NCBI GenBank assembly: GCA_945910395.1
Contig: CAMDYX010000011.1
Location: forward strand, 1 to 58,044
DNA: 58,044 bases
Origin: an uncultured Agathobacter sp.
GTDB taxonomy: Bacteria > Bacillota > Clostridia > Lachnospirales > Lachnospiraceae
Direction: 5' to 3'
The notes under the pieces were generated by a model. It ran no database searches. It saw nothing but the letters and a program-made list of their open reading frames with translations, and had not been told where the DNA came from. This document shows, piece by piece, positions 1-58,044 of this stretch (positions within the stretch are counted from its first letter, which is position 1; each line of letters opens with the position of its first letter). The position numbers and the translations under genes were made by a program.

Positions 1-69
1 TTAAGTGCCGACGCTTTTTAAACGTTCTGATTCAAATAGCAAAATTCATTCTCGGCAACACAATTTCGA
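1..69. repeat. Dispersed palindromic repeat, right arm only (copy A)
   Basis: The first 53 bases match 56225-56277 with one difference, and similarity fades near base 69. This is the 3' arm of a large imperfect palindrome whose complete copy lies at 56127-56293. The 5' arm would lie upstream of the window. The function is unknown. Confidence 0.85.
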
Positions 70-94
70 GGAGGGACTTAATAAGAAGAAATAT

Positions 95-129
95 AAAGGA
101 ATATTGTATTCATAGGGTTCCTTTTTTTA
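95..129 (+). terminator. Weak terminator-like hairpin
   Basis: AAAGGAA (95-101) can pair with TTCCTTT (118-124), and a run of seven T follows. The 16-nt loop is long, so this is a weak candidate. It could end transcription entering from upstream before the NlpC/P60 gene. I see no gene in 130-285, only A+T-rich leader. Confidence 0.3.
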
Positions 130-285
130 CTGTATATGCCGAAATATATAAAAAGTATGTAGAAAAAGAATAGAAGGTATTGTCCCAAAGGCATACCAGA
201 TATTAGCAGAAAAAATAGGTGGAAAAAAGAATAAAGATATGTAACAATAGGATTAGTATGGAAAACAAGGCATATGGAGGTTTAC

Positions 286-1548
286 ATGAAGTTTTACTTA
301 CACAAAGCAAATCGAAAACGAAGAAGAGTAGTTTCTGCACTTTTGGTAGCATGCATAGTAGCATCGCTTCCGATTGCTGGTGGGCAGAATACATATAATT
401 TGTTGACCGGAAAAATAGAGGCCTTTGCAACAAACTGGACCCAGAAGAAAAACGAGGCCGAACAGCAGAAAAATCAGGTTCAGCAAAATCTGAATAACAA
501 GAAAAATGAGATTAATGGTATGAAACAGGACCAGAAGGAAGTAAACAGCAATATTAATTCTACAAGTGCAAATCTGAACACGATTATTGCCGAGATTGAG
601 GAGACTTCGCAAAAAATCGTAAACAAGCAGGCTGAAATCGATCAGGCAGCACAGGACCTTGCGGTGGCACAGGCAGATGCGGATGCCCAGTATGAGGCAA
701 TGAAGCTGCGTATTCAGTTTATGTACGAGCATGATACAGATGATTCCATGTGGGAGGCGCTTCTTGGCTCAGAAGGAATGGCGGAGATGATGACAAGGCT
801 TGAGTATATCTCAGATGTATATGCATCAGACCGTGCCCTGATGGACGCCTATCTGCTTGCGGTTCAGATGGTAGAGGAACGGCAGGAGAAGCTTGCAGCA
901 GATATGGAGGAACTGGTGGATTTACAGGATTCCCTAGAAAACAAAAAGACCTCTTTGCAATCTGCACTCAACAGTCTAAAAAATCAATCTGCAAACATTG
1001 AAAAGGAGCTGGCGGATGCGGCAAAGGCTGTTACCAGCTACCAGAACCAGATTAAAAAGCTAGAGGATCTGATCCGTGAATATGAAGCAGCCGCAGCCGG
1101 CGTAAACCCGGATGAATATGAGGGCGGAGGAACCGGAAAGGGAGGATTCGGAACGGCAAAATACCTGCAGGATGACAGCTACAATCCGGAATACCGTACA
1201 AGCATCGATCCCAATGAGCTGGTAAACTACGCGCTGCAGTTCGTAGGAAACCCTTATGTGTGGGGAGGAAACAGCCTTACAAACGGTATCGACTGCTCCG
1301 GCTTTGTAAAGCAGGTTTATGCACATTTTGGAATTTCAACACCAAGATATTCCCAGTCCTTTAAGACCTCCGGTCAGCCGGTATCTTATAACAACATGAA
1401 GGTGGGAGATGTGGTTGTATACCCGGGACATGTTGCAATTTATATGGGAAATGGTAAAATTGTAGAGGCACAGTCTTCCAAAACAGGTATTACCAATTAT
1501 CGTTCTGTCAGATGTCATACCATAACCGGTATTCGAAGATTGTTATAG
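286..1548 (+). CDS. Secreted NlpC/P60 peptidoglycan hydrolase with long coiled coil
   Basis: This 420-aa exported protein probably cuts cross-link peptides in peptidoglycan. A basic N-terminus and hydrophobic stretch (about residues 14-35) form a signal peptide. Residues about 50-280 are a Gln/Glu/Lys-rich coiled coil like those of PcsB/CwlO-type hydrolases. A Gly-rich linker leads to the NlpC/P60 domain (about 310-420). The catalytic Cys lies in DCSGFV (C337) and the His in GHVAIYMG (H382). The start at 286 was chosen because GGAGG lies at 276-280; an in-frame ATG at 274 lacks a ribosome site. In PcsB/CwlO relatives the coiled coil contacts FtsEX, but no ftsEX is visible here, so that link is only an analogy. 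Confidence 0.9.
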   Translation: MKFYLHKANRKRRRVVSALLVACIVASLPIAGGQNTYNLLTGKIEAFATNWTQKKNEAEQQKNQVQQNLNNKKNEINGMKQDQKEVNSNINSTSANLNTIIAEIEETSQKIVNKQAEIDQAAQDLAVAQADADAQYEAMKLRIQFMYEHDTDDSMWEALLGSEGMAEMMTRLEYISDVYASDRALMDAYLLAVQMVEERQEKLAADMEELVDLQDSLENKKTSLQSALNSLKNQSANIEKELADAAKAVTSYQNQIKKLEDLIREYEAAAAGVNPDEYEGGGTGKGGFGTAKYLQDDSYNPEYRTSIDPNELVNYALQFVGNPYVWGGNSLTNGIDCSGFVKQVYAHFGISTPRYSQSFKTSGQPVSYNNMKVGDVVVYPGHVAIYMGNGKIVEAQSSKTGITNYRSVRCHTITGIRRLL

Positions 1549-1563
1549 AAACAGGAGTCTGGA

Positions 1564-2271
1564 ATGACGTTTTCTAAACGTATAAAGGAGTTTCGACAAA
1601 GTAGGAAAAAGTATATTGTTACCATTGTTCTTGCAGTAATCGTGATGCTTCTTTCCGGCTATTCCTATTGGCGGGAAAGTGACCGGACAAAGCTTGTTTA
1701 CAGAGAATCTCTTGATCGGGAGGTCGCAGAAGTAAACGGAGAAAAGCTTACGCTGTCGGATATGGCATTCTATGTGGCCTATGAGGAGAATCAGGTAGAG
1801 CAGCAGGCTCTTGCCTATGATGCAGGTGATACGTCAAAGTATTGGAATCTGCACACCAATGGAACCTATGTGCGGATTGCTGCCAGAAATGCCACCATTC
1901 AGATGCTGGTGCACGATGAGATTTTTTACCAGATGGCGGTATCGGAAGGCATAGAGCTAAATGAGGAAGAGGAAGAGACGCTCCTTTTGTCCATCCAGGA
2001 CTTCTGGTATGATCTGGAAAACGAAGGAAAAGAAGAAAAGCTTGGGATAGACAGGCAAACTATTGAGAATGCCCTACGAAAGATGATGTATGCCCAAAAA
2101 ATGCAGCTGATTTACAGCCAGCTACAGGGAGCATCCTATGAAGACTATGAGTTTTATGCGGATTCCTATCAGGCGTTTGCAAAGACGCAGGATGTAACCA
2201 TTAATGAAAATGTGCTAAAGCGGATTTCCTTTGGAAATGTCACGTTGGAGCATGATAAGAAAGAAGAATAG
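1564..2271 (+). CDS. Membrane-anchored extracytoplasmic protein, SurA/PrsA N-domain-like
   Basis: This 235-aa protein has a basic N-terminus and one membrane segment (about residues 19-37), placing the rest outside the cell. Just after the anchor is the phrase EVNGEKLTLSDMAFYVAYEE, which resembles the start of SurA/PrsA-type chaperone domains (NG.x.I/L...F). No parvulin isomerase domain follows. The rest is acidic and helical. It starts 15 bp after the NlpC/P60 gene behind AGGAG and is followed 2 bp later by map, so the three are probably co-transcribed. The chaperone-like role is inference. Confidence 0.6.
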   Translation: MTFSKRIKEFRQSRKKYIVTIVLAVIVMLLSGYSYWRESDRTKLVYRESLDREVAEVNGEKLTLSDMAFYVAYEENQVEQQALAYDAGDTSKYWNLHTNGTYVRIAARNATIQMLVHDEIFYQMAVSEGIELNEEEEETLLLSIQDFWYDLENEGKEEKLGIDRQTIENALRKMMYAQKMQLIYSQLQGASYEDYEFYADSYQAFAKTQDVTINENVLKRISFGNVTLEHDKKEE

Positions 2272-2273
2272 AA

Positions 2274-3149
2274 ATGGCAGTAAAAATCGGGAGAAATGAT
2301 CCCTGCTGGTGCAGGAGCGGTAAGAAGTATAAGGTATGCCATGCGGCATTTGATGATCGGATTGCAAAGATTGCAGCTTCGGGGCACCGGGTACCGTCAC
2401 ACGATATTATAAAAAATGCGGACCAGATTGCCGGAATTAAGGAAAGCGCAAAAATCAATATCGCAGTATTGGACTATATTGAAGAACACATTCATGAAGG
2501 AATGAATACTGCTGAAATCGATAAGATCGTATACGATATGACCACCGGAATGGGCGGAATTCCTGCACCCTTGAATTATGAAGGATTTCCATACAGTGTA
2601 TGTACTTCCGTAAATAATCAGGTGTGCCATGGCTTTCCGTCTGAGAATGTCGTGTTAAAGGATGGAGATATTATCAATGTGGACTGCTCCACCATCTTAA
2701 ATGGGTATTTTTCCGATTCTTCACGAATGTTCTGCATTGGAAATGTGAGCCCGGAAAAGAAAAAACTGGTGGATGTCACAAAGGAATGCGTATACCTTGG
2801 ACTGGAAGAAGTAAAGCCCTGGGGATTTCTTGGGGATATGGGTCAGGCAGTTCATGACCATGCCTATAAAAACGGCTACAGCGTTGTCCGGGAAATCGGA
2901 GGACATGGAGTCGGATTACAGTTCCATGAGGATCCATGGGTAGGATACAATTCCAAAAGAGGAACCGAGATGTTAATGGTTCCCGGAATGATATTTACGA
3001 TTGAACCTATGGTGAATATGGGAAAACCGGATATCTTTGTGGACGACGAAAATGATTGGGAAGTATATACGGATGACGGACTTCCTTCTGCACAGTGGGA
3101 AATCATGGTGCTTGTTACAGAGGATGGACATGAGGTCCTCTGCTGGTAA
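2274..3149 (+). CDS. map: Methionine aminopeptidase type I with N-terminal SEC-C motif
   Basis: This cytoplasmic metalloprotease removes initiator methionine from new proteins. Residues 1-25 carry a SEC-C zinc-binding motif (GRNDPCWCRSGKKYKVCH). The pita-bread fold follows, with the metal ligands recognisable in INVDCS, YFSDSS, GGHGVGLQFHEDP, IFTIEPM and QWEIMVLVTEDG. The length of 291 aa fits type I enzymes with this extension. The SEC-C motif is known from SecA and from MetAPs of many Clostridia, where it probably aids ribosome or metal contact. The gene sits 2 bp after the membrane protein gene and is closed by a strong terminator. Confidence 0.93.
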   Translation: MAVKIGRNDPCWCRSGKKYKVCHAAFDDRIAKIAASGHRVPSHDIIKNADQIAGIKESAKINIAVLDYIEEHIHEGMNTAEIDKIVYDMTTGMGGIPAPLNYEGFPYSVCTSVNNQVCHGFPSENVVLKDGDIINVDCSTILNGYFSDSSRMFCIGNVSPEKKKLVDVTKECVYLGLEEVKPWGFLGDMGQAVHDHAYKNGYSVVREIGGHGVGLQFHEDPWVGYNSKRGTEMLMVPGMIFTIEPMVNMGKPDIFVDDENDWEVYTDDGLPSAQWEIMVLVTEDGHEVLCW

Positions 3150-3176
3150 AGGAATGCTGCATAAGTTAAAAAGAAA

Positions 3177-3220
3177 CCTCACATTATCGGCTTTTAGCCG
3201 ATGATGCGGGGACTTTTTTT
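3177..3220 (+). terminator. Rho-independent terminator after map
   Basis: A 15-bp stem (3177-3191 with 3197-3211, one mismatch) has a TTTTA loop and is followed by seven T. It ends the NlpC/P60-map operon. Confidence 0.9.
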
Positions 3221-3233
3221 ATCCGGTTTTTGG

Positions 3234-3262
3234 TTGAAAAAGAAGGCCTGCTATCATAAAAT
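3234..3262 (+). promoter_or_regulatory. SigA-type promoter of the transglutaminase/GH25 operon
   Basis: TTGAAA (3234-3239), a 17-nt spacer and TAAAAT (3257-3262) lie just downstream of the map terminator and 20 bp before the next start codon. Confidence 0.65.
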
Positions 3263-3282
3263 AGTAACTATAGGAGTAGGAC

Positions 3283-4539
3283 ATGAAAAAAAAGATTATT
3301 ACACTATTAAGCAGCTTGCTACTGCTTCTGGCATTTGTTTACTATTTTGTTCCCGATGAACAGATAAATGAATATGCCAAATTGTTCCAAATGGAACAGG
3401 CAGAGGTTTCGGAAGCTGCCGAAACGGACCGGGAGACAATAAAGCTTCAGATCCCGGCTTCAACGGGAGAGGATACGAAGATACAGGAATCCCAAAGCCG
3501 GGAAGAAACCGAGGGAGGCGTAAGGACAGAAGCAGAGACCGAGGCTGGGGAAAAGAATGCGGCCCTTCTTTCGGAAGTAAAGCTGCCGGGGCATTTGCTG
3601 TATTATTACGAAATACTATCCGATGAGGAAAAGAGTCTATACCGGGAATTGTATGCGATTATGGCAGACCATATGGAATATACAAATGTAGGAACTACCG
3701 ACTCGAAAAGAGTGGGACAGCTTATGGAGTACGTGTTGCTGGATAATCCGGAATTGTTTTATATAGACAGCCTCAAGACTCAGACAACTACGATTGGCTC
3801 AAACGTTTCCATGGCGGTTATGGCTGAGGAAAATATGACGGAGAATGAACAGAATACAGCCAAAGCAAACATAGAGAATTACAAAAATGTATGCTTTGCC
3901 AATATCCGGTCGGATATGTCGGATTATGAAAAGACGTTATCCATCTATGAGTATGTTGTGACTCATTTGAAGTATATCAAGGGGGCACCCTATAATCAGA
4001 GCTTATATTCTGCAGTTTTAGGGGAAAGCGTATGCAGAGGCTATGCATGTGCCTTCAAATATTTATGTGATGAGGCAGGAATTGACTGTATTGTTGTGAC
4101 GGGAAGCATGCAGGGAGAGAATCATGCCTGGAACATGGTAAGAATAGATGGAATCTGGTGTCAGGTGGATTGTACAGCCGGGGATGATTTGGAGGACGTT
4201 GGTTATGCGGTGGATTACAGCTGGTTTGGCGGAAGCGACTCCTATATGCAGGCAACCCATACCTTAAGTGGGGGAGTAACACTTCCTGCTGCGGATTCCA
4301 TGGCGAATTTTTATTATGTCCGGCAGGGACTTTATTTTGACAGCTACGATTTTGAAAAGCTGTCAGCACTTCTCGGGACGGGATGCAATTTCTCATTCCA
4401 ATGTGCAAATCAGGCTGTTTACGATCAGTATCAGTACGAAATGTCAAACAGCCAGGATGTTGCGCGGGCCATCGGACAGGGAAAAAGCGTTTCGTATATG
4501 GGAAACGGAAACACGTATACCATTTATGTTGAGTTTTAA
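3283..4539 (+). CDS. Exported transglutaminase-like cysteine protein
   Basis: This 418-aa protein has an N-terminal hydrophobic anchor or signal (residues 5-24), a Glu/Thr-rich linker to about residue 90, and a transglutaminase-like papain fold. The catalytic triad is visible: Cys251 in GESVCRGYA, His281 in ENHAWNMV and Asp296 in WCQVDCTAGDD. Such domains occur in clostridial surface proteins that act as proteases or peptide cross-linkers; the substrate is not known. The GH25 gene follows 11 bp downstream, so both are likely made together and act on the wall. GTAGGAC precedes the ATG as ribosome site. Confidence 0.85.
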   Translation: MKKKIITLLSSLLLLLAFVYYFVPDEQINEYAKLFQMEQAEVSEAAETDRETIKLQIPASTGEDTKIQESQSREETEGGVRTEAETEAGEKNAALLSEVKLPGHLLYYYEILSDEEKSLYRELYAIMADHMEYTNVGTTDSKRVGQLMEYVLLDNPELFYIDSLKTQTTTIGSNVSMAVMAEENMTENEQNTAKANIENYKNVCFANIRSDMSDYEKTLSIYEYVVTHLKYIKGAPYNQSLYSAVLGESVCRGYACAFKYLCDEAGIDCIVVTGSMQGENHAWNMVRIDGIWCQVDCTAGDDLEDVGYAVDYSWFGGSDSYMQATHTLSGGVTLPAADSMANFYYVRQGLYFDSYDFEKLSALLGTGCNFSFQCANQAVYDQYQYEMSNSQDVARAIGQGKSVSYMGNGNTYTIYVEF

Positions 4540-4550
4540 AAGGAAGAGTA

Positions 4551-5690
4551 ATGAACATTTTTAAGATAAATAAAGAAGAAATGGAAAAAAACGTAATACA
4601 CGATTTCGATAAAGAGGAACCGGAAGCTACAAAAAGGAGTAAAAATAGGGAGCCTCTGGCAAACTGGGCGATTATTGTTGCAGTCTTAGTATTGGTATCC
4701 TTTGCAATTTTATTGGCGGTACTTGCTATTTTAAAGTTTTCGGATAAGAAGGAAGTCGTAAAAGAAGTAACCTATACCATTGAGGAAGTACAGCAGATGC
4801 TTGAGGACGAGAATAATAAGTCCTCGACGGCACAGGAAGAGGCAAAAATCCAGGGACGGGAGGAAGCTCTAGAGGAGTTAAAAATATCCCTTATGACCGA
4901 AGATTCTGCAATCAAAGCGATTCGTCCCTTCTATCCCGATGAACTGGTGTTGGCTGCAAACGGAGCATATGTGTTTGTTCCAATTGACCGGACACTTTCC
5001 ATGAATGACCTGGAACAGTCGGGGGTTCAGGCTCTGGAAAATGGGGAATATCAATATGTTAAGGATGGAAATGTAATCTCAAGAAAAGGAATTGATGTAT
5101 CCTCCCATCAGGGAAAGATCAAATGGGATGAAGTAGCTGCCGATGGCGTGGAATTTGCATTTGTCCGGGCGGTTTACCGGGGATACGGCTCCGCAGGAAA
5201 GCTGATGGAGGACGAACGCTTTGATGCAAATATGCAGGGTGCCATGAACAATGGAATCGAAGTCGGCGCCTACGTATTTACTCAGGCAGTAACCGAAGAA
5301 GAAGTCCTTGAGGAGGCAAGACTTGCAATTTCTAAGGTCTCAAAATATACCGATGACTGTACCATTGTGGTAGATGTGGAAAAGACAGCAGATGCATCCG
5401 GAAGAATGAATGCCCTTACACCGCAGGAGAGGACAAGACTGGTAAAGCTGTTTTGTGAGACGGTGGAAGAAGCCGGGTATAAGCCCATGATCTACTTTAA
5501 TCTGGAAATGGCAATTTTGATGCTGGATTTGGAAGAGCTGGAGGAGTATGATAAATGGTTTGCCGCATATTCCGATACGCTGTACTACCCATATGATTAT
5601 GAGATCTGGCAGTACAGCGAAAAAGGAGAAGTCGCAGGAATATCCGGACCGGTAGACCTGGATATCTCAATCGGTAAGCTCAGCGATTAG
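4551..5690 (+). CDS. Membrane-anchored GH25 muramidase
   Basis: This 379-aa protein probably cleaves the MurNAc-GlcNAc bond of peptidoglycan. An N-terminal cytoplasmic tail and one membrane helix (about residues 42-64) precede a coiled coil. The GH25 domain starts at GIDVSSHQGKIKWD (about residue 180) and continues through FAFVRA, VGAYVFTQ, the acidic VVDVEKT and IWQYSEKG to DLDIS at the C-terminus. The Asp in IDVSSHQ and the DxE in VDVEKT are the conserved active-site carboxylates. It follows the transglutaminase gene. Its last 24 bp also encode the end of the opposing HTH gene, and no terminator lies between them. Confidence 0.9.
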   Translation: MNIFKINKEEMEKNVIHDFDKEEPEATKRSKNREPLANWAIIVAVLVLVSFAILLAVLAILKFSDKKEVVKEVTYTIEEVQQMLEDENNKSSTAQEEAKIQGREEALEELKISLMTEDSAIKAIRPFYPDELVLAANGAYVFVPIDRTLSMNDLEQSGVQALENGEYQYVKDGNVISRKGIDVSSHQGKIKWDEVAADGVEFAFVRAVYRGYGSAGKLMEDERFDANMQGAMNNGIEVGAYVFTQAVTEEEVLEEARLAISKVSKYTDDCTIVVDVEKTADASGRMNALTPQERTRLVKLFCETVEEAGYKPMIYFNLEMAILMLDLEELEEYDKWFAAYSDTLYYPYDYEIWQYSEKGEVAGISGPVDLDISIGKLSD

Positions 5691-7187
5691 AGACTGAAGC
5701 TGGTTCATGATCTGCTGACGAACCTTAGGATTGCGGAAGTTCGTAGAATGAACGTAACGCAGTAAAAATTCCTGAAATACCTTCACCATATCACTATGCT
5801 CTGTATCAAGTGTGATCAGGCCGTCCTTGCAATTTGTAAGGACGGCTTTTTTCGAGTGCTTAATCAGGATTGCGATATAGTCATTTTCATCGTAGGGAAT
5901 CGGAATCAGATGAAATTTTTCGTAAGTCTCCATGGTCCTTAGAATGTTCTGTAAATGAAGCGCATAGGTCTGCGGCGTATAGAATTCCTTTTCATCCTTT
6001 ATGATGCTTGGGACTTCTATGCGGACTTTGCCGGAACGGACTTCTTCTGCGGTAGCAATTGGACAGATTTCAATATCTTCGAAAAGCAGAAGGTCCGATT
6101 CGATTCTTTCCTTGTGATCGATATAGAAACGGGCAAAATCGGACCGGTAGGAATCATTTGGTCTTTGAGCATAGTCCTTGAGAATAGACATAGGAAGAGT
6201 GCTTGGAGGAAGGGAGGTTCTCTTTTGCAGCCGGTCAGACGGAATCGTGCTTAAATGTGCGATGCACCGGTGGGCTTCCTCATGTGTGCGGTAAATCTTC
6301 ATTGCAGGAATACAGATGTTCAGGTAATCAAGAAAAAATGCAGTGGTCTCCTCTATGGCAAAGGAATTGGTGGATACCAGAGTTGACCGGGAGTTCGGAT
6401 TGTTGGCAATGCTGGCAGAAAAAAGGCATATTTTACCCGGAATAATGATAAAGGTATGATTAAAGACTCCATCCCGGATCCGAGGATAATAATAGGGCTC
6501 CACGTTTCCCGTAATATAGGAAGGAATCCAGTGGAGGAGGTTTTCGTAGGCAACCGATAAGGAGGTATTCAAATCCAGAATATGTATTATGCGCATGCCC
6601 TTTTTGGCTAAGAGAATGCGCTTCTCTTCCAACTCAGCAAGAAAAGCGGAATCTTCATAATACCAGGTAGGATTCTCTTCATTGCAGACATAGATGGTCT
6701 GAGGCTCATTAAGCTCCAGAGCCTGCTGGTACATGAGCCGGATTGCATTGCGTTTACCCTCGTTTCCATAAAAAACGAATTGCTCCTGTTCCTTGGAAGC
6801 GAGGACATCTTTGGAAGAAGAAGGTTTCTTGGTGGAAGCTTTCGGGTCGCCTTCCAGGAAGAGATTCCGGTTAGGGTTAGGAGCCGGAATGGGGGTATCC
6901 ATTAGCCAGCAGAAAATGGCTTCCGATAATTCTTCTGTGGTCAATTTATTTGAAAATGCCGTATGCCCAATGCCTTCCGATAGTGCTATTCGCTGGGAAT
7001 TTGAGGTGCAGTGGCGGGCAAAAAAGGAAGCCATGGAGCGTAAGCTTTCAGAATCTCTCGGACGTCCGCGCCGACCGGTTTTCATCTGACTGATACGTGA
7101 TGGGTCCACATGAAGAAACTCTGCTAATCCTTTGCTGCTTGCACCGGAAACATGCATAAGAAATGTCAATTTTTCTGAGAAAATCAT
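5667..7187 (-). CDS. HTH-domain protein, probable transcriptional regulator
   Basis: This 506-aa cytoplasmic protein begins with a Cro/CI-like helix-turn-helix (about residues 14-45, including SKGLAEFLHVDPSRISQMK) followed by a basic GRRGRPRD stretch. The remaining 400 residues have no domain I recognise and no membrane segment. Its own promoter carries a 9-bp inverted repeat, so autoregulation is likely. The 3' end overlaps the convergent GH25 gene by 24 bp. The effector and target genes cannot be told from the sequence; the adjacent small-RNA candidate and aldo/keto reductase are the nearest divergent targets. Confidence 0.65.
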   Translation of the reverse strand: MIFSEKLTFLMHVSGASSKGLAEFLHVDPSRISQMKTGRRGRPRDSESLRSMASFFARHCTSNSQRIALSEGIGHTAFSNKLTTEELSEAIFCWLMDTPIPAPNPNRNLFLEGDPKASTKKPSSSKDVLASKEQEQFVFYGNEGKRNAIRLMYQQALELNEPQTIYVCNEENPTWYYEDSAFLAELEEKRILLAKKGMRIIHILDLNTSLSVAYENLLHWIPSYITGNVEPYYYPRIRDGVFNHTFIIIPGKICLFSASIANNPNSRSTLVSTNSFAIEETTAFFLDYLNICIPAMKIYRTHEEAHRCIAHLSTIPSDRLQKRTSLPPSTLPMSILKDYAQRPNDSYRSDFARFYIDHKERIESDLLLFEDIEICPIATAEEVRSGKVRIEVPSIIKDEKEFYTPQTYALHLQNILRTMETYEKFHLIPIPYDENDYIAILIKHSKKAVLTNCKDGLITLDTEHSDMVKVFQEFLLRYVHSTNFRNPKVRQQIMNQLQSLIAELTD

Positions 7188-7223
7188 AATATAAAATCCC
7201 CTGAAACGTTATAGTATAGTAGT

Positions 7224-7277
7224 ATTATAGTAAAAATGGTCATTTATTACAAGAAAAATGATAATTTAAAATGACCA
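7224..7277 (-). promoter_or_regulatory. Promoter and inverted-repeat operator of the HTH gene
   Basis: On the minus strand TTGTAA (7247-7252) and TATAAT (7224-7229) are 17 bp apart, with the start codon about 35 bp further. TGGTCATTT (7237-7245) lies inside the spacer and its exact inverted copy AAATGACCA (7269-7277) lies upstream of the -35 box. A further half-site-like GAGTCATT is at 7281. A repressor bound here would block RNA polymerase. Confidence 0.6.
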
Positions 7278-7330
7278 AAAGAGTCATTGACATTTTAAAA
7301 ATAGTACTTTTCTCACAACCACCTGTGAGC

Positions 7331-7450
7331 TATAATGTCCATGTGTCAGAAAATGACACACGTATTAAACCCCTTAATACATTATTTTTACTATCCCCAA
7401 TAGTAAAAACACCTTCCCACAAAAAAGCAGTCTAACGGCTGCTTTTTTTC
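7331..7450 (+). ncRNA. Candidate small RNA with three hairpins
   Basis: The 7188-7532 gap holds the HTH promoter and then this unit. TATAAT (7331-7336) is followed by a hairpin TGTGTCA/TGACACA (7342-7360), a perfect 10-bp hairpin with CCCCA loop (7385-7409) and a terminator (7425-7449: 8-bp stem, TAAC loop, T-run). No open reading frame fits between. The -35 box is poor. It could be a short independent transcript or a terminated leader for the reductase gene. No known RNA family was recognised. Confidence 0.4.
7425..7449 (+). terminator. Rho-independent terminator in the 7.4-kb gap
   Basis: AAGCAGTC (7425-7432) pairs with GGCTGCTT (7437-7444) around a TAAC loop, followed by T residues. It lies 80 bp upstream of the aldo/keto reductase start. 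Confidence 0.8.
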
Positions 7451-7532
7451 AGTTTGCGGGAATATTGGCTATGGAAGTTGGAAGGGAAAGGTGCTACTAT
7501 AAAAGCAACAACTACGAATAAGGAGAATGGGT

Positions 7533-8564
7533 ATGAGACAGGAAGTTACACTTGGAAGTACCGGCATTACGGTGAATAAGAATGGATTTGGCGCCCTCCC
7601 GATTCAGAGGATTGATACAAGGGATGCGGTCTATCTTGCAAGAAAGGCATATGAGGCGGGAATCACGTTTTTCGATACCGCACGATGGTATACGGACAGT
7701 GAAGAGAAGCTTGGGGAAGCCTTTGCGGGAATGAGAGAGAAGGTTTTTATTGCAACAAAGACCGGAGCCGCTACGGCAGAGGATTTTTGGAAGGATCTTA
7801 CGACTTCGCTTACCAACCTTCGCACGGATTATGTTGATATCTACCAATTTCACAATCCATCCTTCTGCCCGAAGCCGGGAGATGGAACCGGTCTCTATGA
7901 AGCAATGCTACAGGCAAAGGACCAGGGAAAAATTCGCCATATCGGTATTACCAATCACAGACTTGCCGTTGCAAAGGAAGCCATTTTATCCGGACTGTAT
8001 GAGACCCTGCAGTTCCCCTTCTGTTATCTTGCCACAGAAAAAGATATGGAGCTGGTTGCGCTTTGCAAAAAAGCAAACATGGGATTTATCGCAATGAAGG
8101 CATTGTCCGGAGGCCTGATTACCAATTCGGCCGCAGCCTATGCCTTTGAGGCACAGTTTGACAATGTGCTTCCCATCTGGGGAGTACAAAGAGAAAAGGA
8201 ATTGGATGAGTTCATCGCCTACATAGATAACCCTCCGGTCATGACGGAAGAAATCAAGGCATTCATTGAAGGGGAGGTAAAGGAGTTAAGCGGAGATTTC
8301 TGCAGAGGATGTGGATATTGTATGCCCTGTCCGGCAGGAATCGAGATCAACAACTGTGCAAGAATGTCACTTCTTCTTCGGCGTTCCCCATCCGAGGCAC
8401 AGCTTGGTGAAGAAGGACAGGCCAAGATGAAAAAGATTGAGGATTGTATGAATTGCGGACATTGTAAAAGCAAATGTCCATATGGACTGGATACACCAAA
8501 CCTTCTGCGGAAAAATTATGAGGATTACAAACGCGTCCTGGCAGGAGAGGTTTCCGTAAAATAA
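7533..8564 (+). CDS. Aldo/keto reductase with C-terminal 2x[4Fe-4S] ferredoxin domain
   Basis: The 343-aa protein has an NAD(P)H-type aldo/keto reductase barrel (about residues 1-255), with the catalytic Asp in ITFFDTARWYTDSE, the Tyr in RWYTD and FHNPS at the usual His position. A ferredoxin-like tail follows, with two cysteine clusters: CRGCGYCMPC and CMNCGHCKSKC. Such proteins are common in anaerobes and are thought to link carbonyl reduction to ferredoxin, but substrates are mostly unknown. The start at 7533 is preferred over the ATG at 7527 because AGGAG (7521-7525) is correctly spaced only for it. It is monocistronic, closed by a bidirectional terminator. Confidence 0.9.
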   Translation: MRQEVTLGSTGITVNKNGFGALPIQRIDTRDAVYLARKAYEAGITFFDTARWYTDSEEKLGEAFAGMREKVFIATKTGAATAEDFWKDLTTSLTNLRTDYVDIYQFHNPSFCPKPGDGTGLYEAMLQAKDQGKIRHIGITNHRLAVAKEAILSGLYETLQFPFCYLATEKDMELVALCKKANMGFIAMKALSGGLITNSAAAYAFEAQFDNVLPIWGVQREKELDEFIAYIDNPPVMTEEIKAFIEGEVKELSGDFCRGCGYCMPCPAGIEINNCARMSLLLRRSPSEAQLGEEGQAKMKKIEDCMNCGHCKSKCPYGLDTPNLLRKNYEDYKRVLAGEVSVK

Positions 8565-8590
8565 AAATAGCAGGCTTGCCTGCTATTTTT
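8563..8590. terminator. Bidirectional terminator
   Basis: A perfect 13-bp stem (8563-8575 with 8578-8590) has A-runs on one side and T-runs on the other. It separates the convergent reductase and csoR genes. Confidence 0.92.
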
Positions 8591-8915
8591 ATTTTACAAA
8601 TTTTTCAATGGCTTCATTCAAATCTTCCAACGCCTTTTTGTCACCGGTTTCCACGGCATCTACGATACAATAATTGATGTGATCCTCTAAGATGATTTTT
8701 CCAATGTTGTTGATTGCGGACTTTACGGCAGCGATCTGAATCAGGACTTCGGAACAATCCCGTTCATTTTCAATCATGGTTTTGATGGACTCCATATGTC
8801 CGATGGCGCGGTTCATGCGGTTGATTACCGCTTTGGTGTTTTCGTGATGATGAGGGTGGGCACCATCGTGATGGTGATGGTGCTCTCCCTGGCACGTTGT
8901 ATGTTCGTTACTCAT
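8589..8915 (-). CDS. csoR: CsoR/RcnR-family metal-sensing repressor with His-rich N-terminus
   Basis: This 108-aa all-helical DUF156 protein binds DNA without a classical HTH and releases it on metal binding. The Cu(I) ligands of CsoR are all present: Cys in ERDCSEVL, then His and Cys spaced H-x3-C in EDHINYC. The extra N-terminus contains clusters of His (HHHHHDGAHPHHH) that could bind metal. The gene starts 20 bp after the end of the CoA-transferase gene on the same strand, so the two may be co-transcribed. No copper ATPase or chaperone gene is nearby, so its regulon lies elsewhere. FrmR-type function is a less likely alternative. Confidence 0.85.
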   Translation of the reverse strand: MSNEHTTCQGEHHHHHDGAHPHHHENTKAVINRMNRAIGHMESIKTMIENERDCSEVLIQIAAVKSAINNIGKIILEDHINYCIVDAVETGDKKALEDLNEAIEKFVK

Positions 8916-8934
8916 AAAACTCCCCTAGCAATTC

Positions 8935-10275
8935 CTATTTGTTGGAACGTCTCCAGATGTTCATTTTTTCTGCCTCTGCAATCAGTTCGTCCCGGAAGGA
9001 AGGATGAGCGATGCTTATGATAGCCTCTGCTCTTTCCCAGGCAGAAAGACCCTTGATATTTATCATACCGTATTCTGTCACAATATACTGGGTGTTGGCA
9101 CGGGTATCTGTAACGATGGAACCCTCGGCAAGGGTCGGACGGATGCGGGAATGTAAGTTCCCAGCCTTGTCCGTAAAGGTAGAAGAGCAGCAGATAAAGC
9201 TCTTTCCGCCATTTGACAGATAAGCTCCCAACACGAAATCCAGCTGTCCGCCGGCACCGCTGATGTGTTTTGTACCGGAAGACTCAGAGCTGATCTGGCC
9301 AAAAAGATCCAAATCCACACAGTTGTTAATGGAGATAAAGTTATCAAGTGCTGCGATGGAACGAATATCATTCGTATAGCTTACAGGTGCGCTCATAAGC
9401 TCAGGATTTTCATCCATGTAATCGTACATTTTTTTCGTGCCGGCACCGAAGCCGTATACCTGACGGTAGCGGTCGATATTCTTGTGGGCACCGGTAATTT
9501 TTCCGGCCTTTGCAATGTCTACAAAGGCATCAACATACATTTCCGTATGAACGCCAAGGTCCTTCAAATCAGACTCGGCAATCAGAGATCCGACAGCGTT
9601 TGGCATTCCGCCGATTCCAAGCTGCAGACATGCACCGTTTGGAATCTGGTCTACAATGAGCTGTGCCACCTTTTTGTCCACATCTGTTGCGGGACCGCCT
9701 GCACCAAGCTCTCCGATGGGAGGATTTTCTCCCTCCACAATATATGTAACCTTGGAAATGTGAACTCCGACTTCAGAGCCGCCAAGACAGCGAGGCATAT
9801 TCTGGTTTACTTCCACAATAATGTAATCTGCTTTTTCACAAACAGCACCGAGGTGGGAAGCATTTGGACCAAAATTAAAATAGCCGTGGGCATCCATCGG
9901 AGCAACCTGAAACATAGCAACATTTACTTTTCCTGCGCCGTCTCTATAGTAGCGCGGAAGCTCAGAATAGCGGATTGGGCTATAGAATGAACAGCCCCGG
10001 GCAATCATTTTACGCTCGATTCCGGACATATGCCAGGAGTTCCAGGTAAAGTGCTCTCCGGCATCCTCACGCTCAAAAATGGCAAGCGGTTTTAATAAAA
10101 TACCACCATGTAAGTTGACATCCTTTAATTCATCTGTTCTTTTCGCCAGAGCCTTGTCAAGGGCATCCGGGGTGCCGGTACACCAGCCGTAATCTACCCA
10201 GTCGCCGGATTTGACCAGCTTGACGGCTTCATCCGGGCTTACCAGCTTCTGCTTATATTCATCCGTAAAACTCAT
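8935..10275 (-). CDS. but: Butyryl-CoA:acetate CoA-transferase
   Basis: The 446-aa enzyme belongs to the acetyl-CoA hydrolase/transferase family and would move CoA from butyryl-CoA to acetate, the last step of butyrate formation in colonic Lachnospiraceae. The N-terminus with [15 protein letters not shown] closely resembles the Roseburia/E. rectale enzymes. The catalytic Glu is in [18 protein letters not shown], followed by the CoA-binding [17 protein letters not shown] precedes the start. Related 4-hydroxybutyrate or propionate CoA-transferases share these motifs, so the preferred acyl group is inferred from overall similarity. A SigA promoter and Rex-like site lie directly upstream. Confidence 0.82.
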
Positions 10276-10285
10276 AATAGCCTCC

Positions 10286-10303
10286 TTGTTAAAAATTTAT
10301 CAT
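10286..10303 (-). promoter_or_regulatory. Rex-like redox operator
   Basis: TTGTTAA-aaat-TTATCAT matches 12 of the 14 specified bases of the clostridial Rex site TTGTTAA-N4-TTAACAA. It lies between the -10 box and the ribosome site of the CoA-transferase gene, a position where a bound NADH-sensing repressor would block transcription. Confidence 0.45.
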
Positions 10304-10312
10304 ACTGTGGTT

Positions 10313-10341
10313 ATTATATCATTTCAGATGGTCTGTGGCAA
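10313..10341 (-). promoter_or_regulatory. SigA-type promoter of the CoA-transferase gene
   Basis: On the minus strand TTGCCA (10336-10341), a 17-bp spacer and TATAAT (10313-10318) lie about 40 bp before the start codon. The -35 box lies inside the end of the upstream glycosyltransferase gene. Confidence 0.65.
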
Positions 10342-11415
10342 CATCCATTCTTCTGCCTGCTTGCGATAATCCGCAGCAGTCTGGCGAAGGGTGGCAACCA
10401 TGTCGGAGTCCGCAGAAAAATTTCCTCTTGAACCTGCCGGAATCGAAAGAAGAGCCTCCTCCTTTGCATCCGCCCAGCGCTCATATACTTCTGCTAAAGC
10501 TGCAAGGGGAATGCCGCCGCCGGCCTCGATATCCAGAGCAGGGGTGGACTCAAAGGCAGCATTGTAATACCACAGGGCTGCCTCATTAAAATCTCCCTTT
10601 GACAGATAGTAAGCTCCAAGCTCGCAGCATACTTCACTGCAGCCATTTTGTGCCACATTTTTTAAGGCAATGGAGAAGAAACGGTCTATCTCTCCCTTCT
10701 GGCGGTAATAGCGGCAAAGGACACAGGTGGGTTCCTCAGAAGGGGACTGTTGGTACAGGCCTTCAAAGAAGGCTGCGGCATCGCAAAAGTCCTCCTCGGT
10801 TCCACATTTTAGCAGCTCCTTTGCATACATGGTTATAATACTCGGAGGCAGGAAGCCGTTTTTCTCATAAGAATGAAGAAAGATAGAAAAATCCCGCTTG
10901 CCATGCAGCCCGTGAGGAAGATGCTGGATTTCGATATCGCTGTCATAGATGACAGGATCAAGGCGGACGGTCTCGTGAACCGGATTGATCCAGGTAAAGG
11001 TGCGGAGCCTGCGAAACAGCTTTGGGCGGACGTCATAGGCGGAATTCTGTACCGTGTTAAATTCAGAAGGGGTCAGATACTTCATGGTAACAATTTCGAT
11101 TTCCGGAAGCATAGCGGCCTTTAGCATCAAAAAGCGTTTGCGGTTGGTCTCATCCAGATACTCATCCGCATCCGGTGCATAAATGTATTCCATTGTGGCC
11201 TTCGAGAAAGAGAAATTTCTTGCAGCAGCGAAGTCCTCGCACCAGAAGAAATCATATACTTTGTCTGTATACTGTCTGGCAATCTCCTTGGTCCTATCGG
11301 TGGAGCCAGTATCTACGATAATAATCTCATCCATAAGCCCCTTTAGGCTGTCTAAGCAGCGGGACAACACCTTTTCCTCGTTTTTTACAATCATGCACAA
11401 GCTGATGCTAATCAT
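10324..11415 (-). CDS. Family 2 glycosyltransferase with TPR-like C-terminus
   Basis: The 363-aa cytoplasmic protein starts with a GT-A fold of family GT2: ISLCMIVKNEEKVLSRCL, the nucleotide-binding IIIVDTGSTDRT and the metal-binding DADEY. The C-terminal half is helical with repeated Ala/Tyr/Leu patterns that look like TPR repeats, as in SunS-like or clostridial protein-glycosylating transferases. The start at 11415 is chosen for the AAAGGGGG ribosome site; an upstream ATG at 11466 lacks one. It is transcribed away from the exopolysaccharide locus, so a role in that locus is unproven. The acceptor and sugar donor are unknown. Confidence 0.8.
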   Translation of the reverse strand: MISISLCMIVKNEEKVLSRCLDSLKGLMDEIIIVDTGSTDRTKEIARQYTDKVYDFFWCEDFAAARNFSFSKATMEYIYAPDADEYLDETNRKRFLMLKAAMLPEIEIVTMKYLTPSEFNTVQNSAYDVRPKLFRRLRTFTWINPVHETVRLDPVIYDSDIEIQHLPHGLHGKRDFSIFLHSYEKNGFLPPSIITMYAKELLKCGTEEDFCDAAAFFEGLYQQSPSEEPTCVLCRYYRQKGEIDRFFSIALKNVAQNGCSEVCCELGAYYLSKGDFNEAALWYYNAAFESTPALDIEAGGGIPLAALAEVYERWADAKEEALLSIPAGSRGNFSADSDMVATLRQTAADYRKQAEEWMLPQTI

Positions 11416-11503
11416 GCCTTTTCCCCCTTTGAAGCATTTGATTAATTTCATTTTACAACAACCCATAGGGGTTTACAATCGGTATTACTTTAGTACTTTA
11501 TCA

Positions 11504-11532
11504 TTGAAAGGGGGAAAAAAATATGACATAAT
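11504..11532 (+). promoter_or_regulatory. Promoter of the LytTR regulator gene
   Basis: TTGAAA (11504-11509), 17 bp, then CATAAT (11527-11532) lie about 40 bp before the regulator's start. It is the only good promoter I see before the exopolysaccharide operon. Confidence 0.6.
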
Positions 11533-11573
11533 TGAACCATGAGTAACTAGTGGAACTATGGTGGAGGTTCCTA

Positions 11574-12353
11574 ATGAATAGAAACATAACTGTTTTATCA
11601 AACAAAACAAAAATCGTGCTTAATGTGGGGACGATTTTATATGTACTTATGGTAGGAAACATTGCTGAAATACATATTTCTATTGATAGAGTATATGAAA
11701 CAAGAATGACACTTCACGAGCTTTCGAAGTTACTTGGCGAGGGCTTTATTAAAGTGAACAGGGGGTGTCTTGTTTCGGTAATGGCCATACATGATATTAC
11801 GGACAAAATTAACCTATGCAACGGAGAATCCTTGATTTATACGCTGCGAAAGAAAAAGGAAATTATGGATTTGTTCCGGGAAAAACAAAAGAGGATTATT
11901 AAAAGCTTTTCGGAGGAGGGGACACCTTTAACCCAAGAAGAATATCACGAGTATTACAAAAGCTTCGACTATATGCCCTTTGCGTTTACAGATATAGAAA
12001 TAGTGTTTAACGAGGAACAGCATGCGGTAGACTGGGTATTCAGGTATGGAAATGAGAAGCTGGCGGAGATTGAAAAGCTACCACTAGAACAGTTAATAGG
12101 GAGCTCCTTCGGAAGTCTGTTTTCCAATATGGATTCCAAATGGCTGAAAAGCTATGAGCGTGCGGTACTTTATGGGGAAACACTAGAGCTCATGGATTAT
12201 AGTCCTGAGATAGAAAAAAATTTGAAAGTAATTTGTTTTCCAACATTTGCAGGGCATTGCGGTTGTATACTGTTTGATCTTTCAAAACTAAAATTTTCAA
12301 AGAATAGTGTCGATTTGTCATTGTTAAATGTCGTTTTATCACAGAATGGTTGA
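11574..12353 (+). CDS. LytTR-type transcriptional regulator with PAS-like C-terminal domain
   Basis: The 259-aa protein has an N-terminal LytTR DNA-binding domain (about residues 1-100). It shows the family pattern of a strand-rich start, then TRMTLHELSKLL, then the FIKVNRGCLV phrase. Residues about 125-235 (ADIEIVF-like start, YGNEKLAEIEKL, LIGSSFGSLF) look like a PAS domain, usually a signal sensor. No receiver domain is present, so it is not a standard response regulator. It lies directly before the Pel-type operon and is its best candidate regulator. TGGAGG at 11562-11567 supports this start over an ATG-less upstream extension. Confidence 0.72.
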   Translation: MNRNITVLSNKTKIVLNVGTILYVLMVGNIAEIHISIDRVYETRMTLHELSKLLGEGFIKVNRGCLVSVMAIHDITDKINLCNGESLIYTLRKKKEIMDLFREKQKRIIKSFSEEGTPLTQEEYHEYYKSFDYMPFAFTDIEIVFNEEQHAVDWVFRYGNEKLAEIEKLPLEQLIGSSFGSLFSNMDSKWLKSYERAVLYGETLELMDYSPEIEKNLKVICFPTFAGHCGCILFDLSKLKFSKNSVDLSLLNVVLSQNG

Positions 12354-12442
12354 ATCAATAAAAAGAGAGTATTAAAATTGTCGCAAAAATGGGTAGGTAT
12401 GTGCCCAAAACCTAGGAGAATGAAGTAAGAGAGGACGAAAGA

Positions 12443-12814
12443 ATGAGTATATTAGTAAATGTTGCTACGGTAATAGTTGGCATGGGACTAATTTTTTATG
12501 TGATAAGACTTGTTGTTAAAAAGCAAATGTCAGAATCGCAGTCTGTCCTATGGATAGTTATCGGTGCTATCGCAATTATTCTTGGCATTTTTCCAGGTCT
12601 TATACCATGGATTGCAAGTCTGCTTGGAATCTGGTATGCGCCTTCTGTCCTGCTGCTAGTTGCAACGATTGGTCTGCTTCTTATCTTGTTTAGAAATTCA
12701 ATTGTGGTATCAGTTCATGAGGATGAAATCCATGAGCTTACCATCCAGATTGCGCTACTGAAGGATGAGAATGAAGCATTAAAAGAAAAAATAAAGGAAA
12801 TGGAGCGTGAGTAA
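12443..12814 (+). CDS. DUF2304-type small membrane protein
   Basis: This 123-aa protein has three hydrophobic segments (about residues 3-23, 35-55 and 60-82) and ends in a charged coiled coil. The pattern fits DUF2304 (FYVIRLVVKKQMSESQSVLW, GIFPGLIPWIASLLGIWYAPS), a family found beside GT2 glycosyltransferases in polysaccharide loci. Its role is unknown, perhaps a membrane partner of a transferase. It starts behind GAGAGGA, 89 bp after the regulator gene, and its stop overlaps the GTG start of pelD, suggesting translational coupling. Confidence 0.75.
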   Translation: MSILVNVATVIVGMGLIFYVIRLVVKKQMSESQSVLWIVIGAIAIILGIFPGLIPWIASLLGIWYAPSVLLLVATIGLLLILFRNSIVVSVHEDEIHELTIQIALLKDENEALKEKIKEMERE

Positions 12815-15008
12815 TATCAAAGTATTGGTATGTGGTTCCTATCAGGGAGCTTTTCAAGTAAAACTATGTCAGAGACTAAAAAAGGAAAAGCAGGAGGTGT
12901 TTGTACTTTCCAATGATTCCGTAAAGGAGAGGAAGACATCTGCTGTTTTTCAGGACTATCGTTTTCCATATGACAGCGAGAGTGTAATGAATGTCATAAG
13001 CAGCATCTCGCCAGATGTGGTTATTTTCTGCGGAGCCCTTGATGCAACCTATGACTGGAAGAAGGGGGTGTCAAAATCTGTAGAATACGTGGCTGGAACT
13101 ATGAATACGATGACATGTGCGGCAGAAGCAAATGTTAAGAAATTCATATATCTGTCATCACTGGATGTTTTTGCGGGAAATACTGAGAAAGAAATCGGGG
13201 AAGAAGAAATCCCAATCCCGACTACGCAACAAGGAAAGTCCATTCTTCAGGGAGAAAAGATATGTCTGGCCGCATCTGACAAGAATGAAGATACAAAAAT
13301 CGCGGTGGTACGTATGCCACAGGTGTATGGAGTATGCGACAAAAAGGCGGAAAGTAGTATTTGTAACGAACTGGCAAATGCTATCAGCGGAGGCAGCAAG
13401 TGGGAATTAAATAGAAGTGAGACTTACCACCTGATGTATTTAGATGACGCTGTGGATGCCGTATATAAGATTCTCATGCAAGAGCAGGAGGATGTGAAGA
13501 AGGTATATCATGTTGTTCCTCAAGCAGCAGTTAAACAGGATTTTATTTTAGAAGCCTTTGAAAATTTGATGGATGGGAATGGAGAAATTCCATTAAAGAA
13601 AAAGGTGGAAAACGTAAGATTCTCTTCTGCTTCACAACAGGAACTGGGATTTACGGAAAAATATTCCCTTGTGGAAGGATTGGCGCTTTTTTTCAAGCAG
13701 TATATCGAATTGCCACAAAAAGCGGAAGTAAAGGAAAGTAAAAAGCAACAGGTAAAAGAACAGACGAAATTGTTTAGGCCTATTTTGGAGACGATACTAG
13801 CATTTGTGCTTGTACAGTTGTTTATTACGTTCACAGGTAGTGCAGCATTTCACAATGTGATAGATGTTTACCTGATATATGTTCTGGTAATCGCAGTGGT
13901 TTTAGGCGCTGTACCATCAGTTCTGGCAGTAGTATTAAGCATTTTAGGTAAGTATTACATGCTATTTGCAACAAATCTTACTCTATCTGTTTTTACGGAC
14001 TATACAAATTATCTTTGGATTTTACAGATTTTTTCCCTTGCGGTTTTGACGGGATACCTGAAGGACTGGTATGCAAGGAATGTAGGCGAAATGAAGAGGG
14101 AAAATGATTACCTTAAGAAAGAAATTGAGTCTATAAAATCCATCAACGATAGCAATGTGGAAGTAAAAGATGTATTTGAAAAACGTCTCGTTAATTATAA
14201 GGACAGTTATGCGAAGGTGTATGACATAATTTCACAGTTGGACGATCTTGAGTCAAAGTCAATTCTATTTAAGGCAGCGAGGGTAGTTGCTGATGTAATG
14301 GAGAGTAAGGATGTTGCTGTTTATACATATGAGGCAAAAAGCGGATTTTGCCGTTTGATGGCATCTACATCGGAGTTTGCAAGAAAGAAGGGAAAATCTT
14401 TCAGGTTAAGTGACTATGCAGAGGTTTTAGAAAAATTAAACGATAAGCAAATCTACATGAACCGCAAGTTTGAAGAGAATATGCCGATGTTTGCAGCAGG
14501 TACTTACAACGGAGATACGCTTGAGGTAGTCATTATGGTCTGGAGCATGGATCTTGTAAATGTAAGTCTTCACCAGAGTAACATGCTTACCATGCTGACA
14601 AAACTGATGGAGCGTTCTACTACAAGAGCATTAAGATATATGGAGTCAGTTAAGAACTCAACATATATAGCTGACACAAAGGTTATGGAGGCAAAGGCGT
14701 TTGAGGATATGCTGGATATCTACTGTTCCGGTGAGTCAGAAGGGGTATTGGAATACACACTACTGAAGGTTGATTCTTATGAAGAGGAAAAGGAGAAACT
14801 GTATGAGGACTTAAGTCATATGACTCGAGGAACAGACTACCTTGGTATTGATTCAGAAGGACAGGTTTATATTCTCCTTACAAACTCAAATGAAGAGGAT
14901 TCATCCTGGGTTATGAAAAGATGTAGTGAACATAACATAAAGACACAGATTGTTAAGAAAAACAAAGGAAAGACAGCGGAGGAAGTATTCTCTGATAGCA
15001 GATTTTGA
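12807..15008 (+). CDS. pelD: PelD-like c-di-GMP receptor fused to an N-terminal degenerate SDR domain
   Basis: The 733-aa protein has a Rossmann SDR/epimerase-like domain (residues 1-about 300), four membrane helices (about 325-430), a coiled coil, a GAF domain (about 480-620) and a C-terminal degenerate GGDEF domain. In the SDR part the catalytic YxxxK is replaced: Gln142 and Ile146 stand at the Tyr and Lys positions in TQQGKSILQGE, and the Gly-rich loop is altered (GSYQGAFQ). In the GGDEF domain the inhibitory-site RxxD is intact (R674-GTD-677), while SEGQV replaces the catalytic GGDEF. PelD proteins bind c-di-GMP through RxxD and switch on Pel polymerisation. The GTG start overlaps the DUF2304 stop. 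Confidence 0.82.
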   Translation: MSNIKVLVCGSYQGAFQVKLCQRLKKEKQEVFVLSNDSVKERKTSAVFQDYRFPYDSESVMNVISSISPDVVIFCGALDATYDWKKGVSKSVEYVAGTMNTMTCAAEANVKKFIYLSSLDVFAGNTEKEIGEEEIPIPTTQQGKSILQGEKICLAASDKNEDTKIAVVRMPQVYGVCDKKAESSICNELANAISGGSKWELNRSETYHLMYLDDAVDAVYKILMQEQEDVKKVYHVVPQAAVKQDFILEAFENLMDGNGEIPLKKKVENVRFSSASQQELGFTEKYSLVEGLALFFKQYIELPQKAEVKESKKQQVKEQTKLFRPILETILAFVLVQLFITFTGSAAFHNVIDVYLIYVLVIAVVLGAVPSVLAVVLSILGKYYMLFATNLTLSVFTDYTNYLWILQIFSLAVLTGYLKDWYARNVGEMKRENDYLKKEIESIKSINDSNVEVKDVFEKRLVNYKDSYAKVYDIISQLDDLESKSILFKAARVVADVMESKDVAVYTYEAKSGFCRLMASTSEFARKKGKSFRLSDYAEVLEKLNDKQIYMNRKFEENMPMFAAGTYNGDTLEVVIMVWSMDLVNVSLHQSNMLTMLTKLMERSTTRALRYMESVKNSTYIADTKVMEAKAFEDMLDIYCSGESEGVLEYTLLKVDSYEEEKEKLYEDLSHMTRGTDYLGIDSEGQVYILLTNSNEEDSSWVMKRCSEHNIKTQIVKKNKGKTAEEVFSDSRF

Positions 15009-15037
15009 TAGAGCAGGTACAGGGAAGGAACATTTTT

Positions 15038-15943
15038 ATGACGAAATATCAGATTTTTCTTATAATACTGTTGATAAATGCGGTGGTGTCACTTGCTTAC
15101 ATGGTTATAATGGGGATTAAAAAGCAGCTGAAAAAAGGAATCATAGTCGGTGTCATCATGCTTATTCTACCAGTAAGCGGTCCTCTGTTGATATTCTTTT
15201 CCTATTTGTTTTTTCTGCTTTTAAAGCATACAAATACTGCTTATATCAACCCGGATGAATTAAGCTTCAGAAAAGAAAAAATAAAAATCATTGAGGGAGA
15301 CAGCTTACAGAGAGGTATTAACAAGGTACCGATTGAAGAGGCTCTCCTAGAGTCGGATAGCGAAAATACCAGAAGAGTGTTGCTTGATGTATTGAAGGCG
15401 GATTTCGAAAGTTCTATTCCTCTGTTAATGAAGGCTATTGAAAATGAAGACAGTGAGGTGTCTCACTATGCATCGGCTGCGATATCGGATGTTCTGTCGA
15501 AATTTAAAAAACGTCAGAAAGAAATCGATCAGCAGTATCGTGAACATAAGGAAGATGAAGAACTTTTGACAGCTTATCGAAAATATGTATATAAGTATCT
15601 GGCATATCATATTTTCCCGAAGACAGAAGAGACACATTATCTGGAATTGTGTAGCGAGTTGATGGAACAGGCATACAAGCTGGTTTCCTCCATTGAACCG
15701 GGAGATTATGAGAACTGGATAAAGTTGTTAGTGGAGTATGATAAGGAAGGGCAGGCTAAGGAATGGCTTAGAAGAATGCAAAAGGCTTATCCGGAAAAAC
15801 TGCCTACTTATAGGGCAGAGCTGCAATATTGCTATCGATACGATCATCATAATTTCAGAACATGTCTTCAGAAAATTAAAAACTCCCAGATTATGTTGGA
15901 TGAGGATACGCTGGAGTTGGTAAGATTTTTTCAAATTGTATAA
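15038..15943 (+). CDS. pelE: PelE-like membrane protein with helical repeats
   Basis: The 301-aa protein has two N-terminal membrane helices (about residues 4-26 and 36-62) and a cytoplasmic part rich in helical pairs (about 85-300), as in the TPR/HEAT-like region of PelE. In Pel systems PelE joins PelD, PelF and PelG in the inner-membrane synthase complex. The identity rests on topology and its place right after pelD; no unique motif is visible. The start at 15038 is chosen for AGGGAAGG upstream; a TTG at 15005 overlapping the pelD stop is the alternative. Confidence 0.68.
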   Translation: MTKYQIFLIILLINAVVSLAYMVIMGIKKQLKKGIIVGVIMLILPVSGPLLIFFSYLFFLLLKHTNTAYINPDELSFRKEKIKIIEGDSLQRGINKVPIEEALLESDSENTRRVLLDVLKADFESSIPLLMKAIENEDSEVSHYASAAISDVLSKFKKRQKEIDQQYREHKEDEELLTAYRKYVYKYLAYHIFPKTEETHYLELCSELMEQAYKLVSSIEPGDYENWIKLLVEYDKEGQAKEWLRRMQKAYPEKLPTYRAELQYCYRYDHHNFRTCLQKIKNSQIMLDEDTLELVRFFQIV

Positions 15944-15966
15944 AGAGACAGCAGGGAGAATAGACG

Positions 15967-18159
15967 TTGTATAGCACAAGAATATTGGAGTTAATACAGA
16001 TATTTAGTTTATATACCATTTTGGTATTTGGTCTGGCAGAGATTATCGGAAGACCTTTTACACGAGGAAAAGGCTTTGTTTATCGAATCTGCACGGATAT
16101 AGTGGTGGGTAATTTTTATATCATTAATATGATGTTTTTACTCGCCTATTTAAAATGTCTGTATCAACCCATTATGATTGTGCTTTTTTTGCTTGGTGCA
16201 GGGTTGATCCGGCTGTTTACTGACAGAAAACGGGTAACAGATTATTGGAAGCATAAGTATGATATTATCTGTCGGATATTAAAAAAAGAATATGGCAGGA
16301 ATCTGGTAAGACAAAAGGTATTTGGAAAAACGGTACAAGGTGTAAAAAGCACGATTATTAAGCTGTTTCGGGGAAGGGTATTAGAAGGAATACTGCTTCT
16401 ACTCGCCATGGCTATTAATGTATATTACTTTAGCTATCAGGCACTAAATTTTGTATCTTATGCTGCACCGGATGTGGAAGTACATCTATACTGGATTCAG
16501 TCGCTTGTAGGGGGAGAACTTTTTCCTGCTGGTGTTTATCCGTTCGGAATGCACTGTGTGGGAGCTGCACTTGCACTAATTTTCAATGTTTCAGCTGTTA
16601 CGGTTGGAAGAATGCTGGGCGTTGTGACTTCCTTTTATCTTATGCTTCTATGCTACCTGCTTGTGAAAACCCTTTGCCGTTTGAAATACGCACCAATTGT
16701 TGGATTCTTGATTTATACAATTGCAAATCTTACGGTTGATACCACATATATGAGATATTCTGCGATGATCTCGCAGGAATATGCAATGCTTTTTCTCATA
16801 CCGATAATGTTTTTCCTTTACCGGTATTTGAATGAAAAGAGGAAACTGGATCTAGTCCTTTTTGGAATGTCATTTTCGTTGACAATAGCAATCCATTTCT
16901 ATATCACAGCAGTTGCCTGTTTCTTTTTCCTGTCAATTGGAATTGTGTATTTGTATCGGATGATAAAACGGAGAATGCTGGTGCCGATTATTCTTTGCGG
17001 GATTATTAGTACTGTTGTTGCCGTCGCACCTTTACTTGTGGGACTTTGCATGGGATATGAGCTGGAACAGTCCTTTATTTATGGAGCTTCGGTAATCATG
17101 AACGATTCTGATATGTATGCGGACAGTACCGGAAATACTAGGCTAGAGGAAGAGCCGGAGGAGGAAGAAGTAGAGCAAAAAATAAATTATACCCCCGAAT
17201 TTATCATTGAAGAATCTGCCAATCAATTGAAAAAGTATGTTTTTAAAGATATACGTTATTTGTGGATTTGTGTGATTCCATTGATACTTGTCTTTGGTGA
17301 ATGGCTGATACGCTTATGCAAAGGCTCTGTAACAAATCATACGTTAGAATATTTGTCTCAAATGCTATATCTGCTTTTTATTCTGGTAGAGGTATTATTG
17401 GATAGATTTGAATTGCCGGTCATTATAGAACCAAAGCGAATGGGGATTTTTATTGCATATATGCTGCCGCTTTTGATGGCAATTCCGTTTGAGATACTAT
17501 TTATGCTGCTGCAAAAAAAGAAGGTTTGGAAAACAGTATGTAATGTTGTGGCATTAGGGTGTCTAGGTGGTGCCTGTGTTTTCATTATATCAAGTGGGAA
17601 CTTAAAAGAACTTCCAACAGTATATTATTTTCAGACTACAGGTGCAATGACGGCAACCTGTGATATCATTAAACATTATGATAAATATTCTTGGACGATT
17701 GTGTCTCCTGTAAATGAAACAACCCTTACCTACAACAGCGGATATCATTATGAATTGGTGGATTTTGTTACAGAACTGGAAAACTATAAAAAAGGAATGG
17801 AACTGTTTATTCCTACAGAATATGTTTTTTTCTATATTGAGAAAATGCCAATTCAACGATATGGATTCTCCTTTTCTGTTGAGGATGAGATTTTAAGAAA
17901 CAGAGACACAATCAGTATAGAAGACGCCAGGGAAGAGATTGGGAATGACTATAAAAAACCGGATGAGTACTATAAGTACAAACGACCGGAACTGATGTCG
18001 AGGATGTACTATTGGGCAAAAGCATACCAAAGTTACTTTCCGGACGAGATGACCGTATTCTATGAGGATGATGAAATAGTGGTGTATCGTCTGAAACAAA
18101 ATACATATGCCCTAAATAATCTGGCCATTGATTATAGAGAGGAGATGCTGTATGAATGA
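15967..18159 (+). CDS. Large polytopic membrane protein of the Pel-type locus, function unknown
   Basis: The 730-aa protein has about 12-13 predicted membrane helices up to residue 540, then a soluble extracytoplasmic-type domain of about 180 residues. A very acidic segment (EEEPEEEEVEQK, about residue 395) lies between helices. The arrangement resembles GT-C glycosyltransferases or other polyprenyl-sugar enzymes, but I do not see a sure catalytic DxD/ExD signature; the DVEVH near residue 168, after the first big loop, is a candidate. It probably uses a TTG start behind AGGGAG. Its end overlaps the next GT2 gene by 8 bp. It has no counterpart in the described pelDEADAFG set. Confidence 0.6.
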   Translation: MYSTRILELIQIFSLYTILVFGLAEIIGRPFTRGKGFVYRICTDIVVGNFYIINMMFLLAYLKCLYQPIMIVLFLLGAGLIRLFTDRKRVTDYWKHKYDIICRILKKEYGRNLVRQKVFGKTVQGVKSTIIKLFRGRVLEGILLLLAMAINVYYFSYQALNFVSYAAPDVEVHLYWIQSLVGGELFPAGVYPFGMHCVGAALALIFNVSAVTVGRMLGVVTSFYLMLLCYLLVKTLCRLKYAPIVGFLIYTIANLTVDTTYMRYSAMISQEYAMLFLIPIMFFLYRYLNEKRKLDLVLFGMSFSLTIAIHFYITAVACFFFLSIGIVYLYRMIKRRMLVPIILCGIISTVVAVAPLLVGLCMGYELEQSFIYGASVIMNDSDMYADSTGNTRLEEEPEEEEVEQKINYTPEFIIEESANQLKKYVFKDIRYLWICVIPLILVFGEWLIRLCKGSVTNHTLEYLSQMLYLLFILVEVLLDRFELPVIIEPKRMGIFIAYMLPLLMAIPFEILFMLLQKKKVWKTVCNVVALGCLGGACVFIISSGNLKELPTVYYFQTTGAMTATCDIIKHYDKYSWTIVSPVNETTLTYNSGYHYELVDFVTELENYKKGMELFIPTEYVFFYIEKMPIQRYGFSFSVEDEILRNRDTISIEDAREEIGNDYKKPDEYYKYKRPELMSRMYYWAKAYQSYFPDEMTVFYEDDEIVVYRLKQNTYALNNLAIDYREEMLYE

Positions 18160-18892
18160 GAGCAAGGAAAAGAGCAGGGTGTTGATTCTAATCCCTGCAT
18201 ATAATGAAGAAGAAAATATCGGAACTTTTCTGGAATCCATGAGTTGTTCCAAAATTGCGGGAGAGGCAGATATTCTGGTAATCGATGATGCATCGAAGGA
18301 CCGAACCGCAGAAATTGCCAGAAAACATGGTGTGAAGGTAATCAGCCAGGTCTACAATATGGGCTATGGGGCTGCACTTCAGCTTGGATATAAATATGCG
18401 ACCAGTCATGGATATGATTATATACTCCAGCTGGATGCAGATGGTCAGCATGATGCCTGCAATTTGGATATCTTGTATGACTGCTTGACGAATAGTAAAA
18501 AGGACTGTGATATTATTATCGGCTCCCGCTTTTTAGAGGGAAGTGAAACCTACAAGATGGGAGCAATTAGAGTTTTAAGTATCAAATTCTTCCGTTGTAT
18601 CATAAAATGGATAGGACATGTCCAGATTACCGATCCTACATCTGGGTTGCAGGGGTTGAATAGAAAAGCCTTTTCCTACTATGCACAATATGGAAAATTT
18701 GATTACAGGTACCCGGATATCAATATGATTATGCAAATGCTTTTACGCGGGTTTCGAATTGGAGAGTGTAGAGCATGTATGCACCAGCGGGTAGCAGGAA
18801 CCTCCATGCATTCCGGAATCTGGAAACCATTTGCATATATGGTATTAATGTCTTTGAGTACGATAGCAGCTATTATCCGAAATAAAGAATAG
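18152..18892 (+). CDS. DPM1-like family 2 glycosyltransferase
   Basis: The 246-aa soluble enzyme shows the complete GT2 pattern: LILIPAYNEEENIGTFL, LVIDDASKDRTAEIARKHG, QLDADGQHD and the SRFLEGSE region, followed by ITDPTSGLQG. This subgroup (polyprenol-phosphate mannose synthase-like) usually makes polyprenyl-phosphate sugars or adds branch sugars. It has no C-terminal membrane helices, so it may use the preceding polytopic protein, whose gene it overlaps, as membrane partner or downstream user. GAGAGGAG lies 7 bp before the ATG at 18152. Confidence 0.85.
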   Translation: MNESKEKSRVLILIPAYNEEENIGTFLESMSCSKIAGEADILVIDDASKDRTAEIARKHGVKVISQVYNMGYGAALQLGYKYATSHGYDYILQLDADGQHDACNLDILYDCLTNSKKDCDIIIGSRFLEGSETYKMGAIRVLSIKFFRCIIKWIGHVQITDPTSGLQGLNRKAFSYYAQYGKFDYRYPDINMIMQMLLRGFRIGECRACMHQRVAGTSMHSGIWKPFAYMVLMSLSTIAAIIRNKE

Positions 18893-18906
18893 AAACGAGC
18901 AGTAAA

Positions 18907-20559
18907 ATGGGAAAAAAGCCAAAAAAACATTATCGATTGCAAAAGAAACACTTTTTTGCAGTTACGGCGGAAATTATATTCCTTTTTCTAGTATTCCAGC
19001 TGATAGGTAATTTCACATTTGTGGAATTTCGGAATCCTTCGGCTTCCTTAAAAGAAAAGATGGGAGATGAGAATCTGATTGAGCTTGCTGAAAAAATGGA
19101 CGCCGTACCTGACTATGAAACAGACGAACGAATGGAATATGTTGTGATCAGTAAGGATTTCTCCGAAGAGAGCATGGAGGTGTCTTCTGTTCTGGAAACT
19201 TTAGAGGGGATGAAGCTGACACATGAATGTGTGTTAATGTCAGAAGCAGAAAATCTAAAGATATGTAGCCTGCCCGATACAGTAAGGGGAATCATTATCT
19301 GTGGAGACACAGAGGGTGTGGCACTATCTAAGGAACAAAGGGAAGCGTTGATAGGCAGGGGTATTCACATTATTTATACGCAAATGCCAGGAGCGGAAGG
19401 CATCCGGGAAAGCCATTTGGAGTCTCTTCTTGGAATAAGAAAGATGAATGGGATATTAAAACAGAAGGGAATGCGATTTACCGATGAAGTATTTCTTGGC
19501 GGCATTCTGGATTTGGAGGAAATAGAGTATCCGCTAGAGGATGTGGAACTGGAAGCTACCTGTAAGGTTTATGCTTATGGTCTAAAGGGTCTGGATGGGG
19601 AGGAGGTAGAACGAAATGAGGATCTGCCTCCCATTATGTGGCGCAACAGAGTGGGCCAAAGCAAGGTATTTGTTGTAAACGGCAAGTTTTTTGAGGAGAA
19701 TAAGGGATATGGAATTTTAACTGCAATATTGACACAAATTTATGGAGACTATTTATATCCGGTTGCAAATGCCTCGGTAATGATATATGACTCAATCCCA
19801 TATAAAGGTGTTGCAAATGAGGATATGATGAAGGCGCTGTATAGCAGGGATTCCTTACGTTTCCAGACAGACATTTTGATGCCAAATCTGGTAAGCATCT
19901 GTAAAAGGCTGGATATTGTTCCTACCTTTTATACCTCTGCAGACAGTACCATGCCGGAAATGGATTATTTCGCACGGTCTGTGCTGGATTTAAAGGGAGA
20001 ATTGATTTATCTGGAAAACGCATCCGTGAAAGCAATTGATATATCCAATCCGGAAGGAAGAATATGGAATAAGTATCCGGATATTCCGGTTATTGTTTCT
20101 GGTTTTAAAAAGAACGATGATGATATGACGAAATTGTATTCCATCGGATCTACTTTCGGAGTTGTGGTACATAAAGTGGATGTGTCTGAAATTGTTAATC
20201 CGGAAAATGAAGAGATGAACTGGGTAACGGTTTCAAAAGATTATTCGGAATACATTGCTTACTATAAGGAGGATTTTGCCTCCTTCGAGAGCGTGACTGC
20301 ACAGGAGGCTTCTATTCGCTACATGGAATATATGCTAATGGAACCATGTATTTCATATGACGGGAATGATATTGTGGTAGATATTGAGAATATGCCCCAA
20401 AAAGCAAGCTTTATTCTACGGACTGAAAAAGAAATTATTGAAGCAGAGAATTGCAAATACACAAAACTGTGCAAGGGAGCATATTTAATAGAGACACAGC
20501 AGGACCATATCCACATTTCCCTAGAGGATGAAAATGCAGTTTTCCGTGGAGACTTTTAG
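18907..20559 (+). CDS. DUF2194 / PelA-like extracytoplasmic protein
   Basis: The 550-aa protein has an N-terminal membrane helix (about residues 16-37) and a long extracytoplasmic part. The first half looks like a Rossmann or GATase-like region (VISKDFSE, GIIICGDTEG). The second half has a polysaccharide-deacetylase-like part (about 260-480) with PTFYTSADSTMPEMD and GELIYLENASV. The gene occupies the position of pelA-DA between pelE and pelF in Gram-positive Pel clusters. The metal-binding His pair of active deacetylases is not evident, so activity is uncertain. Pel is partly deacetylated GalNAc/GlcNAc polymer in known producers. Confidence 0.62.
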   Translation: MGKKPKKHYRLQKKHFFAVTAEIIFLFLVFQLIGNFTFVEFRNPSASLKEKMGDENLIELAEKMDAVPDYETDERMEYVVISKDFSEESMEVSSVLETLEGMKLTHECVLMSEAENLKICSLPDTVRGIIICGDTEGVALSKEQREALIGRGIHIIYTQMPGAEGIRESHLESLLGIRKMNGILKQKGMRFTDEVFLGGILDLEEIEYPLEDVELEATCKVYAYGLKGLDGEEVERNEDLPPIMWRNRVGQSKVFVVNGKFFEENKGYGILTAILTQIYGDYLYPVANASVMIYDSIPYKGVANEDMMKALYSRDSLRFQTDILMPNLVSICKRLDIVPTFYTSADSTMPEMDYFARSVLDLKGELIYLENASVKAIDISNPEGRIWNKYPDIPVIVSGFKKNDDDMTKLYSIGSTFGVVVHKVDVSEIVNPENEEMNWVTVSKDYSEYIAYYKEDFASFESVTAQEASIRYMEYMLMEPCISYDGNDIVVDIENMPQKASFILRTEKEIIEAENCKYTKLCKGAYLIETQQDHIHISLEDENAVFRGDF

Positions 20560-20590
20560 AGAAATATGAACCAGGCGGGAGGACGGAAAA

Positions 20591-21991
20591 ATGAAGATAT
20601 GCATGATTATAGAGGGGGCATACCCTTATGTTACAGGAGGCGTTTCAAGCTGGGTGCAACAGGAAATTTTAAGCATGCCGGAGCATGAGTTTATTATTGT
20701 GACGCTCGTAACATCAAGAGAAGAAAAGCGGGAGATAAAATATAAGCTTCCTGACAATGTGCTGGAGCTGCATGAGTTTTACCTTCAAGAAGAAGATTAC
20801 GGAAGATCAAGCAGGAGGAAACATCTTGATAAGAATGAACGAGAGGCCTTCCAGAGCCTGTTTTTCGGAAAAGATGTAAAATGGGAACCGGTTTTTGAAT
20901 ATTTTATGAAGGAAAAAATCTCATTAGATTCATTGATTATGAGTGAAGATTTTTTGAAAATGGCGCGAGAATATTATTGCGCACATTTTGACCGATTGGT
21001 ATTTTCTGATTTTATCTGGACGATGCGTTCTATCTACTTTCCGCTTTTTTCGGTTATGACTTCCAAACTGCCGGAAGCAGATTTGTATCATTGCCTGTCA
21101 ACCGGTTATGCAGGAGTTATTGGAAGCATGGGAAAATATTTATTCCATAAACCTCTGCTGATTTCTGAACATGGTATATATACAAGAGAGCGTGAGGAGG
21201 AAATAATTAAAGCAAACTGGGTAATGGGTGCGTACAAGGATTTGTGGATAAACCAGTTTAGAAAGTTTTCGGATTGCGCTTATTATTATGCGGATAAGGT
21301 TACCTGCCTTTATGAGGGAAACAGAGAACTTCAGGTAGAATTTGGATGTCCGATTGAAAAAACAGTCATTATTCCAAATGGAGTGGATGCAAAAGAATAC
21401 GAAAATATTCCCCAAAAGGATACAAATGATTCCTATATTAATATCGGAGCAATTTTGCGTGTCACTCCTATTAAGGACGTCAAAACCATGCTTAGTGCTT
21501 ATGCAATGGCAAAAGAAAAGAATCCAAAACTTAAGCTTTGGATTTTGGGCCCTCTTGACGAAATGCCGGAATATGTGCAGGAATGTAAAGACATGGTTAC
21601 GTATATGAAAATAGAAGATGTAGTCTTTACTGGCCAGGTAAATGTAAAAGAATATATTGGGAAAATGGACTTCCTTGTGTTAAGTAGTTTGAGCGAGGGA
21701 CAGCCACTGGTAATTCTGGAGGGATTTGCTGCACACAAACCATTTGTTACAACAAACGTTGGGGATTGCAAAGGCTTAATTTATGGAAATGGCGATGGTT
21801 TTGGAGAAGCCGGAATTGTTGTCCCGGTTATGAATACGACGAAGATGTCGGAAGCAATGCTTTTACTTGCAGAACGAGAGGACAGGCGTATCATGATGGG
21901 GGAAGCCGGATACCGGCGTGTACTATTGTATGACAAAAAGAAAATCTATGATACATACAGAGAGATTTATGCAGAACTGGGAGGAAAATAG
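20591..21991 (+). CDS. pelF: PelF glycosyltransferase (GT4)
   Basis: The 466-aa cytoplasmic enzyme begins with the PelF hallmark MIIEGAYPYVTGGVSSWVQQ and has a GT-B fold with HEFIIV, IPNGVDAKEY and the E-x7-E motif in SEGQPLVILEGF. PelF uses a UDP-sugar (UDP-GalNAc/UDP-GlcNAc in studied systems) to polymerise the Pel backbone. GGGAGGA precedes the start. The pelG start follows 2 bp after the stop, so the pair is translated together, as in all known Pel operons. Confidence 0.92.
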   Translation: MKICMIIEGAYPYVTGGVSSWVQQEILSMPEHEFIIVTLVTSREEKREIKYKLPDNVLELHEFYLQEEDYGRSSRRKHLDKNEREAFQSLFFGKDVKWEPVFEYFMKEKISLDSLIMSEDFLKMAREYYCAHFDRLVFSDFIWTMRSIYFPLFSVMTSKLPEADLYHCLSTGYAGVIGSMGKYLFHKPLLISEHGIYTREREEEIIKANWVMGAYKDLWINQFRKFSDCAYYYADKVTCLYEGNRELQVEFGCPIEKTVIIPNGVDAKEYENIPQKDTNDSYINIGAILRVTPIKDVKTMLSAYAMAKEKNPKLKLWILGPLDEMPEYVQECKDMVTYMKIEDVVFTGQVNVKEYIGKMDFLVLSSLSEGQPLVILEGFAAHKPFVTTNVGDCKGLIYGNGDGFGEAGIVVPVMNTTKMSEAMLLLAEREDRRIMMGEAGYRRVLLYDKKKIYDTYREIYAELGGK

Positions 21992-21993
21992 TC

Positions 21994-23448
21994 ATGGCAG
22001 GTATAGGGTTTGAATTAAAACGAATATTTAAAAAAGACAGCCTAATTAGTGTTCTTTCCGGTGCGGCATACAGTACAGTAATTGTAATCGGACCGACTAT
22101 TATTGTTATGGCTACCTTACTCGCATTATATGGAGTACTGGGATATATGGAGGTTATATACACCGATCGGGAACTGCTTTCCTCTACTATATTGTATATA
22201 TTCATATTTGCTTTATTAATCACAGCACCCATCAATGCAGTAATGTCAAGATATATTGCAGACAGAATATTTGAAGAAGAATATGAGAACATTCTCCCTT
22301 CTTTTTATACGGGTTTGGCAATTTCGGAATTGGCAGGGGCTATTGTTGGGATTCCATTTGCAGCTCGTCTGGTGCTTGTGGGTAGGGTAGAGCTTACATT
22401 TGTTGCAATCTCTTATCTGTTTTTCATGGAATTGATTGCGGTATTTTACGCATTGACATATCTTACAGCAACAAAAGACTACAAAATTGTTGCGCTTGAC
22501 TTTTTAATCGGTATGATTGTAGCATTTCTAGTTGCCTTTGTTGCAAATAAACAGTATGATTGTCAGCTGATCTATGCAATACTTGGGGGAATGTGTGTTG
22601 GATTTTGGGTGATTGCAATGTTGCAATTTGCGTATATCAGACACTTTTTTTCTGTAAGCAACAGAAACTACAGAGGGTGTTTGTCCTATTTTGGGAATTT
22701 CAAACTGCTTTTTTTGGGAACCTTATTTTATACCTTAGGTATCTATGTACATAACTTTGTGTTTTGGGGAATAAGCGGTCACTTAGTGATTGCAGAAAGC
22801 TTTTATTCCTATCAGCCTTATGATATGGCCGCGTGCCTTGGTATGTTTACAAATATTTCCGCTATGGTTATTTTTACGGTAATGGCAGAGACAAAATTCC
22901 ATGACATCTATCAGTCCTATAATGAAGCAATTATCGGAGCAGCGCTAAAGGATATTGAACTTGCCAAGAAGAATATGTTCCGTCTTCTGATTCAACAAAT
23001 TGGTTATGTGGTTCGTGTACAGGCAATCATATCTGTTATTATTTTCTTGCTGGTTATTATTTTTCTTCCAGACTATGGTTTTAGTGGTCTTGAAATGACC
23101 ATTTATCCCTCCCTTGCTGCTGCGTTCTTCGGAATTTTTACGATGTATTGTAATATTATCTTTTTGTACTATTTTAATGATGAAACAGGTACATTCTACA
23201 CGGGATTAATTTTTTTCATTGGGACACTGGTTGGAAGTCTGATTGCTACAAGATTTGAACCGCAGTTTTATGGAATAGGCGCACTATTTGGAGCATTACT
23301 TGGATGGACATTCAGCTATTTTAGAATTCGTTATCTGGAAAAGCACTTTGACTATCACATTATGTGCAGTATGCATGTGATCAAACCAAAGCATACCAGG
23401 AAGCCGGATTCTGTTGTATATCGAAGAAATGGAGAGAAAGCAGAGTGA
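21994..23448 (+). CDS. pelG: PelG polysaccharide exporter-type membrane protein
   Basis: The 484-aa protein has about 12 membrane helices and begins with MAGIGFELKRIFKKDSL, the typical PelG start. It belongs to the MOP/polysaccharide-transport superfamily and works with PelD, PelE and PelF to move the growing polymer across the membrane. It directly follows pelF. The next gene's GTG start overlaps its stop as GTGA, a coupled arrangement. Confidence 0.9.
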   Translation: MAGIGFELKRIFKKDSLISVLSGAAYSTVIVIGPTIIVMATLLALYGVLGYMEVIYTDRELLSSTILYIFIFALLITAPINAVMSRYIADRIFEEEYENILPSFYTGLAISELAGAIVGIPFAARLVLVGRVELTFVAISYLFFMELIAVFYALTYLTATKDYKIVALDFLIGMIVAFLVAFVANKQYDCQLIYAILGGMCVGFWVIAMLQFAYIRHFFSVSNRNYRGCLSYFGNFKLLFLGTLFYTLGIYVHNFVFWGISGHLVIAESFYSYQPYDMAACLGMFTNISAMVIFTVMAETKFHDIYQSYNEAIIGAALKDIELAKKNMFRLLIQQIGYVVRVQAIISVIIFLLVIIFLPDYGFSGLEMTIYPSLAAAFFGIFTMYCNIIFLYYFNDETGTFYTGLIFFIGTLVGSLIATRFEPQFYGIGALFGALLGWTFSYFRIRYLEKHFDYHIMCSMHVIKPKHTRKPDSVVYRRNGEKAE

Positions 23449-24800
23449 GGAAGAAAATGTTTTTACTTGTACTGCTTTGGGTATTTATCGGAGTGTTGAT
23501 CGGTGGATTTTTGGTGTATCGAAATTATCAGGAAGAGAGAATGGTTACTTTTTCTTATTCCGAAAATGATGAAGATATAGTAAATCCTGCGCGTGGCTTT
23601 TATACGCAGATTTATTATAAGGAGCCGGAACGACTGGGAGCCATCAAGGAAGAGGGGCAGAGTTTATGTCTGGTAACCATGAGTTTAAAGGACCACATGG
23701 AGGAACCTATACCGGACGAGAAACTGGAGAGACTAAGAACGTTGTTTGAAGAAGCGAGAAAGCAGCAGATAATGTTGCTTTTTCGTGCTGCTTACAGACA
23801 GAATGAAGAGTGCGGTGAGCCGGAATTATCCATGATAAAAATCCACATCGAGCAGCTGTCAGAGGTAATTAATGAATATAAGGATGTTGTACTTGTGGTG
23901 CAGACAGGAATGGTTGGTCTATGGGGAGAGTGGCATGGAAGCATATACTTAGAAGATGAAGCTGCGTTGAAAACGGAGGCAATGAGGGTTGTGGAATGGT
24001 GGCTTGAGGATTTGGATCCTTCTATCAACCTAAATTTGCGGAGACCACTTTTTATTCAAACAGCAATTGAGGAAGGGCTGGATGGAAGTCGGATTGGAAT
24101 GCATAATGATGCGCTTTTAGCAACAGATAGCGATATGGGGACATATATAGACCGGACCGAAGACCTTGCATGGTGCGAGGAGAACCTAAACGCAAAGGTG
24201 AATGGTGGGGAAATGCCCTATGTCAGTGAATATACCGAACCGAAACATGCAGTAGAGGAATTTGAGCAGCTATCACTCATGTATCTGAATGCGTATTACA
24301 ATGTTGAGGTTCTAGAGGATTGGAAGAACAAGACCCTTTACGGAGAGAATGCACTTGATTATATTAGCAAGCACTTGGGATATCGGTATTCGCTGGAGAC
24401 ACTGGAAACAACGGAAAAAATATATTCCACATCGGATAGCATTCAGATGAAAATCCAGTTAAGAAATAGCGGATTCTCATCCATACAGAGTCGTTTTCGG
24501 TTGTATCTGGTGATAAATGATGGGGAAGAGAAGACCTTTATTCCATTGGAAAAAGCAGATGGCACAAAAGAACTCGAAATATATGAGTGTTTTGTAGAAT
24601 TAACAGAAAAGGAACCTTTTTCAATTGGACTTTGCTATACAGATGCTGTGGATACAAAAGCAGGAAGACTAATGGATTATGCTCATACAGTGCAGTTTGC
24701 AAATGATGAGATTTATTTTGAAGAAGGGATAAATTACTTTATAAGCTATCAGTATACAGAGGAAGGAAAGACAGATCTTGTTCCGGTTATAATCAAATAG
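23445..24800 (+). CDS. Secreted DUF4874/DUF4832 protein, possible glycoside hydrolase
   Basis: With the GTG start at 23445 the protein has 451 residues. The start is chosen because GGAGAG lies upstream and the GTG overlaps the pelG stop; an ATG at 23364 would read 80 bp inside pelG. A signal or anchor (about residues 5-22) is followed by a barrel-like region with NPARGFYTQIYY, VVLVVQTGMVGLWGEWHG and RRPLFIQT, matching DUF4874 then DUF4832. These families are thought to be sugar-active. It may trim or process the polymer, replacing the PelA hydrolase; this is inference. Confidence 0.68.
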   Translation: MRKKMFLLVLLWVFIGVLIGGFLVYRNYQEERMVTFSYSENDEDIVNPARGFYTQIYYKEPERLGAIKEEGQSLCLVTMSLKDHMEEPIPDEKLERLRTLFEEARKQQIMLLFRAAYRQNEECGEPELSMIKIHIEQLSEVINEYKDVVLVVQTGMVGLWGEWHGSIYLEDEAALKTEAMRVVEWWLEDLDPSINLNLRRPLFIQTAIEEGLDGSRIGMHNDALLATDSDMGTYIDRTEDLAWCEENLNAKVNGGEMPYVSEYTEPKHAVEEFEQLSLMYLNAYYNVEVLEDWKNKTLYGENALDYISKHLGYRYSLETLETTEKIYSTSDSIQMKIQLRNSGFSSIQSRFRLYLVINDGEEKTFIPLEKADGTKELEIYECFVELTEKEPFSIGLCYTDAVDTKAGRLMDYAHTVQFANDEIYFEEGINYFISYQYTEEGKTDLVPVIIK

Positions 24801-24831
24801 CAAACGGCTAGGAAGAGGTTAGCAAGGGCGC

Positions 24832-26328
24832 ATGAGGAAAGAGAAAAGGAGAAGCCTAAAACTGAATATTATTGCAAGTATGGCGATTCAGGTTGTCTCA
24901 CTTTTGGTGAATCTGATTTCCAAGCGTGCCATCCGCATGTATCTGGGCGTTGAATATCTGGGAATACAGAGTATTTATTCAAATTTCTGTGATGTCATGA
25001 GCTTTGCTTTTTTTGGAATTGGAACAGCTATGCTGTTTAGTATGTATGGAGCTTTTGCAAGAAATGATGAGGAGGAAATAGCCTCTTTTTATCAGCACTA
25101 TGATGGAATTTACAAAAAAATATCCCGACTTGTTTTTGTTGGAGGGTTACTTTGTACCCTATTGGCTCTATATACAGTAAATGGAAATGTAAGTGTATTC
25201 TATATATGTATTACGTACCTTACTTATATGCTATCTGTTGTGTTGTATAATCGACAACTGGTGCGTAATTATTTTATTCAGGCAGATCAGAGACGCTATG
25301 TGGTTGCCTTTGTGACCGGTGGAGTAGATGCAATTGCTCTTTTGGCAGAGGTGTTTATCTTATGCTATTTTAGAAACTATGAGTATTTTTTGATTTGTAT
25401 TTTAGTAAAAAATCTACTCATAAATTATCTGTTGAAAAAGTACCTGCAAAAAAATTATGCCTACATTTTTGTGCCTGCCAAAGAGCTGGAGGAAAGCGAG
25501 AGGAATACAATATTCGTGAATGCGAAGGATATGGTATTGTATCGTTTCGGGAAGGTATTAATCAGTAACACGGACAGCATTTTTATCTCTCGGTTTACCA
25601 GTACAATTTTAGCGGGAATCTATTCGAATTATCAGTTTATTATTATGGGAATTCGGAGCGTATTGGGAGCGTTATTTGAAGCAATCAAAGGAAAAGTAGG
25701 ACATCAGGCGCAGACAGAGAGCTTGGAGGAGCAGTATCAGAATTTTAAAAAATATCTGTGCTTAAACTCATGGCTGATGGGGTGCTCCATTGTATGCTTT
25801 TACTTCTTAATAGAAGATTTTATTTATGTATGGATGGGAAAAGTAGATTCACTTGTGCAGAGCATAATAATAATTATACTTGTCAACTACTACATCGATG
25901 AATCTCAGATTGCTCTTCGAACTTATCGGGAGACAGCAGGGCTTTTTCACAATATACGGAAAATGATTTTAGTAAAAGGGATTGCAAATATTATCCTTTC
26001 CATGATTATGGGAAAGCTTTGGGGAATTGTGGGAGTACTTGCTGCAACAACGATTACTTCAGCCTCAACATTGTTTTGGTATGAACCGAAGATTGTGTAC
26101 GGATATTTTAAGAAGAGCATTTGGAATGAGGTAATTTATCATATTATCACAGTTATTTTGCTTGTAACATCTTTTGGGATTACTTATCTGGTTTCCCACA
26201 ATATGACAGGAGCAGGTATTTTATTTTTATTAAGCAAAGGAGCGGTGTGCTTTGTTTCTTCAAATATTGTATACCTTGTATTATGGGGGATTTGGAAGAT
26301 AAATGGGAGGATGAGGCATGAAGGATAG
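24832..26328 (+). CDS. Wzx-like polysaccharide flippase (MOP/MATE superfamily)
   Basis: The 498-aa integral membrane protein has 12-14 predicted helices and a basic N-terminus (KEKRRSLKLNIIASM). The sequence RAIRMYLGVEYLGIQSIYSN is typical of the oligosaccharide-flippase family. Such proteins flip undecaprenyl-linked repeat units outward. A flippase beside pelG, itself a MOP-type exporter, suggests a second glycan or a lipid-linked decoration made by the downstream transferases. The next gene starts within its last 11 bp. Confidence 0.82.
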   Translation: MRKEKRRSLKLNIIASMAIQVVSLLVNLISKRAIRMYLGVEYLGIQSIYSNFCDVMSFAFFGIGTAMLFSMYGAFARNDEEEIASFYQHYDGIYKKISRLVFVGGLLCTLLALYTVNGNVSVFYICITYLTYMLSVVLYNRQLVRNYFIQADQRRYVVAFVTGGVDAIALLAEVFILCYFRNYEYFLICILVKNLLINYLLKKYLQKNYAYIFVPAKELEESERNTIFVNAKDMVLYRFGKVLISNTDSIFISRFTSTILAGIYSNYQFIIMGIRSVLGALFEAIKGKVGHQAQTESLEEQYQNFKKYLCLNSWLMGCSIVCFYFLIEDFIYVWMGKVDSLVQSIIIIILVNYYIDESQIALRTYRETAGLFHNIRKMILVKGIANIILSMIMGKLWGIVGVLAATTITSASTLFWYEPKIVYGYFKKSIWNEVIYHIITVILLVTSFGITYLVSHNMTGAGILFLLSKGAVCFVSSNIVYLVLWGIWKINGRMRHEG

Positions 26329-27211
26329 TTTTTTTGAACAATATCCATATTTGTGTGATACATTTTTTATAAAAAAGAATATCCGAATCGAAGAGAAGGA
26401 GGTTGCCGCAGAGGAATTAATTTCACCGTATCGTTTGGATATTATGGCGAAATTATTATGGATAGATGCTTCTGAGGGTAAATTTGATAAAACTGATGCT
26501 GACAAATTGTATGAAGCACATTTGTGGGCTTTTTCCAATGGCATGATGATAGAACCGGGGCAATCCGAGAAAAGGGGATTAGACAGTTATTGCACAACCT
26601 TCTCTGGGATATGTTCGAAAGTAAGAGAGACACAAAACGAATTAGTGGAAATTGGGAATCCAATACCCGTGGATGGAAAGTATATGGCAATGGATGGGGC
26701 ACACAGGATAAGTGCGGCCATTTATTATAAAAGGAGGCTACCTATTTACCGGGTATATAAGGTGATTCCCAATAAGTATGATTATCGTTTCTTTCAAAGA
26801 AGATATCTGGCTGAAGAATACATTTTGATGATGGTCGAGAAATATGTTCTAATGAGAAACTGCAGATTGTACATAATTGAAAAAAGTAAGATTAGTAGAG
26901 ATCTTCGCAAGCAAATATATAGAGAATATGCACCTGTCTATATGAAGAAGGTATCGTCGGGAGAATTGCTACTTTTAATTGATTGCGACTGGATGAAAAC
27001 GTGTGGGAAATCCGATTCGCTTTATAAGTGTCTTGGGGACTGTTATGTAGAGGGGAAAAATGAAATCTCGAGAGAACTGGCGGCATGGAAGGCCAAATTG
27101 TTAATTCATGAACGGGGGTACGCATGTAAAAAAAGATTGGGAATCCTACGGGGAATGTGTTGGAATCGTTTTAAGATATGCGTAAAGCGTTTGATGGGAC
27201 GACCGATTTAA
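26318..27211 (+). CDS. Protein with ParB/sulfiredoxin-like nuclease fold, unknown role in glycan locus
   Basis: The 297-aa soluble protein contains a ParB/Srx-like signature in its middle: PVDGKYMAMDGAHRISAAIY (about residues 113-133), with the DGxHR core. The C-terminal part is basic and Cys-containing with no recognised domain. Members of this fold that lie in glycan clusters may act as kinases or phosphotransferases (as in SerK and sulfiredoxin relatives) rather than nucleases. The start overlaps the flippase end, so it belongs to the same transcript. I cannot name a function. Confidence 0.5.
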   Translation: MKDSFFEQYPYLCDTFFIKKNIRIEEKEVAAEELISPYRLDIMAKLLWIDASEGKFDKTDADKLYEAHLWAFSNGMMIEPGQSEKRGLDSYCTTFSGICSKVRETQNELVEIGNPIPVDGKYMAMDGAHRISAAIYYKRRLPIYRVYKVIPNKYDYRFFQRRYLAEEYILMMVEKYVLMRNCRLYIIEKSKISRDLRKQIYREYAPVYMKKVSSGELLLLIDCDWMKTCGKSDSLYKCLGDCYVEGKNEISRELAAWKAKLLIHERGYACKKRLGILRGMCWNRFKICVKRLMGRPI

Positions 27212-27234
27212 TTCATGATAATAGAAACGGAGGG

Positions 27235-28308
27235 ATGGTTATTTTGGATATTAGTTTCATTCTGCCGGTTTATAATGGCGAAAGCTATATTGAGAAAAGT
27301 ATAGGTTCCATTCTGAAATGGAATCGGGAGCCTAAGATTGAAATATTGGTAATTGATGATGGATCTACGGATGAAACTCTGAATTTTTGCAAAAAAATTG
27401 CGGAAACGGATAGAAGAGTTCATCTTTTTTCAATAGAAAATAGTGGACAAAGTATTGCAAGAAATTACGGTATGAAGCAATGTTTTGGGAGGTATATCTA
27501 CTTTGTTGATGCGGATGACAGGGTAGATGTGGATGAAATTTATCATATGTGGGTTGTTGCCGAACAGGAGAATGTGGATGTTATCATGGGCGGCTATTTT
27601 CGTGTAAACGGAGACCATAGTGAACGAATTAGTTTGCCGGGAGAAGGGTTTATGGCAAGAGTGGGCACTTCCGAAGAGCAGGCTCTTTATCATAAAGTAA
27701 AGGCAGAAAGTGCATTTGGTTATCTGTGGAATAAATTATACAAAAAGGAATTCCTTGATAAAAACAATTTGCAAATGGATGATATCCGTAAGGTATACAT
27801 GGAAGATCAGTTATTTAATTTGAAGGTGTGGAGTAAAAATCCAAGCTGGTACTGCTGTGACAAACCGGTTTATTACTATGAGGTTGGTAATGTGTCCACA
27901 ACAAGAAGAGCAGAACCACAGATACATATGAAAAATCTGGTGATGATAGATGCACTAATAGCCTACTATAGTGAATATCAGATTCTGGAGGAGAATTTGG
28001 ATGTGCTAATTCCACTTATTATGCGGACTTTTTGCTGGTCTTTGGTTAAAAACATAGAGTATGAAGCAAAAAGTACAGCTAAAATGAGAGAGAGAGCAAA
28101 AGCATATATGGATTCTCCAAATGTGCAGAAAGCAATAAAAATACGGGGAGCAGTTAAAATGTTGTGGAAGCTCCCTTCTTTTTTGCAGGCCGTTTTTTAT
28201 TCAGCCTGTATGGTATTGATTCGTTGGAAGTGGAGCGGATTCGTGGCAGGGTTGTTTTATATGACCTATCCAATCATGAAGAAGTATATTTTTCGTGTTC
28301 TAAAGTGA
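27235..28308 (+). CDS. Family 2 glycosyltransferase
   Basis: The 357-aa enzyme shows SFILPVYNGESYIEKSI, ILVIDDGSTDETL, SIARNYGM and YFVDADDRVD, the GT2 nucleotide and metal sites. Two hydrophobic stretches near the C-terminus suggest membrane association. The start is uncertain: the ATG at 27235 lies right on the GGAGGG, and a TTG at 27244 would be better spaced. The ATG at 27178 would overlap the previous gene and lacks a ribosome site. The sugar and acceptor are unknown. Confidence 0.82.
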   Translation: MVILDISFILPVYNGESYIEKSIGSILKWNREPKIEILVIDDGSTDETLNFCKKIAETDRRVHLFSIENSGQSIARNYGMKQCFGRYIYFVDADDRVDVDEIYHMWVVAEQENVDVIMGGYFRVNGDHSERISLPGEGFMARVGTSEEQALYHKVKAESAFGYLWNKLYKKEFLDKNNLQMDDIRKVYMEDQLFNLKVWSKNPSWYCCDKPVYYYEVGNVSTTRRAEPQIHMKNLVMIDALIAYYSEYQILEENLDVLIPLIMRTFCWSLVKNIEYEAKSTAKMRERAKAYMDSPNVQKAIKIRGAVKMLWKLPSFLQAVFYSACMVLIRWKWSGFVAGLFYMTYPIMKKYIFRVLK

Positions 28309-28314
28309 GGAAAA

Positions 28315-29241
28315 ATGGAAGGTACATTTGATATTTTAAACACTACAATAAAAGAAAATTATTATATGGCATGTATTTGGCCAACAGCAGAACCTACCAA
28401 AACTGGTGAGGCAGAAATTATTTTAAATCAGGTAGGAAAAGTGATGTATGCACAGGAGGTAATGTTAACCTATCTGGGAATGAAAAACTTTATGACGCAA
28501 ATATATGGACATCAGGCATGGACAGGTACAATGCATAACCGATTTCGCGGAGTTATGAGCAAAGCAGATGTATGCTATAAAGCGGGAAGGCCAACGAAAA
28601 CATATGTATTTGAAGCCCAGTCGCTGGATGAAGTAATAGATTTAAAGGAAAGAATTCGACAAATTTACGGAATTGATAAACATTCTATTCACATTTCAGA
28701 TAATGCAAAAGAAACATATGATATGATACAGCTGCTCTATAACAAAAATTCCGTGGATTTCCTTAATTATGCGCATCCCTATCGATATAGAACGGTATAT
28801 ACCCATATAAAAAGATTAAAAAAATTGCTTCAGGAAAAGAACCTAGAGAAAAAGAGATTTATTTTGGGAATGGATGCGATGATAGAAGTATGTGGGCTTA
28901 GAAAGGCAAAATTCCTGGATGGTATTACTGATTATCCGAGTAATAGCCTGGAAGAAGCAGATATCAATATAAATATGAAGCATAGTGCACAAGCTTATGG
29001 CATGACGCTTTCGGAATTGTTGTACGATGCAAAGAACTTTTTTTACTTTGAAGAGATGAAGTTTATGACTCCACAATGTGTATTGGAAGCAAAACCGACG
29101 GCATTAAATGAGAAAACAAAACATATGCTGGAAAGGTTTGTAAAGCATACGCAAAGCGGAGCAAAACCATATCCGGAATATAGGATTAAGTTACGAAAAA
29201 TACGAGCAAACTGTATAACTAAGGCAAAGAAACTTATTTGA
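28315..29241 (+). CDS. Nucleotidyltransferase-like protein of unknown function in glycan locus
   Basis: The 308-aa soluble protein is basic toward its C-terminus. It contains RPTKTYVFEAQSLDEVIDLK, then KHSIHISDNAKETYDMIQLL, and GMDAMIEVCGLRKAKFLDGI. The phrases recall nucleotidyltransferase-fold proteins of glycan clusters (a sugar-phosphate or phospho-ligand transferase), but no complete GS-x-DxD motif is visible. It starts 6 bp after a GT2 gene and precedes another, so it probably supplies or transfers a substituent to the same glycan. Confidence 0.4.
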   Translation: MEGTFDILNTTIKENYYMACIWPTAEPTKTGEAEIILNQVGKVMYAQEVMLTYLGMKNFMTQIYGHQAWTGTMHNRFRGVMSKADVCYKAGRPTKTYVFEAQSLDEVIDLKERIRQIYGIDKHSIHISDNAKETYDMIQLLYNKNSVDFLNYAHPYRYRTVYTHIKRLKKLLQEKNLEKKRFILGMDAMIEVCGLRKAKFLDGITDYPSNSLEEADININMKHSAQAYGMTLSELLYDAKNFFYFEEMKFMTPQCVLEAKPTALNEKTKHMLERFVKHTQSGAKPYPEYRIKLRKIRANCITKAKKLI

Positions 29242-29265
29242 GTAATAAGAAAGTAGAGAAAATAG

Positions 29266-30249
29266 ATGATAAGCATTATTGTGCCGGTTTATAATGTACA
29301 AAAATTTGTGAAGCGATGCGTAGAATCCATCTTGAATCAGACCTATAGTGAAATTGAGCTGATCATTGTGGATGATGGTTCAACAGACGAAAGCGGCAAA
29401 ATATGCGACGAACTAAAGGAGATGGATAAACGCATTCGCGTCATTCATCAGGAGAACAGAGGGCTTTCCGCAGCTAGAAACAGAGGACTGGTTGAAGCGA
29501 CGGGAGAGTATATTACTTATATTGATAGTGATGATTACGTGGATACTACGTATTTGGAAGTCCTTTATAAAAATGCTGTTCGTTATCAGGCAGATATTTC
29601 TGCGTGCGGCTATCGTCTTGTATGGGAAGACCATACGAAAAGAAGTATAGGGGAGGAGAACAGCGCAGTAAACCAGTATTCTGGTCTTGAAGCGGCACGA
29701 GAAATTGTGGCGAATAATAAAAGGAGTATGATAACTGCGTGGGGAAAGCTTTACCACTATAAGTTACGGGAATTTCTGCTTTATCCACAAGGAAGACTTC
29801 ATGAGGATGAGTTTGTTACATATAAGGTGCTATATCAGGCGAAAAAAGTAGTGGAAACAGCACAGCCACTCTATAACTATTTCCAGCGCGGAAAAAGTAT
29901 TATGAATAATGGTTACAGCAAAAGACGTCTGGATAAAGTTGTGGCCTTGAAAGAGGCAATTGGTTTCTTTGAAGAAAAACAGGAAACGGAATTGGCAACC
30001 TATGCAATTAAAAGGTATCTGCTTAATTTACAAATTGCATGGTACAGAGTGGATAAATATATGCCAGAAGAAAAAGAAATTCTGAAAGAACTGAAGCAGG
30101 AATGGAAAACAATATATAGAAATCATAAAGCAACCATTATGGAAAAAAGTTCATTGGTAGACAAAATGTCTATTTTGGTATATGATATCTCGCCCAAAAT
30201 GTATGGTATAGTAGCGGAAATGGTAAATAAGATATTTCCATATTATTAA
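29266..30249 (+). CDS. Family 2 glycosyltransferase
   Basis: The 327-aa enzyme begins with ISIIVPVYNVQKFVKRCVES and carries LIIVDDGSTDESGKICD, NRGLSAARNRGL and YIDSDDYVD, typical of EpsJ/CpsI-like GT2 transferases. The C-terminal third is helical with no clear membrane segments. It probably adds one sugar of the lipid-linked unit flipped by the Wzx-like protein. It is the last clear glycan gene of the locus. Confidence 0.88.
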   Translation: MISIIVPVYNVQKFVKRCVESILNQTYSEIELIIVDDGSTDESGKICDELKEMDKRIRVIHQENRGLSAARNRGLVEATGEYITYIDSDDYVDTTYLEVLYKNAVRYQADISACGYRLVWEDHTKRSIGEENSAVNQYSGLEAAREIVANNKRSMITAWGKLYHYKLREFLLYPQGRLHEDEFVTYKVLYQAKKVVETAQPLYNYFQRGKSIMNNGYSKRRLDKVVALKEAIGFFEEKQETELATYAIKRYLLNLQIAWYRVDKYMPEEKEILKELKQEWKTIYRNHKATIMEKSSLVDKMSILVYDISPKMYGIVAEMVNKIFPYY

Positions 30250-30296
30250 AAGTGCATTTGAAAAATATTATATATTGGAAAAAGAGTAGAGATGGA

Positions 30297-31241
30297 ATGA
30301 AAAAAGAAGCATTTTTCTCAAAAACAATTGTTGTCTGGATCGGAGCAATGATCTGTTGCGCACTTTGGGGAAGTGCATTTCCCTGCATTAAGCTTGGTTA
30401 TGCATGGATGAATATAGATGCATCGGATACAGCGAGCCAGATTTTATACGCGGGATGCCGTTTTACGCTGGCAGGAATACTGACTATTCTATTAGGAAGT
30501 GTTCTTAACAAAGGATTGCTGGTCCCCAAAAAACAGGCGATTCCAAAAATCGTATGGCTTTCGCTTCTTCAGACCGTCATTCAGTATCTGTTTTTTTACA
30601 TTGGACTTGCTCATACAAGTGGAGTAAAGGCATCTATCATTGAAGGTGTAAATGTGTTTGTGGCCATTCTTGTAGCAGGGCTAATTTTCAAACAGGAGAA
30701 GGTTACGGCAAGAAAAATGGTTGGCTGCCTTGTGGGATTTGCAGGAGTTGTGTTGGTAAATCTGACCGGAGGAGGGATGGATGTCTCCTTCCATTTTAAT
30801 GGTGAGGGATTTATTTTCTTATCCACAGTAGCTTATGCGTTTTCCTCCGTGTTTCTGAAACGATATTCAAGAACAGAAAATCCGGTTATGCTAAGCGGAT
30901 ACCAGTTTGTGGCAGGTGGAATCGTAATGATCATCGCAGGACTGTTATTTGGCGGAAATCTATCGACTTTTTCAATGGCAGCAGTTGGAATGCTCCTTTG
31001 GCTTGCGGTGGTTTCCGCGGTCGCTTATTCACTGTGGGGAATCCTGTTAAAATATAATCCTGTTTCCAAGGTGGCGGTATTTGGCTTTATGAATCCGGTA
31101 TTTGGTGTAATACTGTCGGCATTTCTGTTAAGGGAAACAGATGCCCTTGGAATCAGCGCTATCGTGGCGTTAGTACTGGTATGCGTAGGAATCTATACGG
31201 TGAACCGGCCGGAAAAGGAACAGAAGAAAATTGAGGTATAG
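30297..31241 (+). CDS. DMT-superfamily (EamA) transporter
   Basis: The 314-aa protein has ten predicted helices arranged as two EamA repeats, with the typical ALWGSAFPCIKLGY in the first and SVFLKRYSR in the second half. EamA carriers export amino acids, nucleotides or other metabolites; the substrate here is unknown. The start at 30297 gives the usual N-terminus; an ATG at 30252 would add 15 residues. The methyltransferase gene follows 2 bp after the stop. Confidence 0.85.
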   Translation: MKKEAFFSKTIVVWIGAMICCALWGSAFPCIKLGYAWMNIDASDTASQILYAGCRFTLAGILTILLGSVLNKGLLVPKKQAIPKIVWLSLLQTVIQYLFFYIGLAHTSGVKASIIEGVNVFVAILVAGLIFKQEKVTARKMVGCLVGFAGVVLVNLTGGGMDVSFHFNGEGFIFLSTVAYAFSSVFLKRYSRTENPVMLSGYQFVAGGIVMIIAGLLFGGNLSTFSMAAVGMLLWLAVVSAVAYSLWGILLKYNPVSKVAVFGFMNPVFGVILSAFLLRETDALGISAIVALVLVCVGIYTVNRPEKEQKKIEV

Positions 31242-31243
31242 GC

Positions 31244-32560
31244 ATGGAAAATCACACAATTGTAACACTTAAAAAAGGCGAAGGGCGCACCATCAAGGCA
31301 GGTGGAGCCTGGATATTTGATAATGAGATTGATACCATTGCGGGGACCTTTAAAAATGGAGATGTGGTGGTTGTAAGGGATTTTGACGGATACCCCATGG
31401 GAAAAGGTTTTATCAATCAGAATTCGAAAATCAGAATCCGCATGCTGACACGAAAAGCCGAACAAAATATAGATGAGAGCTTTTTTGCCATGCGGGTCAA
31501 GAATGCATGGGAGTACCGGAAAAAAGTGATGCATGGCGGAAATGCAGGGGAGTACACGGATTTGAATTGCTGCCGCGTCATCTTTGGGGAGGCTGATTTT
31601 TTGCCGGGACTTACGGTAGATAAGTATGCAGATGTTCTGGTGGTGGAATGTCTTGCTCTGGGGATGGAGCAATTCAAAAACCAAATTCTATCACAGCTTG
31701 TTGCATACATGAAGGAGGATGGAATTGACATTCGCCTGGTATACGAAAGAAGTGATGCAAGGGAGCGCGACAAGGAAGGGTTACCGCGATATAAGGGGGT
31801 AATCTGGAGCGCAGATGAGACTCTTATGGCAAGACAGGGATTCAATGATTTTGGAAAGGAAAAGGATTGTCCGATTCCGGAGGTGGAAATTGTAGAAAAT
31901 GGCGTCCATTATCTGGTGGATGTGGTAAGCGGACAAAAGACAGGATTTTTCTTAGATCAGAAATACAATCGTCTGGCCATGCAGCGTATCTGCAAGCCGC
32001 AGCCGGGGCAGAGCATGAGAGTGTTAGACTGTTTTACACATATGGGAACCTTCGCCCTTAACGCAGGAATTGCAGGAGCAACCGATGTAACCGGCCTTGA
32101 CATTTCCGAGTTCGCCATACAGCAGGCAACGGAAAATGCAAAGAGGAATGGTCTTTCCGATAGGGTGAAATTTTGCTGTGCGAATGTTTTGGATGAGCTT
32201 CCAAAGCTGGCTGCTGCGGGAGAAAAATATGATGTGGTGATTCTTGATCCGCCTGCATTTACCAAATCCAGAGAGGCAACAAAGAATGCAATCAAGGGGT
32301 ATCGTGAAATCAACATGAAGGGGCTTAGGCTCGTAAAGGATGGCGGGTATTTTGCCACCTGTTCCTGTTCGCATTTTATGACCCAGGAGCTTTTGGAAAA
32401 AACGGTAAAGGAGGCAGCCAAGGCTGTCCACAAGCGTCTTCGTCAGATTGAATTCCGTACACAGGGACCGGATCATCCGATTCTTTGGGCAAATTCCTCC
32501 AATGTGCCGGAAAGCTATTATCTTAAGTTCTATATTTTTCAAGTTGTTGATGAGAAGTAA
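31244..32560 (+). CDS. rlmI: RlmI-like 23S rRNA m5C methyltransferase (PUA plus Rossmann)
   Basis: The 438-aa protein has an N-terminal PUA-like domain (about residues 1-75, GGAWIFDNEI), a central region and a SAM-binding domain with VLDCFTHMGTFALNAG, DVTGLDISEFAI, VILDPPAF and TCSCSHFM. In E. coli RlmI methylates C1962 of 23S rRNA; the same target is inferred. Its last codons (FQVVDEK, stop) are part of the attachment site of the mobile element that begins here, and a near-copy of those codons remains at the element's far end. The gene is intact. Confidence 0.85.
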   Translation: MENHTIVTLKKGEGRTIKAGGAWIFDNEIDTIAGTFKNGDVVVVRDFDGYPMGKGFINQNSKIRIRMLTRKAEQNIDESFFAMRVKNAWEYRKKVMHGGNAGEYTDLNCCRVIFGEADFLPGLTVDKYADVLVVECLALGMEQFKNQILSQLVAYMKEDGIDIRLVYERSDARERDKEGLPRYKGVIWSADETLMARQGFNDFGKEKDCPIPEVEIVENGVHYLVDVVSGQKTGFFLDQKYNRLAMQRICKPQPGQSMRVLDCFTHMGTFALNAGIAGATDVTGLDISEFAIQQATENAKRNGLSDRVKFCCANVLDELPKLAAAGEKYDVVILDPPAFTKSREATKNAIKGYREINMKGLRLVKDGGYFATCSCSHFMTQELLEKTVKEAAKAVHKRLRQIEFRTQGPDHPILWANSSNVPESYYLKFYIFQVVDEK

Positions 32561-32585
32561 GGACTGGGAAATGGCAGGAATGCTT
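32525..32585 (+). repeat. attL: left attachment repeat at the 3' end of rlmI
   Basis: Positions 32533-32585 match 43133-43185 at 46 of 53 bases, at an offset of exactly 10,600 bp, with exact blocks TATTTTTCA and GTTGTTGATGAGA. It includes the last codons and stop of rlmI. Confidence 0.85.
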
Positions 32586-32668
32586 GATTTATAAGGGATT
32601 GGAGGCATTTGGTACTTGTTTGGAATACCTCGTAAAGTATCGCAAAATATCACAAAACAGTGATTCAA

Positions 32669-32727
32669 AGTGGTAAGAAAAGTGGTAAGTCTGAGTGGTA
32701 AGCACCTGAAATGTAACGAGTGGTAAA
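32669..32727 (+). repeat. Left cluster of putative integrase arm-type sites
   Basis: Four direct copies of AGTGGTAAG lie at 32669, 32681, 32694 and 32719 (the last ends in A). The same 9-mer occurs twice just inside the right end. Short direct repeats at both ends of an element usually bind the N-terminal domain of tyrosine integrases. Confidence 0.75.
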
Positions 32728-32859
32728 CTTGTGGGGAAAACGGTATGTTCTATTTGGATGATAACGGGAAACTAACCGCTGACTAACGAAGAACTAACCA
32801 TGTGTATCTTTCTTTTTTAAATAAGAAATGATATTATTATCATGGAAATAATGAGCAGA

Positions 32860-32891
32860 GAGTGATCGAGAAAATTCGGTTGCTCTTTTTT
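32860..32891 (+). terminator. Terminator-like hairpin at the element's left end
   Basis: A 10-bp stem with G-U pairs (32860-32869 with 32876-32885) has a GAAAAT loop and is followed by six T. It would shield the cargo from rlmI read-through. Confidence 0.65.
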
Positions 32892-32910
32892 GCCTAAAGG
32901 GAAAAAAGAA

Positions 32911-32994
32911 ATGGAACCTACAATGAGAGAAAAAGAGATGCTTGTAATTTTTGGTTGTGAAAATCGAAAATTAACGCAAGAACGATTGGATTAG
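32911..32994 (+). other. Very short reading frame in the left-end gap, possible gene remnant
   Basis: The gap 32561-33279 holds attL, arm sites and a terminator. It also has this 27-codon frame, which starts after a purine-rich GGGAAAAAAG stretch and stops at TAG. It resembles the start of a broken gene more than a functional peptide. From 32995 to 33230 I see only A+T-rich DNA and one CACGTG palindrome (33117-33124). Confidence 0.2.
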
Positions 32995-33231
32995 CATGTA
33001 TTTGTTTTATAGATGTTTTGTCAAAGATAGTAGCAAATAGTTTACGGAATAAAATCAACAGTATACCTTGGAGCAAGTGGTATATTAAAATGTACCATTA
33101 AGCGATGGTGGCTATGTCACGTGATTTGATTATTGGTTTACAAGTTAACATTTATTAAAAATAAAAGAATTTCCTATTGGATATTTGAACATGTTATAGA
33201 AATATAGGGTTAGATAGCGTGGATAATTGTG

Positions 33232-33260
33232 TTGCATTTGTTCCACGTGGCTAGTATAAT
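33232..33260 (+). promoter_or_regulatory. Promoter of the RM operon with palindromic spacer
   Basis: TTGCAT (33232-33237), 17 bp, and TATAAT (33255-33260) form a good SigA promoter. The spacer holds the perfect palindrome CCACGTGG (33243-33250), a likely operator. A related palindrome TCACGTGA lies upstream at 33117-33124. Confidence 0.7.
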
Positions 33261-33279
33261 TTGAGTGGAGGTATAAACA

Positions 33280-33462
33280 ATGGATAAAGAGAATAAGACC
33301 TATTCTATGAGTATACGAGTCAGTGAAGATGAATTGGCAAAACTCAAACAAGCTGCTAGATTGGAAGCATATGCTTCTTATAGTGAATTTGTGAGAAGAA
33401 CAGCGCTGATAGAGGCCTCAAAAATAATAAATAAAACAGAGAAAGAAGGAAGAGAAAATTAG
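33280..33462 (+). CDS. Ribbon-helix-helix protein, possible RM operon regulator
   Basis: The 60-aa protein has the ribbon-helix-helix pattern: a polar strand TYSMSIRVSE, a first helix DELAKLKQAARLEA and a second helix YSEFVRRTALIEA. The family includes Arc/CopG repressors and MobC-like relaxosome proteins. It starts behind GGAGG (33267-33271) as the first gene after the RM promoter, and its TAG stop overlaps the presumed ATT start of the methyltransferase. It is thus more likely a repressor of the RM operon than a mobilisation protein; the relaxase lies 4.7 kb away. Confidence 0.65.
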   Translation: MDKENKTYSMSIRVSEDELAKLKQAARLEAYASYSEFVRRTALIEASKIINKTEKEGREN

Positions 33463-34648
33463 TACATTATATAAAAAATATCAAAATAATAGAGATGTTA
33501 TTTCATTCTTTTCCGGTGCAATGGGGCTTGATATTGGCTTGAGTAAGGCGGGGTTAAATGTTGTAATAGGACAAGATTTTGAGCCTGCATGTGTTGAAAC
33601 AATGAAAGCAAATGGTCACAAGGTGCTTGGTGGAGATATTAGGAATATTGAACCAGAGACTATGTTGCAATTGTCAGGATTGCACAAAGGAGAACCATTT
33701 TTAATTTGCGGGGGACCTCCCTGTCAACCCTTTTCTACAGCTGGAAAAAGGCTAGGAATAAATGATCCTCGTGGTAGTTTATTTATGGATTACATTCGAA
33801 TGATAGATTATATTCGACCTCGATTTTTTATAATGGAAAATGTAAAGGGGATTATGTCAGCTCCTTTAAAGCATGTTACGGCAACTGAGTACGATAAAAA
33901 TGATCCGAAACAAAAACTTGGTACGGTTTTAGACGTAATATTGGCTGAATTTGATAAACTTGGATATAAGACGGTATATGGAATTTTAGATGCAGTAAAT
34001 TATGGTGTTCCGCAATTTCGAGAACGTTTTGTGTTAATTGGAAGTCGAGATAATGAAGATATTTTTTTGCCATTTCCAACGCATTTTCAAATGCACCAAA
34101 ATCCAGAGTATAGATGGAAAACAGTTGGGGAAGCAATAAAAGATTTAGAGGAAAATCCAGGAGAATATTCAAAATTAAGTGGAGATAGAAAGAAATATAT
34201 TCATTTGATTCCAGAAGGAGGAAATTGGAGAGATTTACCCGCTGAATTAATTCCTTTAGCAATGGGTGGAGCATATAAATCAGGGGGAGGAAAAGTCGGG
34301 TTTTATCGTAGATTATCATATTCGCAACCCGCACCTACTATTACAACAGCACCAGCTCAAAAAGCAACAATGTTGTGCCATCCAAATCAAGATCGTCCAT
34401 TAAGTGTTAAAGAATATGCTAGGATTCAGCAATTTCCAGATGATTGGATTTTTATAGGAACTGTAGCTGCAAAGTATAAGCAGATAGGAAACGCTGTCCC
34501 AGTAGGATTGGCAAAAGCGATAGGTCAGGCAATAATTGCAACGGCGGATAAGACTTCAACCATTCAAACTAAGCGCTTTAGGGGAACCAGTGTACACAAT
34601 AAAATAAAAAATGCTATGGAATTAGGAGGTAGTGATGGAACCGATTAA
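33458..34648 (+). CDS. C5-cytosine DNA methyltransferase (type II RM)
   Basis: The 396-aa enzyme carries the conserved motifs of m5C methyltransferases: I (SFFSGAMGLDIGL), IV with the catalytic Cys (GGPPCQPFSTAGKR), VI (FFIMENVKG), VIII (QFRERFVLIG) and X near the C-terminus (YKQIGNAVPVGLAKAI). The first ATG (33521) would cut motif I in half. The frame is open upstream to 33431 without ATG, GTG or TTG. An ATT at 33458, 5-6 nt after AAGGAAG and overlapping the previous stop, is the best start. The recognition sequence is unknown. Its end overlaps the endonuclease gene by 14 bp. Confidence 0.9.
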   Translation: MSTLYKKYQNNRDVISFFSGAMGLDIGLSKAGLNVVIGQDFEPACVETMKANGHKVLGGDIRNIEPETMLQLSGLHKGEPFLICGGPPCQPFSTAGKRLGINDPRGSLFMDYIRMIDYIRPRFFIMENVKGIMSAPLKHVTATEYDKNDPKQKLGTVLDVILAEFDKLGYKTVYGILDAVNYGVPQFRERFVLIGSRDNEDIFLPFPTHFQMHQNPEYRWKTVGEAIKDLEENPGEYSKLSGDRKKYIHLIPEGGNWRDLPAELIPLAMGGAYKSGGGKVGFYRRLSYSQPAPTITTAPAQKATMLCHPNQDRPLSVKEYARIQQFPDDWIFIGTVAAKYKQIGNAVPVGLAKAIGQAIIATADKTSTIQTKRFRGTSVHNKIKNAMELGGSDGTD

Positions 34649-35624
34649 TAAGAATTATGATGAAGATGATGTTAAAGCTGCGATTGCAAAAGCATTGGAG
34701 AATTTTTATGGCTCTCTTATTGCGAAAATAGATGCAATCAATATTAAAGACATAATGAAATCTAAGAATCCATATTTATATCGAGCTAAATCAATGCAAA
34801 CATCCGCAGAAATAATAGATTCGATATTACAGGCATTTGTAAGCTCAAGCGAAGAGACAATATTTGGTAATTGCTTTTTTGAACCGATTGCAATTGCCGC
34901 TTCGGGAGGAAGCAAATCAGCTACCCGTGGTGTTGACATAGAATTATATGATGCAGACAGTAATACGAAATATTTTGTTGCTGTAAAAAGTGGAACATCA
35001 ATATTTAACGCTGATAGCATGAAGAAGCAAGGAGAAAACTTTGCAGAAGCACAAAGAACTTTAAGGACATCTGGGGGAAGGACTGGATTTGAAGCAATAG
35101 TTGGATATGCATATGGAACCAAAACGGAATCTGGAAGAGGCAAGGCAAAAATATATGAAGAAGTTGCTGGTGAAGAATTTTGGGAAACTATAACTGGCGA
35201 TAAAAATTTCTATACAAAAATAATTTCTTTTATGGATACACTTCCTGAAAAGTACATAGATGATTATAAAGAAAGTTATGCAAGGGCTTCGAATAGACTG
35301 ATAAGAGATTTTTCAATTGAATTTTGCAATCCTGATGGAACAATAAATTGGGAAAAATTGGTGGATTATAATTCAGGAAGTCCGAGAAGAAAGTCAAGAG
35401 AAGAGATATTAAATAATGCATTGAATATCTACAACTGGATGAACAGCAATCCAATGATTTCTCAGAAAAAATTGCAGGAGGAAACTTCTCTTGGAGCGGC
35501 TTCAATTAAGCGTGCGATAGCCTATTTGACAACTTTAGGAATTGTAAGTAAAGGAAATGGCAAGAACAAAAAAGGATGGACGATTAATGCACCTTTTAGT
35601 GTAGATGAGAGCTATTTTGATTAA
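34635..35624 (+). CDS. Type II restriction endonuclease, PmeII-family-like
   Basis: The 329-aa protein sits directly behind the methyltransferase (14-bp overlap; GGAGG at 34625-34629). Its N-terminal half has KNPYLYRAKSM and SSSEETIFGNCFFEPIAIA, phrases I associate with PmeII-type endonucleases. The probable PD-(D/E)xK site is the Asp in RGVDIELYD with YFVAVKSG. Residues about 255-325 form a winged-helix domain (SQKKLQEETSLGAASIKRA) that may help DNA recognition. It should cut the sequence protected by the partner methyltransferase. Family assignment is from memory of the motif pattern. Confidence 0.72.
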   Translation: MEPINKNYDEDDVKAAIAKALENFYGSLIAKIDAINIKDIMKSKNPYLYRAKSMQTSAEIIDSILQAFVSSSEETIFGNCFFEPIAIAASGGSKSATRGVDIELYDADSNTKYFVAVKSGTSIFNADSMKKQGENFAEAQRTLRTSGGRTGFEAIVGYAYGTKTESGRGKAKIYEEVAGEEFWETITGDKNFYTKIISFMDTLPEKYIDDYKESYARASNRLIRDFSIEFCNPDGTINWEKLVDYNSGSPRRKSREEILNNALNIYNWMNSNPMISQKKLQEETSLGAASIKRAIAYLTTLGIVSKGNGKNKKGWTINAPFSVDESYFD

Positions 35625-35656
35625 TAATACAATATATGATAAGAAGGGGGAATTTA

Positions 35657-37906
35657 ATGAAGATTATTTTTTCATCAATTAAAAATTCTGGTATATTTGA
35701 AGACGATTTTTTACATCTTTCAGAACAGAAAGGAACCATTGAGTTTAAGCGTATGCAAACGGCTGGTGGAATTGCTGTTATTTATGCCCCTAATGGAACT
35801 GGAAAATCAAGCTTGGCTAATCTGTTATCCACAGAAGTATCTGACGAAAACGCTTTTTTTAATGCCGTTGACGAGCATGGAAATACAATTACACCAGAAT
35901 CCGGAAAATTTCATGTGATACAGGATCAAATTAATAGAAATGTTATTCGAGGAGAAACTACTGACTACTTAATCGGCGCACAAATTCGTAGGGAATATGA
36001 GTTAAGGAACCAAATCAATTTAATATTTAAAAATGCGTATGAAAAACTTGCTTCAAAATATAAAACTGAGTATAAGGTTTCAAAGGTTAAGGATTGCCTT
36101 TTAGAACATATATCGTCTCTGCAAGATCAGGTTCATCAGGTGGCTTATGGGTATATTCGTAGTATTGTAAATGTAAAAGAGCATGGAAAGGATATCGATA
36201 GGACAGAATTTGTTACATTTGTTCGTAATGATGAAAATAAGCCAGCTGTTACAGAACTTAATCCTGAAAAAAGAGAATTTGTAATCGCTGATTTATCAAA
36301 AGCAAAAGTATTAGAAAAAATTCTCTCGATCAACCCTAGTGAAATTATAACAGATGCAAATGTTGTTTTGATTGAGCAACATGATGATGCAATTGAGATA
36401 TTGAATAAATATCATTCGCTTGATAGCTGTATTGTTTGTGACAATGCCTCATTTAACGGAGATGCACTTCTTGAAAGAAAAAAGGAGAATAGAAAAAATA
36501 TCTACGAGAATCTTGATAAAAAGACAAAAGATATTCTTGAAAAAATAGTATGCGATAGTTCATTGATCGGATTAGATCCTTTTGATATCAAAAAAATTGT
36601 TGGTGCATTTATTGCTGGCGAGAATACAACAGGGATAATTCAATTGCAACAAGAAATTATCTTATATGTTAATAACATAGGCAATGAAATGGTTAATGAA
36701 TTATGTCATAGCTTTGATGGCACTAGACTATTTGATATTTTCGACGAATATGCACAATTAGTCGAAACGCAACCAGAACTTGACACGGAAGAACTCTTAT
36801 TTATTGAAAATGTGATAAATGAGAATATTGGAAAAGATATTACAATTGTCAGGGATGAAGATAATGATAGAAATTACAAATTGAAATTAGGAGATAAGGA
36901 CTTGCTTGGCACAGATCGTAAGGAAATGGAACTTAGTACAGGTGAACAAAATTTCATTTCGTTGGCATTTGAGTTGCTTTTAGCAAGACACTCTGATAAA
37001 GAATACATTGTCATGGATGATCCTATTTCAAGTTTTGATTCTGTATACAAGAACAAAATTGCCTTCTGCATTATTAAGTTTCTGGAAAAAAAGAAACAGA
37101 TTATTCTGACTCATAATACAGATTTAATCCGATTATTAGATGTTCAGCTTAATAATTGTTTTAATCTCTATATTTTGAATAATGTGTATGAGGGAGAAAA
37201 TGGATTTATTTCTGTCTCTGGGCGGGAAAAGGAACTGTTAATTAATCTTCATCATTTAATATCTGTTTTTCAGAATAAAAATAATGAATTAAAGAATGCT
37301 ATTCATAATAAAAGGCAGTTTCTTATGGCGATGATTCCATTTATACGTGGATATGCCCATATATGTTTGGATCCGGAGGATTATTATGGAGCATTATCTA
37401 CTATTATGCATGGATATGGTACTGATAGTTTAGATGTCGTTCCAATTTATAATAAATTTTTCGGAGATGTTTTTGAAGGTCAGGAAATCATTGGAGTAAC
37501 TGATATTCTAGAAATAGATTGTAGCAATTTAGATATATTGGATAAAACATGTTTTCCGTTACTCTCAGATACGTTAGAACAGACGCTTGTATACTACCAC
37601 CTTCGTATGAAAGTAGAAAAGGAGTTAGTTGATATTTTTAATCTTCATCCGAATGATATGACGATGCTAAATCAAATAATACAACAAGCATTTAGATGTC
37701 AAGATACTACTGATCCAAACTATGAGCGAATGAGAGAGTTCCGTGTATTTTTTACAAGCAGAAAAACGCTTCTTAATGAGTTTAATCATTTTGAAGGGAA
37801 TATGAATATATTTCAGCCTGCAATTGATATAACCAAATCTGCACTTCAAAAAGAGATAACGGAAATTGAGGCAAAATTGATAGAAATTAGGAATTGGACG
37901 AGTTAA
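35657..37906 (+). CDS. RloC/PrrC-like ABC-type ATPase, possible RM-guarding RNase
   Basis: The 749-aa protein has a split ABC ATPase head. Walker A is APNGTGKSS (residues 44-52); the signature is STGEQNFISLAFE, Walker B is YIVMDDPISSFDS and the switch His is in ILTHNTD. A CxxC (CIVC, residues 258-261) followed by a charged coiled coil resembles the zinc hook of RloC. The C-terminal 200 residues include LRMKVEKE (R-x3-E) and, 61 residues after the Arg, LNEFNH, a pattern like the Arg-Glu-His triad of PrrC/RloC anticodon nucleases. The start at 35657 is chosen for AAGGGGG. It is the last gene of the RM operon. Confidence 0.65.
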   Translation: MKIIFSSIKNSGIFEDDFLHLSEQKGTIEFKRMQTAGGIAVIYAPNGTGKSSLANLLSTEVSDENAFFNAVDEHGNTITPESGKFHVIQDQINRNVIRGETTDYLIGAQIRREYELRNQINLIFKNAYEKLASKYKTEYKVSKVKDCLLEHISSLQDQVHQVAYGYIRSIVNVKEHGKDIDRTEFVTFVRNDENKPAVTELNPEKREFVIADLSKAKVLEKILSINPSEIITDANVVLIEQHDDAIEILNKYHSLDSCIVCDNASFNGDALLERKKENRKNIYENLDKKTKDILEKIVCDSSLIGLDPFDIKKIVGAFIAGENTTGIIQLQQEIILYVNNIGNEMVNELCHSFDGTRLFDIFDEYAQLVETQPELDTEELLFIENVINENIGKDITIVRDEDNDRNYKLKLGDKDLLGTDRKEMELSTGEQNFISLAFELLLARHSDKEYIVMDDPISSFDSVYKNKIAFCIIKFLEKKKQIILTHNTDLIRLLDVQLNNCFNLYILNNVYEGENGFISVSGREKELLINLHHLISVFQNKNNELKNAIHNKRQFLMAMIPFIRGYAHICLDPEDYYGALSTIMHGYGTDSLDVVPIYNKFFGDVFEGQEIIGVTDILEIDCSNLDILDKTCFPLLSDTLEQTLVYYHLRMKVEKELVDIFNLHPNDMTMLNQIIQQAFRCQDTTDPNYERMREFRVFFTSRKTLLNEFNHFEGNMNIFQPAIDITKSALQKEITEIEAKLIEIRNWTS

Positions 37907-37929
37907 TAGTGCTTTTTAATAGGCAAATT

Positions 37930-38056
37930 TGTTTAGTGGGGTAAAGTCCCATAGTCCGTCCAGGGCGACAGCCTTGGCCCATAGATGTGTTGTGACACAT
38001 CGTATTGGGTTATTATCTGTCACGCTTCGCTCAGATATAGCAGCTTTGCTGCAAAA
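37930..38056 (+). other. Probable origin of transfer (oriT) region
   Basis: This non-coding stretch directly precedes the MobV relaxase gene, the usual oriT position. It has a 7-bp hairpin GATGTGT/ACACATC with TGTG loop (37984-38001), a GCAGC/GCTGC hairpin near 38041-38053, a CCAGG/CCTTGG dyad near 37960-37978 and a G+C-rich core. The exact nick site was not identified. Confidence 0.5.
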
Positions 38057-38094
38057 AACAAGATGAGGTTTATAAAGAAATCAGCAGGGGCTGA

Positions 38095-38126
38095 AAAAAG
38101 GAATCGAGAAATCGGTTCCTTTTTTT
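38095..38126 (+). terminator. Strong hairpin-plus-T-run upstream of the relaxase gene
   Basis: A 13-bp stem (38095-38107 with 38112-38124, one G-U) has a GAAA tetraloop and a T-run. It ends 25 bp before the relaxase start, so it either closes the RM transcript or acts as an attenuator of mob expression. Confidence 0.82.
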
Positions 38127-38151
38127 GTGCCCGGAAAAGGAGAAAATTAAA

Positions 38152-39390
38152 ATGGAAAAGAAAAAAGTGAGGGCAACCAGAACCAATGGACGTAAAGACA
38201 GTAATGGTGTATTCAAGGCAGGTCACAATGACCGGTCATTTAATCTTGAAAATGCAGAGCATGTTGATGCTGATAGGAGTAAATGGAATGTTTACTGGGA
38301 TTATCTGCAGGGATATAACCTTGCGGATGAAAATGGAGTTCGGCCGGAAAGAAAATATTTGTTTGATGAAGTTGAATATCATTATTATTATGAAAAATTT
38401 GGGGATTCCATAGAGGCACAAAATGAGCGGCATGAGAAATCCAGACACACGGAAAGAATCCGAAGTGTTCGTCAGATAATGGAGGATTCTCGTACTTGTC
38501 CGGAAGAGACAATTTATCAACTTGGAACAAAAGATGGCTATGAAAATCCTGCAGTCTTTGCTAAAGTGGCGGCGGAACTATTTGAGGTGATACAGGAGAA
38601 ATATGGCGCACATATGCAGATTCTTGATTGGGCTTTACATATGGATGAGGCAACGCCTCACATCCATGAGCGTCATGTTTTCTTTGCTGATGATGGCTAT
38701 GGCATGAACTTTCCCAAGCAGGAGAAAGCCTGCGAAGCACTGGGATTCCATCCACCGAAACCGGATAAAAAGAAAAGCAAGACAAATAATTGTAAAGTGA
38801 GTTTTGATGAAGAAATCAGGCGGTTGTACATTGAGATAGCAGAAAAGTATGGTGTGGTAATTGAGAAAGACCCTATGACGGGGAAAAAACATTTAGAGAA
38901 AAATGATTTTATTATAGTCAAGCAGGAAGCAGAAATAGAGAGGCAAAAGAACCAATTGGAGGAACTTACATTAAAACTCAATGATATTGATACGCTGGCT
39001 CAGGAAGTGGCTGAGAAGGCTTATGAGAGAGCATGTGAGGTGGTTACAGAAACGGCGAGGGCGGAAACAATTCGTGATGATATTTCTACTGTGGAAAGTA
39101 TGAGAGACCGATTGACCGGAGAAAACTCTTCTTTAACAAAAGGACAGAAGAATTTTTCAAAAAACATATTGAATCGTTTGGTTGATGTACTTTCTAAGAA
39201 ATCAAAGGAAATCGCCGTAACCCTTTCACAGAAGTTGTTGTCTCCGGCAATCAAGAAGAAAAACGAGAAAGAGGTTGCTTCCGTGGCATGCGCATCTATA
39301 AAAATGAAACTGGCTGAGATGAAAGAAAAGGCTGATCAGAAAACTGACAATCACAAACAGCCCGGGAAAACAGAAAGAGAGGTACGTTGA
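38152..39390 (+). CDS. mobV: MobV-family relaxase (Mob/Pre)
   Basis: The 412-aa protein nicks DNA at oriT to start conjugative mobilisation. The N-terminus has the MobV pattern with HNDRSFNLENAEHVDADRS and the metal-binding HMDEATPHIHERHVFF (motif III). The C-terminal third is a charged coiled coil. AGGAG at 38136-38140 supports the start at 38152; an ATG at 38125 would run through the upstream T-run. Its stop overlaps the primase start (TGATG). Confidence 0.88.
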   Translation: MEKKKVRATRTNGRKDSNGVFKAGHNDRSFNLENAEHVDADRSKWNVYWDYLQGYNLADENGVRPERKYLFDEVEYHYYYEKFGDSIEAQNERHEKSRHTERIRSVRQIMEDSRTCPEETIYQLGTKDGYENPAVFAKVAAELFEVIQEKYGAHMQILDWALHMDEATPHIHERHVFFADDGYGMNFPKQEKACEALGFHPPKPDKKKSKTNNCKVSFDEEIRRLYIEIAEKYGVVIEKDPMTGKKHLEKNDFIIVKQEAEIERQKNQLEELTLKLNDIDTLAQEVAEKAYERACEVVTETARAETIRDDISTVESMRDRLTGENSSLTKGQKNFSKNILNRLVDVLSKKSKEIAVTLSQKLLSPAIKKKNEKEVASVACASIKMKLAEMKEKADQKTDNHKQPGKTEREVR

Positions 39391-40034
39391 TGGATGTATT
39401 TCGTGTTGTGAAAGATAATGTCACAGCCAGACAGGTGGCGGAACATTATGGTATGAAAGTCGGCCGAAATGGGATGGTGTGTTGTCCGTTTCATGATGAC
39501 AAGCATCCCAGTATGAAAATTGATAAAAGATACTATTGCTTTGGATGTGGGGAAAAGGGTGATGCGATAGAGTTTGTCGGCAAGTATTTTGGTACGACAT
39601 CAAAAGATGCTGCCATGAAAATCGCAGATGATTTTGGTCTGGACTATAAAATTGAGAAGTACAAGCCACCACAAGAGCCGTTAAGACCAAAAAAATCATT
39701 GGAACAGGAATTTCGGGAGGCACAGGATTATTGTTTCAAAGGTCTATCAGATTATTTGCATTTATTAAAAGAATGGAAAATTAAATATGCACCTAAGAGT
39801 ATGGATGAGGAATGGCATCCACTCTTCTGCGAAGCCCTGGACAACATTGACCAGACGGAGTATCTGTTGGATACCCTGTTAAATGGTGATGTTCGTGACA
39901 GAGCTTTTTTAGTACAAAATCAGGGAAAGAAGGTAAAAAGTATTCATGAACGAATTAGAGAATTTAACAATAGCAGAGAGAAAAGCATTACAAGAGGCTC
40001 TGGAAGAGAACAAAGCACCTATGAGCGTGGATGA
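39390..40034 (+). CDS. CHC2 zinc-finger primase-type protein
   Basis: The 214-aa protein is an N-terminal DnaG-like zinc-finger module: CCPFHDDKHPSMKI, then YYCFGCGEKGDAIEFV. The TOPRIM catalytic core is absent; the rest is helical. In mobile elements such short proteins pair with a VapE-type helicase to prime replication of the excised or transferred strand. The ATG at 39390 overlaps the relaxase stop. Its end overlaps the next gene by 89 bp. Confidence 0.82.
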   Translation: MDVFRVVKDNVTARQVAEHYGMKVGRNGMVCCPFHDDKHPSMKIDKRYYCFGCGEKGDAIEFVGKYFGTTSKDAAMKIADDFGLDYKIEKYKPPQEPLRPKKSLEQEFREAQDYCFKGLSDYLHLLKEWKIKYAPKSMDEEWHPLFCEALDNIDQTEYLLDTLLNGDVRDRAFLVQNQGKKVKSIHERIREFNNSREKSITRGSGREQSTYERG

Positions 40035-41355
40035 GGTTAGGGATATGCTGCTCAGAACAGAGAAGGGAGCTGTAAAGAGTACGATTGGAAATTGCCTGAT
40101 GGTTCTTCAGAATGACCCTTATCTTGCCGGGGCATTAGCCTATAATCTTCTGGCTGCAAAAACATATATTGTAAAACCACTCTGGTACAAGAGACCGGAA
40201 GGAAATGCATTGAATGATACGGATCTGGCATATATCCGATTGTATATGGAAAGCAATTATGGGCTTACATGCGAGAAGAAAATAGAAGATGCAGTTACAT
40301 TGGCAGGACATGAAAACGCATTTCATCCGGTTAGGGATTATCTTACGAGCCTTATCTGGGATGGAAAAGAGCGGATTAGGTATTGCCTGCACCATTTTCT
40401 GGGAGCTGACATTGATGAGTTTAATTATGAAGTATTCAAATTATTTCTGCTGGGAGCTATTCACCGGGCATTTCATCCGGGATGTAAATTTGATGTTATG
40501 CTTTGCTTGGTAGGTGGACAAGGGGCGGGCAAGAGTACATTCTTTCGTTTTCTTGCTATAAAGGACGAATGGTTCTCGGATGATTTGCGAAAATTGGATG
40601 ATGATAGTGTCTTTGAAAAGCTGCAGGGATACTGGATTATTGAAATGTCAGAGATGATCGCTACTGCAAATGCAAAAAGCATTGAAGAAATAAAGTCTTT
40701 TCTGAGCAGACAGAAGGAAAACTATCGCATCAGATATGATAAGTTTGCATCAGACAGATTGCGGCAGTGTGTGTTTGGCGGAACATCCAATACGATGGAT
40801 TTTCTGCCATTGGACAGATCAGGGAATAGGCGATTCCTGCCAATCCTCGTAAAAACAGAAGAGGCAGAGGTGCATATTCTGGCAAATGAAACTGAGTCGA
40901 GAGCATATATGGAACAGGTATGGGCAGAGGCTATGGAAATTTATCGTGGTGGACAGTGGGAGCTAAAATTGCCATCAGGTATACAGAAAATGCTTAAAGA
41001 TAGGCAACAAGATTTTATGCCGGAAGACACCAAGGCCGGTACCATTCAGGAATTCCTTGATTCCTACAAGGGGAATACCGTTTGTTCCAAGTTGTTGTAT
41101 AAGGAGGCTTTAAATCATCCATATAATGATCCGAAACATTGGGAGCTTCGTGAAATATGTGACATTATGAATCAGAGTATTGTTGGGTGGAAATATTTTT
41201 CCAATCCGAGAACATTTGCCGGGTATGGGCGCCAGCGCGGATGGGAACGGGATACTTCGGCAACAAAGTCGGACAACAATGAGAATAATTCACAGGAGAA
41301 TTTATTTGATGGATTTATCAAGGTGGAAAATCAGGAGAACGTGCCGTTCAAATAG
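39946..41355 (+). CDS. VapE/VirE-type replicative helicase
   Basis: The 469-aa protein belongs to the virulence-associated E family. It has a Walker A GGQGAGKSTFFRFLA (about residue 190), a Walker B-like YWIIEMSEM and a sensor-like VFGGTSNTMDFLPLD with GNRRFLPI, the arrangement of SF3/AAA+-like plasmid helicases. It probably unwinds element DNA together with the upstream primase. It overlaps the primase gene by 89 bp in another frame; AAGAAGG lies near the start. A terminator follows. Confidence 0.82.
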   Translation: MNELENLTIAERKALQEALEENKAPMSVDEVRDMLLRTEKGAVKSTIGNCLMVLQNDPYLAGALAYNLLAAKTYIVKPLWYKRPEGNALNDTDLAYIRLYMESNYGLTCEKKIEDAVTLAGHENAFHPVRDYLTSLIWDGKERIRYCLHHFLGADIDEFNYEVFKLFLLGAIHRAFHPGCKFDVMLCLVGGQGAGKSTFFRFLAIKDEWFSDDLRKLDDDSVFEKLQGYWIIEMSEMIATANAKSIEEIKSFLSRQKENYRIRYDKFASDRLRQCVFGGTSNTMDFLPLDRSGNRRFLPILVKTEEAEVHILANETESRAYMEQVWAEAMEIYRGGQWELKLPSGIQKMLKDRQQDFMPEDTKAGTIQEFLDSYKGNTVCSKLLYKEALNHPYNDPKHWELREICDIMNQSIVGWKYFSNPRTFAGYGRQRGWERDTSATKSDNNENNSQENLFDGFIKVENQENVPFK

Positions 41356-41405
41356 GTTTTTGTTGTTGGCTGTGTGTATCGTGTGTTGTAGGAATGTTGC
41401 CTGGT

Positions 41406-41435
41406 AAAAGCCTTATTTATTAGGCTTTTCTATAT
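41406..41435 (+). terminator. Terminator after the replication genes
   Basis: AAAAGCCT (41406-41413) pairs with AGGCTTTT (41422-41429), followed by a T-rich tail. Confidence 0.6.
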
Positions 41436-41571
41436 TTTGGCAACAGAAACAACAATAAAAATATAAAAAGAATAGTAGGAAAATAACATATAATTTTGGT
41501 AAGAAAAGTTTGATGAGCCTTGTTGCAGTATTTTGTTGCAGGGCATTTTCATACAGGTCGGGGAGGACGAA

Positions 41572-41775
41572 TTGAAGAATAGAGTAAAAGAAAAGGAAAT
41601 TATACCAGCGTTACTGAATATAAAGGAATTTTGTGAATATCTTGGAATCGGGGAGACAAAAGCCCGGGAATTGCTTCATGATCCGGGGAATGGTTTCACT
41701 GTGAGGATAGGAAATCGGTTGTATGCTCACAGGGGAAAAGTGGATCAGTGGCTGTTAAAACAGCTTGTTGTCTGA
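41572..41775 (+). CDS. xis: Excisionase (Tn916 Xis-like)
   Basis: The 67-aa protein has a winged-helix DNA-binding pattern, IPALLNIKEFCEYLGIGETK then a basic wing FTVRIGNRLYAHRGKVDQWL, typical of Tn916-type excisionases. A TTG start at 41572 is chosen for GGGGAGG at 41560-41566; an earlier TTG lacks a ribosome site. It bends the att DNA to drive excision by the integrase encoded just downstream. Confidence 0.85.
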   Translation: MKNRVKEKEIIPALLNIKEFCEYLGIGETKARELLHDPGNGFTVRIGNRLYAHRGKVDQWLLKQLVV

Positions 41776-41889
41776 AATTTGCAGAATTATTATTTGAAAA
41801 GGCATAGAAAAAGAATAGTAAATGCGTTAAACTTATGGAGATAGAACATACACGTTTTTTCCATGAGTTTTTTTATTGGAGGAAAACAA

Positions 41890-43035
41890 GTGGGAAAGAC
41901 AAATAAAGGAAAAGAACTGGGAAATGCCATCTATCAGCGAGCAAATGGCACTTACGAAGCGAGATATATTGATCGCTTTGGAAAACAGAGAAGCGTGTAT
42001 GGCAAAACAATCACAGAGGTGGGAAGAAAACAGAGAGAGAAAATCTTTGAAAATGAGAAGCAGATTAATGTCATAGACACGAAAATGACATTGGATGAGT
42101 GGTACGAAAAATGGATTACGGTATGTAAAAAGCATTGTCGAACCACTACAAAAAGAACTTATGAGATACAGTACAATCGTTTGAGAGAAAGTCTTGGATG
42201 GAGAAAGCTGACAAGCCTTAATTTGATTGTGTTACAGGATGCTTTCAATGAATTGGGTTCGGATAAATCGAGAAGTGATTGTAAGGCATTACTTGTAGAT
42301 ATTCTGAATCGTGCTGTGGAAGCAGACTTGTTATTAAAGAATCCGGCACTTGGAATTAATCCTATCATTGATGGAAAAGTGAAGTCAGAAAAGCGTATCT
42401 TATCTAGAGAGGAGATGCAGATTCTTCTGGATAACTCCAAAGGTGGGATGATGTATCCGATTTTTGTAGTGGCACTTGGCACAGGAATGCGTATCGGCGA
42501 AATCCTTGGATTGACATGGGATTGCATTGATTTTGATAATCGTATCATCACTGTCAAGCAGACCCTTGCTTATTTGCCGGGGGATGGGCACAATGCGCAG
42601 TATGAGTTTCATCAACCTAAGACAAAAGCAGGATTTCGTAAGATTCCAATGATTAAAAAAGTGTATGATGTGCTTGTGTATCAGCAAGCATACAAGAAAG
42701 ATATTGTTACTCGTTTCTCGCCGAGAGAAGGATTTGAAAATCTGGTATTTACGTCTAAGACGAATAATCCTATCAACTCAGCAAATATCAAAGATTCTAT
42801 CAATTACATTGTTGAACGGATTAATAGAGAGAATCCGGATCAGTTTTTTGAACATCTGACACCGCATGGATTGAGACATACTTTCGCTACAAACTGTATT
42901 GAGAATGGGATGGAGCCTAAGACATTACAGAAGATTTTAGGTCATAATTCCTTGCAGATGACGATGGATCTGTATTGCCATGTACGAGATAGTACACTTA
43001 CGGATGAGATGGAACGAATAGCGAATTTTATGTAG
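41890..43035 (+). CDS. int: Tyrosine integrase
   Basis: The 381-aa recombinase has an N-terminal arm-binding domain (NAIYQRANGTYEARYIDRFG), a core-binding domain and a catalytic domain with the Arg in GTGMRIGEILGL, HGLRHTFAT (H-x-x-R), LGHNSLQMTMDLY and the nucleophilic Tyr in DLYCHV. GGAGG (41878-41882) fits the GTG at 41890 better than the ATG at 41863. It lies at the right end beside two arm sites and attR, so it should insert the element into rlmI. Confidence 0.92.
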   Translation: MGKTNKGKELGNAIYQRANGTYEARYIDRFGKQRSVYGKTITEVGRKQREKIFENEKQINVIDTKMTLDEWYEKWITVCKKHCRTTTKRTYEIQYNRLRESLGWRKLTSLNLIVLQDAFNELGSDKSRSDCKALLVDILNRAVEADLLLKNPALGINPIIDGKVKSEKRILSREEMQILLDNSKGGMMYPIFVVALGTGMRIGEILGLTWDCIDFDNRIITVKQTLAYLPGDGHNAQYEFHQPKTKAGFRKIPMIKKVYDVLVYQQAYKKDIVTRFSPREGFENLVFTSKTNNPINSANIKDSINYIVERINRENPDQFFEHLTPHGLRHTFATNCIENGMEPKTLQKILGHNSLQMTMDLYCHVRDSTLTDEMERIANFM

Positions 43036-43045
43036 CGAAAAAATG

Positions 43046-43065
43046 AGTGGTAAGCGAGTGGTAAG
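43046..43065 (+). repeat. Right cluster of putative integrase arm-type sites
   Basis: Two copies of AGTGGTAAG (43046-43054 and 43057-43065) lie right after the integrase stop, in the same orientation as the four at the left end. Confidence 0.75.
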
Positions 43066-43124
43066 TTAAGAAACCGAGTGCCGGAAAACCCAGTAAATTC
43101 AAGCATTTGTTCAAACAACACTTG

Positions 43125-43185
43125 AAGTTTTTTATTTTTCAGGTTGTTGATGAGAAATAATGACTGGAAAGTGGCAGAAATACTT
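43125..43185 (+). repeat. attR: right attachment repeat with displaced rlmI C-terminal codons
   Basis: The repeat of the rlmI end reads KFFIFQVVDEK plus stop in the frame matching the gene, against KFYIFQVVDEK at attL. The rest of the gap 43036-43289 is A+T-rich without a gene. Confidence 0.85.
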
Positions 43186-43289
43186 CACGCCGTATTTTAA
43201 AAGCATATTCTTTCTTCTGTACAAAATTATTATAGGAAAATAAAGAAAAGCTGAAGGAAAAAACAAGATTCTAAAGATTGTATTAAACA

Positions 43290-43331
43290 TTAGCACTCCC
43301 TATTGACGAGTGCTAATGACGGTGCTATAAC
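43290..43331 (+). promoter_or_regulatory. CIRCE operator and promoter of hsp20
   Basis: TTAGCACTC-N9-GAGTGCTAA (43290-43316) is a perfect CIRCE element, the HrcA binding site. TTGACG (43303-43308) and TATAAC (43326-43331) are 17 bp apart, with the -35 box inside CIRCE, so HrcA would repress directly. Confidence 0.95.
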
Positions 43332-43446
43332 GTAGTCAGAACAAAGGAGAAGGAAAGAAAGGAATACAAAAAGTTCCGGTTTCTTCCCAAACATCCCCGG
43401 TTCCAGTAACAAATTATATTTTTATTAGGAAAAGGAGCGATGACTT

Positions 43447-43917
43447 ATGTTAACACCTAGTATTTATGGAGAGAGCTTATTTGATGATTTCTTTGAGGAC
43501 TTCTTTGATTTCCCTGTCTTTGATGACAGAGCAATGCAGAAAGCACAGAAGAAGCTGTACGGACGTCATGCAGCAAACATGATGAAGACAGATGTGCAGG
43601 AGCATGACGGACACTATGAAGTGGACATTGATTTACCGGGCTTTAAGAAGGATGAAATATCCTTGGAGCTTAAGGATGGTTATCTGGTAATCAGCGCAGC
43701 AAAGGGCTTAGACACGGAAGAGAAGGAAAAGCAAAAGAAAAAGTTCGTCCGCCGCGAGCGTTATACCGGCAGCATGAGCAGATCCTTCTATGTCGGAGAA
43801 GACATAAAGCAGGAAGATATCCACGCAAAATATGAAAACGGCGTATTGAAGCTGACACTTCCGAAGGAGGAAGAGAAGAAGCGGTTAGAAAAGAATTATA
43901 TTGCAATTGAGGGATAA
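43447..43917 (+). CDS. hsp20: Small heat-shock protein (Hsp20)
   Basis: The 156-aa chaperone has a short acidic and aromatic N-terminus (FDDFFEDFFDFPVFDD) and an alpha-crystallin domain (about residues 44-140) with VDIDLPGFKKDEISLELK, YLVISA and the ENGVLKLTLPK ending. It holds unfolding proteins under heat stress. A CIRCE-type promoter lies 115 bp upstream and AAGGAG precedes the start. It is monocistronic with its own terminator. Confidence 0.93.
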   Translation: MLTPSIYGESLFDDFFEDFFDFPVFDDRAMQKAQKKLYGRHAANMMKTDVQEHDGHYEVDIDLPGFKKDEISLELKDGYLVISAAKGLDTEEKEKQKKKFVRRERYTGSMSRSFYVGEDIKQEDIHAKYENGVLKLTLPKEEEKKRLEKNYIAIEG

Positions 43918-43936
43918 CGTTTTGCCCTCGCCTTAT

Positions 43937-43980
43937 AAAACAGGCAGACTCCTAATTTTTGGGAGCCTGCCTGTTTTTTT
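43937..43980 (+). terminator. Terminator after hsp20
   Basis: A long stem of AAACAGGCAG against CTGCCTGTTT, extended by CTCC/GGAG with one mismatch, is followed by eight T. Confidence 0.9.
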
Positions 43981-43984
43981 GGAG

Positions 43985-44013
43985 TTGTAGGCAAATTGCA
44001 AGCATGATAGAAT
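43985..44013 (+). promoter_or_regulatory. Probable promoter of the GH3 gene
   Basis: TTGTAG (43985-43990), 17 bp, TAGAAT (44008-44013). The AGGAGG at 44031-44036 is 17 nt from the GH3 ATG, unusually far. Confidence 0.5.
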
Positions 44014-44053
44014 TAGGAAAGAGTTTTTTCAGGAGGTCTTACAGCTTTTAGAT

Positions 44054-45415
44054 ATGAAGAGAAGAAAAAAAGCAGTATTGATGTGCGTTGCTGTCTTAGT
44101 CCTGGCAGCAGTAGCGGTATTATTGTGGAATTTACAGAATAGCCATGATTTGCCCGGGGATCAGGGAAAAACGGATACTTCGGAAATCATAGAGAACTTA
44201 GATGACACAGATACAAAGACCACAGAAGTGCCTGGTTATATTGACACCGCTGAACAAGAAGAGACATCCGATTTTATAAATGCCACCGAACAGATGGAAG
44301 TCTCAGAAGAACTGTCGGAAGAGGAAATCCTCGATCTTCAGATCAAGGAAATGCTTTCCACCATGACCTTGGAGCAGAAGGTTGCACAAATCTTTTTTGT
44401 CGCTCCGGAAAGTCTGGTGAACTCTGATCCGGTTGTAGAAACCGATGAGGCATTTGCGGCTGCGCTGGAGGAATATCCGGTGGGCGGTGTGGTGTATTTT
44501 GCCAAAAATCTGGTGGATACCCAGCAGACGACACAGATGCTAGCAGATGCACAGCAGTACTATGAGAGCACTCAGGGACTTTCCCTTTTCCTTGCGGTGG
44601 ATGAAGAAGGGGGAAGAGTCCGTCGGATTGGGAAAAACGAAAGCTTCGGGGTGGAAACGGTGGAGGCGATGGGGACCCTTGCCAAAAAAGAAGATACGGA
44701 AGTGATCTTTGAGGCGGCAGATACGATTGGAGCATATTTAAAGGTACTGGGATTTAATGTAGATTTTGCACCGGATGTAGATGTCATTACAAATTCAAAG
44801 AATACGGTAATCGGGGATCGCTCTTTTGGAACAGATCCCAAGCTGGTTTCCGATATGGCGGGAAGGTATTCGGATGGACTGCACAACAATGGAATCTTAT
44901 CCTGCTATAAGCATTTTCCGGGACACGGAGGTACAGTGGAGGATTCTCATACCGGTGCCGCCTACACCTACAAAACTAGGGAAGAGCTACTTGCGGCAGA
45001 GCTGGTTCCGTTTATGAATGCAGAGGAAAATGGTGTGGATTTTGTGATGGTGGCCCATATCTGTGTGCCGGAGGTAACAGGTCAAGAGTCAGTGCCCACG
45101 CTGCAGGAAGTGGCGCAGGAAAAAAAGGATATTCCTGCAACCTTTTCCAAAATACTGGTGACCGATATCCTCCGGAATGAGATTGGTTATCAGGGCATTA
45201 TTATCACGGATTCGCTGAGTATGGGTGCAATTACCGATTATTATGATGAAAATGAGGCAGCAGTATATGCGTTCCTTGCAGGGTGCGATATGCTTCTTAT
45301 GCCAAAGGATTTCCATGGCGCCTACGAGGCGGTGCTTTCGGCTGTTAAAGAGGGAAGAATCACAGAAGAGCGTCTGGATGAATCGGTGTATCGGATTATA
45401 AAAAAGAAGCTTTAG
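44054..45415 (+). CDS. Membrane-anchored GH3 beta-N-acetylhexosaminidase (NagZ-like)
   Basis: The 453-aa protein has an N-terminal anchor (residues 8-26), a Thr/Glu-rich linker and a GH3 barrel from about residue 95. Hallmarks are FLAVDEEGGRVRRI, FAPDVDV, SCYKHFPGHGGTVEDSHTGA (the His-Asp pair for acid/base) and the nucleophile Asp in IIITDSLSMGAI. Such enzymes remove terminal GlcNAc from muropeptides; being exported, it probably acts on wall fragments. The ribosome site AGGAGG lies 17 nt before the ATG and no nearer start exists in frame, which is odd. The nfo gene follows 17 bp later. Confidence 0.9.
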   Translation: MKRRKKAVLMCVAVLVLAAVAVLLWNLQNSHDLPGDQGKTDTSEIIENLDDTDTKTTEVPGYIDTAEQEETSDFINATEQMEVSEELSEEEILDLQIKEMLSTMTLEQKVAQIFFVAPESLVNSDPVVETDEAFAAALEEYPVGGVVYFAKNLVDTQQTTQMLADAQQYYESTQGLSLFLAVDEEGGRVRRIGKNESFGVETVEAMGTLAKKEDTEVIFEAADTIGAYLKVLGFNVDFAPDVDVITNSKNTVIGDRSFGTDPKLVSDMAGRYSDGLHNNGILSCYKHFPGHGGTVEDSHTGAAYTYKTREELLAAELVPFMNAEENGVDFVMVAHICVPEVTGQESVPTLQEVAQEKKDIPATFSKILVTDILRNEIGYQGIIITDSLSMGAITDYYDENEAAVYAFLAGCDMLLMPKDFHGAYEAVLSAVKEGRITEERLDESVYRIIKKKL

Positions 45416-45432
45416 AGTTGGAGGATTGTAAC

Positions 45433-46266
45433 ATGATCTATATTGGAAATCATCTTTCCTCGTCCGGTGGTTTTGAAGAGATGGGAAAGAATGCAATAAA
45501 GCTGGGAGCGGATACCTTTGCCTTTTTTACAAGGAATCCCAGAGGCGGGAAAGCAAAGGATATGGATGAAAAGGATGTTGCGGCACTTGCTGCCATAATA
45601 CAGGAGCATCATTTCGGACCTCTGGTTGCCCATGCGCCCTACACGATGAATCTGTGCTCAGATAAGCCGGACATCCGAAAATTTGCAAAGGATATGCTGG
45701 CGGATGACCTAAAGCGCATGGAATATCTGCCGGGCAATTTTTACAATTTTCATCCGGGCTCCCATGTGGGACAGGGGGAGGAAGCCGGCATAGATATGAT
45801 TGTTGAGGCGCTGAATGAGGTCTTGTTCCCGGAAATGAGGACAACGGTGCTTCTCGAAACCATGGCGGGAAAGGGAAGCGAAATCGGAAGAAATTTTCAG
45901 GAGCTTCGCACAATTATCGACCGGGTGGAACAAAAGGAAAAGCTTGGGGTATGCTTAGACACCTGCCATGTGTGGGATGGCGGATACGATATTGTATCGG
46001 ATTTAGATGGCGTGCTGGAAGAATTTGACAAGGTAATCGGTCTAGACCGGCTCTGTGCGGTTCATATGAATGACAGCATGAATCCGCTGGGCGCACATAA
46101 GGATCGTCATGAGAAGCTGGGGGATGGCTTTATCGGGCTTGAAGCACTTGAAAAGGTAGTCACACATCCTCTTTTACAAGGAAAGCCCTTTATTCTGGAA
46201 ACACCAAACGATGACGCCGGATATGCGAAAGAAATTGCCTGGGTGCGGAGTGTAATGAAATCGTAA
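45433..46266 (+). CDS. nfo: Endonuclease IV (AP endonuclease)
   Basis: The 277-aa DNA-repair enzyme cuts at abasic sites with three zinc ions. Family signatures are NFHPGSHVGQGEEAG, LETMAGKGSEIG, CLDTCHVWDGGYD and HMNDSMNPLGAHKDRHEKLG. GGAGG lies just upstream of the ATG at 45433; an ATG-like extension to 45418 has no better site. It is probably co-transcribed with the GH3 gene. Confidence 0.93.
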   Translation: MIYIGNHLSSSGGFEEMGKNAIKLGADTFAFFTRNPRGGKAKDMDEKDVAALAAIIQEHHFGPLVAHAPYTMNLCSDKPDIRKFAKDMLADDLKRMEYLPGNFYNFHPGSHVGQGEEAGIDMIVEALNEVLFPEMRTTVLLETMAGKGSEIGRNFQELRTIIDRVEQKEKLGVCLDTCHVWDGGYDIVSDLDGVLEEFDKVIGLDRLCAVHMNDSMNPLGAHKDRHEKLGDGFIGLEALEKVVTHPLLQGKPFILETPNDDAGYAKEIAWVRSVMKS

Positions 46267-46443
46267 TCGCGCAAAACCATGCAAAAGGAATGGAAAGTAA
46301 ATACAGCTGGATATTTTTTTGCGATGTGCCACATCCTATATATGAGATATTTTCTTCGTGTATATAAGAGGACTTGTAAGTTTGTACGAGATAGCTTCTC
46401 AGAAATAGAAGGAGTATCTTTTATAGAGGAAAGGAGAAGATAC

Positions 46444-46602
46444 ATGGGAAAGAAAAAGCAATCTAAGATGAAAAAGCAGGAAACTGAGCGGCAGATTAAA
46501 ACCCAGCAGGCCTTAGCAGCTCAGGATCGTCAAATGTGGATGGATGATGAAGGGATTAGCCAGTTGGAAGGAAGAATTGCAACCCATAACTGGCAGGGCT
46601 AG
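46444..46602 (+). CDS. Small basic hypothetical protein
   Basis: The 52-aa protein starts behind AAAGGAG and is rich in Lys, Gln and Glu (GKKKQSKMKKQETERQIKTQ), ending in the aromatic IATHNWQG. No family is recognised. The good ribosome site and an inter-gene position before a structured leader support it as real. A longer frame starting at 46279 has no ribosome site. Confidence 0.55.
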   Translation: MGKKKQSKMKKQETERQIKTQQALAAQDRQMWMDDEGISQLEGRIATHNWQG

Positions 46603-46610
46603 GGTATGGA

Positions 46611-46631
46611 CCCCGGCAAAAAATGCCGGGG
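46611..46631 (+). promoter_or_regulatory. Stable hairpin before the rRNA methyltransferase gene
   Basis: CCCCGGC (46611-46617) pairs perfectly with GCCGGGG (46625-46631) around an A-rich loop, immediately before the GCAGGAG ribosome site. No T-run follows, so it more likely affects mRNA stability or translation than termination. Confidence 0.5.
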
Positions 46632-46645
46632 AAGGCAGGAGTATT

Positions 46646-47875
46646 ATGAAAGAGAATCAGAAAAGTAAAAGCGGGAAACAAAAAACAAGTGAAAAAAGTA
46701 AAGAGAAAAGAGTTGCAAAACAGCAGGAAAATTCAGGCTGCCCATATGCAAAAAAATGTGGTGGCTGTGATTATCAGGGAATCGATTACAGGGAACAGCT
46801 GAGGCGAAAGCAAGGCTACATGGAAAAACTCATGGAGCCCTTTTGTAAGGTGTCTCCCATTGTGGGAATGGATGAGCCGCTGCATTACCGGCACAAGGTA
46901 CATGCGGTTTTCGACTGTACCAGGCAGGGAAAAATTGTTGCAGGATGCTACAGGAAGAACTCCCATGAAGTGGTGGATATTGATCGATGTATGATTGAGG
47001 ATGAGGAAGCGGATGCTATCATTTCTGATATAAAAGGATTGCTACGCTCCTTTAAGATTAAAACCTATGATGAAGATACCGGATATGGACTGCTTCGCCA
47101 TGTGCTGATTCGCAAGGGATACCATACCGGACAAATCATGGTGGTACTGGTTCTCGGTTCACCGATTTTTCCATCCAAGAACAATTTTGTAAAGGCGCTT
47201 CGGAAGAATCATCCGAATATCAGCACCGTGGTTCTCAATGTAAATAATAAAAAGACCAGTATGGTGCTGGGAGAACGAAATATTACCATATATGGGAAAG
47301 GCTTTATAGAAGATGAGCTTTGCGGAATGAGATTTAAAATTTCTCCATCCTCCTTTTATCAGGTGAATCCAAAGCAGACGGAAGCCTTATATCAAAAAGC
47401 CATTGCCTGTGCAGGCTTTACCGGAACCGAAAAGGTCATCGATGCGTATTGTGGAACCGGAACCATTGGACTCATTGCAAGCAAAGCTGCAGGGGAAGTG
47501 ATCGGAGTGGAGCTGAATCAGGATGCGATCCGGGATGCAGTGACAAATGCAAAAATCAATGAGGTACATAATATCAAGTTTGTGAATGATGATGCGGGCA
47601 GGTTTATGGTGGAACTTGCAAAGAATAAGGAGCTCGTTGATGTTGTAATCATGGACCCACCCAGAACGGGAAGCGATGAAGCATTTCTCTCCTCTGTGGC
47701 AAAGCTTTCACCAAAAAGGATCGTGTATGTATCCTGCGGACCGGATACGTTAGCTAGAGACATAAAATATCTTACGAAGCACGGATATCAGGTAAAGGAG
47801 TGTACACCGTTTGACTGCTTTCCGATGACGAGCCATATTGAGAGTGTAGTCCTTTTATGCAGGGAAGATGATTAA
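46646..47875 (+). CDS. rlmD: TrmA/RlmD-family 23S rRNA m5U methyltransferase, TRAM-less
   Basis: The 409-aa enzyme would methylate uridines in 23S rRNA (U1939 and/or U747 in the RlmC/RlmD/RlmCD group). After a Lys-rich tail it has the 4Fe-4S ligands CPYAKKCGGCDYQ, the RNA-binding region, the SAM site VIDAYCGTGTIGL, VIMDPPRTGSDEAF and the catalytic Cys in YVSCGPDTLARD. The usual N-terminal TRAM domain is missing. The start at 46646 is set by GGCAGGAG; the frame open to 46544 would overlap the small gene upstream. Confidence 0.88.
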   Translation: MKENQKSKSGKQKTSEKSKEKRVAKQQENSGCPYAKKCGGCDYQGIDYREQLRRKQGYMEKLMEPFCKVSPIVGMDEPLHYRHKVHAVFDCTRQGKIVAGCYRKNSHEVVDIDRCMIEDEEADAIISDIKGLLRSFKIKTYDEDTGYGLLRHVLIRKGYHTGQIMVVLVLGSPIFPSKNNFVKALRKNHPNISTVVLNVNNKKTSMVLGERNITIYGKGFIEDELCGMRFKISPSSFYQVNPKQTEALYQKAIACAGFTGTEKVIDAYCGTGTIGLIASKAAGEVIGVELNQDAIRDAVTNAKINEVHNIKFVNDDAGRFMVELAKNKELVDVVIMDPPRTGSDEAFLSSVAKLSPKRIVYVSCGPDTLARDIKYLTKHGYQVKECTPFDCFPMTSHIESVVLLCREDD

Positions 47876-47928
47876 GTGTAGATTTATGACGATGTCGAAG
47901 AGTATTACAAAATTGAAGGAGGATTATT

Positions 47929-49722
47929 ATGGCACATATGAAAATTGTGGAAGAGTTTTTAGAGGCATGGAAAGCCAATGGAAGAGGAGAGTATCATGAA
48001 AATACAATAAAACTGAAAGGCACTGAAGAGATAATCTTTGTTCATATTCAAAATATCAGTGTTAGAGAAAATCAAATCACTGTAACAGGATTTGATAATT
48101 CGAAAATATCTAGAATAACTTTAGATGGAAATAGTAAGTTTATTTGGATTGGAGGATTTACTAACTCTGATAAGTGGAAAAACGAAGAAATTGTTTTAGA
48201 TAATTATATTTTTTCAATAGAACCAATGGATAAAGGATATGTAGAAAACGATGCAGATAGTTATGATGTGTCATCATTAGTAAAAAATGCATGCATATAT
48301 TTTCGGGATAATACAAATCGTGGGATTTATGGAGAAGTAATAACTAATACATACAATAAATTTAAGGCTATATTGATTAGAATTAAAGATGACAACTCTA
48401 ATTACATATTTGATTATTTTGATAATTATGTAATGTCAACTGATAATAGAACCTATTCAAAAACAGTGAGAAATATGACACGAGTTGAATATGTCGCAAG
48501 AAAAGAACAAAACGAAAAAAAGGAGAGTGAAAATCCATACAATCTGTTGGTATATGGAGCACCTGGAACAGGAAAAAGTCGTTTATTGGATAAGTTGATT
48601 GAAGAAGAATTAGAACATTTTTTTCCGCAGGGAATTGTAAAGAACGCCGGAGAACAAGATACAAATGTTGAAATAAATAATCTTGATAATGCTAAAGAGT
48701 ATAAAAGACAATTTGTAAAACGTATTACCTTTTATGAAGATTATTCTTATGAAAATTTTGTTGGTTGTTATAAAGCTAAGCCCCAAGATGATATAAGAGA
48801 AATAGATTTAACGTATCAATCAGATAAAGTTATTGGAAAAATTACGGAAAATAAAATAAGCTACTTATATGAGCCGGGACCTTTCATAGAAACATATATA
48901 AAAGCAAAAAACGATTGTAATTCAGGACATAATTATTATCTTTTTATTGAAGAAATAAATAGAGCAAAGGCAGCAAGTGTATTCGGAGATATGTTTCAGT
49001 TATTAGACAGAGAAGCCGGAAACAGTAAGTACGAGATTACACCAGAACCAGCATTAAGAGAATATCTAAAACAGCATATCAATGATTATAAAGATACAAA
49101 CGTAGACGATATAACAATGAGTCTTCCTAGTAATATGTACATATGGGCAACTATGAATAGCGCGGATCAAGGTGTTTTTACATTAGATTCAGCTTTTAAG
49201 CGTAGATGGGAGTTTAGATATAAAGATATAGTCAGTTTTGAGCGTGGAAAGAATATATGCTTAATTACTGATGGGAAACCGAAGTATATTAACTGGGATG
49301 TATTTAGAACTGCTATTAATGATAAAATTTTGCAAGAAGGTTTTGATGAAGATCGTTGCATTGGGGCTTATTATTTTTCAGATGATGAATTGGCGAAAAT
49401 TGAAGAGTATACAAAAACATCTGATGAAACCAAAAGGGAGAAAGCGAATCCATTAGTAGATAAGCTGCTTGCTTATCTTAGACAGGATATTTTCAGAATG
49501 AATCCAGATGCTATTTTTCAAAGTAACGATGGGAAATATAACATGTCTTCCATCAGATCCAGAGTTTTTTCCGGCGAAGATATTTTGAGTATTTTGAATA
49601 TAAATATCGGTGAAGTTAAAGGCATTGATGAAAAAATGAAAGAGTGGAAAGAGTCAGATGCCACCGGCGTGAAAGAGTCTAGTCAGGCCAAGAATGATGT
49701 AAAGGTTCAGGAAGATGAGTAG
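47929..49722 (+). CDS. McrB-like AAA+ restriction ATPase/GTPase
   Basis: The 597-aa protein has a unique N-terminal region (residues 1-about 190, probably the DNA-sensing part) and a McrB-type AAA+ motor: Walker A YGAPGTGKSRLL (about residue 205), Walker B YYLFIEEINRAKAASVFGDM and the McrB-like sensor ATMNSADQGVFTLDSAFKRR. McrB motors translocate DNA and drive the partner nuclease. AAGGAGG precedes the start, and the nuclease gene overlaps its end by 8 bp. The pair is much richer in A+T than the flanking rlmD and coaX genes, a sign of acquisition. No methyltransferase is adjacent. Confidence 0.85.
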   Translation: MAHMKIVEEFLEAWKANGRGEYHENTIKLKGTEEIIFVHIQNISVRENQITVTGFDNSKISRITLDGNSKFIWIGGFTNSDKWKNEEIVLDNYIFSIEPMDKGYVENDADSYDVSSLVKNACIYFRDNTNRGIYGEVITNTYNKFKAILIRIKDDNSNYIFDYFDNYVMSTDNRTYSKTVRNMTRVEYVARKEQNEKKESENPYNLLVYGAPGTGKSRLLDKLIEEELEHFFPQGIVKNAGEQDTNVEINNLDNAKEYKRQFVKRITFYEDYSYENFVGCYKAKPQDDIREIDLTYQSDKVIGKITENKISYLYEPGPFIETYIKAKNDCNSGHNYYLFIEEINRAKAASVFGDMFQLLDREAGNSKYEITPEPALREYLKQHINDYKDTNVDDITMSLPSNMYIWATMNSADQGVFTLDSAFKRRWEFRYKDIVSFERGKNICLITDGKPKYINWDVFRTAINDKILQEGFDEDRCIGAYYFSDDELAKIEEYTKTSDETKREKANPLVDKLLAYLRQDIFRMNPDAIFQSNDGKYNMSSIRSRVFSGEDILSILNINIGEVKGIDEKMKEWKESDATGVKESSQAKNDVKVQEDE

Positions 49723-51196
49723 TATATATTTTGTCAAAGAGCTATGGAAGTATAAAGCGGTATGTGATGTAATAAATGATTACAATATTATAGAAGAACT
49801 TTATGCCGCTGGTGGATTTCAAAAGGATTCATTTCGAATGGTAGGTATTTTTTTGACTAAATATGATGATGTAGTTTACTGCTGCCCAAAATATCTTTCA
49901 GATAAGTTGTTAAAAAATGCTAATAATGGAAATGATGAAAGCATTAGTGAACTGAAAAATCATATGAGTCTTATTGTAAAAGTATTAGATAAATTGAGAG
50001 CAGATAATAAGAATATTGATGAGATAAGTTATGATTTTTCCATATTTAGCGTGAATGTCACAAAAAGAAGAATAAATAGATACAATTTAGCTAAAGCCAT
50101 CGTCACGGATTATCTTGAACATGGTATTTATTTTAGAAATGAAAAAGAAGTAAAGCAGTCAGGACGAGGAAAAGTGCGTTGGGGATTAACCATGCGAAAA
50201 CTCGAACCTATTGTTTCTAGTGGAGAAGTATTCTATCCCAGACTTTTAAGACAAAGCGACTATAAAAACTATGAAACTGAAATTACAGAGATACATGGAA
50301 ACGTTGTATTACAGTGCATTAAGTATTTACAGGCGTTGGGAGAAGAAACTACTATTGAGAAACCGGAAATATCATTTGAAATGAAACCGAGTGAAATGCA
50401 TAAATGGACTCCATATATAAAGCAATGCATGCTCTCTTCCTATACGAATCGAGAAATATTGTTATTCAAGGCTATGATTTCCTGGTGCGATGAAAGTCCA
50501 TTCTATAAAGGAATGGGATGTACTACTTGCTTTCAGAATGTTTGGGAATGGGTGAATGACAGTGTGTGGGGAACAAAACAAAAGGAAAGCTTAAAGTCGT
50601 CTCAACCGGATTATTATTTGGAAGATAATTCGTATTATGGCGGAGGTGATGCAGAACCTGATACATTGGCATTTGTTGAACAAGATACTGAAAAATATAT
50701 TACGTTGTTTGATTCAAAATATTATGTTCCAAAAATACAAATTCAAAAAGAAAAATCCTATATTCCTGGGCTGCCAGAAAATCGTGAAATTGTAAAACAG
50801 GTGGCATATTTGAATGATATAAAAATATCATGTGGTGACGATATCCATTATTCTAACATATTCCTACTTCCAGAATGTGAGCAATATAATATAGTTCTGG
50901 AAAGAAAAAACAATGATGAGAATAAAGTGCAACTGTGGAAAATGATTGGTTTGTCCAGTAAGGGAAACTTTGATGGATTGTGCAACGTTCTAAAAATTCA
51001 AGGAAATAATTCAACAAAAAAAGGAGACTATGTTGGTGTAGCATTGGTTTCACCAGTAAAATTGTATGAACAGTATTTAAACAAGGGGCAACTTAATCCT
51101 GAAGAAATAATAAAAATTTCAACTGAATATGCAGAATTGGTAAAAGAGAGAAGTAATATCCTGGAAAATGAAAAATTATCATTTCAAGGCAAATAA
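49715..51196 (+). CDS. LlaJI/McrC-like restriction nuclease subunit
   Basis: The 493-aa protein is the partner of the McrB-like motor (8-bp overlap). The probable PD-(D/E)xK core lies at about residues 290-350: QPDYYLED, then acidic DAEPDTLAF and ITLFDSKYYVP, where D and K match the LlaJI/McrC pattern of ...DAKYY. Upstream parts have no recognised domain. In LlaJI a motor and a nuclease work with two methyltransferases; here none is present, so a modification-dependent (type IV) mode or another anti-phage role is more likely. Confidence 0.68.
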   Translation: MSSIYFVKELWKYKAVCDVINDYNIIEELYAAGGFQKDSFRMVGIFLTKYDDVVYCCPKYLSDKLLKNANNGNDESISELKNHMSLIVKVLDKLRADNKNIDEISYDFSIFSVNVTKRRINRYNLAKAIVTDYLEHGIYFRNEKEVKQSGRGKVRWGLTMRKLEPIVSSGEVFYPRLLRQSDYKNYETEITEIHGNVVLQCIKYLQALGEETTIEKPEISFEMKPSEMHKWTPYIKQCMLSSYTNREILLFKAMISWCDESPFYKGMGCTTCFQNVWEWVNDSVWGTKQKESLKSSQPDYYLEDNSYYGGGDAEPDTLAFVEQDTEKYITLFDSKYYVPKIQIQKEKSYIPGLPENREIVKQVAYLNDIKISCGDDIHYSNIFLLPECEQYNIVLERKNNDENKVQLWKMIGLSSKGNFDGLCNVLKIQGNNSTKKGDYVGVALVSPVKLYEQYLNKGQLNPEEIIKISTEYAELVKERSNILENEKLSFQGK

Positions 51197-51220
51197 TTTT
51201 TTAGATAGGAGTTTATTTGC

Positions 51221-51252
51221 AAAGCGTCGGCAATTTTAGCCGGCGCTTTTTA
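51221..51252 (+). terminator. Terminator after the restriction pair
   Basis: AAAGCGTCGGC (51221-51231) pairs with GCCGGCGCTTT (51239-51249), one G-U, then T residues. Confidence 0.85.
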
Positions 51253-51358
51253 TATGTGCAAAGAAGGAAACCAAGAAAAATAGTTAAAAAATTTTAACAA
51301 AAATAAATTAGATAAATATGAGAGAGGATAAGAACATGTTTGAAGAAGCAGGAACTTT

Positions 51359-52132
51359 TTAGTTGTGATTCTTTTTGTACAGGATCATAAGCCCTTTAAG
51401 GAGAAGCTGATCATCCACTATGATATTTTTCTTACATAATGGAATAACCTTTGTGGATAAACCGCCGGTTGCAACAACCGGAGTCTCATATCCAAGATCC
51501 TCCCAGATTCGTTCTACCATTCCGTCTAAACAGGAGGCGTGTCCGTAAAGGATACCGCTCTGCATGGAATCGACGGTTGCGCTTCCAATCAGTTTCTTTG
51601 GTTTTTCAATCGCAATCTGTGGAAGATGGGCTGCGTGCATACACAGTCCATCCAGGGAAACATGAATTCCCGGCATGATCATTCCACCCACAAAACGGTG
51701 CTGGTCATTGATAACAGAAATGGTAGTGGCAGTCCCGATATCAATTAAGATAAGCGGAGCTCCATACTCAGCAAGTCCGGCAACTGCACCGACCAAAAGG
51801 TCCGGACCTAACTGTGCAGGATCATCCAGCTTAATATCGACACCGGTCTTAATTCCCGGTCCAACCTCGATAATACTTTTTCCAAGAAGCTGTTCCGCAG
51901 CTTTTTTTACCAGTCCGGTTACAGGCGGAACAGAGGAGGAAAGGATTCCTCCGGAAAGTGTACCCGGATCAATCTTGTGAAGATCGAAGATGGTTTTTAT
52001 GGTAATGGCATATTCCACCGCAGCCTTTTTCCGGTCGGTGTAAATGCGCTCTTCAAGAATCATCTCATTCTTATCTTCATCCATACAGCCGAGCACAATG
52101 TTTGTATTTCCAATGTCGATTGTTAAAATCAT
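51359..52132 (-). CDS. coaX: Type III pantothenate kinase
   Basis: The 257-aa enzyme makes 4'-phosphopantothenate, the first step of CoA synthesis. It shows the type III signatures: ILTIDIGNTNIVLGC (phosphate loop), GPDLLVGAVAGL, LIDIGTATTISVI and GGMIMPGIHVSLDGL. AAAGGAGG precedes the ATG. It follows the ECF transporter gene by 24 bp on the same strand, a vitamin-uptake-plus-activation pair. Confidence 0.95.
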   Translation of the reverse strand: MILTIDIGNTNIVLGCMDEDKNEMILEERIYTDRKKAAVEYAITIKTIFDLHKIDPGTLSGGILSSSVPPVTGLVKKAAEQLLGKSIIEVGPGIKTGVDIKLDDPAQLGPDLLVGAVAGLAEYGAPLILIDIGTATTISVINDQHRFVGGMIMPGIHVSLDGLCMHAAHLPQIAIEKPKKLIGSATVDSMQSGILYGHASCLDGMVERIWEDLGYETPVVATGGLSTKVIPLCKKNIIVDDQLLLKGLMILYKKNHN

Positions 52133-52156
52133 AAGGACCTCCTTTGGGACTTCCCA

Positions 52157-52726
52157 TTATGAGTTTGCAAGTGATTTTTTTCCAATGTTAATGATCTGTA
52201 CAATTACAGAGCTAAGTACTAAGTTGATGACAAGCTCAACAACAAAATTTAAACCTACGAAAGAGGTAACCATGAATACACCAACGTTGGTATCTCCTGC
52301 CCAGCCCTTGATGGTATCCAGGAAAAAGAGACAGCATCCGATTAAGAAAACACCGGTGTTGGCGACGGGGGCGGTAATACCTGCACATATGACCGCAAGC
52401 AGTTTATTTTTCTTGGATAATGCTAGATAAACAGCTCCGGCTAAAAAACCGGCACAAACACCTTTTAAGATACATGTAATAATGGTTCCGGGGATATTAA
52501 CTGCTAAGAATGCTCCTGCATCGGTAAATAGAACAACGACACCGAATACGAATCCGAGCCAGGCTCCGGCTTTATATCCGTAAAGAGCAGCGCCTACGAT
52601 GATAGGTGCAAGAACGAGAGTGATGGTAAACACTCCGAAACGAATGCTGATGGCGAGTGCCTGCAGCACGATGACGATTGCTGTGAGAAGTCCGATTCCC
52701 ACGATGGTTTTAGTACTGTTTTTCAT
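52157..52726 (-). CDS. panT: ECF transporter substrate-binding (S) subunit, probably for pantothenate
   Basis: The 189-aa protein has six predicted membrane helices and the small hydrophobic build of ECF S components (VGIGLLTAIVIVLQALAI, ITLVLAPIIVGAALYG, GAWLGFVFGVVVLFTD). It would dock to a shared EcfA-EcfT module encoded elsewhere. Pantothenate is inferred from its operon with coaX. AAGGAGG precedes the start, and a leader of about 165 nt lies upstream. Confidence 0.82.
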   Translation of the reverse strand: MKNSTKTIVGIGLLTAIVIVLQALAISIRFGVFTITLVLAPIIVGAALYGYKAGAWLGFVFGVVVLFTDAGAFLAVNIPGTIITCILKGVCAGFLAGAVYLALSKKNKLLAVICAGITAPVANTGVFLIGCCLFFLDTIKGWAGDTNVGVFMVTSFVGLNFVVELVINLVLSSVIVQIINIGKKSLANS

Positions 52727-52927
52727 TATTTAATTCCTCCTTGTTATTATTCCCCGCCGCGTAAGCCTTTAAGCATTTTTTTTCGAATTGTGTTCCATTT
52801 GGCTGCCGTCCGATCCGGTACAGCGCCTTACGGCAAATCGGAAAAAGAATATGCCTGTTTGCCCAAACATTAAGGGATACAATACAGTTACGAGGAAGAT
52901 TTTAGCACTTTGTTAAAAAAAACACAA
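52727..52927 (-). promoter_or_regulatory. Promoter and long structured leader of the panT-coaX operon
   Basis: On the minus strand TTGTGT (52922-52927), 17 bp and TAAAAT (52899-52904) form a SigA promoter. This leaves a leader of about 165 nt. It contains CCGAT/ATCGG (about 52823-52854), an inner GCC-GUAA-GGC hairpin, a competing GCCGT/ACGGC pairing and a GTTT/AAAC hairpin near 52857-52868. The layout suggests a riboswitch-like or attenuator role; no known class was matched. Confidence 0.45.
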
Positions 52928-53008
52928 TATTTTTTAGGCTTTTTCTTTTATGGGATATCTGATAGAATAGGGAAAAGGACGTGCAAGAGTCTATGTCAGG
53001 GAGAGTAC

Positions 53009-53518
53009 ATGCAGATGAGAATGCTTAGGGTGTTTGACGGTAAGGATTACACAGAAGATATGCCGGTCTTCAAAAAGCATGCAGTTCGTGCAATCATTGT
53101 TCGTGATGGAAAAATTGCGATGCAACGAAGCAGGGAAGGTGAGTACAAAATTCTTGGCGGTGGAGTGGACAAGGGTGAGACCTTCCATGAGGCATTGACA
53201 AGGGAGGTATTGGAGGAATCCGGTCTTATGATAAAGGAAGAGACGATTCGGGAGATCGGAGAGGTATTGGAGGTCCGCAGAGATTGTTTTGATCCTGATA
53301 TGAAATATGAATGCCACTCCTTCTTTTATTTTTGTGATGCCAAAGAGGAGATGGGAGAGCCTGCAATGACACCGAGCGAAATTGCAAAAGGCTTTCATCT
53401 GGTATGGGCATCACCCAGGGAGATTATAGAGGGAAACCAGGCGTTTTTGAATCAGCGCTGGATTTACAGGGATACCGAGATTATCCGGATGTTTTACGAG
53501 GGAAAGCTTAAGGAATAG
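53009..53518 (+). CDS. NUDIX hydrolase
   Basis: The 169-aa enzyme has the full Nudix box GGGVDKGETFHEALTREVLEE followed by SGL (G-x5-E-x7-RE-x2-EE-x-G). It would hydrolyse a nucleoside diphosphate derivative; the substrate is not evident. AGGGAG lies 5 nt before the ATG at 53009. An upstream frame to 52910 would enter the panT promoter region, so the shorter start is preferred. Confidence 0.9.
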   Translation: MQMRMLRVFDGKDYTEDMPVFKKHAVRAIIVRDGKIAMQRSREGEYKILGGGVDKGETFHEALTREVLEESGLMIKEETIREIGEVLEVRRDCFDPDMKYECHSFFYFCDAKEEMGEPAMTPSEIAKGFHLVWASPREIIEGNQAFLNQRWIYRDTEIIRMFYEGKLKE

Positions 53519-53554
53519 GTTTTAAGCAGATTGCATAAATGAAGGAGCATAGAA

Positions 53555-54529
53555 ATGAGTGCAGAAAAAAAGAAAGTAACAGATCCACAGGTGACCATTG
53601 ATGTCAAAAATGAAAAGCTAGAAGCACTGGTGGATACTTATGCAAAAGAAAAAACAGGGGAAGCATTAAATACCCTGCTAAACCATTTGCGGAGCTGCCG
53701 TGTGCTTGTACCGGCAATGCTAAACGATAAAAAACAGCCGATTCCTGCTTTTTTAAAGAGTGGTGAGGGTGTGATTTATCTTCCAATCTATTCCCAGAAA
53801 GAACAGATTCCAAAGGAACCAAAGGTTCCCGCAATTTTGAATATGCCATTCCTTGCGGTACTTCAGATGGCTAATAAGCCGGAGGTTTCAGTAAAGGGAA
53901 TCGTAGTCAATCCATTTTCACAGAATCTGATGCTGAAGGAAGAACTGATCCGGCGCATGGATACCATCGAGAGGGAGCGGGCCAAAGCCATGAAGAAGGC
54001 CGGCGCAGTTGCCAATGGGGATGGAACGATTACGCCACCGCCGGGGATGAAAGCAATCAAGATGGATGCAAAGCAATATGCTGTTTTTGAGCGCAAACAG
54101 TTTGAGATGCGTTTTCTTCCAAAGAAATTCTTTGAGGAGGGAAAAGCCTTCATGGACGAGCTTTGCGAAAAGAAGGAAGCGTACATTGATGAGCTTTTCG
54201 AGGAATCCTACCAGCAGAAGCGGATGTATCCGTATCTTCCGGAGGAATTTTCGGTCATGGCGCTGGATATCTCGGAAGAGCTTCTGATTGCAAATGTAGA
54301 TCTTCCAAATCGTGATATCGATGCGGCCTCTGCACTTCGTATCTATTTTGCATGGAATAAGCCGGAGGGAAAAGGAAGATATTTCTCCATTGAAAAAGGA
54401 CAAAAAGGAAATGTATTCTGCGAAATTACCTCGGACTGGAAGCATGTCAATTACGGTGAAGCACCGGTAGAAGGCGCAGAGATACAAAAAATTATGGATT
54501 TATTGGAAAATGAGACCCACAGCAACTAA
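53555..54529 (+). CDS. SseB-family protein
   Basis: The 324-aa cytoplasmic protein has an N-terminal SseB-like domain (about residues 20-135; RSCRVLVPAMLNDKKQPIPA, NPFSQNLML) and a C-terminal domain (about 190-320; EEFSVMALDISEELLIANVD) like the second half of enhanced-serine-sensitivity proteins. Its function is poorly known. It follows the NUDIX gene by 36 bp. GAAGGAGC precedes the start. Confidence 0.7.
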   Translation: MSAEKKKVTDPQVTIDVKNEKLEALVDTYAKEKTGEALNTLLNHLRSCRVLVPAMLNDKKQPIPAFLKSGEGVIYLPIYSQKEQIPKEPKVPAILNMPFLAVLQMANKPEVSVKGIVVNPFSQNLMLKEELIRRMDTIERERAKAMKKAGAVANGDGTITPPPGMKAIKMDAKQYAVFERKQFEMRFLPKKFFEEGKAFMDELCEKKEAYIDELFEESYQQKRMYPYLPEEFSVMALDISEELLIANVDLPNRDIDAASALRIYFAWNKPEGKGRYFSIEKGQKGNVFCEITSDWKHVNYGEAPVEGAEIQKIMDLLENETHSN

Positions 54530-54547
54530 GGACATTGTGAGACAAGA

Positions 54548-56119
54548 GTGAAAAAGAGAGCAATGGCTCTTTTCCTATGCATGGCCCTGTTGTTTTCCGG
54601 ATGTGGAACAAAAAATACGGAAGAAACCGCGAAAGCAACAGAAAGCGCTGAAGTGGCACCATCTGCAGAAGAAACGGAGGGCACTGAAGTGACACCATCT
54701 GCAGAAGAGACAGAAGGCGCCGGAGGGATAAAAGAAACTCAGAAAGCAGAAGAGACGCAAGGAAAGGACACCTCATTGGGTACAAAATCAAATACGAAAA
54801 ACGTGGAACTTGCAACACCTGCTACAAGTGGCGCCCTTCAGGTAGTGGGGGCACAGCTCTGTGACGAAAGCGGGAATCCGGTACAGCTTCGGGGGCTCAG
54901 TACCCACGGAATCGGCTGGTTCCCGGAATATGTCAACAGCGAGCTGTTCTCCCAGTTTCGAAATGAATGGAACGTAAATGTGGTAAGGCTTGCGATGTAT
55001 ACCGCGGAAGGCGCAGGCTACTGTACCGGTGGAGATACCACCTACTTAAAGGAATTGATCGATACCGGAGTGAAGGCCGCAACAGACAACGACATGTATG
55101 TCATCATAGACTGGCACATTCTCTCCGACGGAAATCCACAAATCTACCAGAGCCAGGCAATGGATTTTTTTGCAGAAATGTCCGAAAAGTATGGGAAGAA
55201 CAACAATGTATTGTATGAAATCTGTAACGAGCCGAATGGCGGAACAAGCTGGTCTACCATTAAAGCATATGCCAAAGAGATCATTCCGGTTATCCGGGAG
55301 CATGACCCGGACGCAGTGATTATTGTAGGAACACCCACATGGTCACAGGATGTGGATCAGGCAGTCAAAGATCCGCTTGCGGAAGAGGACAATATCATGT
55401 ATGCCCTGCATTTTTATGCTGCGACTCACAAGGAGTCCCTTCGCAGCAAAATGGCAGCTGCAATCGAGGCGGGGCTTCCGATTTTTGTTACCGAGTATGG
55501 AATCTGTGATGCCAGCGGAAACGGAGCTATTGATTATGATTCGGCAAATCAGTGGGTGGAGACCATGAATGTATATGGAATCAGCTACTGTGCCTGGAGC
55601 ATCTGCAACAAGAACGAGACCTGCTCGATTTTCAAAAGCTCCTGTCAAAAGACAAAAGATGTGACGGAGGAGGATTTGAGCGAATCCGGAAGATGGCAGT
55701 ATGAAATGCTGTCAAAAGGAAACGGAAGCATGGCGGAAAAAACTCTGCAGGAGAATAGTAAGAACACTTCCAAGCAGGAAAACCAGACACAGAATCAGGA
55801 AACACCAAAGAAAACTGCAGATGGAGCGCTGGAAATTACGGCCACGATAACCGGAAGCTGGCAAAGTGACGGGAAGACCTTTTACCAATATGCGGTCATG
55901 CTCCAAAACAACGGAGATACCGATGTGGAGGGCTGGGAGGTTGATTTATCCTTCAACGAAACGCTGACGCTTACGGATCAATGGAACGGAAACTACACAA
56001 CAAACGGAAATCTCCTTCATATTTCCGGAAAGGAATACAACAGTACCATTCCAGCCGGGGGAAGTGTAAGTGATGTGGGATTTATTGTAAGCGGAAGCTC
56101 AAGCCTTGCAATACAATGA
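54548..56119 (+). CDS. Lipoprotein GH5 endoglucanase with CBM2-like domain
   Basis: The 523-aa exported enzyme has a lipoprotein signal (MALFLCMALLFSGCG; Cys at residue 19), an acidic Thr/Glu linker with a 12-residue tandem repeat, and a GH5 barrel (about 97-395). The acid/base Glu is in YEICNEPNGG and the nucleophile in PIFVTEYGIC; HFYAATH and DWHILSDG are also typical. After a second Asn/Gln linker comes a CBM2-like sandwich (about 428-523) with conserved Trp in GWEVDLSF and DQWNGNY. It would hydrolyse beta-1,4-glucans at the cell surface. A GTG start is used; the ribosome site is weak. Confidence 0.92.
   Translation: MKKRAMALFLCMALLFSGCGTKNTEETAKATESAEVAPSAEETEGTEVTPSAEETEGAGGIKETQKAEETQGKDTSLGTKSNTKNVELATPATSGALQVVGAQLCDESGNPVQLRGLSTHGIGWFPEYVNSELFSQFRNEWNVNVVRLAMYTAEGAGYCTGGDTTYLKELIDTGVKAATDNDMYVIIDWHILSDGNPQIYQSQAMDFFAEMSEKYGKNNNVLYEICNEPNGGTSWSTIKAYAKEIIPVIREHDPDAVIIVGTPTWSQDVDQAVKDPLAEEDNIMYALHFYAATHKESLRSKMAAAIEAGLPIFVTEYGICDASGNGAIDYDSANQWVETMNVYGISYCAWSICNKNETCSIFKSSCQKTKDVTEEDLSESGRWQYEMLSKGNGSMAEKTLQENSKNTSKQENQTQNQETPKKTADGALEITATITGSWQSDGKTFYQYAVMLQNNGDTDVEGWEVDLSFNETLTLTDQWNGNYTTNGNLLHISGKEYNSTIPAGGSVSDVGFIVSGSSSLAIQ
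54647..54718 (+). repeat. Tandem 36-bp repeat in the cellulase linker
   Basis: Two units (54647-54682 and 54683-54718) with a few differences encode E-V-x-P-S-A-E-E-T-E-G-x/T. Such in-frame repeats can change linker length by slippage. Confidence 0.85.
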
Positions 56120-56126
56120 CTCCCAT

Positions 56127-56293
56127 TTCGGAAAAGTGTTCCTGAATGAATTTGCATATTTGAATCAGAACCCACTCTCGTTTGTAAAAAGCGTAGCGGC
56201 ACTAAATTCGCAATAAATTGCTCATTAAGTGCCGACGCTTTTTAAACGTTCTGCTTCAAATAGCAAAATTCATTCTCAGGAACATAATTACGA
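56127..56293. repeat. Dispersed palindromic repeat, complete copy (copy B)
   Basis: The 5' arm (56127-56205) and 3' arm (56225-56293) are imperfect inverted copies separated by about 19 nt. Identical stretches include GAATGAATTT, ATTTGAA, CAGAAC and AAAAAGCG. It begins 8 bp after the cellulase stop. Copy A (1-69) matches the 3' arm and copy C (57974-58044) the 5' arm. With 56338-56411 it fills the gap 56120-56466. Confidence 0.88.
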
Positions 56294-56337
56294 AAAGGGT
56301 GTACAATAATAATATAACTTTTTTCCTAAAAATTCCC

Positions 56338-56365
56338 ATGGACCGCTTGACACGGTCCATTTTTA
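56338..56365 (+). terminator. Terminator downstream of the palindromic repeat
   Basis: ATGGACCG (56338-56345) pairs perfectly with CGGTCCAT (56353-56360), followed by five T. Confidence 0.85.
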
Positions 56366-56376
56366 TGTTTAAAATA

Positions 56377-56411
56377 TGAATTAGAGTTCATATTATATGA
56401 ACTAAAGTTCA
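56377..56411 (+). promoter_or_regulatory. Tandem palindromic operators around a -10 box
   Basis: TGAATT-ag-AGTTCA (56377-56390) and the perfect TGAACT-aa-AGTTCA (56398-56411) are 21 bp apart centre to centre, two turns of the helix. A TATTAT -10-like box (56391-56396) sits between them, with a weak TTTAAA 17 bp upstream. Confidence 0.6.
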
Positions 56412-56466
56412 CATTTTTGAAATTCTGGTTACTAATTGGTTGCACATAGTCAAGGAGGATGAGTGT

Positions 56467-56649
56467 ATGCAGTACATCGATAGAAATGAAAACATGATGC
56501 TGCTTCGCGTATATGGTGCAAAAATGGCTTCCGGATTTCGCCAGGAAACTACAGAACCGATTAAGCGAGTAGCAAGGAAAAAGGAAGAAGAGATGAACTT
56601 TACAGATATGTTCAATACAATGATTGGTAAAGTTCCGGCTGTAGTATAA
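56467..56649 (+). CDS. Small hypothetical protein behind tandem operators
   Basis: The 60-aa protein starts 8 nt after AAGGAGG. It is polar in the middle (VARKKEEEMNFTDMFNTM) and has no known domain or membrane segment. The operator pair 60-90 bp upstream suggests tight control, perhaps by a MarR- or TetR-like repressor encoded elsewhere. The function is unknown. Confidence 0.65.
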   Translation: MQYIDRNENMMLLRVYGAKMASGFRQETTEPIKRVARKKEEEMNFTDMFNTMIGKVPAVV

Positions 56650-56677
56650 CTTATAGTGAATTGAGGAAAAAAATCAT

Positions 56678-56725
56678 AACCCTATGCAATACTTCATAGA
56701 ATGTACAAAAAGTATTGCAGGGGTT
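56678..56725 (+). promoter_or_regulatory. Hairpin sequestering the spoIIID ribosome site
   Basis: A 16-bp stem with one bulged base (56678-56694 with 56710-56725) buries AGGGG (56719-56723), the ribosome site of spoIIID. It is followed by TATTTTTATG, so it may act as a terminator/attenuator or translational block. Confidence 0.65.
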
Positions 56726-56731
56726 ATTTTT

Positions 56732-56989
56732 ATGAAAAAATATATTGAAGAAAGAGCCGTTGAGGTAGCCAATTACATCATTGAGAATAACGCTACGGTA
56801 AGGCAGACCGCAAAAGTATTTGGGATCAGTAAAAGTACGATACATATGGATATTGTGCATCGTTTGCCGGGAATCAATCCAAATCTGGCAAAGGAAGTGC
56901 GAAAGGTTCTTGATGTCAATAAAGCAGAGCGCCACATTCGCGGCGGGCTTGCCACAAAAGAAAAGTATCTGCATCAGAAGGACATATAA
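56732..56989 (+). CDS. spoIIID: Sporulation transcription factor SpoIIID
   Basis: The 85-aa protein closely matches SpoIIID along its whole length: YIEERAVEVANYII, the helix-turn-helix TVRQTAKVFGISKSTIHMDI, RLPGINPNLAKEV and the basic RHIRGGLATKEKY tail. In the mother cell it tunes SigE-dependent genes after engulfment. The start at 56732 is set by family length and by the AGGGG at 56719-56723, which lies within a hairpin. It marks the organism as a spore former, or a descendant of one. Confidence 0.95.
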   Translation: MKKYIEERAVEVANYIIENNATVRQTAKVFGISKSTIHMDIVHRLPGINPNLAKEVRKVLDVNKAERHIRGGLATKEKYLHQKDI

Positions 56990-57049
56990 ATTTGACTGCA
57001 GATATGCTATACTAAAGAAAAATTGGAAGAAGCACAAAGGAGGAGCTTT

Positions 57050-57958
57050 ATGTCGATTCTCAGCAGAAGAATTCGTATGGGATTTGGAACAAGTGACAGA
57101 AAAAGAGATGCCGGACTTACGACACCGGAAGATATCGAGCGCTTTGATGATATTGTGTATGGAAGAAGCAAAAAATGGCAGAGTCTGGATGTGTATCGTC
57201 CGAAGAATGCAAAAGTACTTCCGGTCATCGTAAGCATTCACGGCGGGGCCTGGATGTATGGAAGCAAGGAAGTTTATCAGTGGTATTGTATGAGCCTCGC
57301 CCAAAGAGGATTCGCAGTCGTAAACTTCACCTATCGCCTTGCACCGGAATATAAATATCCCTGTGGAATCGAAGATGCCAATAAGGTTTTTCAATGGGTG
57401 CTGGATCATGCAGATGAGTATCAGTTCGATACGGAACACATTTTCGCAGTAGGTGATTCCGCAGGCGGGCATATGCTATCCGTCTGCGCGACCATGTATT
57501 CCAATCCGGAATTTGCAGCTAAATTCTCGTTTCAAATGGCAGCAAAGAAGCATGCGGATGGAAGAAAGACACCCTTTAAGCCCACAGCGATAGCTCTAAA
57601 CTGCGGAGTGTACCGGTTTGGAATTGGACCGGAATCCAGCGAGATGGACAAAGCAATTTTAAAAGAACTTTTAAAAGAACAGACCACGGAGCAGCTTGAA
57701 CTGCTAAATCCATTATCCTATATAACCAAGGAGTTTCCGCCTGCATACATTATGACAGCCAATAACGACACCACCGTCGATTCGGTTCAGGGGAAAATGC
57801 TGAAGGTAAGGTTGAAGGAGCTTCGTGTACCTTATGTAGATCAAGTATATGGAACAAAAGAGAATCCCCTTGGACATGTATTCCATTGCAACATTAAGAC
57901 AGAGGATGCAAAAATATGCAATGATGATGAGTGTGAATTTTTCAGGGGATATTTGTAA
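57050..57958 (+). CDS. Alpha/beta-hydrolase, HSL-type esterase
   Basis: The 302-aa enzyme has the oxyanion-hole motif SIHGGAWMYGS, the nucleophile elbow VGDSAGGHML, the probable acid Asp in NNDTTVDSVQ and the His in LGHVFHCN. This is the hormone-sensitive-lipase type of esterase; it may deacylate small esters such as acetylated sugars. No signal peptide is seen. AAAGGAGGAG precedes the ATG at 57050. A palindromic repeat begins 16 bp after the stop. Confidence 0.9.
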   Translation: MSILSRRIRMGFGTSDRKRDAGLTTPEDIERFDDIVYGRSKKWQSLDVYRPKNAKVLPVIVSIHGGAWMYGSKEVYQWYCMSLAQRGFAVVNFTYRLAPEYKYPCGIEDANKVFQWVLDHADEYQFDTEHIFAVGDSAGGHMLSVCATMYSNPEFAAKFSFQMAAKKHADGRKTPFKPTAIALNCGVYRFGIGPESSEMDKAILKELLKEQTTEQLELLNPLSYITKEFPPAYIMTANNDTTVDSVQGKMLKVRLKELRVPYVDQVYGTKENPLGHVFHCNIKTEDAKICNDDECEFFRGYL

Positions 57959-57973
57959 ATGATTTTTTTGCTT

Positions 57974-58044
57974 TTCGGGAATGTATTTTTGAATGAATTT
58001 GCATATTTGAATCAGAACCCACTCTCGTTTGTAAAAAGCGTAGC
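57974..58044. repeat. Dispersed palindromic repeat, left arm only (copy C, cut by window end)
   Basis: Positions 57991-58044 are identical to 56144-56197 over 54 bases, with weaker similarity back to 57974. The rest lies beyond the window. Confidence 0.88.

Follow-up and report, generated by a model that had tools for sequence, protein, structure and literature searches.

What does a pel locus make when genes for a DUF2304 protein, a polytopic membrane protein and a DPM1-like glycosyltransferase lie among its synthase genes? We addressed this question for an uncultured Agathobacter sp., using a stretch of 58,044 nucleotides (the window) in which a sequence-only reading had seen a Gram-positive Pel-type locus and had proposed that this commensal may make a modified Pel-like polymer. 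All genes named in that reading are present between 12443 and 24800, and a modified polymer is retained here as the best interpretation of what these genes may encode.

A pelD-E-A-F-G locus with inserted genes

The genes of the region are as follows.

12443..12814, + strand: DUF2304 small membrane protein (PF10066 83.5 bits, cut-off 25.5; three hydrophobic segments by hydropathy)
12807..15008, + strand: PelD-like protein with SDR domain, TM region and degenerate GGDEF domain carrying the c-di-GMP I-site RGTD (R674, D677)
15005..15943, + strand: PelE-like protein, two N-terminal hydrophobic segments and a soluble part, recognised by position and shared profile
15967..18159, + strand: candidate GT-C glycosyltransferase, 730 aa, 13 hydrophobic segments, recognised by profile comparison
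18152..18892, + strand: DPM1-like GT2 (PF00535 77.5 bits, cut-off 23.3; DxDxQ motif QLDADGQ, no hydrophobic segment; ORF open from 18128)
18907..20559, + strand: PelA-deacetylase homologue (DUF2194; PF09960 79.2 bits, cut-off 30.4)
20591..21991, + strand: PelF, GT4 polymerase (NF038011; Glu pair E369/E377)
21994..23448, + strand: PelG exporter (PF16933 405 bits, cut-off 29)
23457..24800, + strand: DUF4874/DUF4832 membrane-anchored hydrolase homologue (PF16173 113.9 bits, cut-off 30.1; PF16116 128.3 bits, cut-off 29.2; ORF open from 23364)

PelF scored 371.8 bits against NCBIfam NF038011 (cut-off 100) and 258.9 bits against Pfam DUF3492, and both residues of its Glu pair are conserved in 71/71 cases. 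With PelF and PelG far above the curated cut-offs the region is a pelD-E-A-F-G locus, as first read, and a check for membership of the pair in another polysaccharide family did not refute this. The product expected of Gram-positive loci of this type is an alpha-1,4 GalN/GalNAc polymer. The D-E-A-F-G order is kept, with two genes inserted between E and A, and the conserved gene set runs beyond 24800 to about 30249. No RNA family reached its gathering score within the window, which holds 57 promoter-like sites (65.4 in shuffles) and 16 terminator-like sites (10.9 in shuffles).

The PelD-like protein had been taken for a c-di-GMP receptor, and the RGTD I-site in its degenerate GGDEF domain agrees with this, binding being predicted. 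We use the term module locus wherever GT-C, or any two of the extra genes DUF2304, GT-C and GT2, are present; the RxxD motif is present in 40/40 module loci and in 24 of 25 others, the remaining one having a gap at this site. The genome contains 30 GGDEF matches. The N-terminal SDR domain of PelD (PF01370, 65.3 bits) was absent from the earlier list, and DUF4118 (PF13493) matched the TM region just below its cut-off. PelE was identified by its position and by a profile common to relatives, which matched in 68 of 73 loci; its best Pfam match, HEAT_2 (E 0.006), is below the cut-off of that family, and no named family was assigned.

The hydrolase homologue combines DUF4874/DUF4832 with acidic residues conserved in 54/54 cases (E189, D249 and E283 in the numbering of the long ORF), so that membership in the family is clear and activity is predicted. 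The earlier reading had set it where a hydrolase would be expected and had counted it as additional to the described locus type, a view that we correct: Whitfield et al. 2020 (PMC7112168) name DUF4832 as an accessory gene in pel loci of clostridia and streptococci, and the Streptococcus intermedius homologue SIR_1591 is described as an active Pel hydrolase (PMC12345266).

The extra genes resemble a side-chain glycosylation set

The nearest solved relative of the GT2 is dolichol-P-mannose synthase 5mlz (E 4.4e-12), and D103, D105 and Q107 (ORF numbering) are conserved in 38/38 sequences. The DxDxQ motif has been put forward as characteristic of polyisoprenyl-P glycosyltransferases (PMC10821137), and we presume that the enzyme is a polyprenyl-P-sugar synthase. 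Its best NCBIfam model is the polyprenyl-P-GalNAc synthase PpgS at 82.5 bits, far below the cut-off of 370, so the model does not decide the sugar. The likeliest start is ATG 18152, preceded by AGGAG at 18140, and the reported overlap with the 730-aa gene (stop at 18157-18159) is thus real but small, comprising 8 bases. The DUF2304 protein is presumably a GacJ/WpsB-like activator of this GT2, DUF2304 having been called typical of GacJ-like proteins (PMC8327497).

The 730-aa protein gave no match in Pfam. Comparison of its profile with PMT_2 GT-C proteins by hhalign resulted in a probability of 96.0 (E 3.9e-9), six control sets giving 4.5 at most, and a comparison by sequence with solved structures yielded nothing convincing (best E 0.07, unrelated). 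Nine residues are invariant in both alignments (D169, H173, Y191, P192, H196, R263, E271, H310 and R491; 38/38 and 62/62), D169 being located in a loop, which agrees with the acidic outer-loop residue of GT-C transferases in GacIJKL-type systems. DUF6541 was rejected as family name as only 1 of 62 members matches it (E 5.6e-5) and genome searches with this family gave matches below its cut-off only. In computable pairs GT-C and GT2 showed dN/dS values of 0.04-0.19, which are rough, as most pairs approach saturation at synonymous positions.

Together, DUF2304, GT2 and GT-C form a recognisable set that appears to resemble streptococcal GacJ/GacI/GacL, proteins that attach side chains on the outer side of the membrane, with a predicted DxDxQ GT-A synthase lacking TM segments and a DUF2304 partner with three TM segments by hydropathy. 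Streptococcus pyogenes GacI/GacJ/GacK/GacL shares with the window a GT-A GT2 and a separate 3-TM partner, and its Wzx-type flippase and GT-C transferase have candidate counterparts here; as described, it acts on a rhamnan that leaves the cell through an ABC transporter, whereas the window genes lie in a synthase-dependent Pel locus. The GT-C proteins of these loci match no named family, and the likeness to GacI, GacJ and GacL is one of parts. The same parts, plus glycosyltransferases that lengthen the lipid-linked unit, are described for lactococcal WpsA/WpsB-WpsG-WpsJ (PMC10821137), which in that account differs from the window in its rhamnan acceptor and in having no Pel genes.

The neighbouring genes include candidates for such functions:

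11550..12353, + strand: LytTR-type DNA-binding regulator (PF04397 38.7 bits; PAS matched weakly), 90 bases ahead of the locus
24832..26328, + strand: Wzx/Polysacc_synt-like putative flippase (GacK/WpsG analogue), 568-634 bits to genes in the same place in loci L091, L093, L095 and L103
26318..27211, + strand: protein of unnamed family, no family match, 288 bits to an ORF of L093
27178..28308, + strand: GT2 (PF00535), 389-447 bits to genes of L091, L093, L095 and L103, 259 in L097
28315..29241, + strand: protein of unnamed family, no family match and no homologue at E 1e-10 in 152 related loci
29266..30249, + strand: GT2 (PF00535), 373-418 bits to genes of L091, L093, L095 and L103, 255 in L097

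The putative flippase itself matches no family, and of the seven relatives aligned with it two hit PF01943 (best E 2e-9); in L093 it is fused to the homologue of 26318..27211 as one ORF. The two downstream GT2s possibly elongate a side chain. The LytTR-type protein is a possible regulator of the locus and has a counterpart only in L104 among the 152 related loci.

Module loci lack the PelA deacetylase active site

The DUF2194 protein had been read as PelA-like, the PelA deacetylase being the enzyme that usually confers a positive charge on Pel. Its homology is confirmed by PF09960 and by a match to structure 9zau (E 2e-10), which we take to be B. cereus PelADA, but the deacetylase active site is gone: one of six catalytic residues and none of the three CE26 deacetylase motifs are kept. 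The protein is therefore not expected to deacetylate, and we presume that it is a polymer-binding pseudoenzyme.

This loss extends to all 42 module loci, where the best deacetylase copy has 0/6 (34 loci) or 1/6 (8 loci) catalytic residues. None of the 25 loci with 6/6 residues shows the module, and 22 of them carry CotH/VTC/DUF4956 instead. An alignment-free search found all three motifs in 0/41 module copies versus 24/30 others, and within the genus full-length PelA copies were empty in 11/11 cases where the genome has GT-C and intact in the single genome without it. Motif loss without a visible module occurs in L100 and L102, perhaps also in L234 and L244; L102 carries CotH/VTC/DUF4956, and tandem second PelA copies are emptied in module-free loci too. 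Two pairs of emptied deacetylases gave dN/dS values of 0.09 and 0.12, again rough owing to near-saturated synonymous sites in most pairs. The active site is absent across a whole branch of gut pel loci, including Anaerobutyricum hallii, Fusicatenibacter saccharivorans and Blautia luti, and this branch retains polymerase, exporter and c-di-GMP site. In B. cereus, catalysis by the PelA deacetylase is reported to be needed for Pel-dependent biofilm (PMC13254593).

The extra genes travel with pel genes

Among the 73 pel loci analysed from this family, 42 contain the module. GT-C homologues adjoin pel genes in all 80 loci kept (116 found, named collection), and a hand count of strong GT-C genes in 397 genomes placed 43 of 47 beside pel genes, the other four lying apart, including one (L186) within a cluster for a different polysaccharide. 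The survey of relatives suggested in the sequence-only reading thus supports the assignment of the DUF2304, polytopic and GT2 genes to the pel locus. In 29/42 module loci GT-C is flanked by pelE and pelA. Three gene arrangements predominate (17, 8 and 7 of 42 loci), and the same genes stay together in them. One locus, L048, carries both accessory sets, and the locus kind is also found in another family (L242).

In the PelG tree module and active-site loss each change once, on neighbouring branches, giving one independent pair. This indicates one old event and an unreplicated association, and active-site loss may predate the gene set. We therefore draw no statistical argument from the idea that glycosylation repeatedly took the place of deacetylation.

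GT-C distances follow those of GT2 (partial r 0.26, p 0.001) and DUF2304 (0.14, p 0.003), not those of PelE or PelD, and DUF2304 distances follow GT2 beyond PelF/PelG (partial r 0.43). GT-C, GT2 and DUF2304 diverge in a coupled manner, in addition to their gene linkage and the kept or lost catalytic residues. PelD distances, too, track those of DUF2304 (0.33) and GT2 (0.30) in 25 loci, which means that the module genes are not alone in showing such coupling. GT-C and PelA distances are weakly linked (r 0.05, p 0.16 in 32 loci; 0.13, p 0.007 in the same 25 loci); a co-evolving unit of GT-C and dead PelA, suggested by the pair L035/L039, was accordingly kept as a lead only.

A model for side-chain decoration of Pel and its alternatives

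We favour, with a probability of about 0.62, a c-di-GMP-gated Pel-type synthase locus whose polymer would receive side chains on the outer side of the membrane rather than undergo de-N-acetylation. We infer activities, sugar, acceptor and working order of the pathway as follows. Binding of c-di-GMP to the RxxD motif of PelD would switch on PelD-PelE-PelF-PelG, with PelF polymerising UDP-HexNAc and PelG exporting the chain. The DUF2304 protein would hold and stimulate the GT2, which would load a sugar on undecaprenyl phosphate; the downstream GT2s may lengthen this lipid-linked sugar, the Wzx-like protein would flip it, and the GT-C enzyme would transfer it to the chain as it emerges. Having lost deacetylation, the PelA homologue would still bind polymer and serve as scaffold at the PelG exit, and the DUF4832 hydrolase would trim or release chains.

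Alternatively, there might be two products, with GT2, DUF2304, GT-C and flippase serving another wall or capsule polysaccharide as mere neighbours of the pel core. Whitfield et al. caution that Roseburia pel genes lie in a larger capsule- or teichoic-acid-like cluster and that the product is maybe not Pel (PMC7112168), and the four GT-C genes apart from pel as well as the two GT2s and the flippase downstream fit this idea. The position of GT-C between pelE and pelA, its overlap with the GT2 gene, the pel linkage of every homologue kept, the intactness of the set through the main arrangements and its company with deacetylase-site loss argue against it, and we regard it as unlikely. Less likely still, the GT-C enzyme could act as an anchoring enzyme: it might couple the end of the Pel chain to a lipid-linked sugar, or attach the chain to an acceptor in the wall or on a lipid, so that Pel stays bound to the cell. 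GT-C enzymes do work outside on lipid donors, and in lactococci the GT-C protein WpsJ has been proposed to attach an entire second polymer to the rhamnan (PMC10821137), but monophosphate donors of the GacI/GacJ type are mainly familiar from side-chain sugars. That this is plain pelDEADAFG with neutral accessory genes and unrelated drift of the deacetylase motifs is very improbable in view of the invariant catalytic residues of GT2 and GT-C and the low, if rough, dN/dS values, even though Gram-positive pel accessory genes are irregular (PMC7112168), each trait changed once and some loci show motif loss alone.

Side-chain decoration, our preferred reading, would set the window apart from described loci. 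Gram-positive pelDEADAFG loci, as described in PMC7112168 for Bacillus cereus ATCC 10987, clostridia and streptococci, share the order of PelD, PelE (PelE-like here), PelA homologue, PelF and PelG as well as the DUF4832 accessory gene, and the clostridial versions also share the SDR domain of PelD. In contrast to these, the window has lost the active site, holds DUF2304, GT-C and GT2 inside, lacks CotH/VTC/DUF4956 and has a Wzx-like flippase and two GT2s downstream. The Streptococcus intermedius locus shares the DUF4832 hydrolase and a degenerate SDR in PelD; it differs in its CotH- and phosphate-type accessory genes and a PelD without GGDEF, and the accessible part of its description notes no side-chain genes (PMC12345266). 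Its polymer is thought to be mainly GalNAc (PMC12345266) and would thus be neutral. Titles and abstract openings of the best-ranked literature matches report no Pel locus with this gene combination. As Roseburia pel clusters with GT2 genes are mentioned in the text and the Fig. S7 legend of Whitfield et al. 2020 (PMC7112168), part of the gene content of the window may be drawn in that figure.

Implications for Pel in gut Clostridia

As a tentative generalisation, somewhat short of an even chance, Pel of gut Clostridia might fall into two classes, one cationic, de-N-acetylated and accompanied by CotH/VTC/DUF4956, the other neutral and branched, with a dedicated GT-C family that works with a dead PelA at the PelG exit to add lipid-donated side chains. 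On this view, swapping of the genes that face outward (GT-C, PelA, hydrolase) could change the side-chain type from one close relative to the next, much like a serotype switch. If the side-chain reading is true, synthase-type polymer export would be joined with undecaprenyl-linked side-chain addition, which to our knowledge are known only as separate machineries, and a neutral branched matrix polymer would be predicted in common human gut commensals.

The pel locus of the window

The pel locus of the window has the following gene order:

12443-24800, + strand: DUF2304 protein, PelD-like protein, PelE-like protein, 730-aa membrane protein, GT2, PelA-like protein (DUF2194), PelF, PelG, DUF4874/4832 protein

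By profile score the identities of PelF (371.8 bits with NF038011, cut-off 100) and PelG (405 bits with PF16933, cut-off 29) are secure, confirming the sequence-only reading, which had called both genes clear. The Glu pair of PelF is kept in 71/71 sequences and residues E189/D249/E283 of the putative hydrolase (DUF4832) in 54/54. The PelD-like protein contains an SDR domain and a TM region; close to its C-terminal end, RGTD precedes a degenerate GGDEF site. Inspected by eye, the SDR domain appears to have degenerate Rossmann and YxxxK signatures, which is the description given for clostridial PelD by Whitfield et al. (PMC7112168). As the genome of the window contains 30 GGDEF matches, c-di-GMP is likely in use in this organism.

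Just upstream of the locus and divergent from it lies a gene for another GT2 protein (10324-11466, - strand), for which no homologue was found at E 1e-10 among 152 related loci. Elsewhere the window carries a likely restriction-modification cassette (33521-37906; C5 cytosine methylase, EcoO109I-type endonuclease, AAA/SMC-like ATPase) and a likely mobile element (38125-43035; CHC2 zinc finger, VapE-like protein, Tn916-type integrase and a Mob_Pre match just under the cut-off).

A putative side-chain gene set

The GT2 of the pel locus has no hydrophobic segment and contains a DxDxQ motif (QLDADGQ) in which all of 38 copies retain D, D and Q; among proteins of solved structure it is closest to dolichol-phosphate mannose synthase (5mlz, E 4.4e-12). 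DxDxQ is a proposed hallmark of polyisoprenyl-phosphate glycosyltransferases according to PMC10821137, where the lactococcal WpsA is described as a GT2 that lacks TM segments and has a 3-TM protein as its activator. DUF2304 is described as typical of GacJ-like proteins (PMC8327497), and the DUF2304 protein of the locus shows three hydrophobic segments. The 730-aa protein matched no Pfam family. In a profile comparison its family was linked to PMT_2 GT-C proteins with a probability of 96.0 (E 3.9e-9, 116 columns); controls run with PelG, Wzx, PelE and with three clusters of further proteins from these loci reached 0.1-4.5. They amount to fewer than six independent controls, since the largest cluster looks to be mostly another group of PelG sequences and PelE contains just two segments. 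All members of two overlapping sequence sets (38/38 and 62/62) share D169 and H173 in the loop that follows hydrophobic segment four. Given the DxDxQ motif, the three-segment DUF2304 protein and the profile link, the DUF2304 protein, GT2 and the 730-aa protein (a candidate GT-C enzyme, hereafter GT-C) are best read as GacJ-, GacI- and GacL-like parts, respectively, of a side-chain glycosylation system of the type reviewed in PMC8035078.

Downstream, at 24832-30249, lie genes for a Wzx-like flippase and two GT2s. They are strongly conserved in the same place in four loci of relatives (L091, L093, L095, L103) and partly seen again within the genus of the window (L246-L248, L250); Polysacc_synt was matched by 2/7 aligned flippase relatives. 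In L104, from an uncultured Roseburia sp., the GT-C protein is 84% identical to that of the window. Whitfield et al. (PMC7112168) place Roseburia pel loci in larger clusters with GT2 genes, so that part of the gene content of the window may already be drawn in their figures; sections 6 and 29 and the first part of section 12 of that paper mention neither GT-C nor DUF2304 nor a lost deacetylase site.

Linkage of the gene set to pel loci

A PelG search of 397 genomes of the family was positive in 72, which with the window gave 73 loci. A locus was assigned to the module type if it contained the GT-C gene or two of the three set genes, which applied to 42/73 loci, with all three genes within the stretch in 34; L087 was included as its GT-C gene lies just past the end of the stretch, and L048 has GT-C without DUF2304 and GT2. 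In 17 of the 42 loci GT-C is located between pelE and pelA, with DUF2304-GT4-GT2 after pelG; in eight GT-C is placed after that entire row, seven share the arrangement of the window, and the remaining ten are singletons or cut.

The proposed check of whether the extra genes always travel with pelFG showed pel linkage for most GT-C copies, but not for all. Among the best 80 of 116 relatives found in named genomes with an alignment of pel-linked GT-C members, a set overlapping the 73 loci, PelF and PelG were present in 69/80 and at least one other pel gene in the other 11; DUF2304 and GT2 were both seen in 55/80, and in 39/43 with full flanks. The 397 genomes contain 47 strong GT-C genes (best piece >150 bits), 41 of them <20 kb from a PelG match and two beside other pel genes, but four, one of them a fragment, have no pel neighbours. 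In L186 (G019:C29) a GT-C homologue at 8417-10675 belongs to a polysaccharide cluster that includes several glycosyltransferases; pelD, pelE and pelG were without a match in this stretch. L191 (G240:C105, 5929-10586), a second locus poor in pel genes, contains DUF2304 and GT2 together with a PelD-like protein and a weak match to GT-C.

Loss of the deacetylase site in loci with the gene set

Six catalytic residues were located in the PelA homologues by alignment with 9zau, which we take to be B. cereus PelADA. The active residues of the latter are given as D262, D263, HxxxH, R458 and H488 (PMC13254593). In the 42 module loci the best PelA copy retains 0/6 residues in 34 cases and 1/6 in eight, including the window. 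The 31 other loci show 6/6 in 25, three in L099 and one each in L100 and L102 (L099 and L100 being short contigs), and three have no readable copy; for L070, which is broken, fragments were scored. Eleven of the 25 intact loci were scored on stretches <19 kb, which a distant GT-C gene could escape; the GT-C search covered whole genomes. An alignment-free search in copies >480 aa found all three motifs in 0/41 module copies versus 24/30 others. Forty of the 41 lack any motif and L044 has a DDxP string, and in the 80 named loci 72/73 copies have no motif and one has a DDxP string. The six other copies without full motifs are from L076, L078, L082, L099, L100 and L102; in each of the first three loci the copy is a second one next to an intact PelA. 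The reading frames of the emptied copies are open, and the two pairs that allowed the computation gave dN/dS of 0.09 and 0.12, rough values with synonymous sites near saturation.

Tandem second PelA copies with 2-3 of 6 residues lie beside an intact copy in L076, L078, L079 and L082 and beside a partial one in L099, representing separate active-site decay without side-chain genes.

CotH, VTC and DUF4956 form the second accessory group of Whitfield et al. (PMC7112168). All three are present in 22/25 intact loci; L078 has CotH alone and L083 and L098 have none, the stretches of L078 and L083 ending soon after pelG. None is found in 41/42 module loci, and all three occur in L048 and in L102, which has an emptied deacetylase and no module. 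In the canonical pel loci L072, L074, L076, L078 and L082 PelG and a CotH kinase-like protein form one ORF of 1080-1103 aa (CotH profile, 802-841 bits), which suggests that CotH may act at the exporter.

Within the genus of the window PelG is present in 14/40 genomes, 13 of them with a strong GT-C gene. We expected, although this was not recorded beforehand, that the copies of these 13 would be emptied and that of the fourteenth genome, G818, intact. In the genomes with GT-C all 11 readable full-length PelA copies besides that of the window lack every motif, one further copy is a fragment, and the copy of G818 has all three motifs; thus, both kinds of locus exist within one genus. In G402 and G803 GT-C and pelG lie on different contigs, the GT-C gene of G402 containing an in-frame stop. 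In a survey of the class 15 of 391 genomes exceeded the PelG cut-off; 12 were new, and 11 of these 12 loci came from other families. Of the 12, L242 is of the window type and its deacetylase is emptied, six loci have all motifs and no gene set, in L234 and L244 (a short contig) motifs are absent and no set was seen, and three have no readable PelA copy.

Evolution of the association

In a PelG tree of 71 rows the active-site trait and the gene-set trait change once each, the former on a branch cutting off 44 rows and the latter on the next, with 42 rows (both SH-aLRT 99). The association of the set with a dead deacetylase is therefore one old history, with no exception in the sample. L100 and L102, emptied and with no set seen, fall between the two branches, and the active-site loss may have come before the gene set.

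Less tied to this split is a distance test on the 32 of the 42 loci with all genes, using partial r after removal of PelF and PelG. Such tests are liberal. GT-C distances follow those of GT2 (0.26, p 0.001) and DUF2304 (0.14, p 0.003) and not those of PelE (-0.03) or PelD (-0.06); for GT2 and DUF2304 the value is 0.43. GT-C distances show the same pattern in the 25 loci of other arrangements, following GT2 (0.27) and DUF2304 (0.14) and not PelE or PelD, but here PelD, too, follows DUF2304 (0.33) and GT2 (0.30). Between L035 and L039, from one genus, PelD and PelE are 98% identical, PelF 94%, PelG 93%, GT2 91% and DUF2304 86%, with GT-C at 29%, the PelA homologue at 49% and the hydrolase at 59%. 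As a lead, the low identities coincide in the three proteins that would contact the polymer on the outside, resembling an antigen-type switch; none of ten other locus pairs showed as sharp a contrast.

Proposed role of the gene set

We propose that the chain made by a Pel-type synthase would receive lipid-donated side chains outside the membrane, and that the PelA homologue would be reduced to a binding or scaffold protein; the order of steps, the sugar and the acceptor are inferred. Pel of S. intermedius is thought to be mainly GalNAc and hence neutral (as given in PMC12345266), which suggests that a little-deacetylated Pel may be workable.
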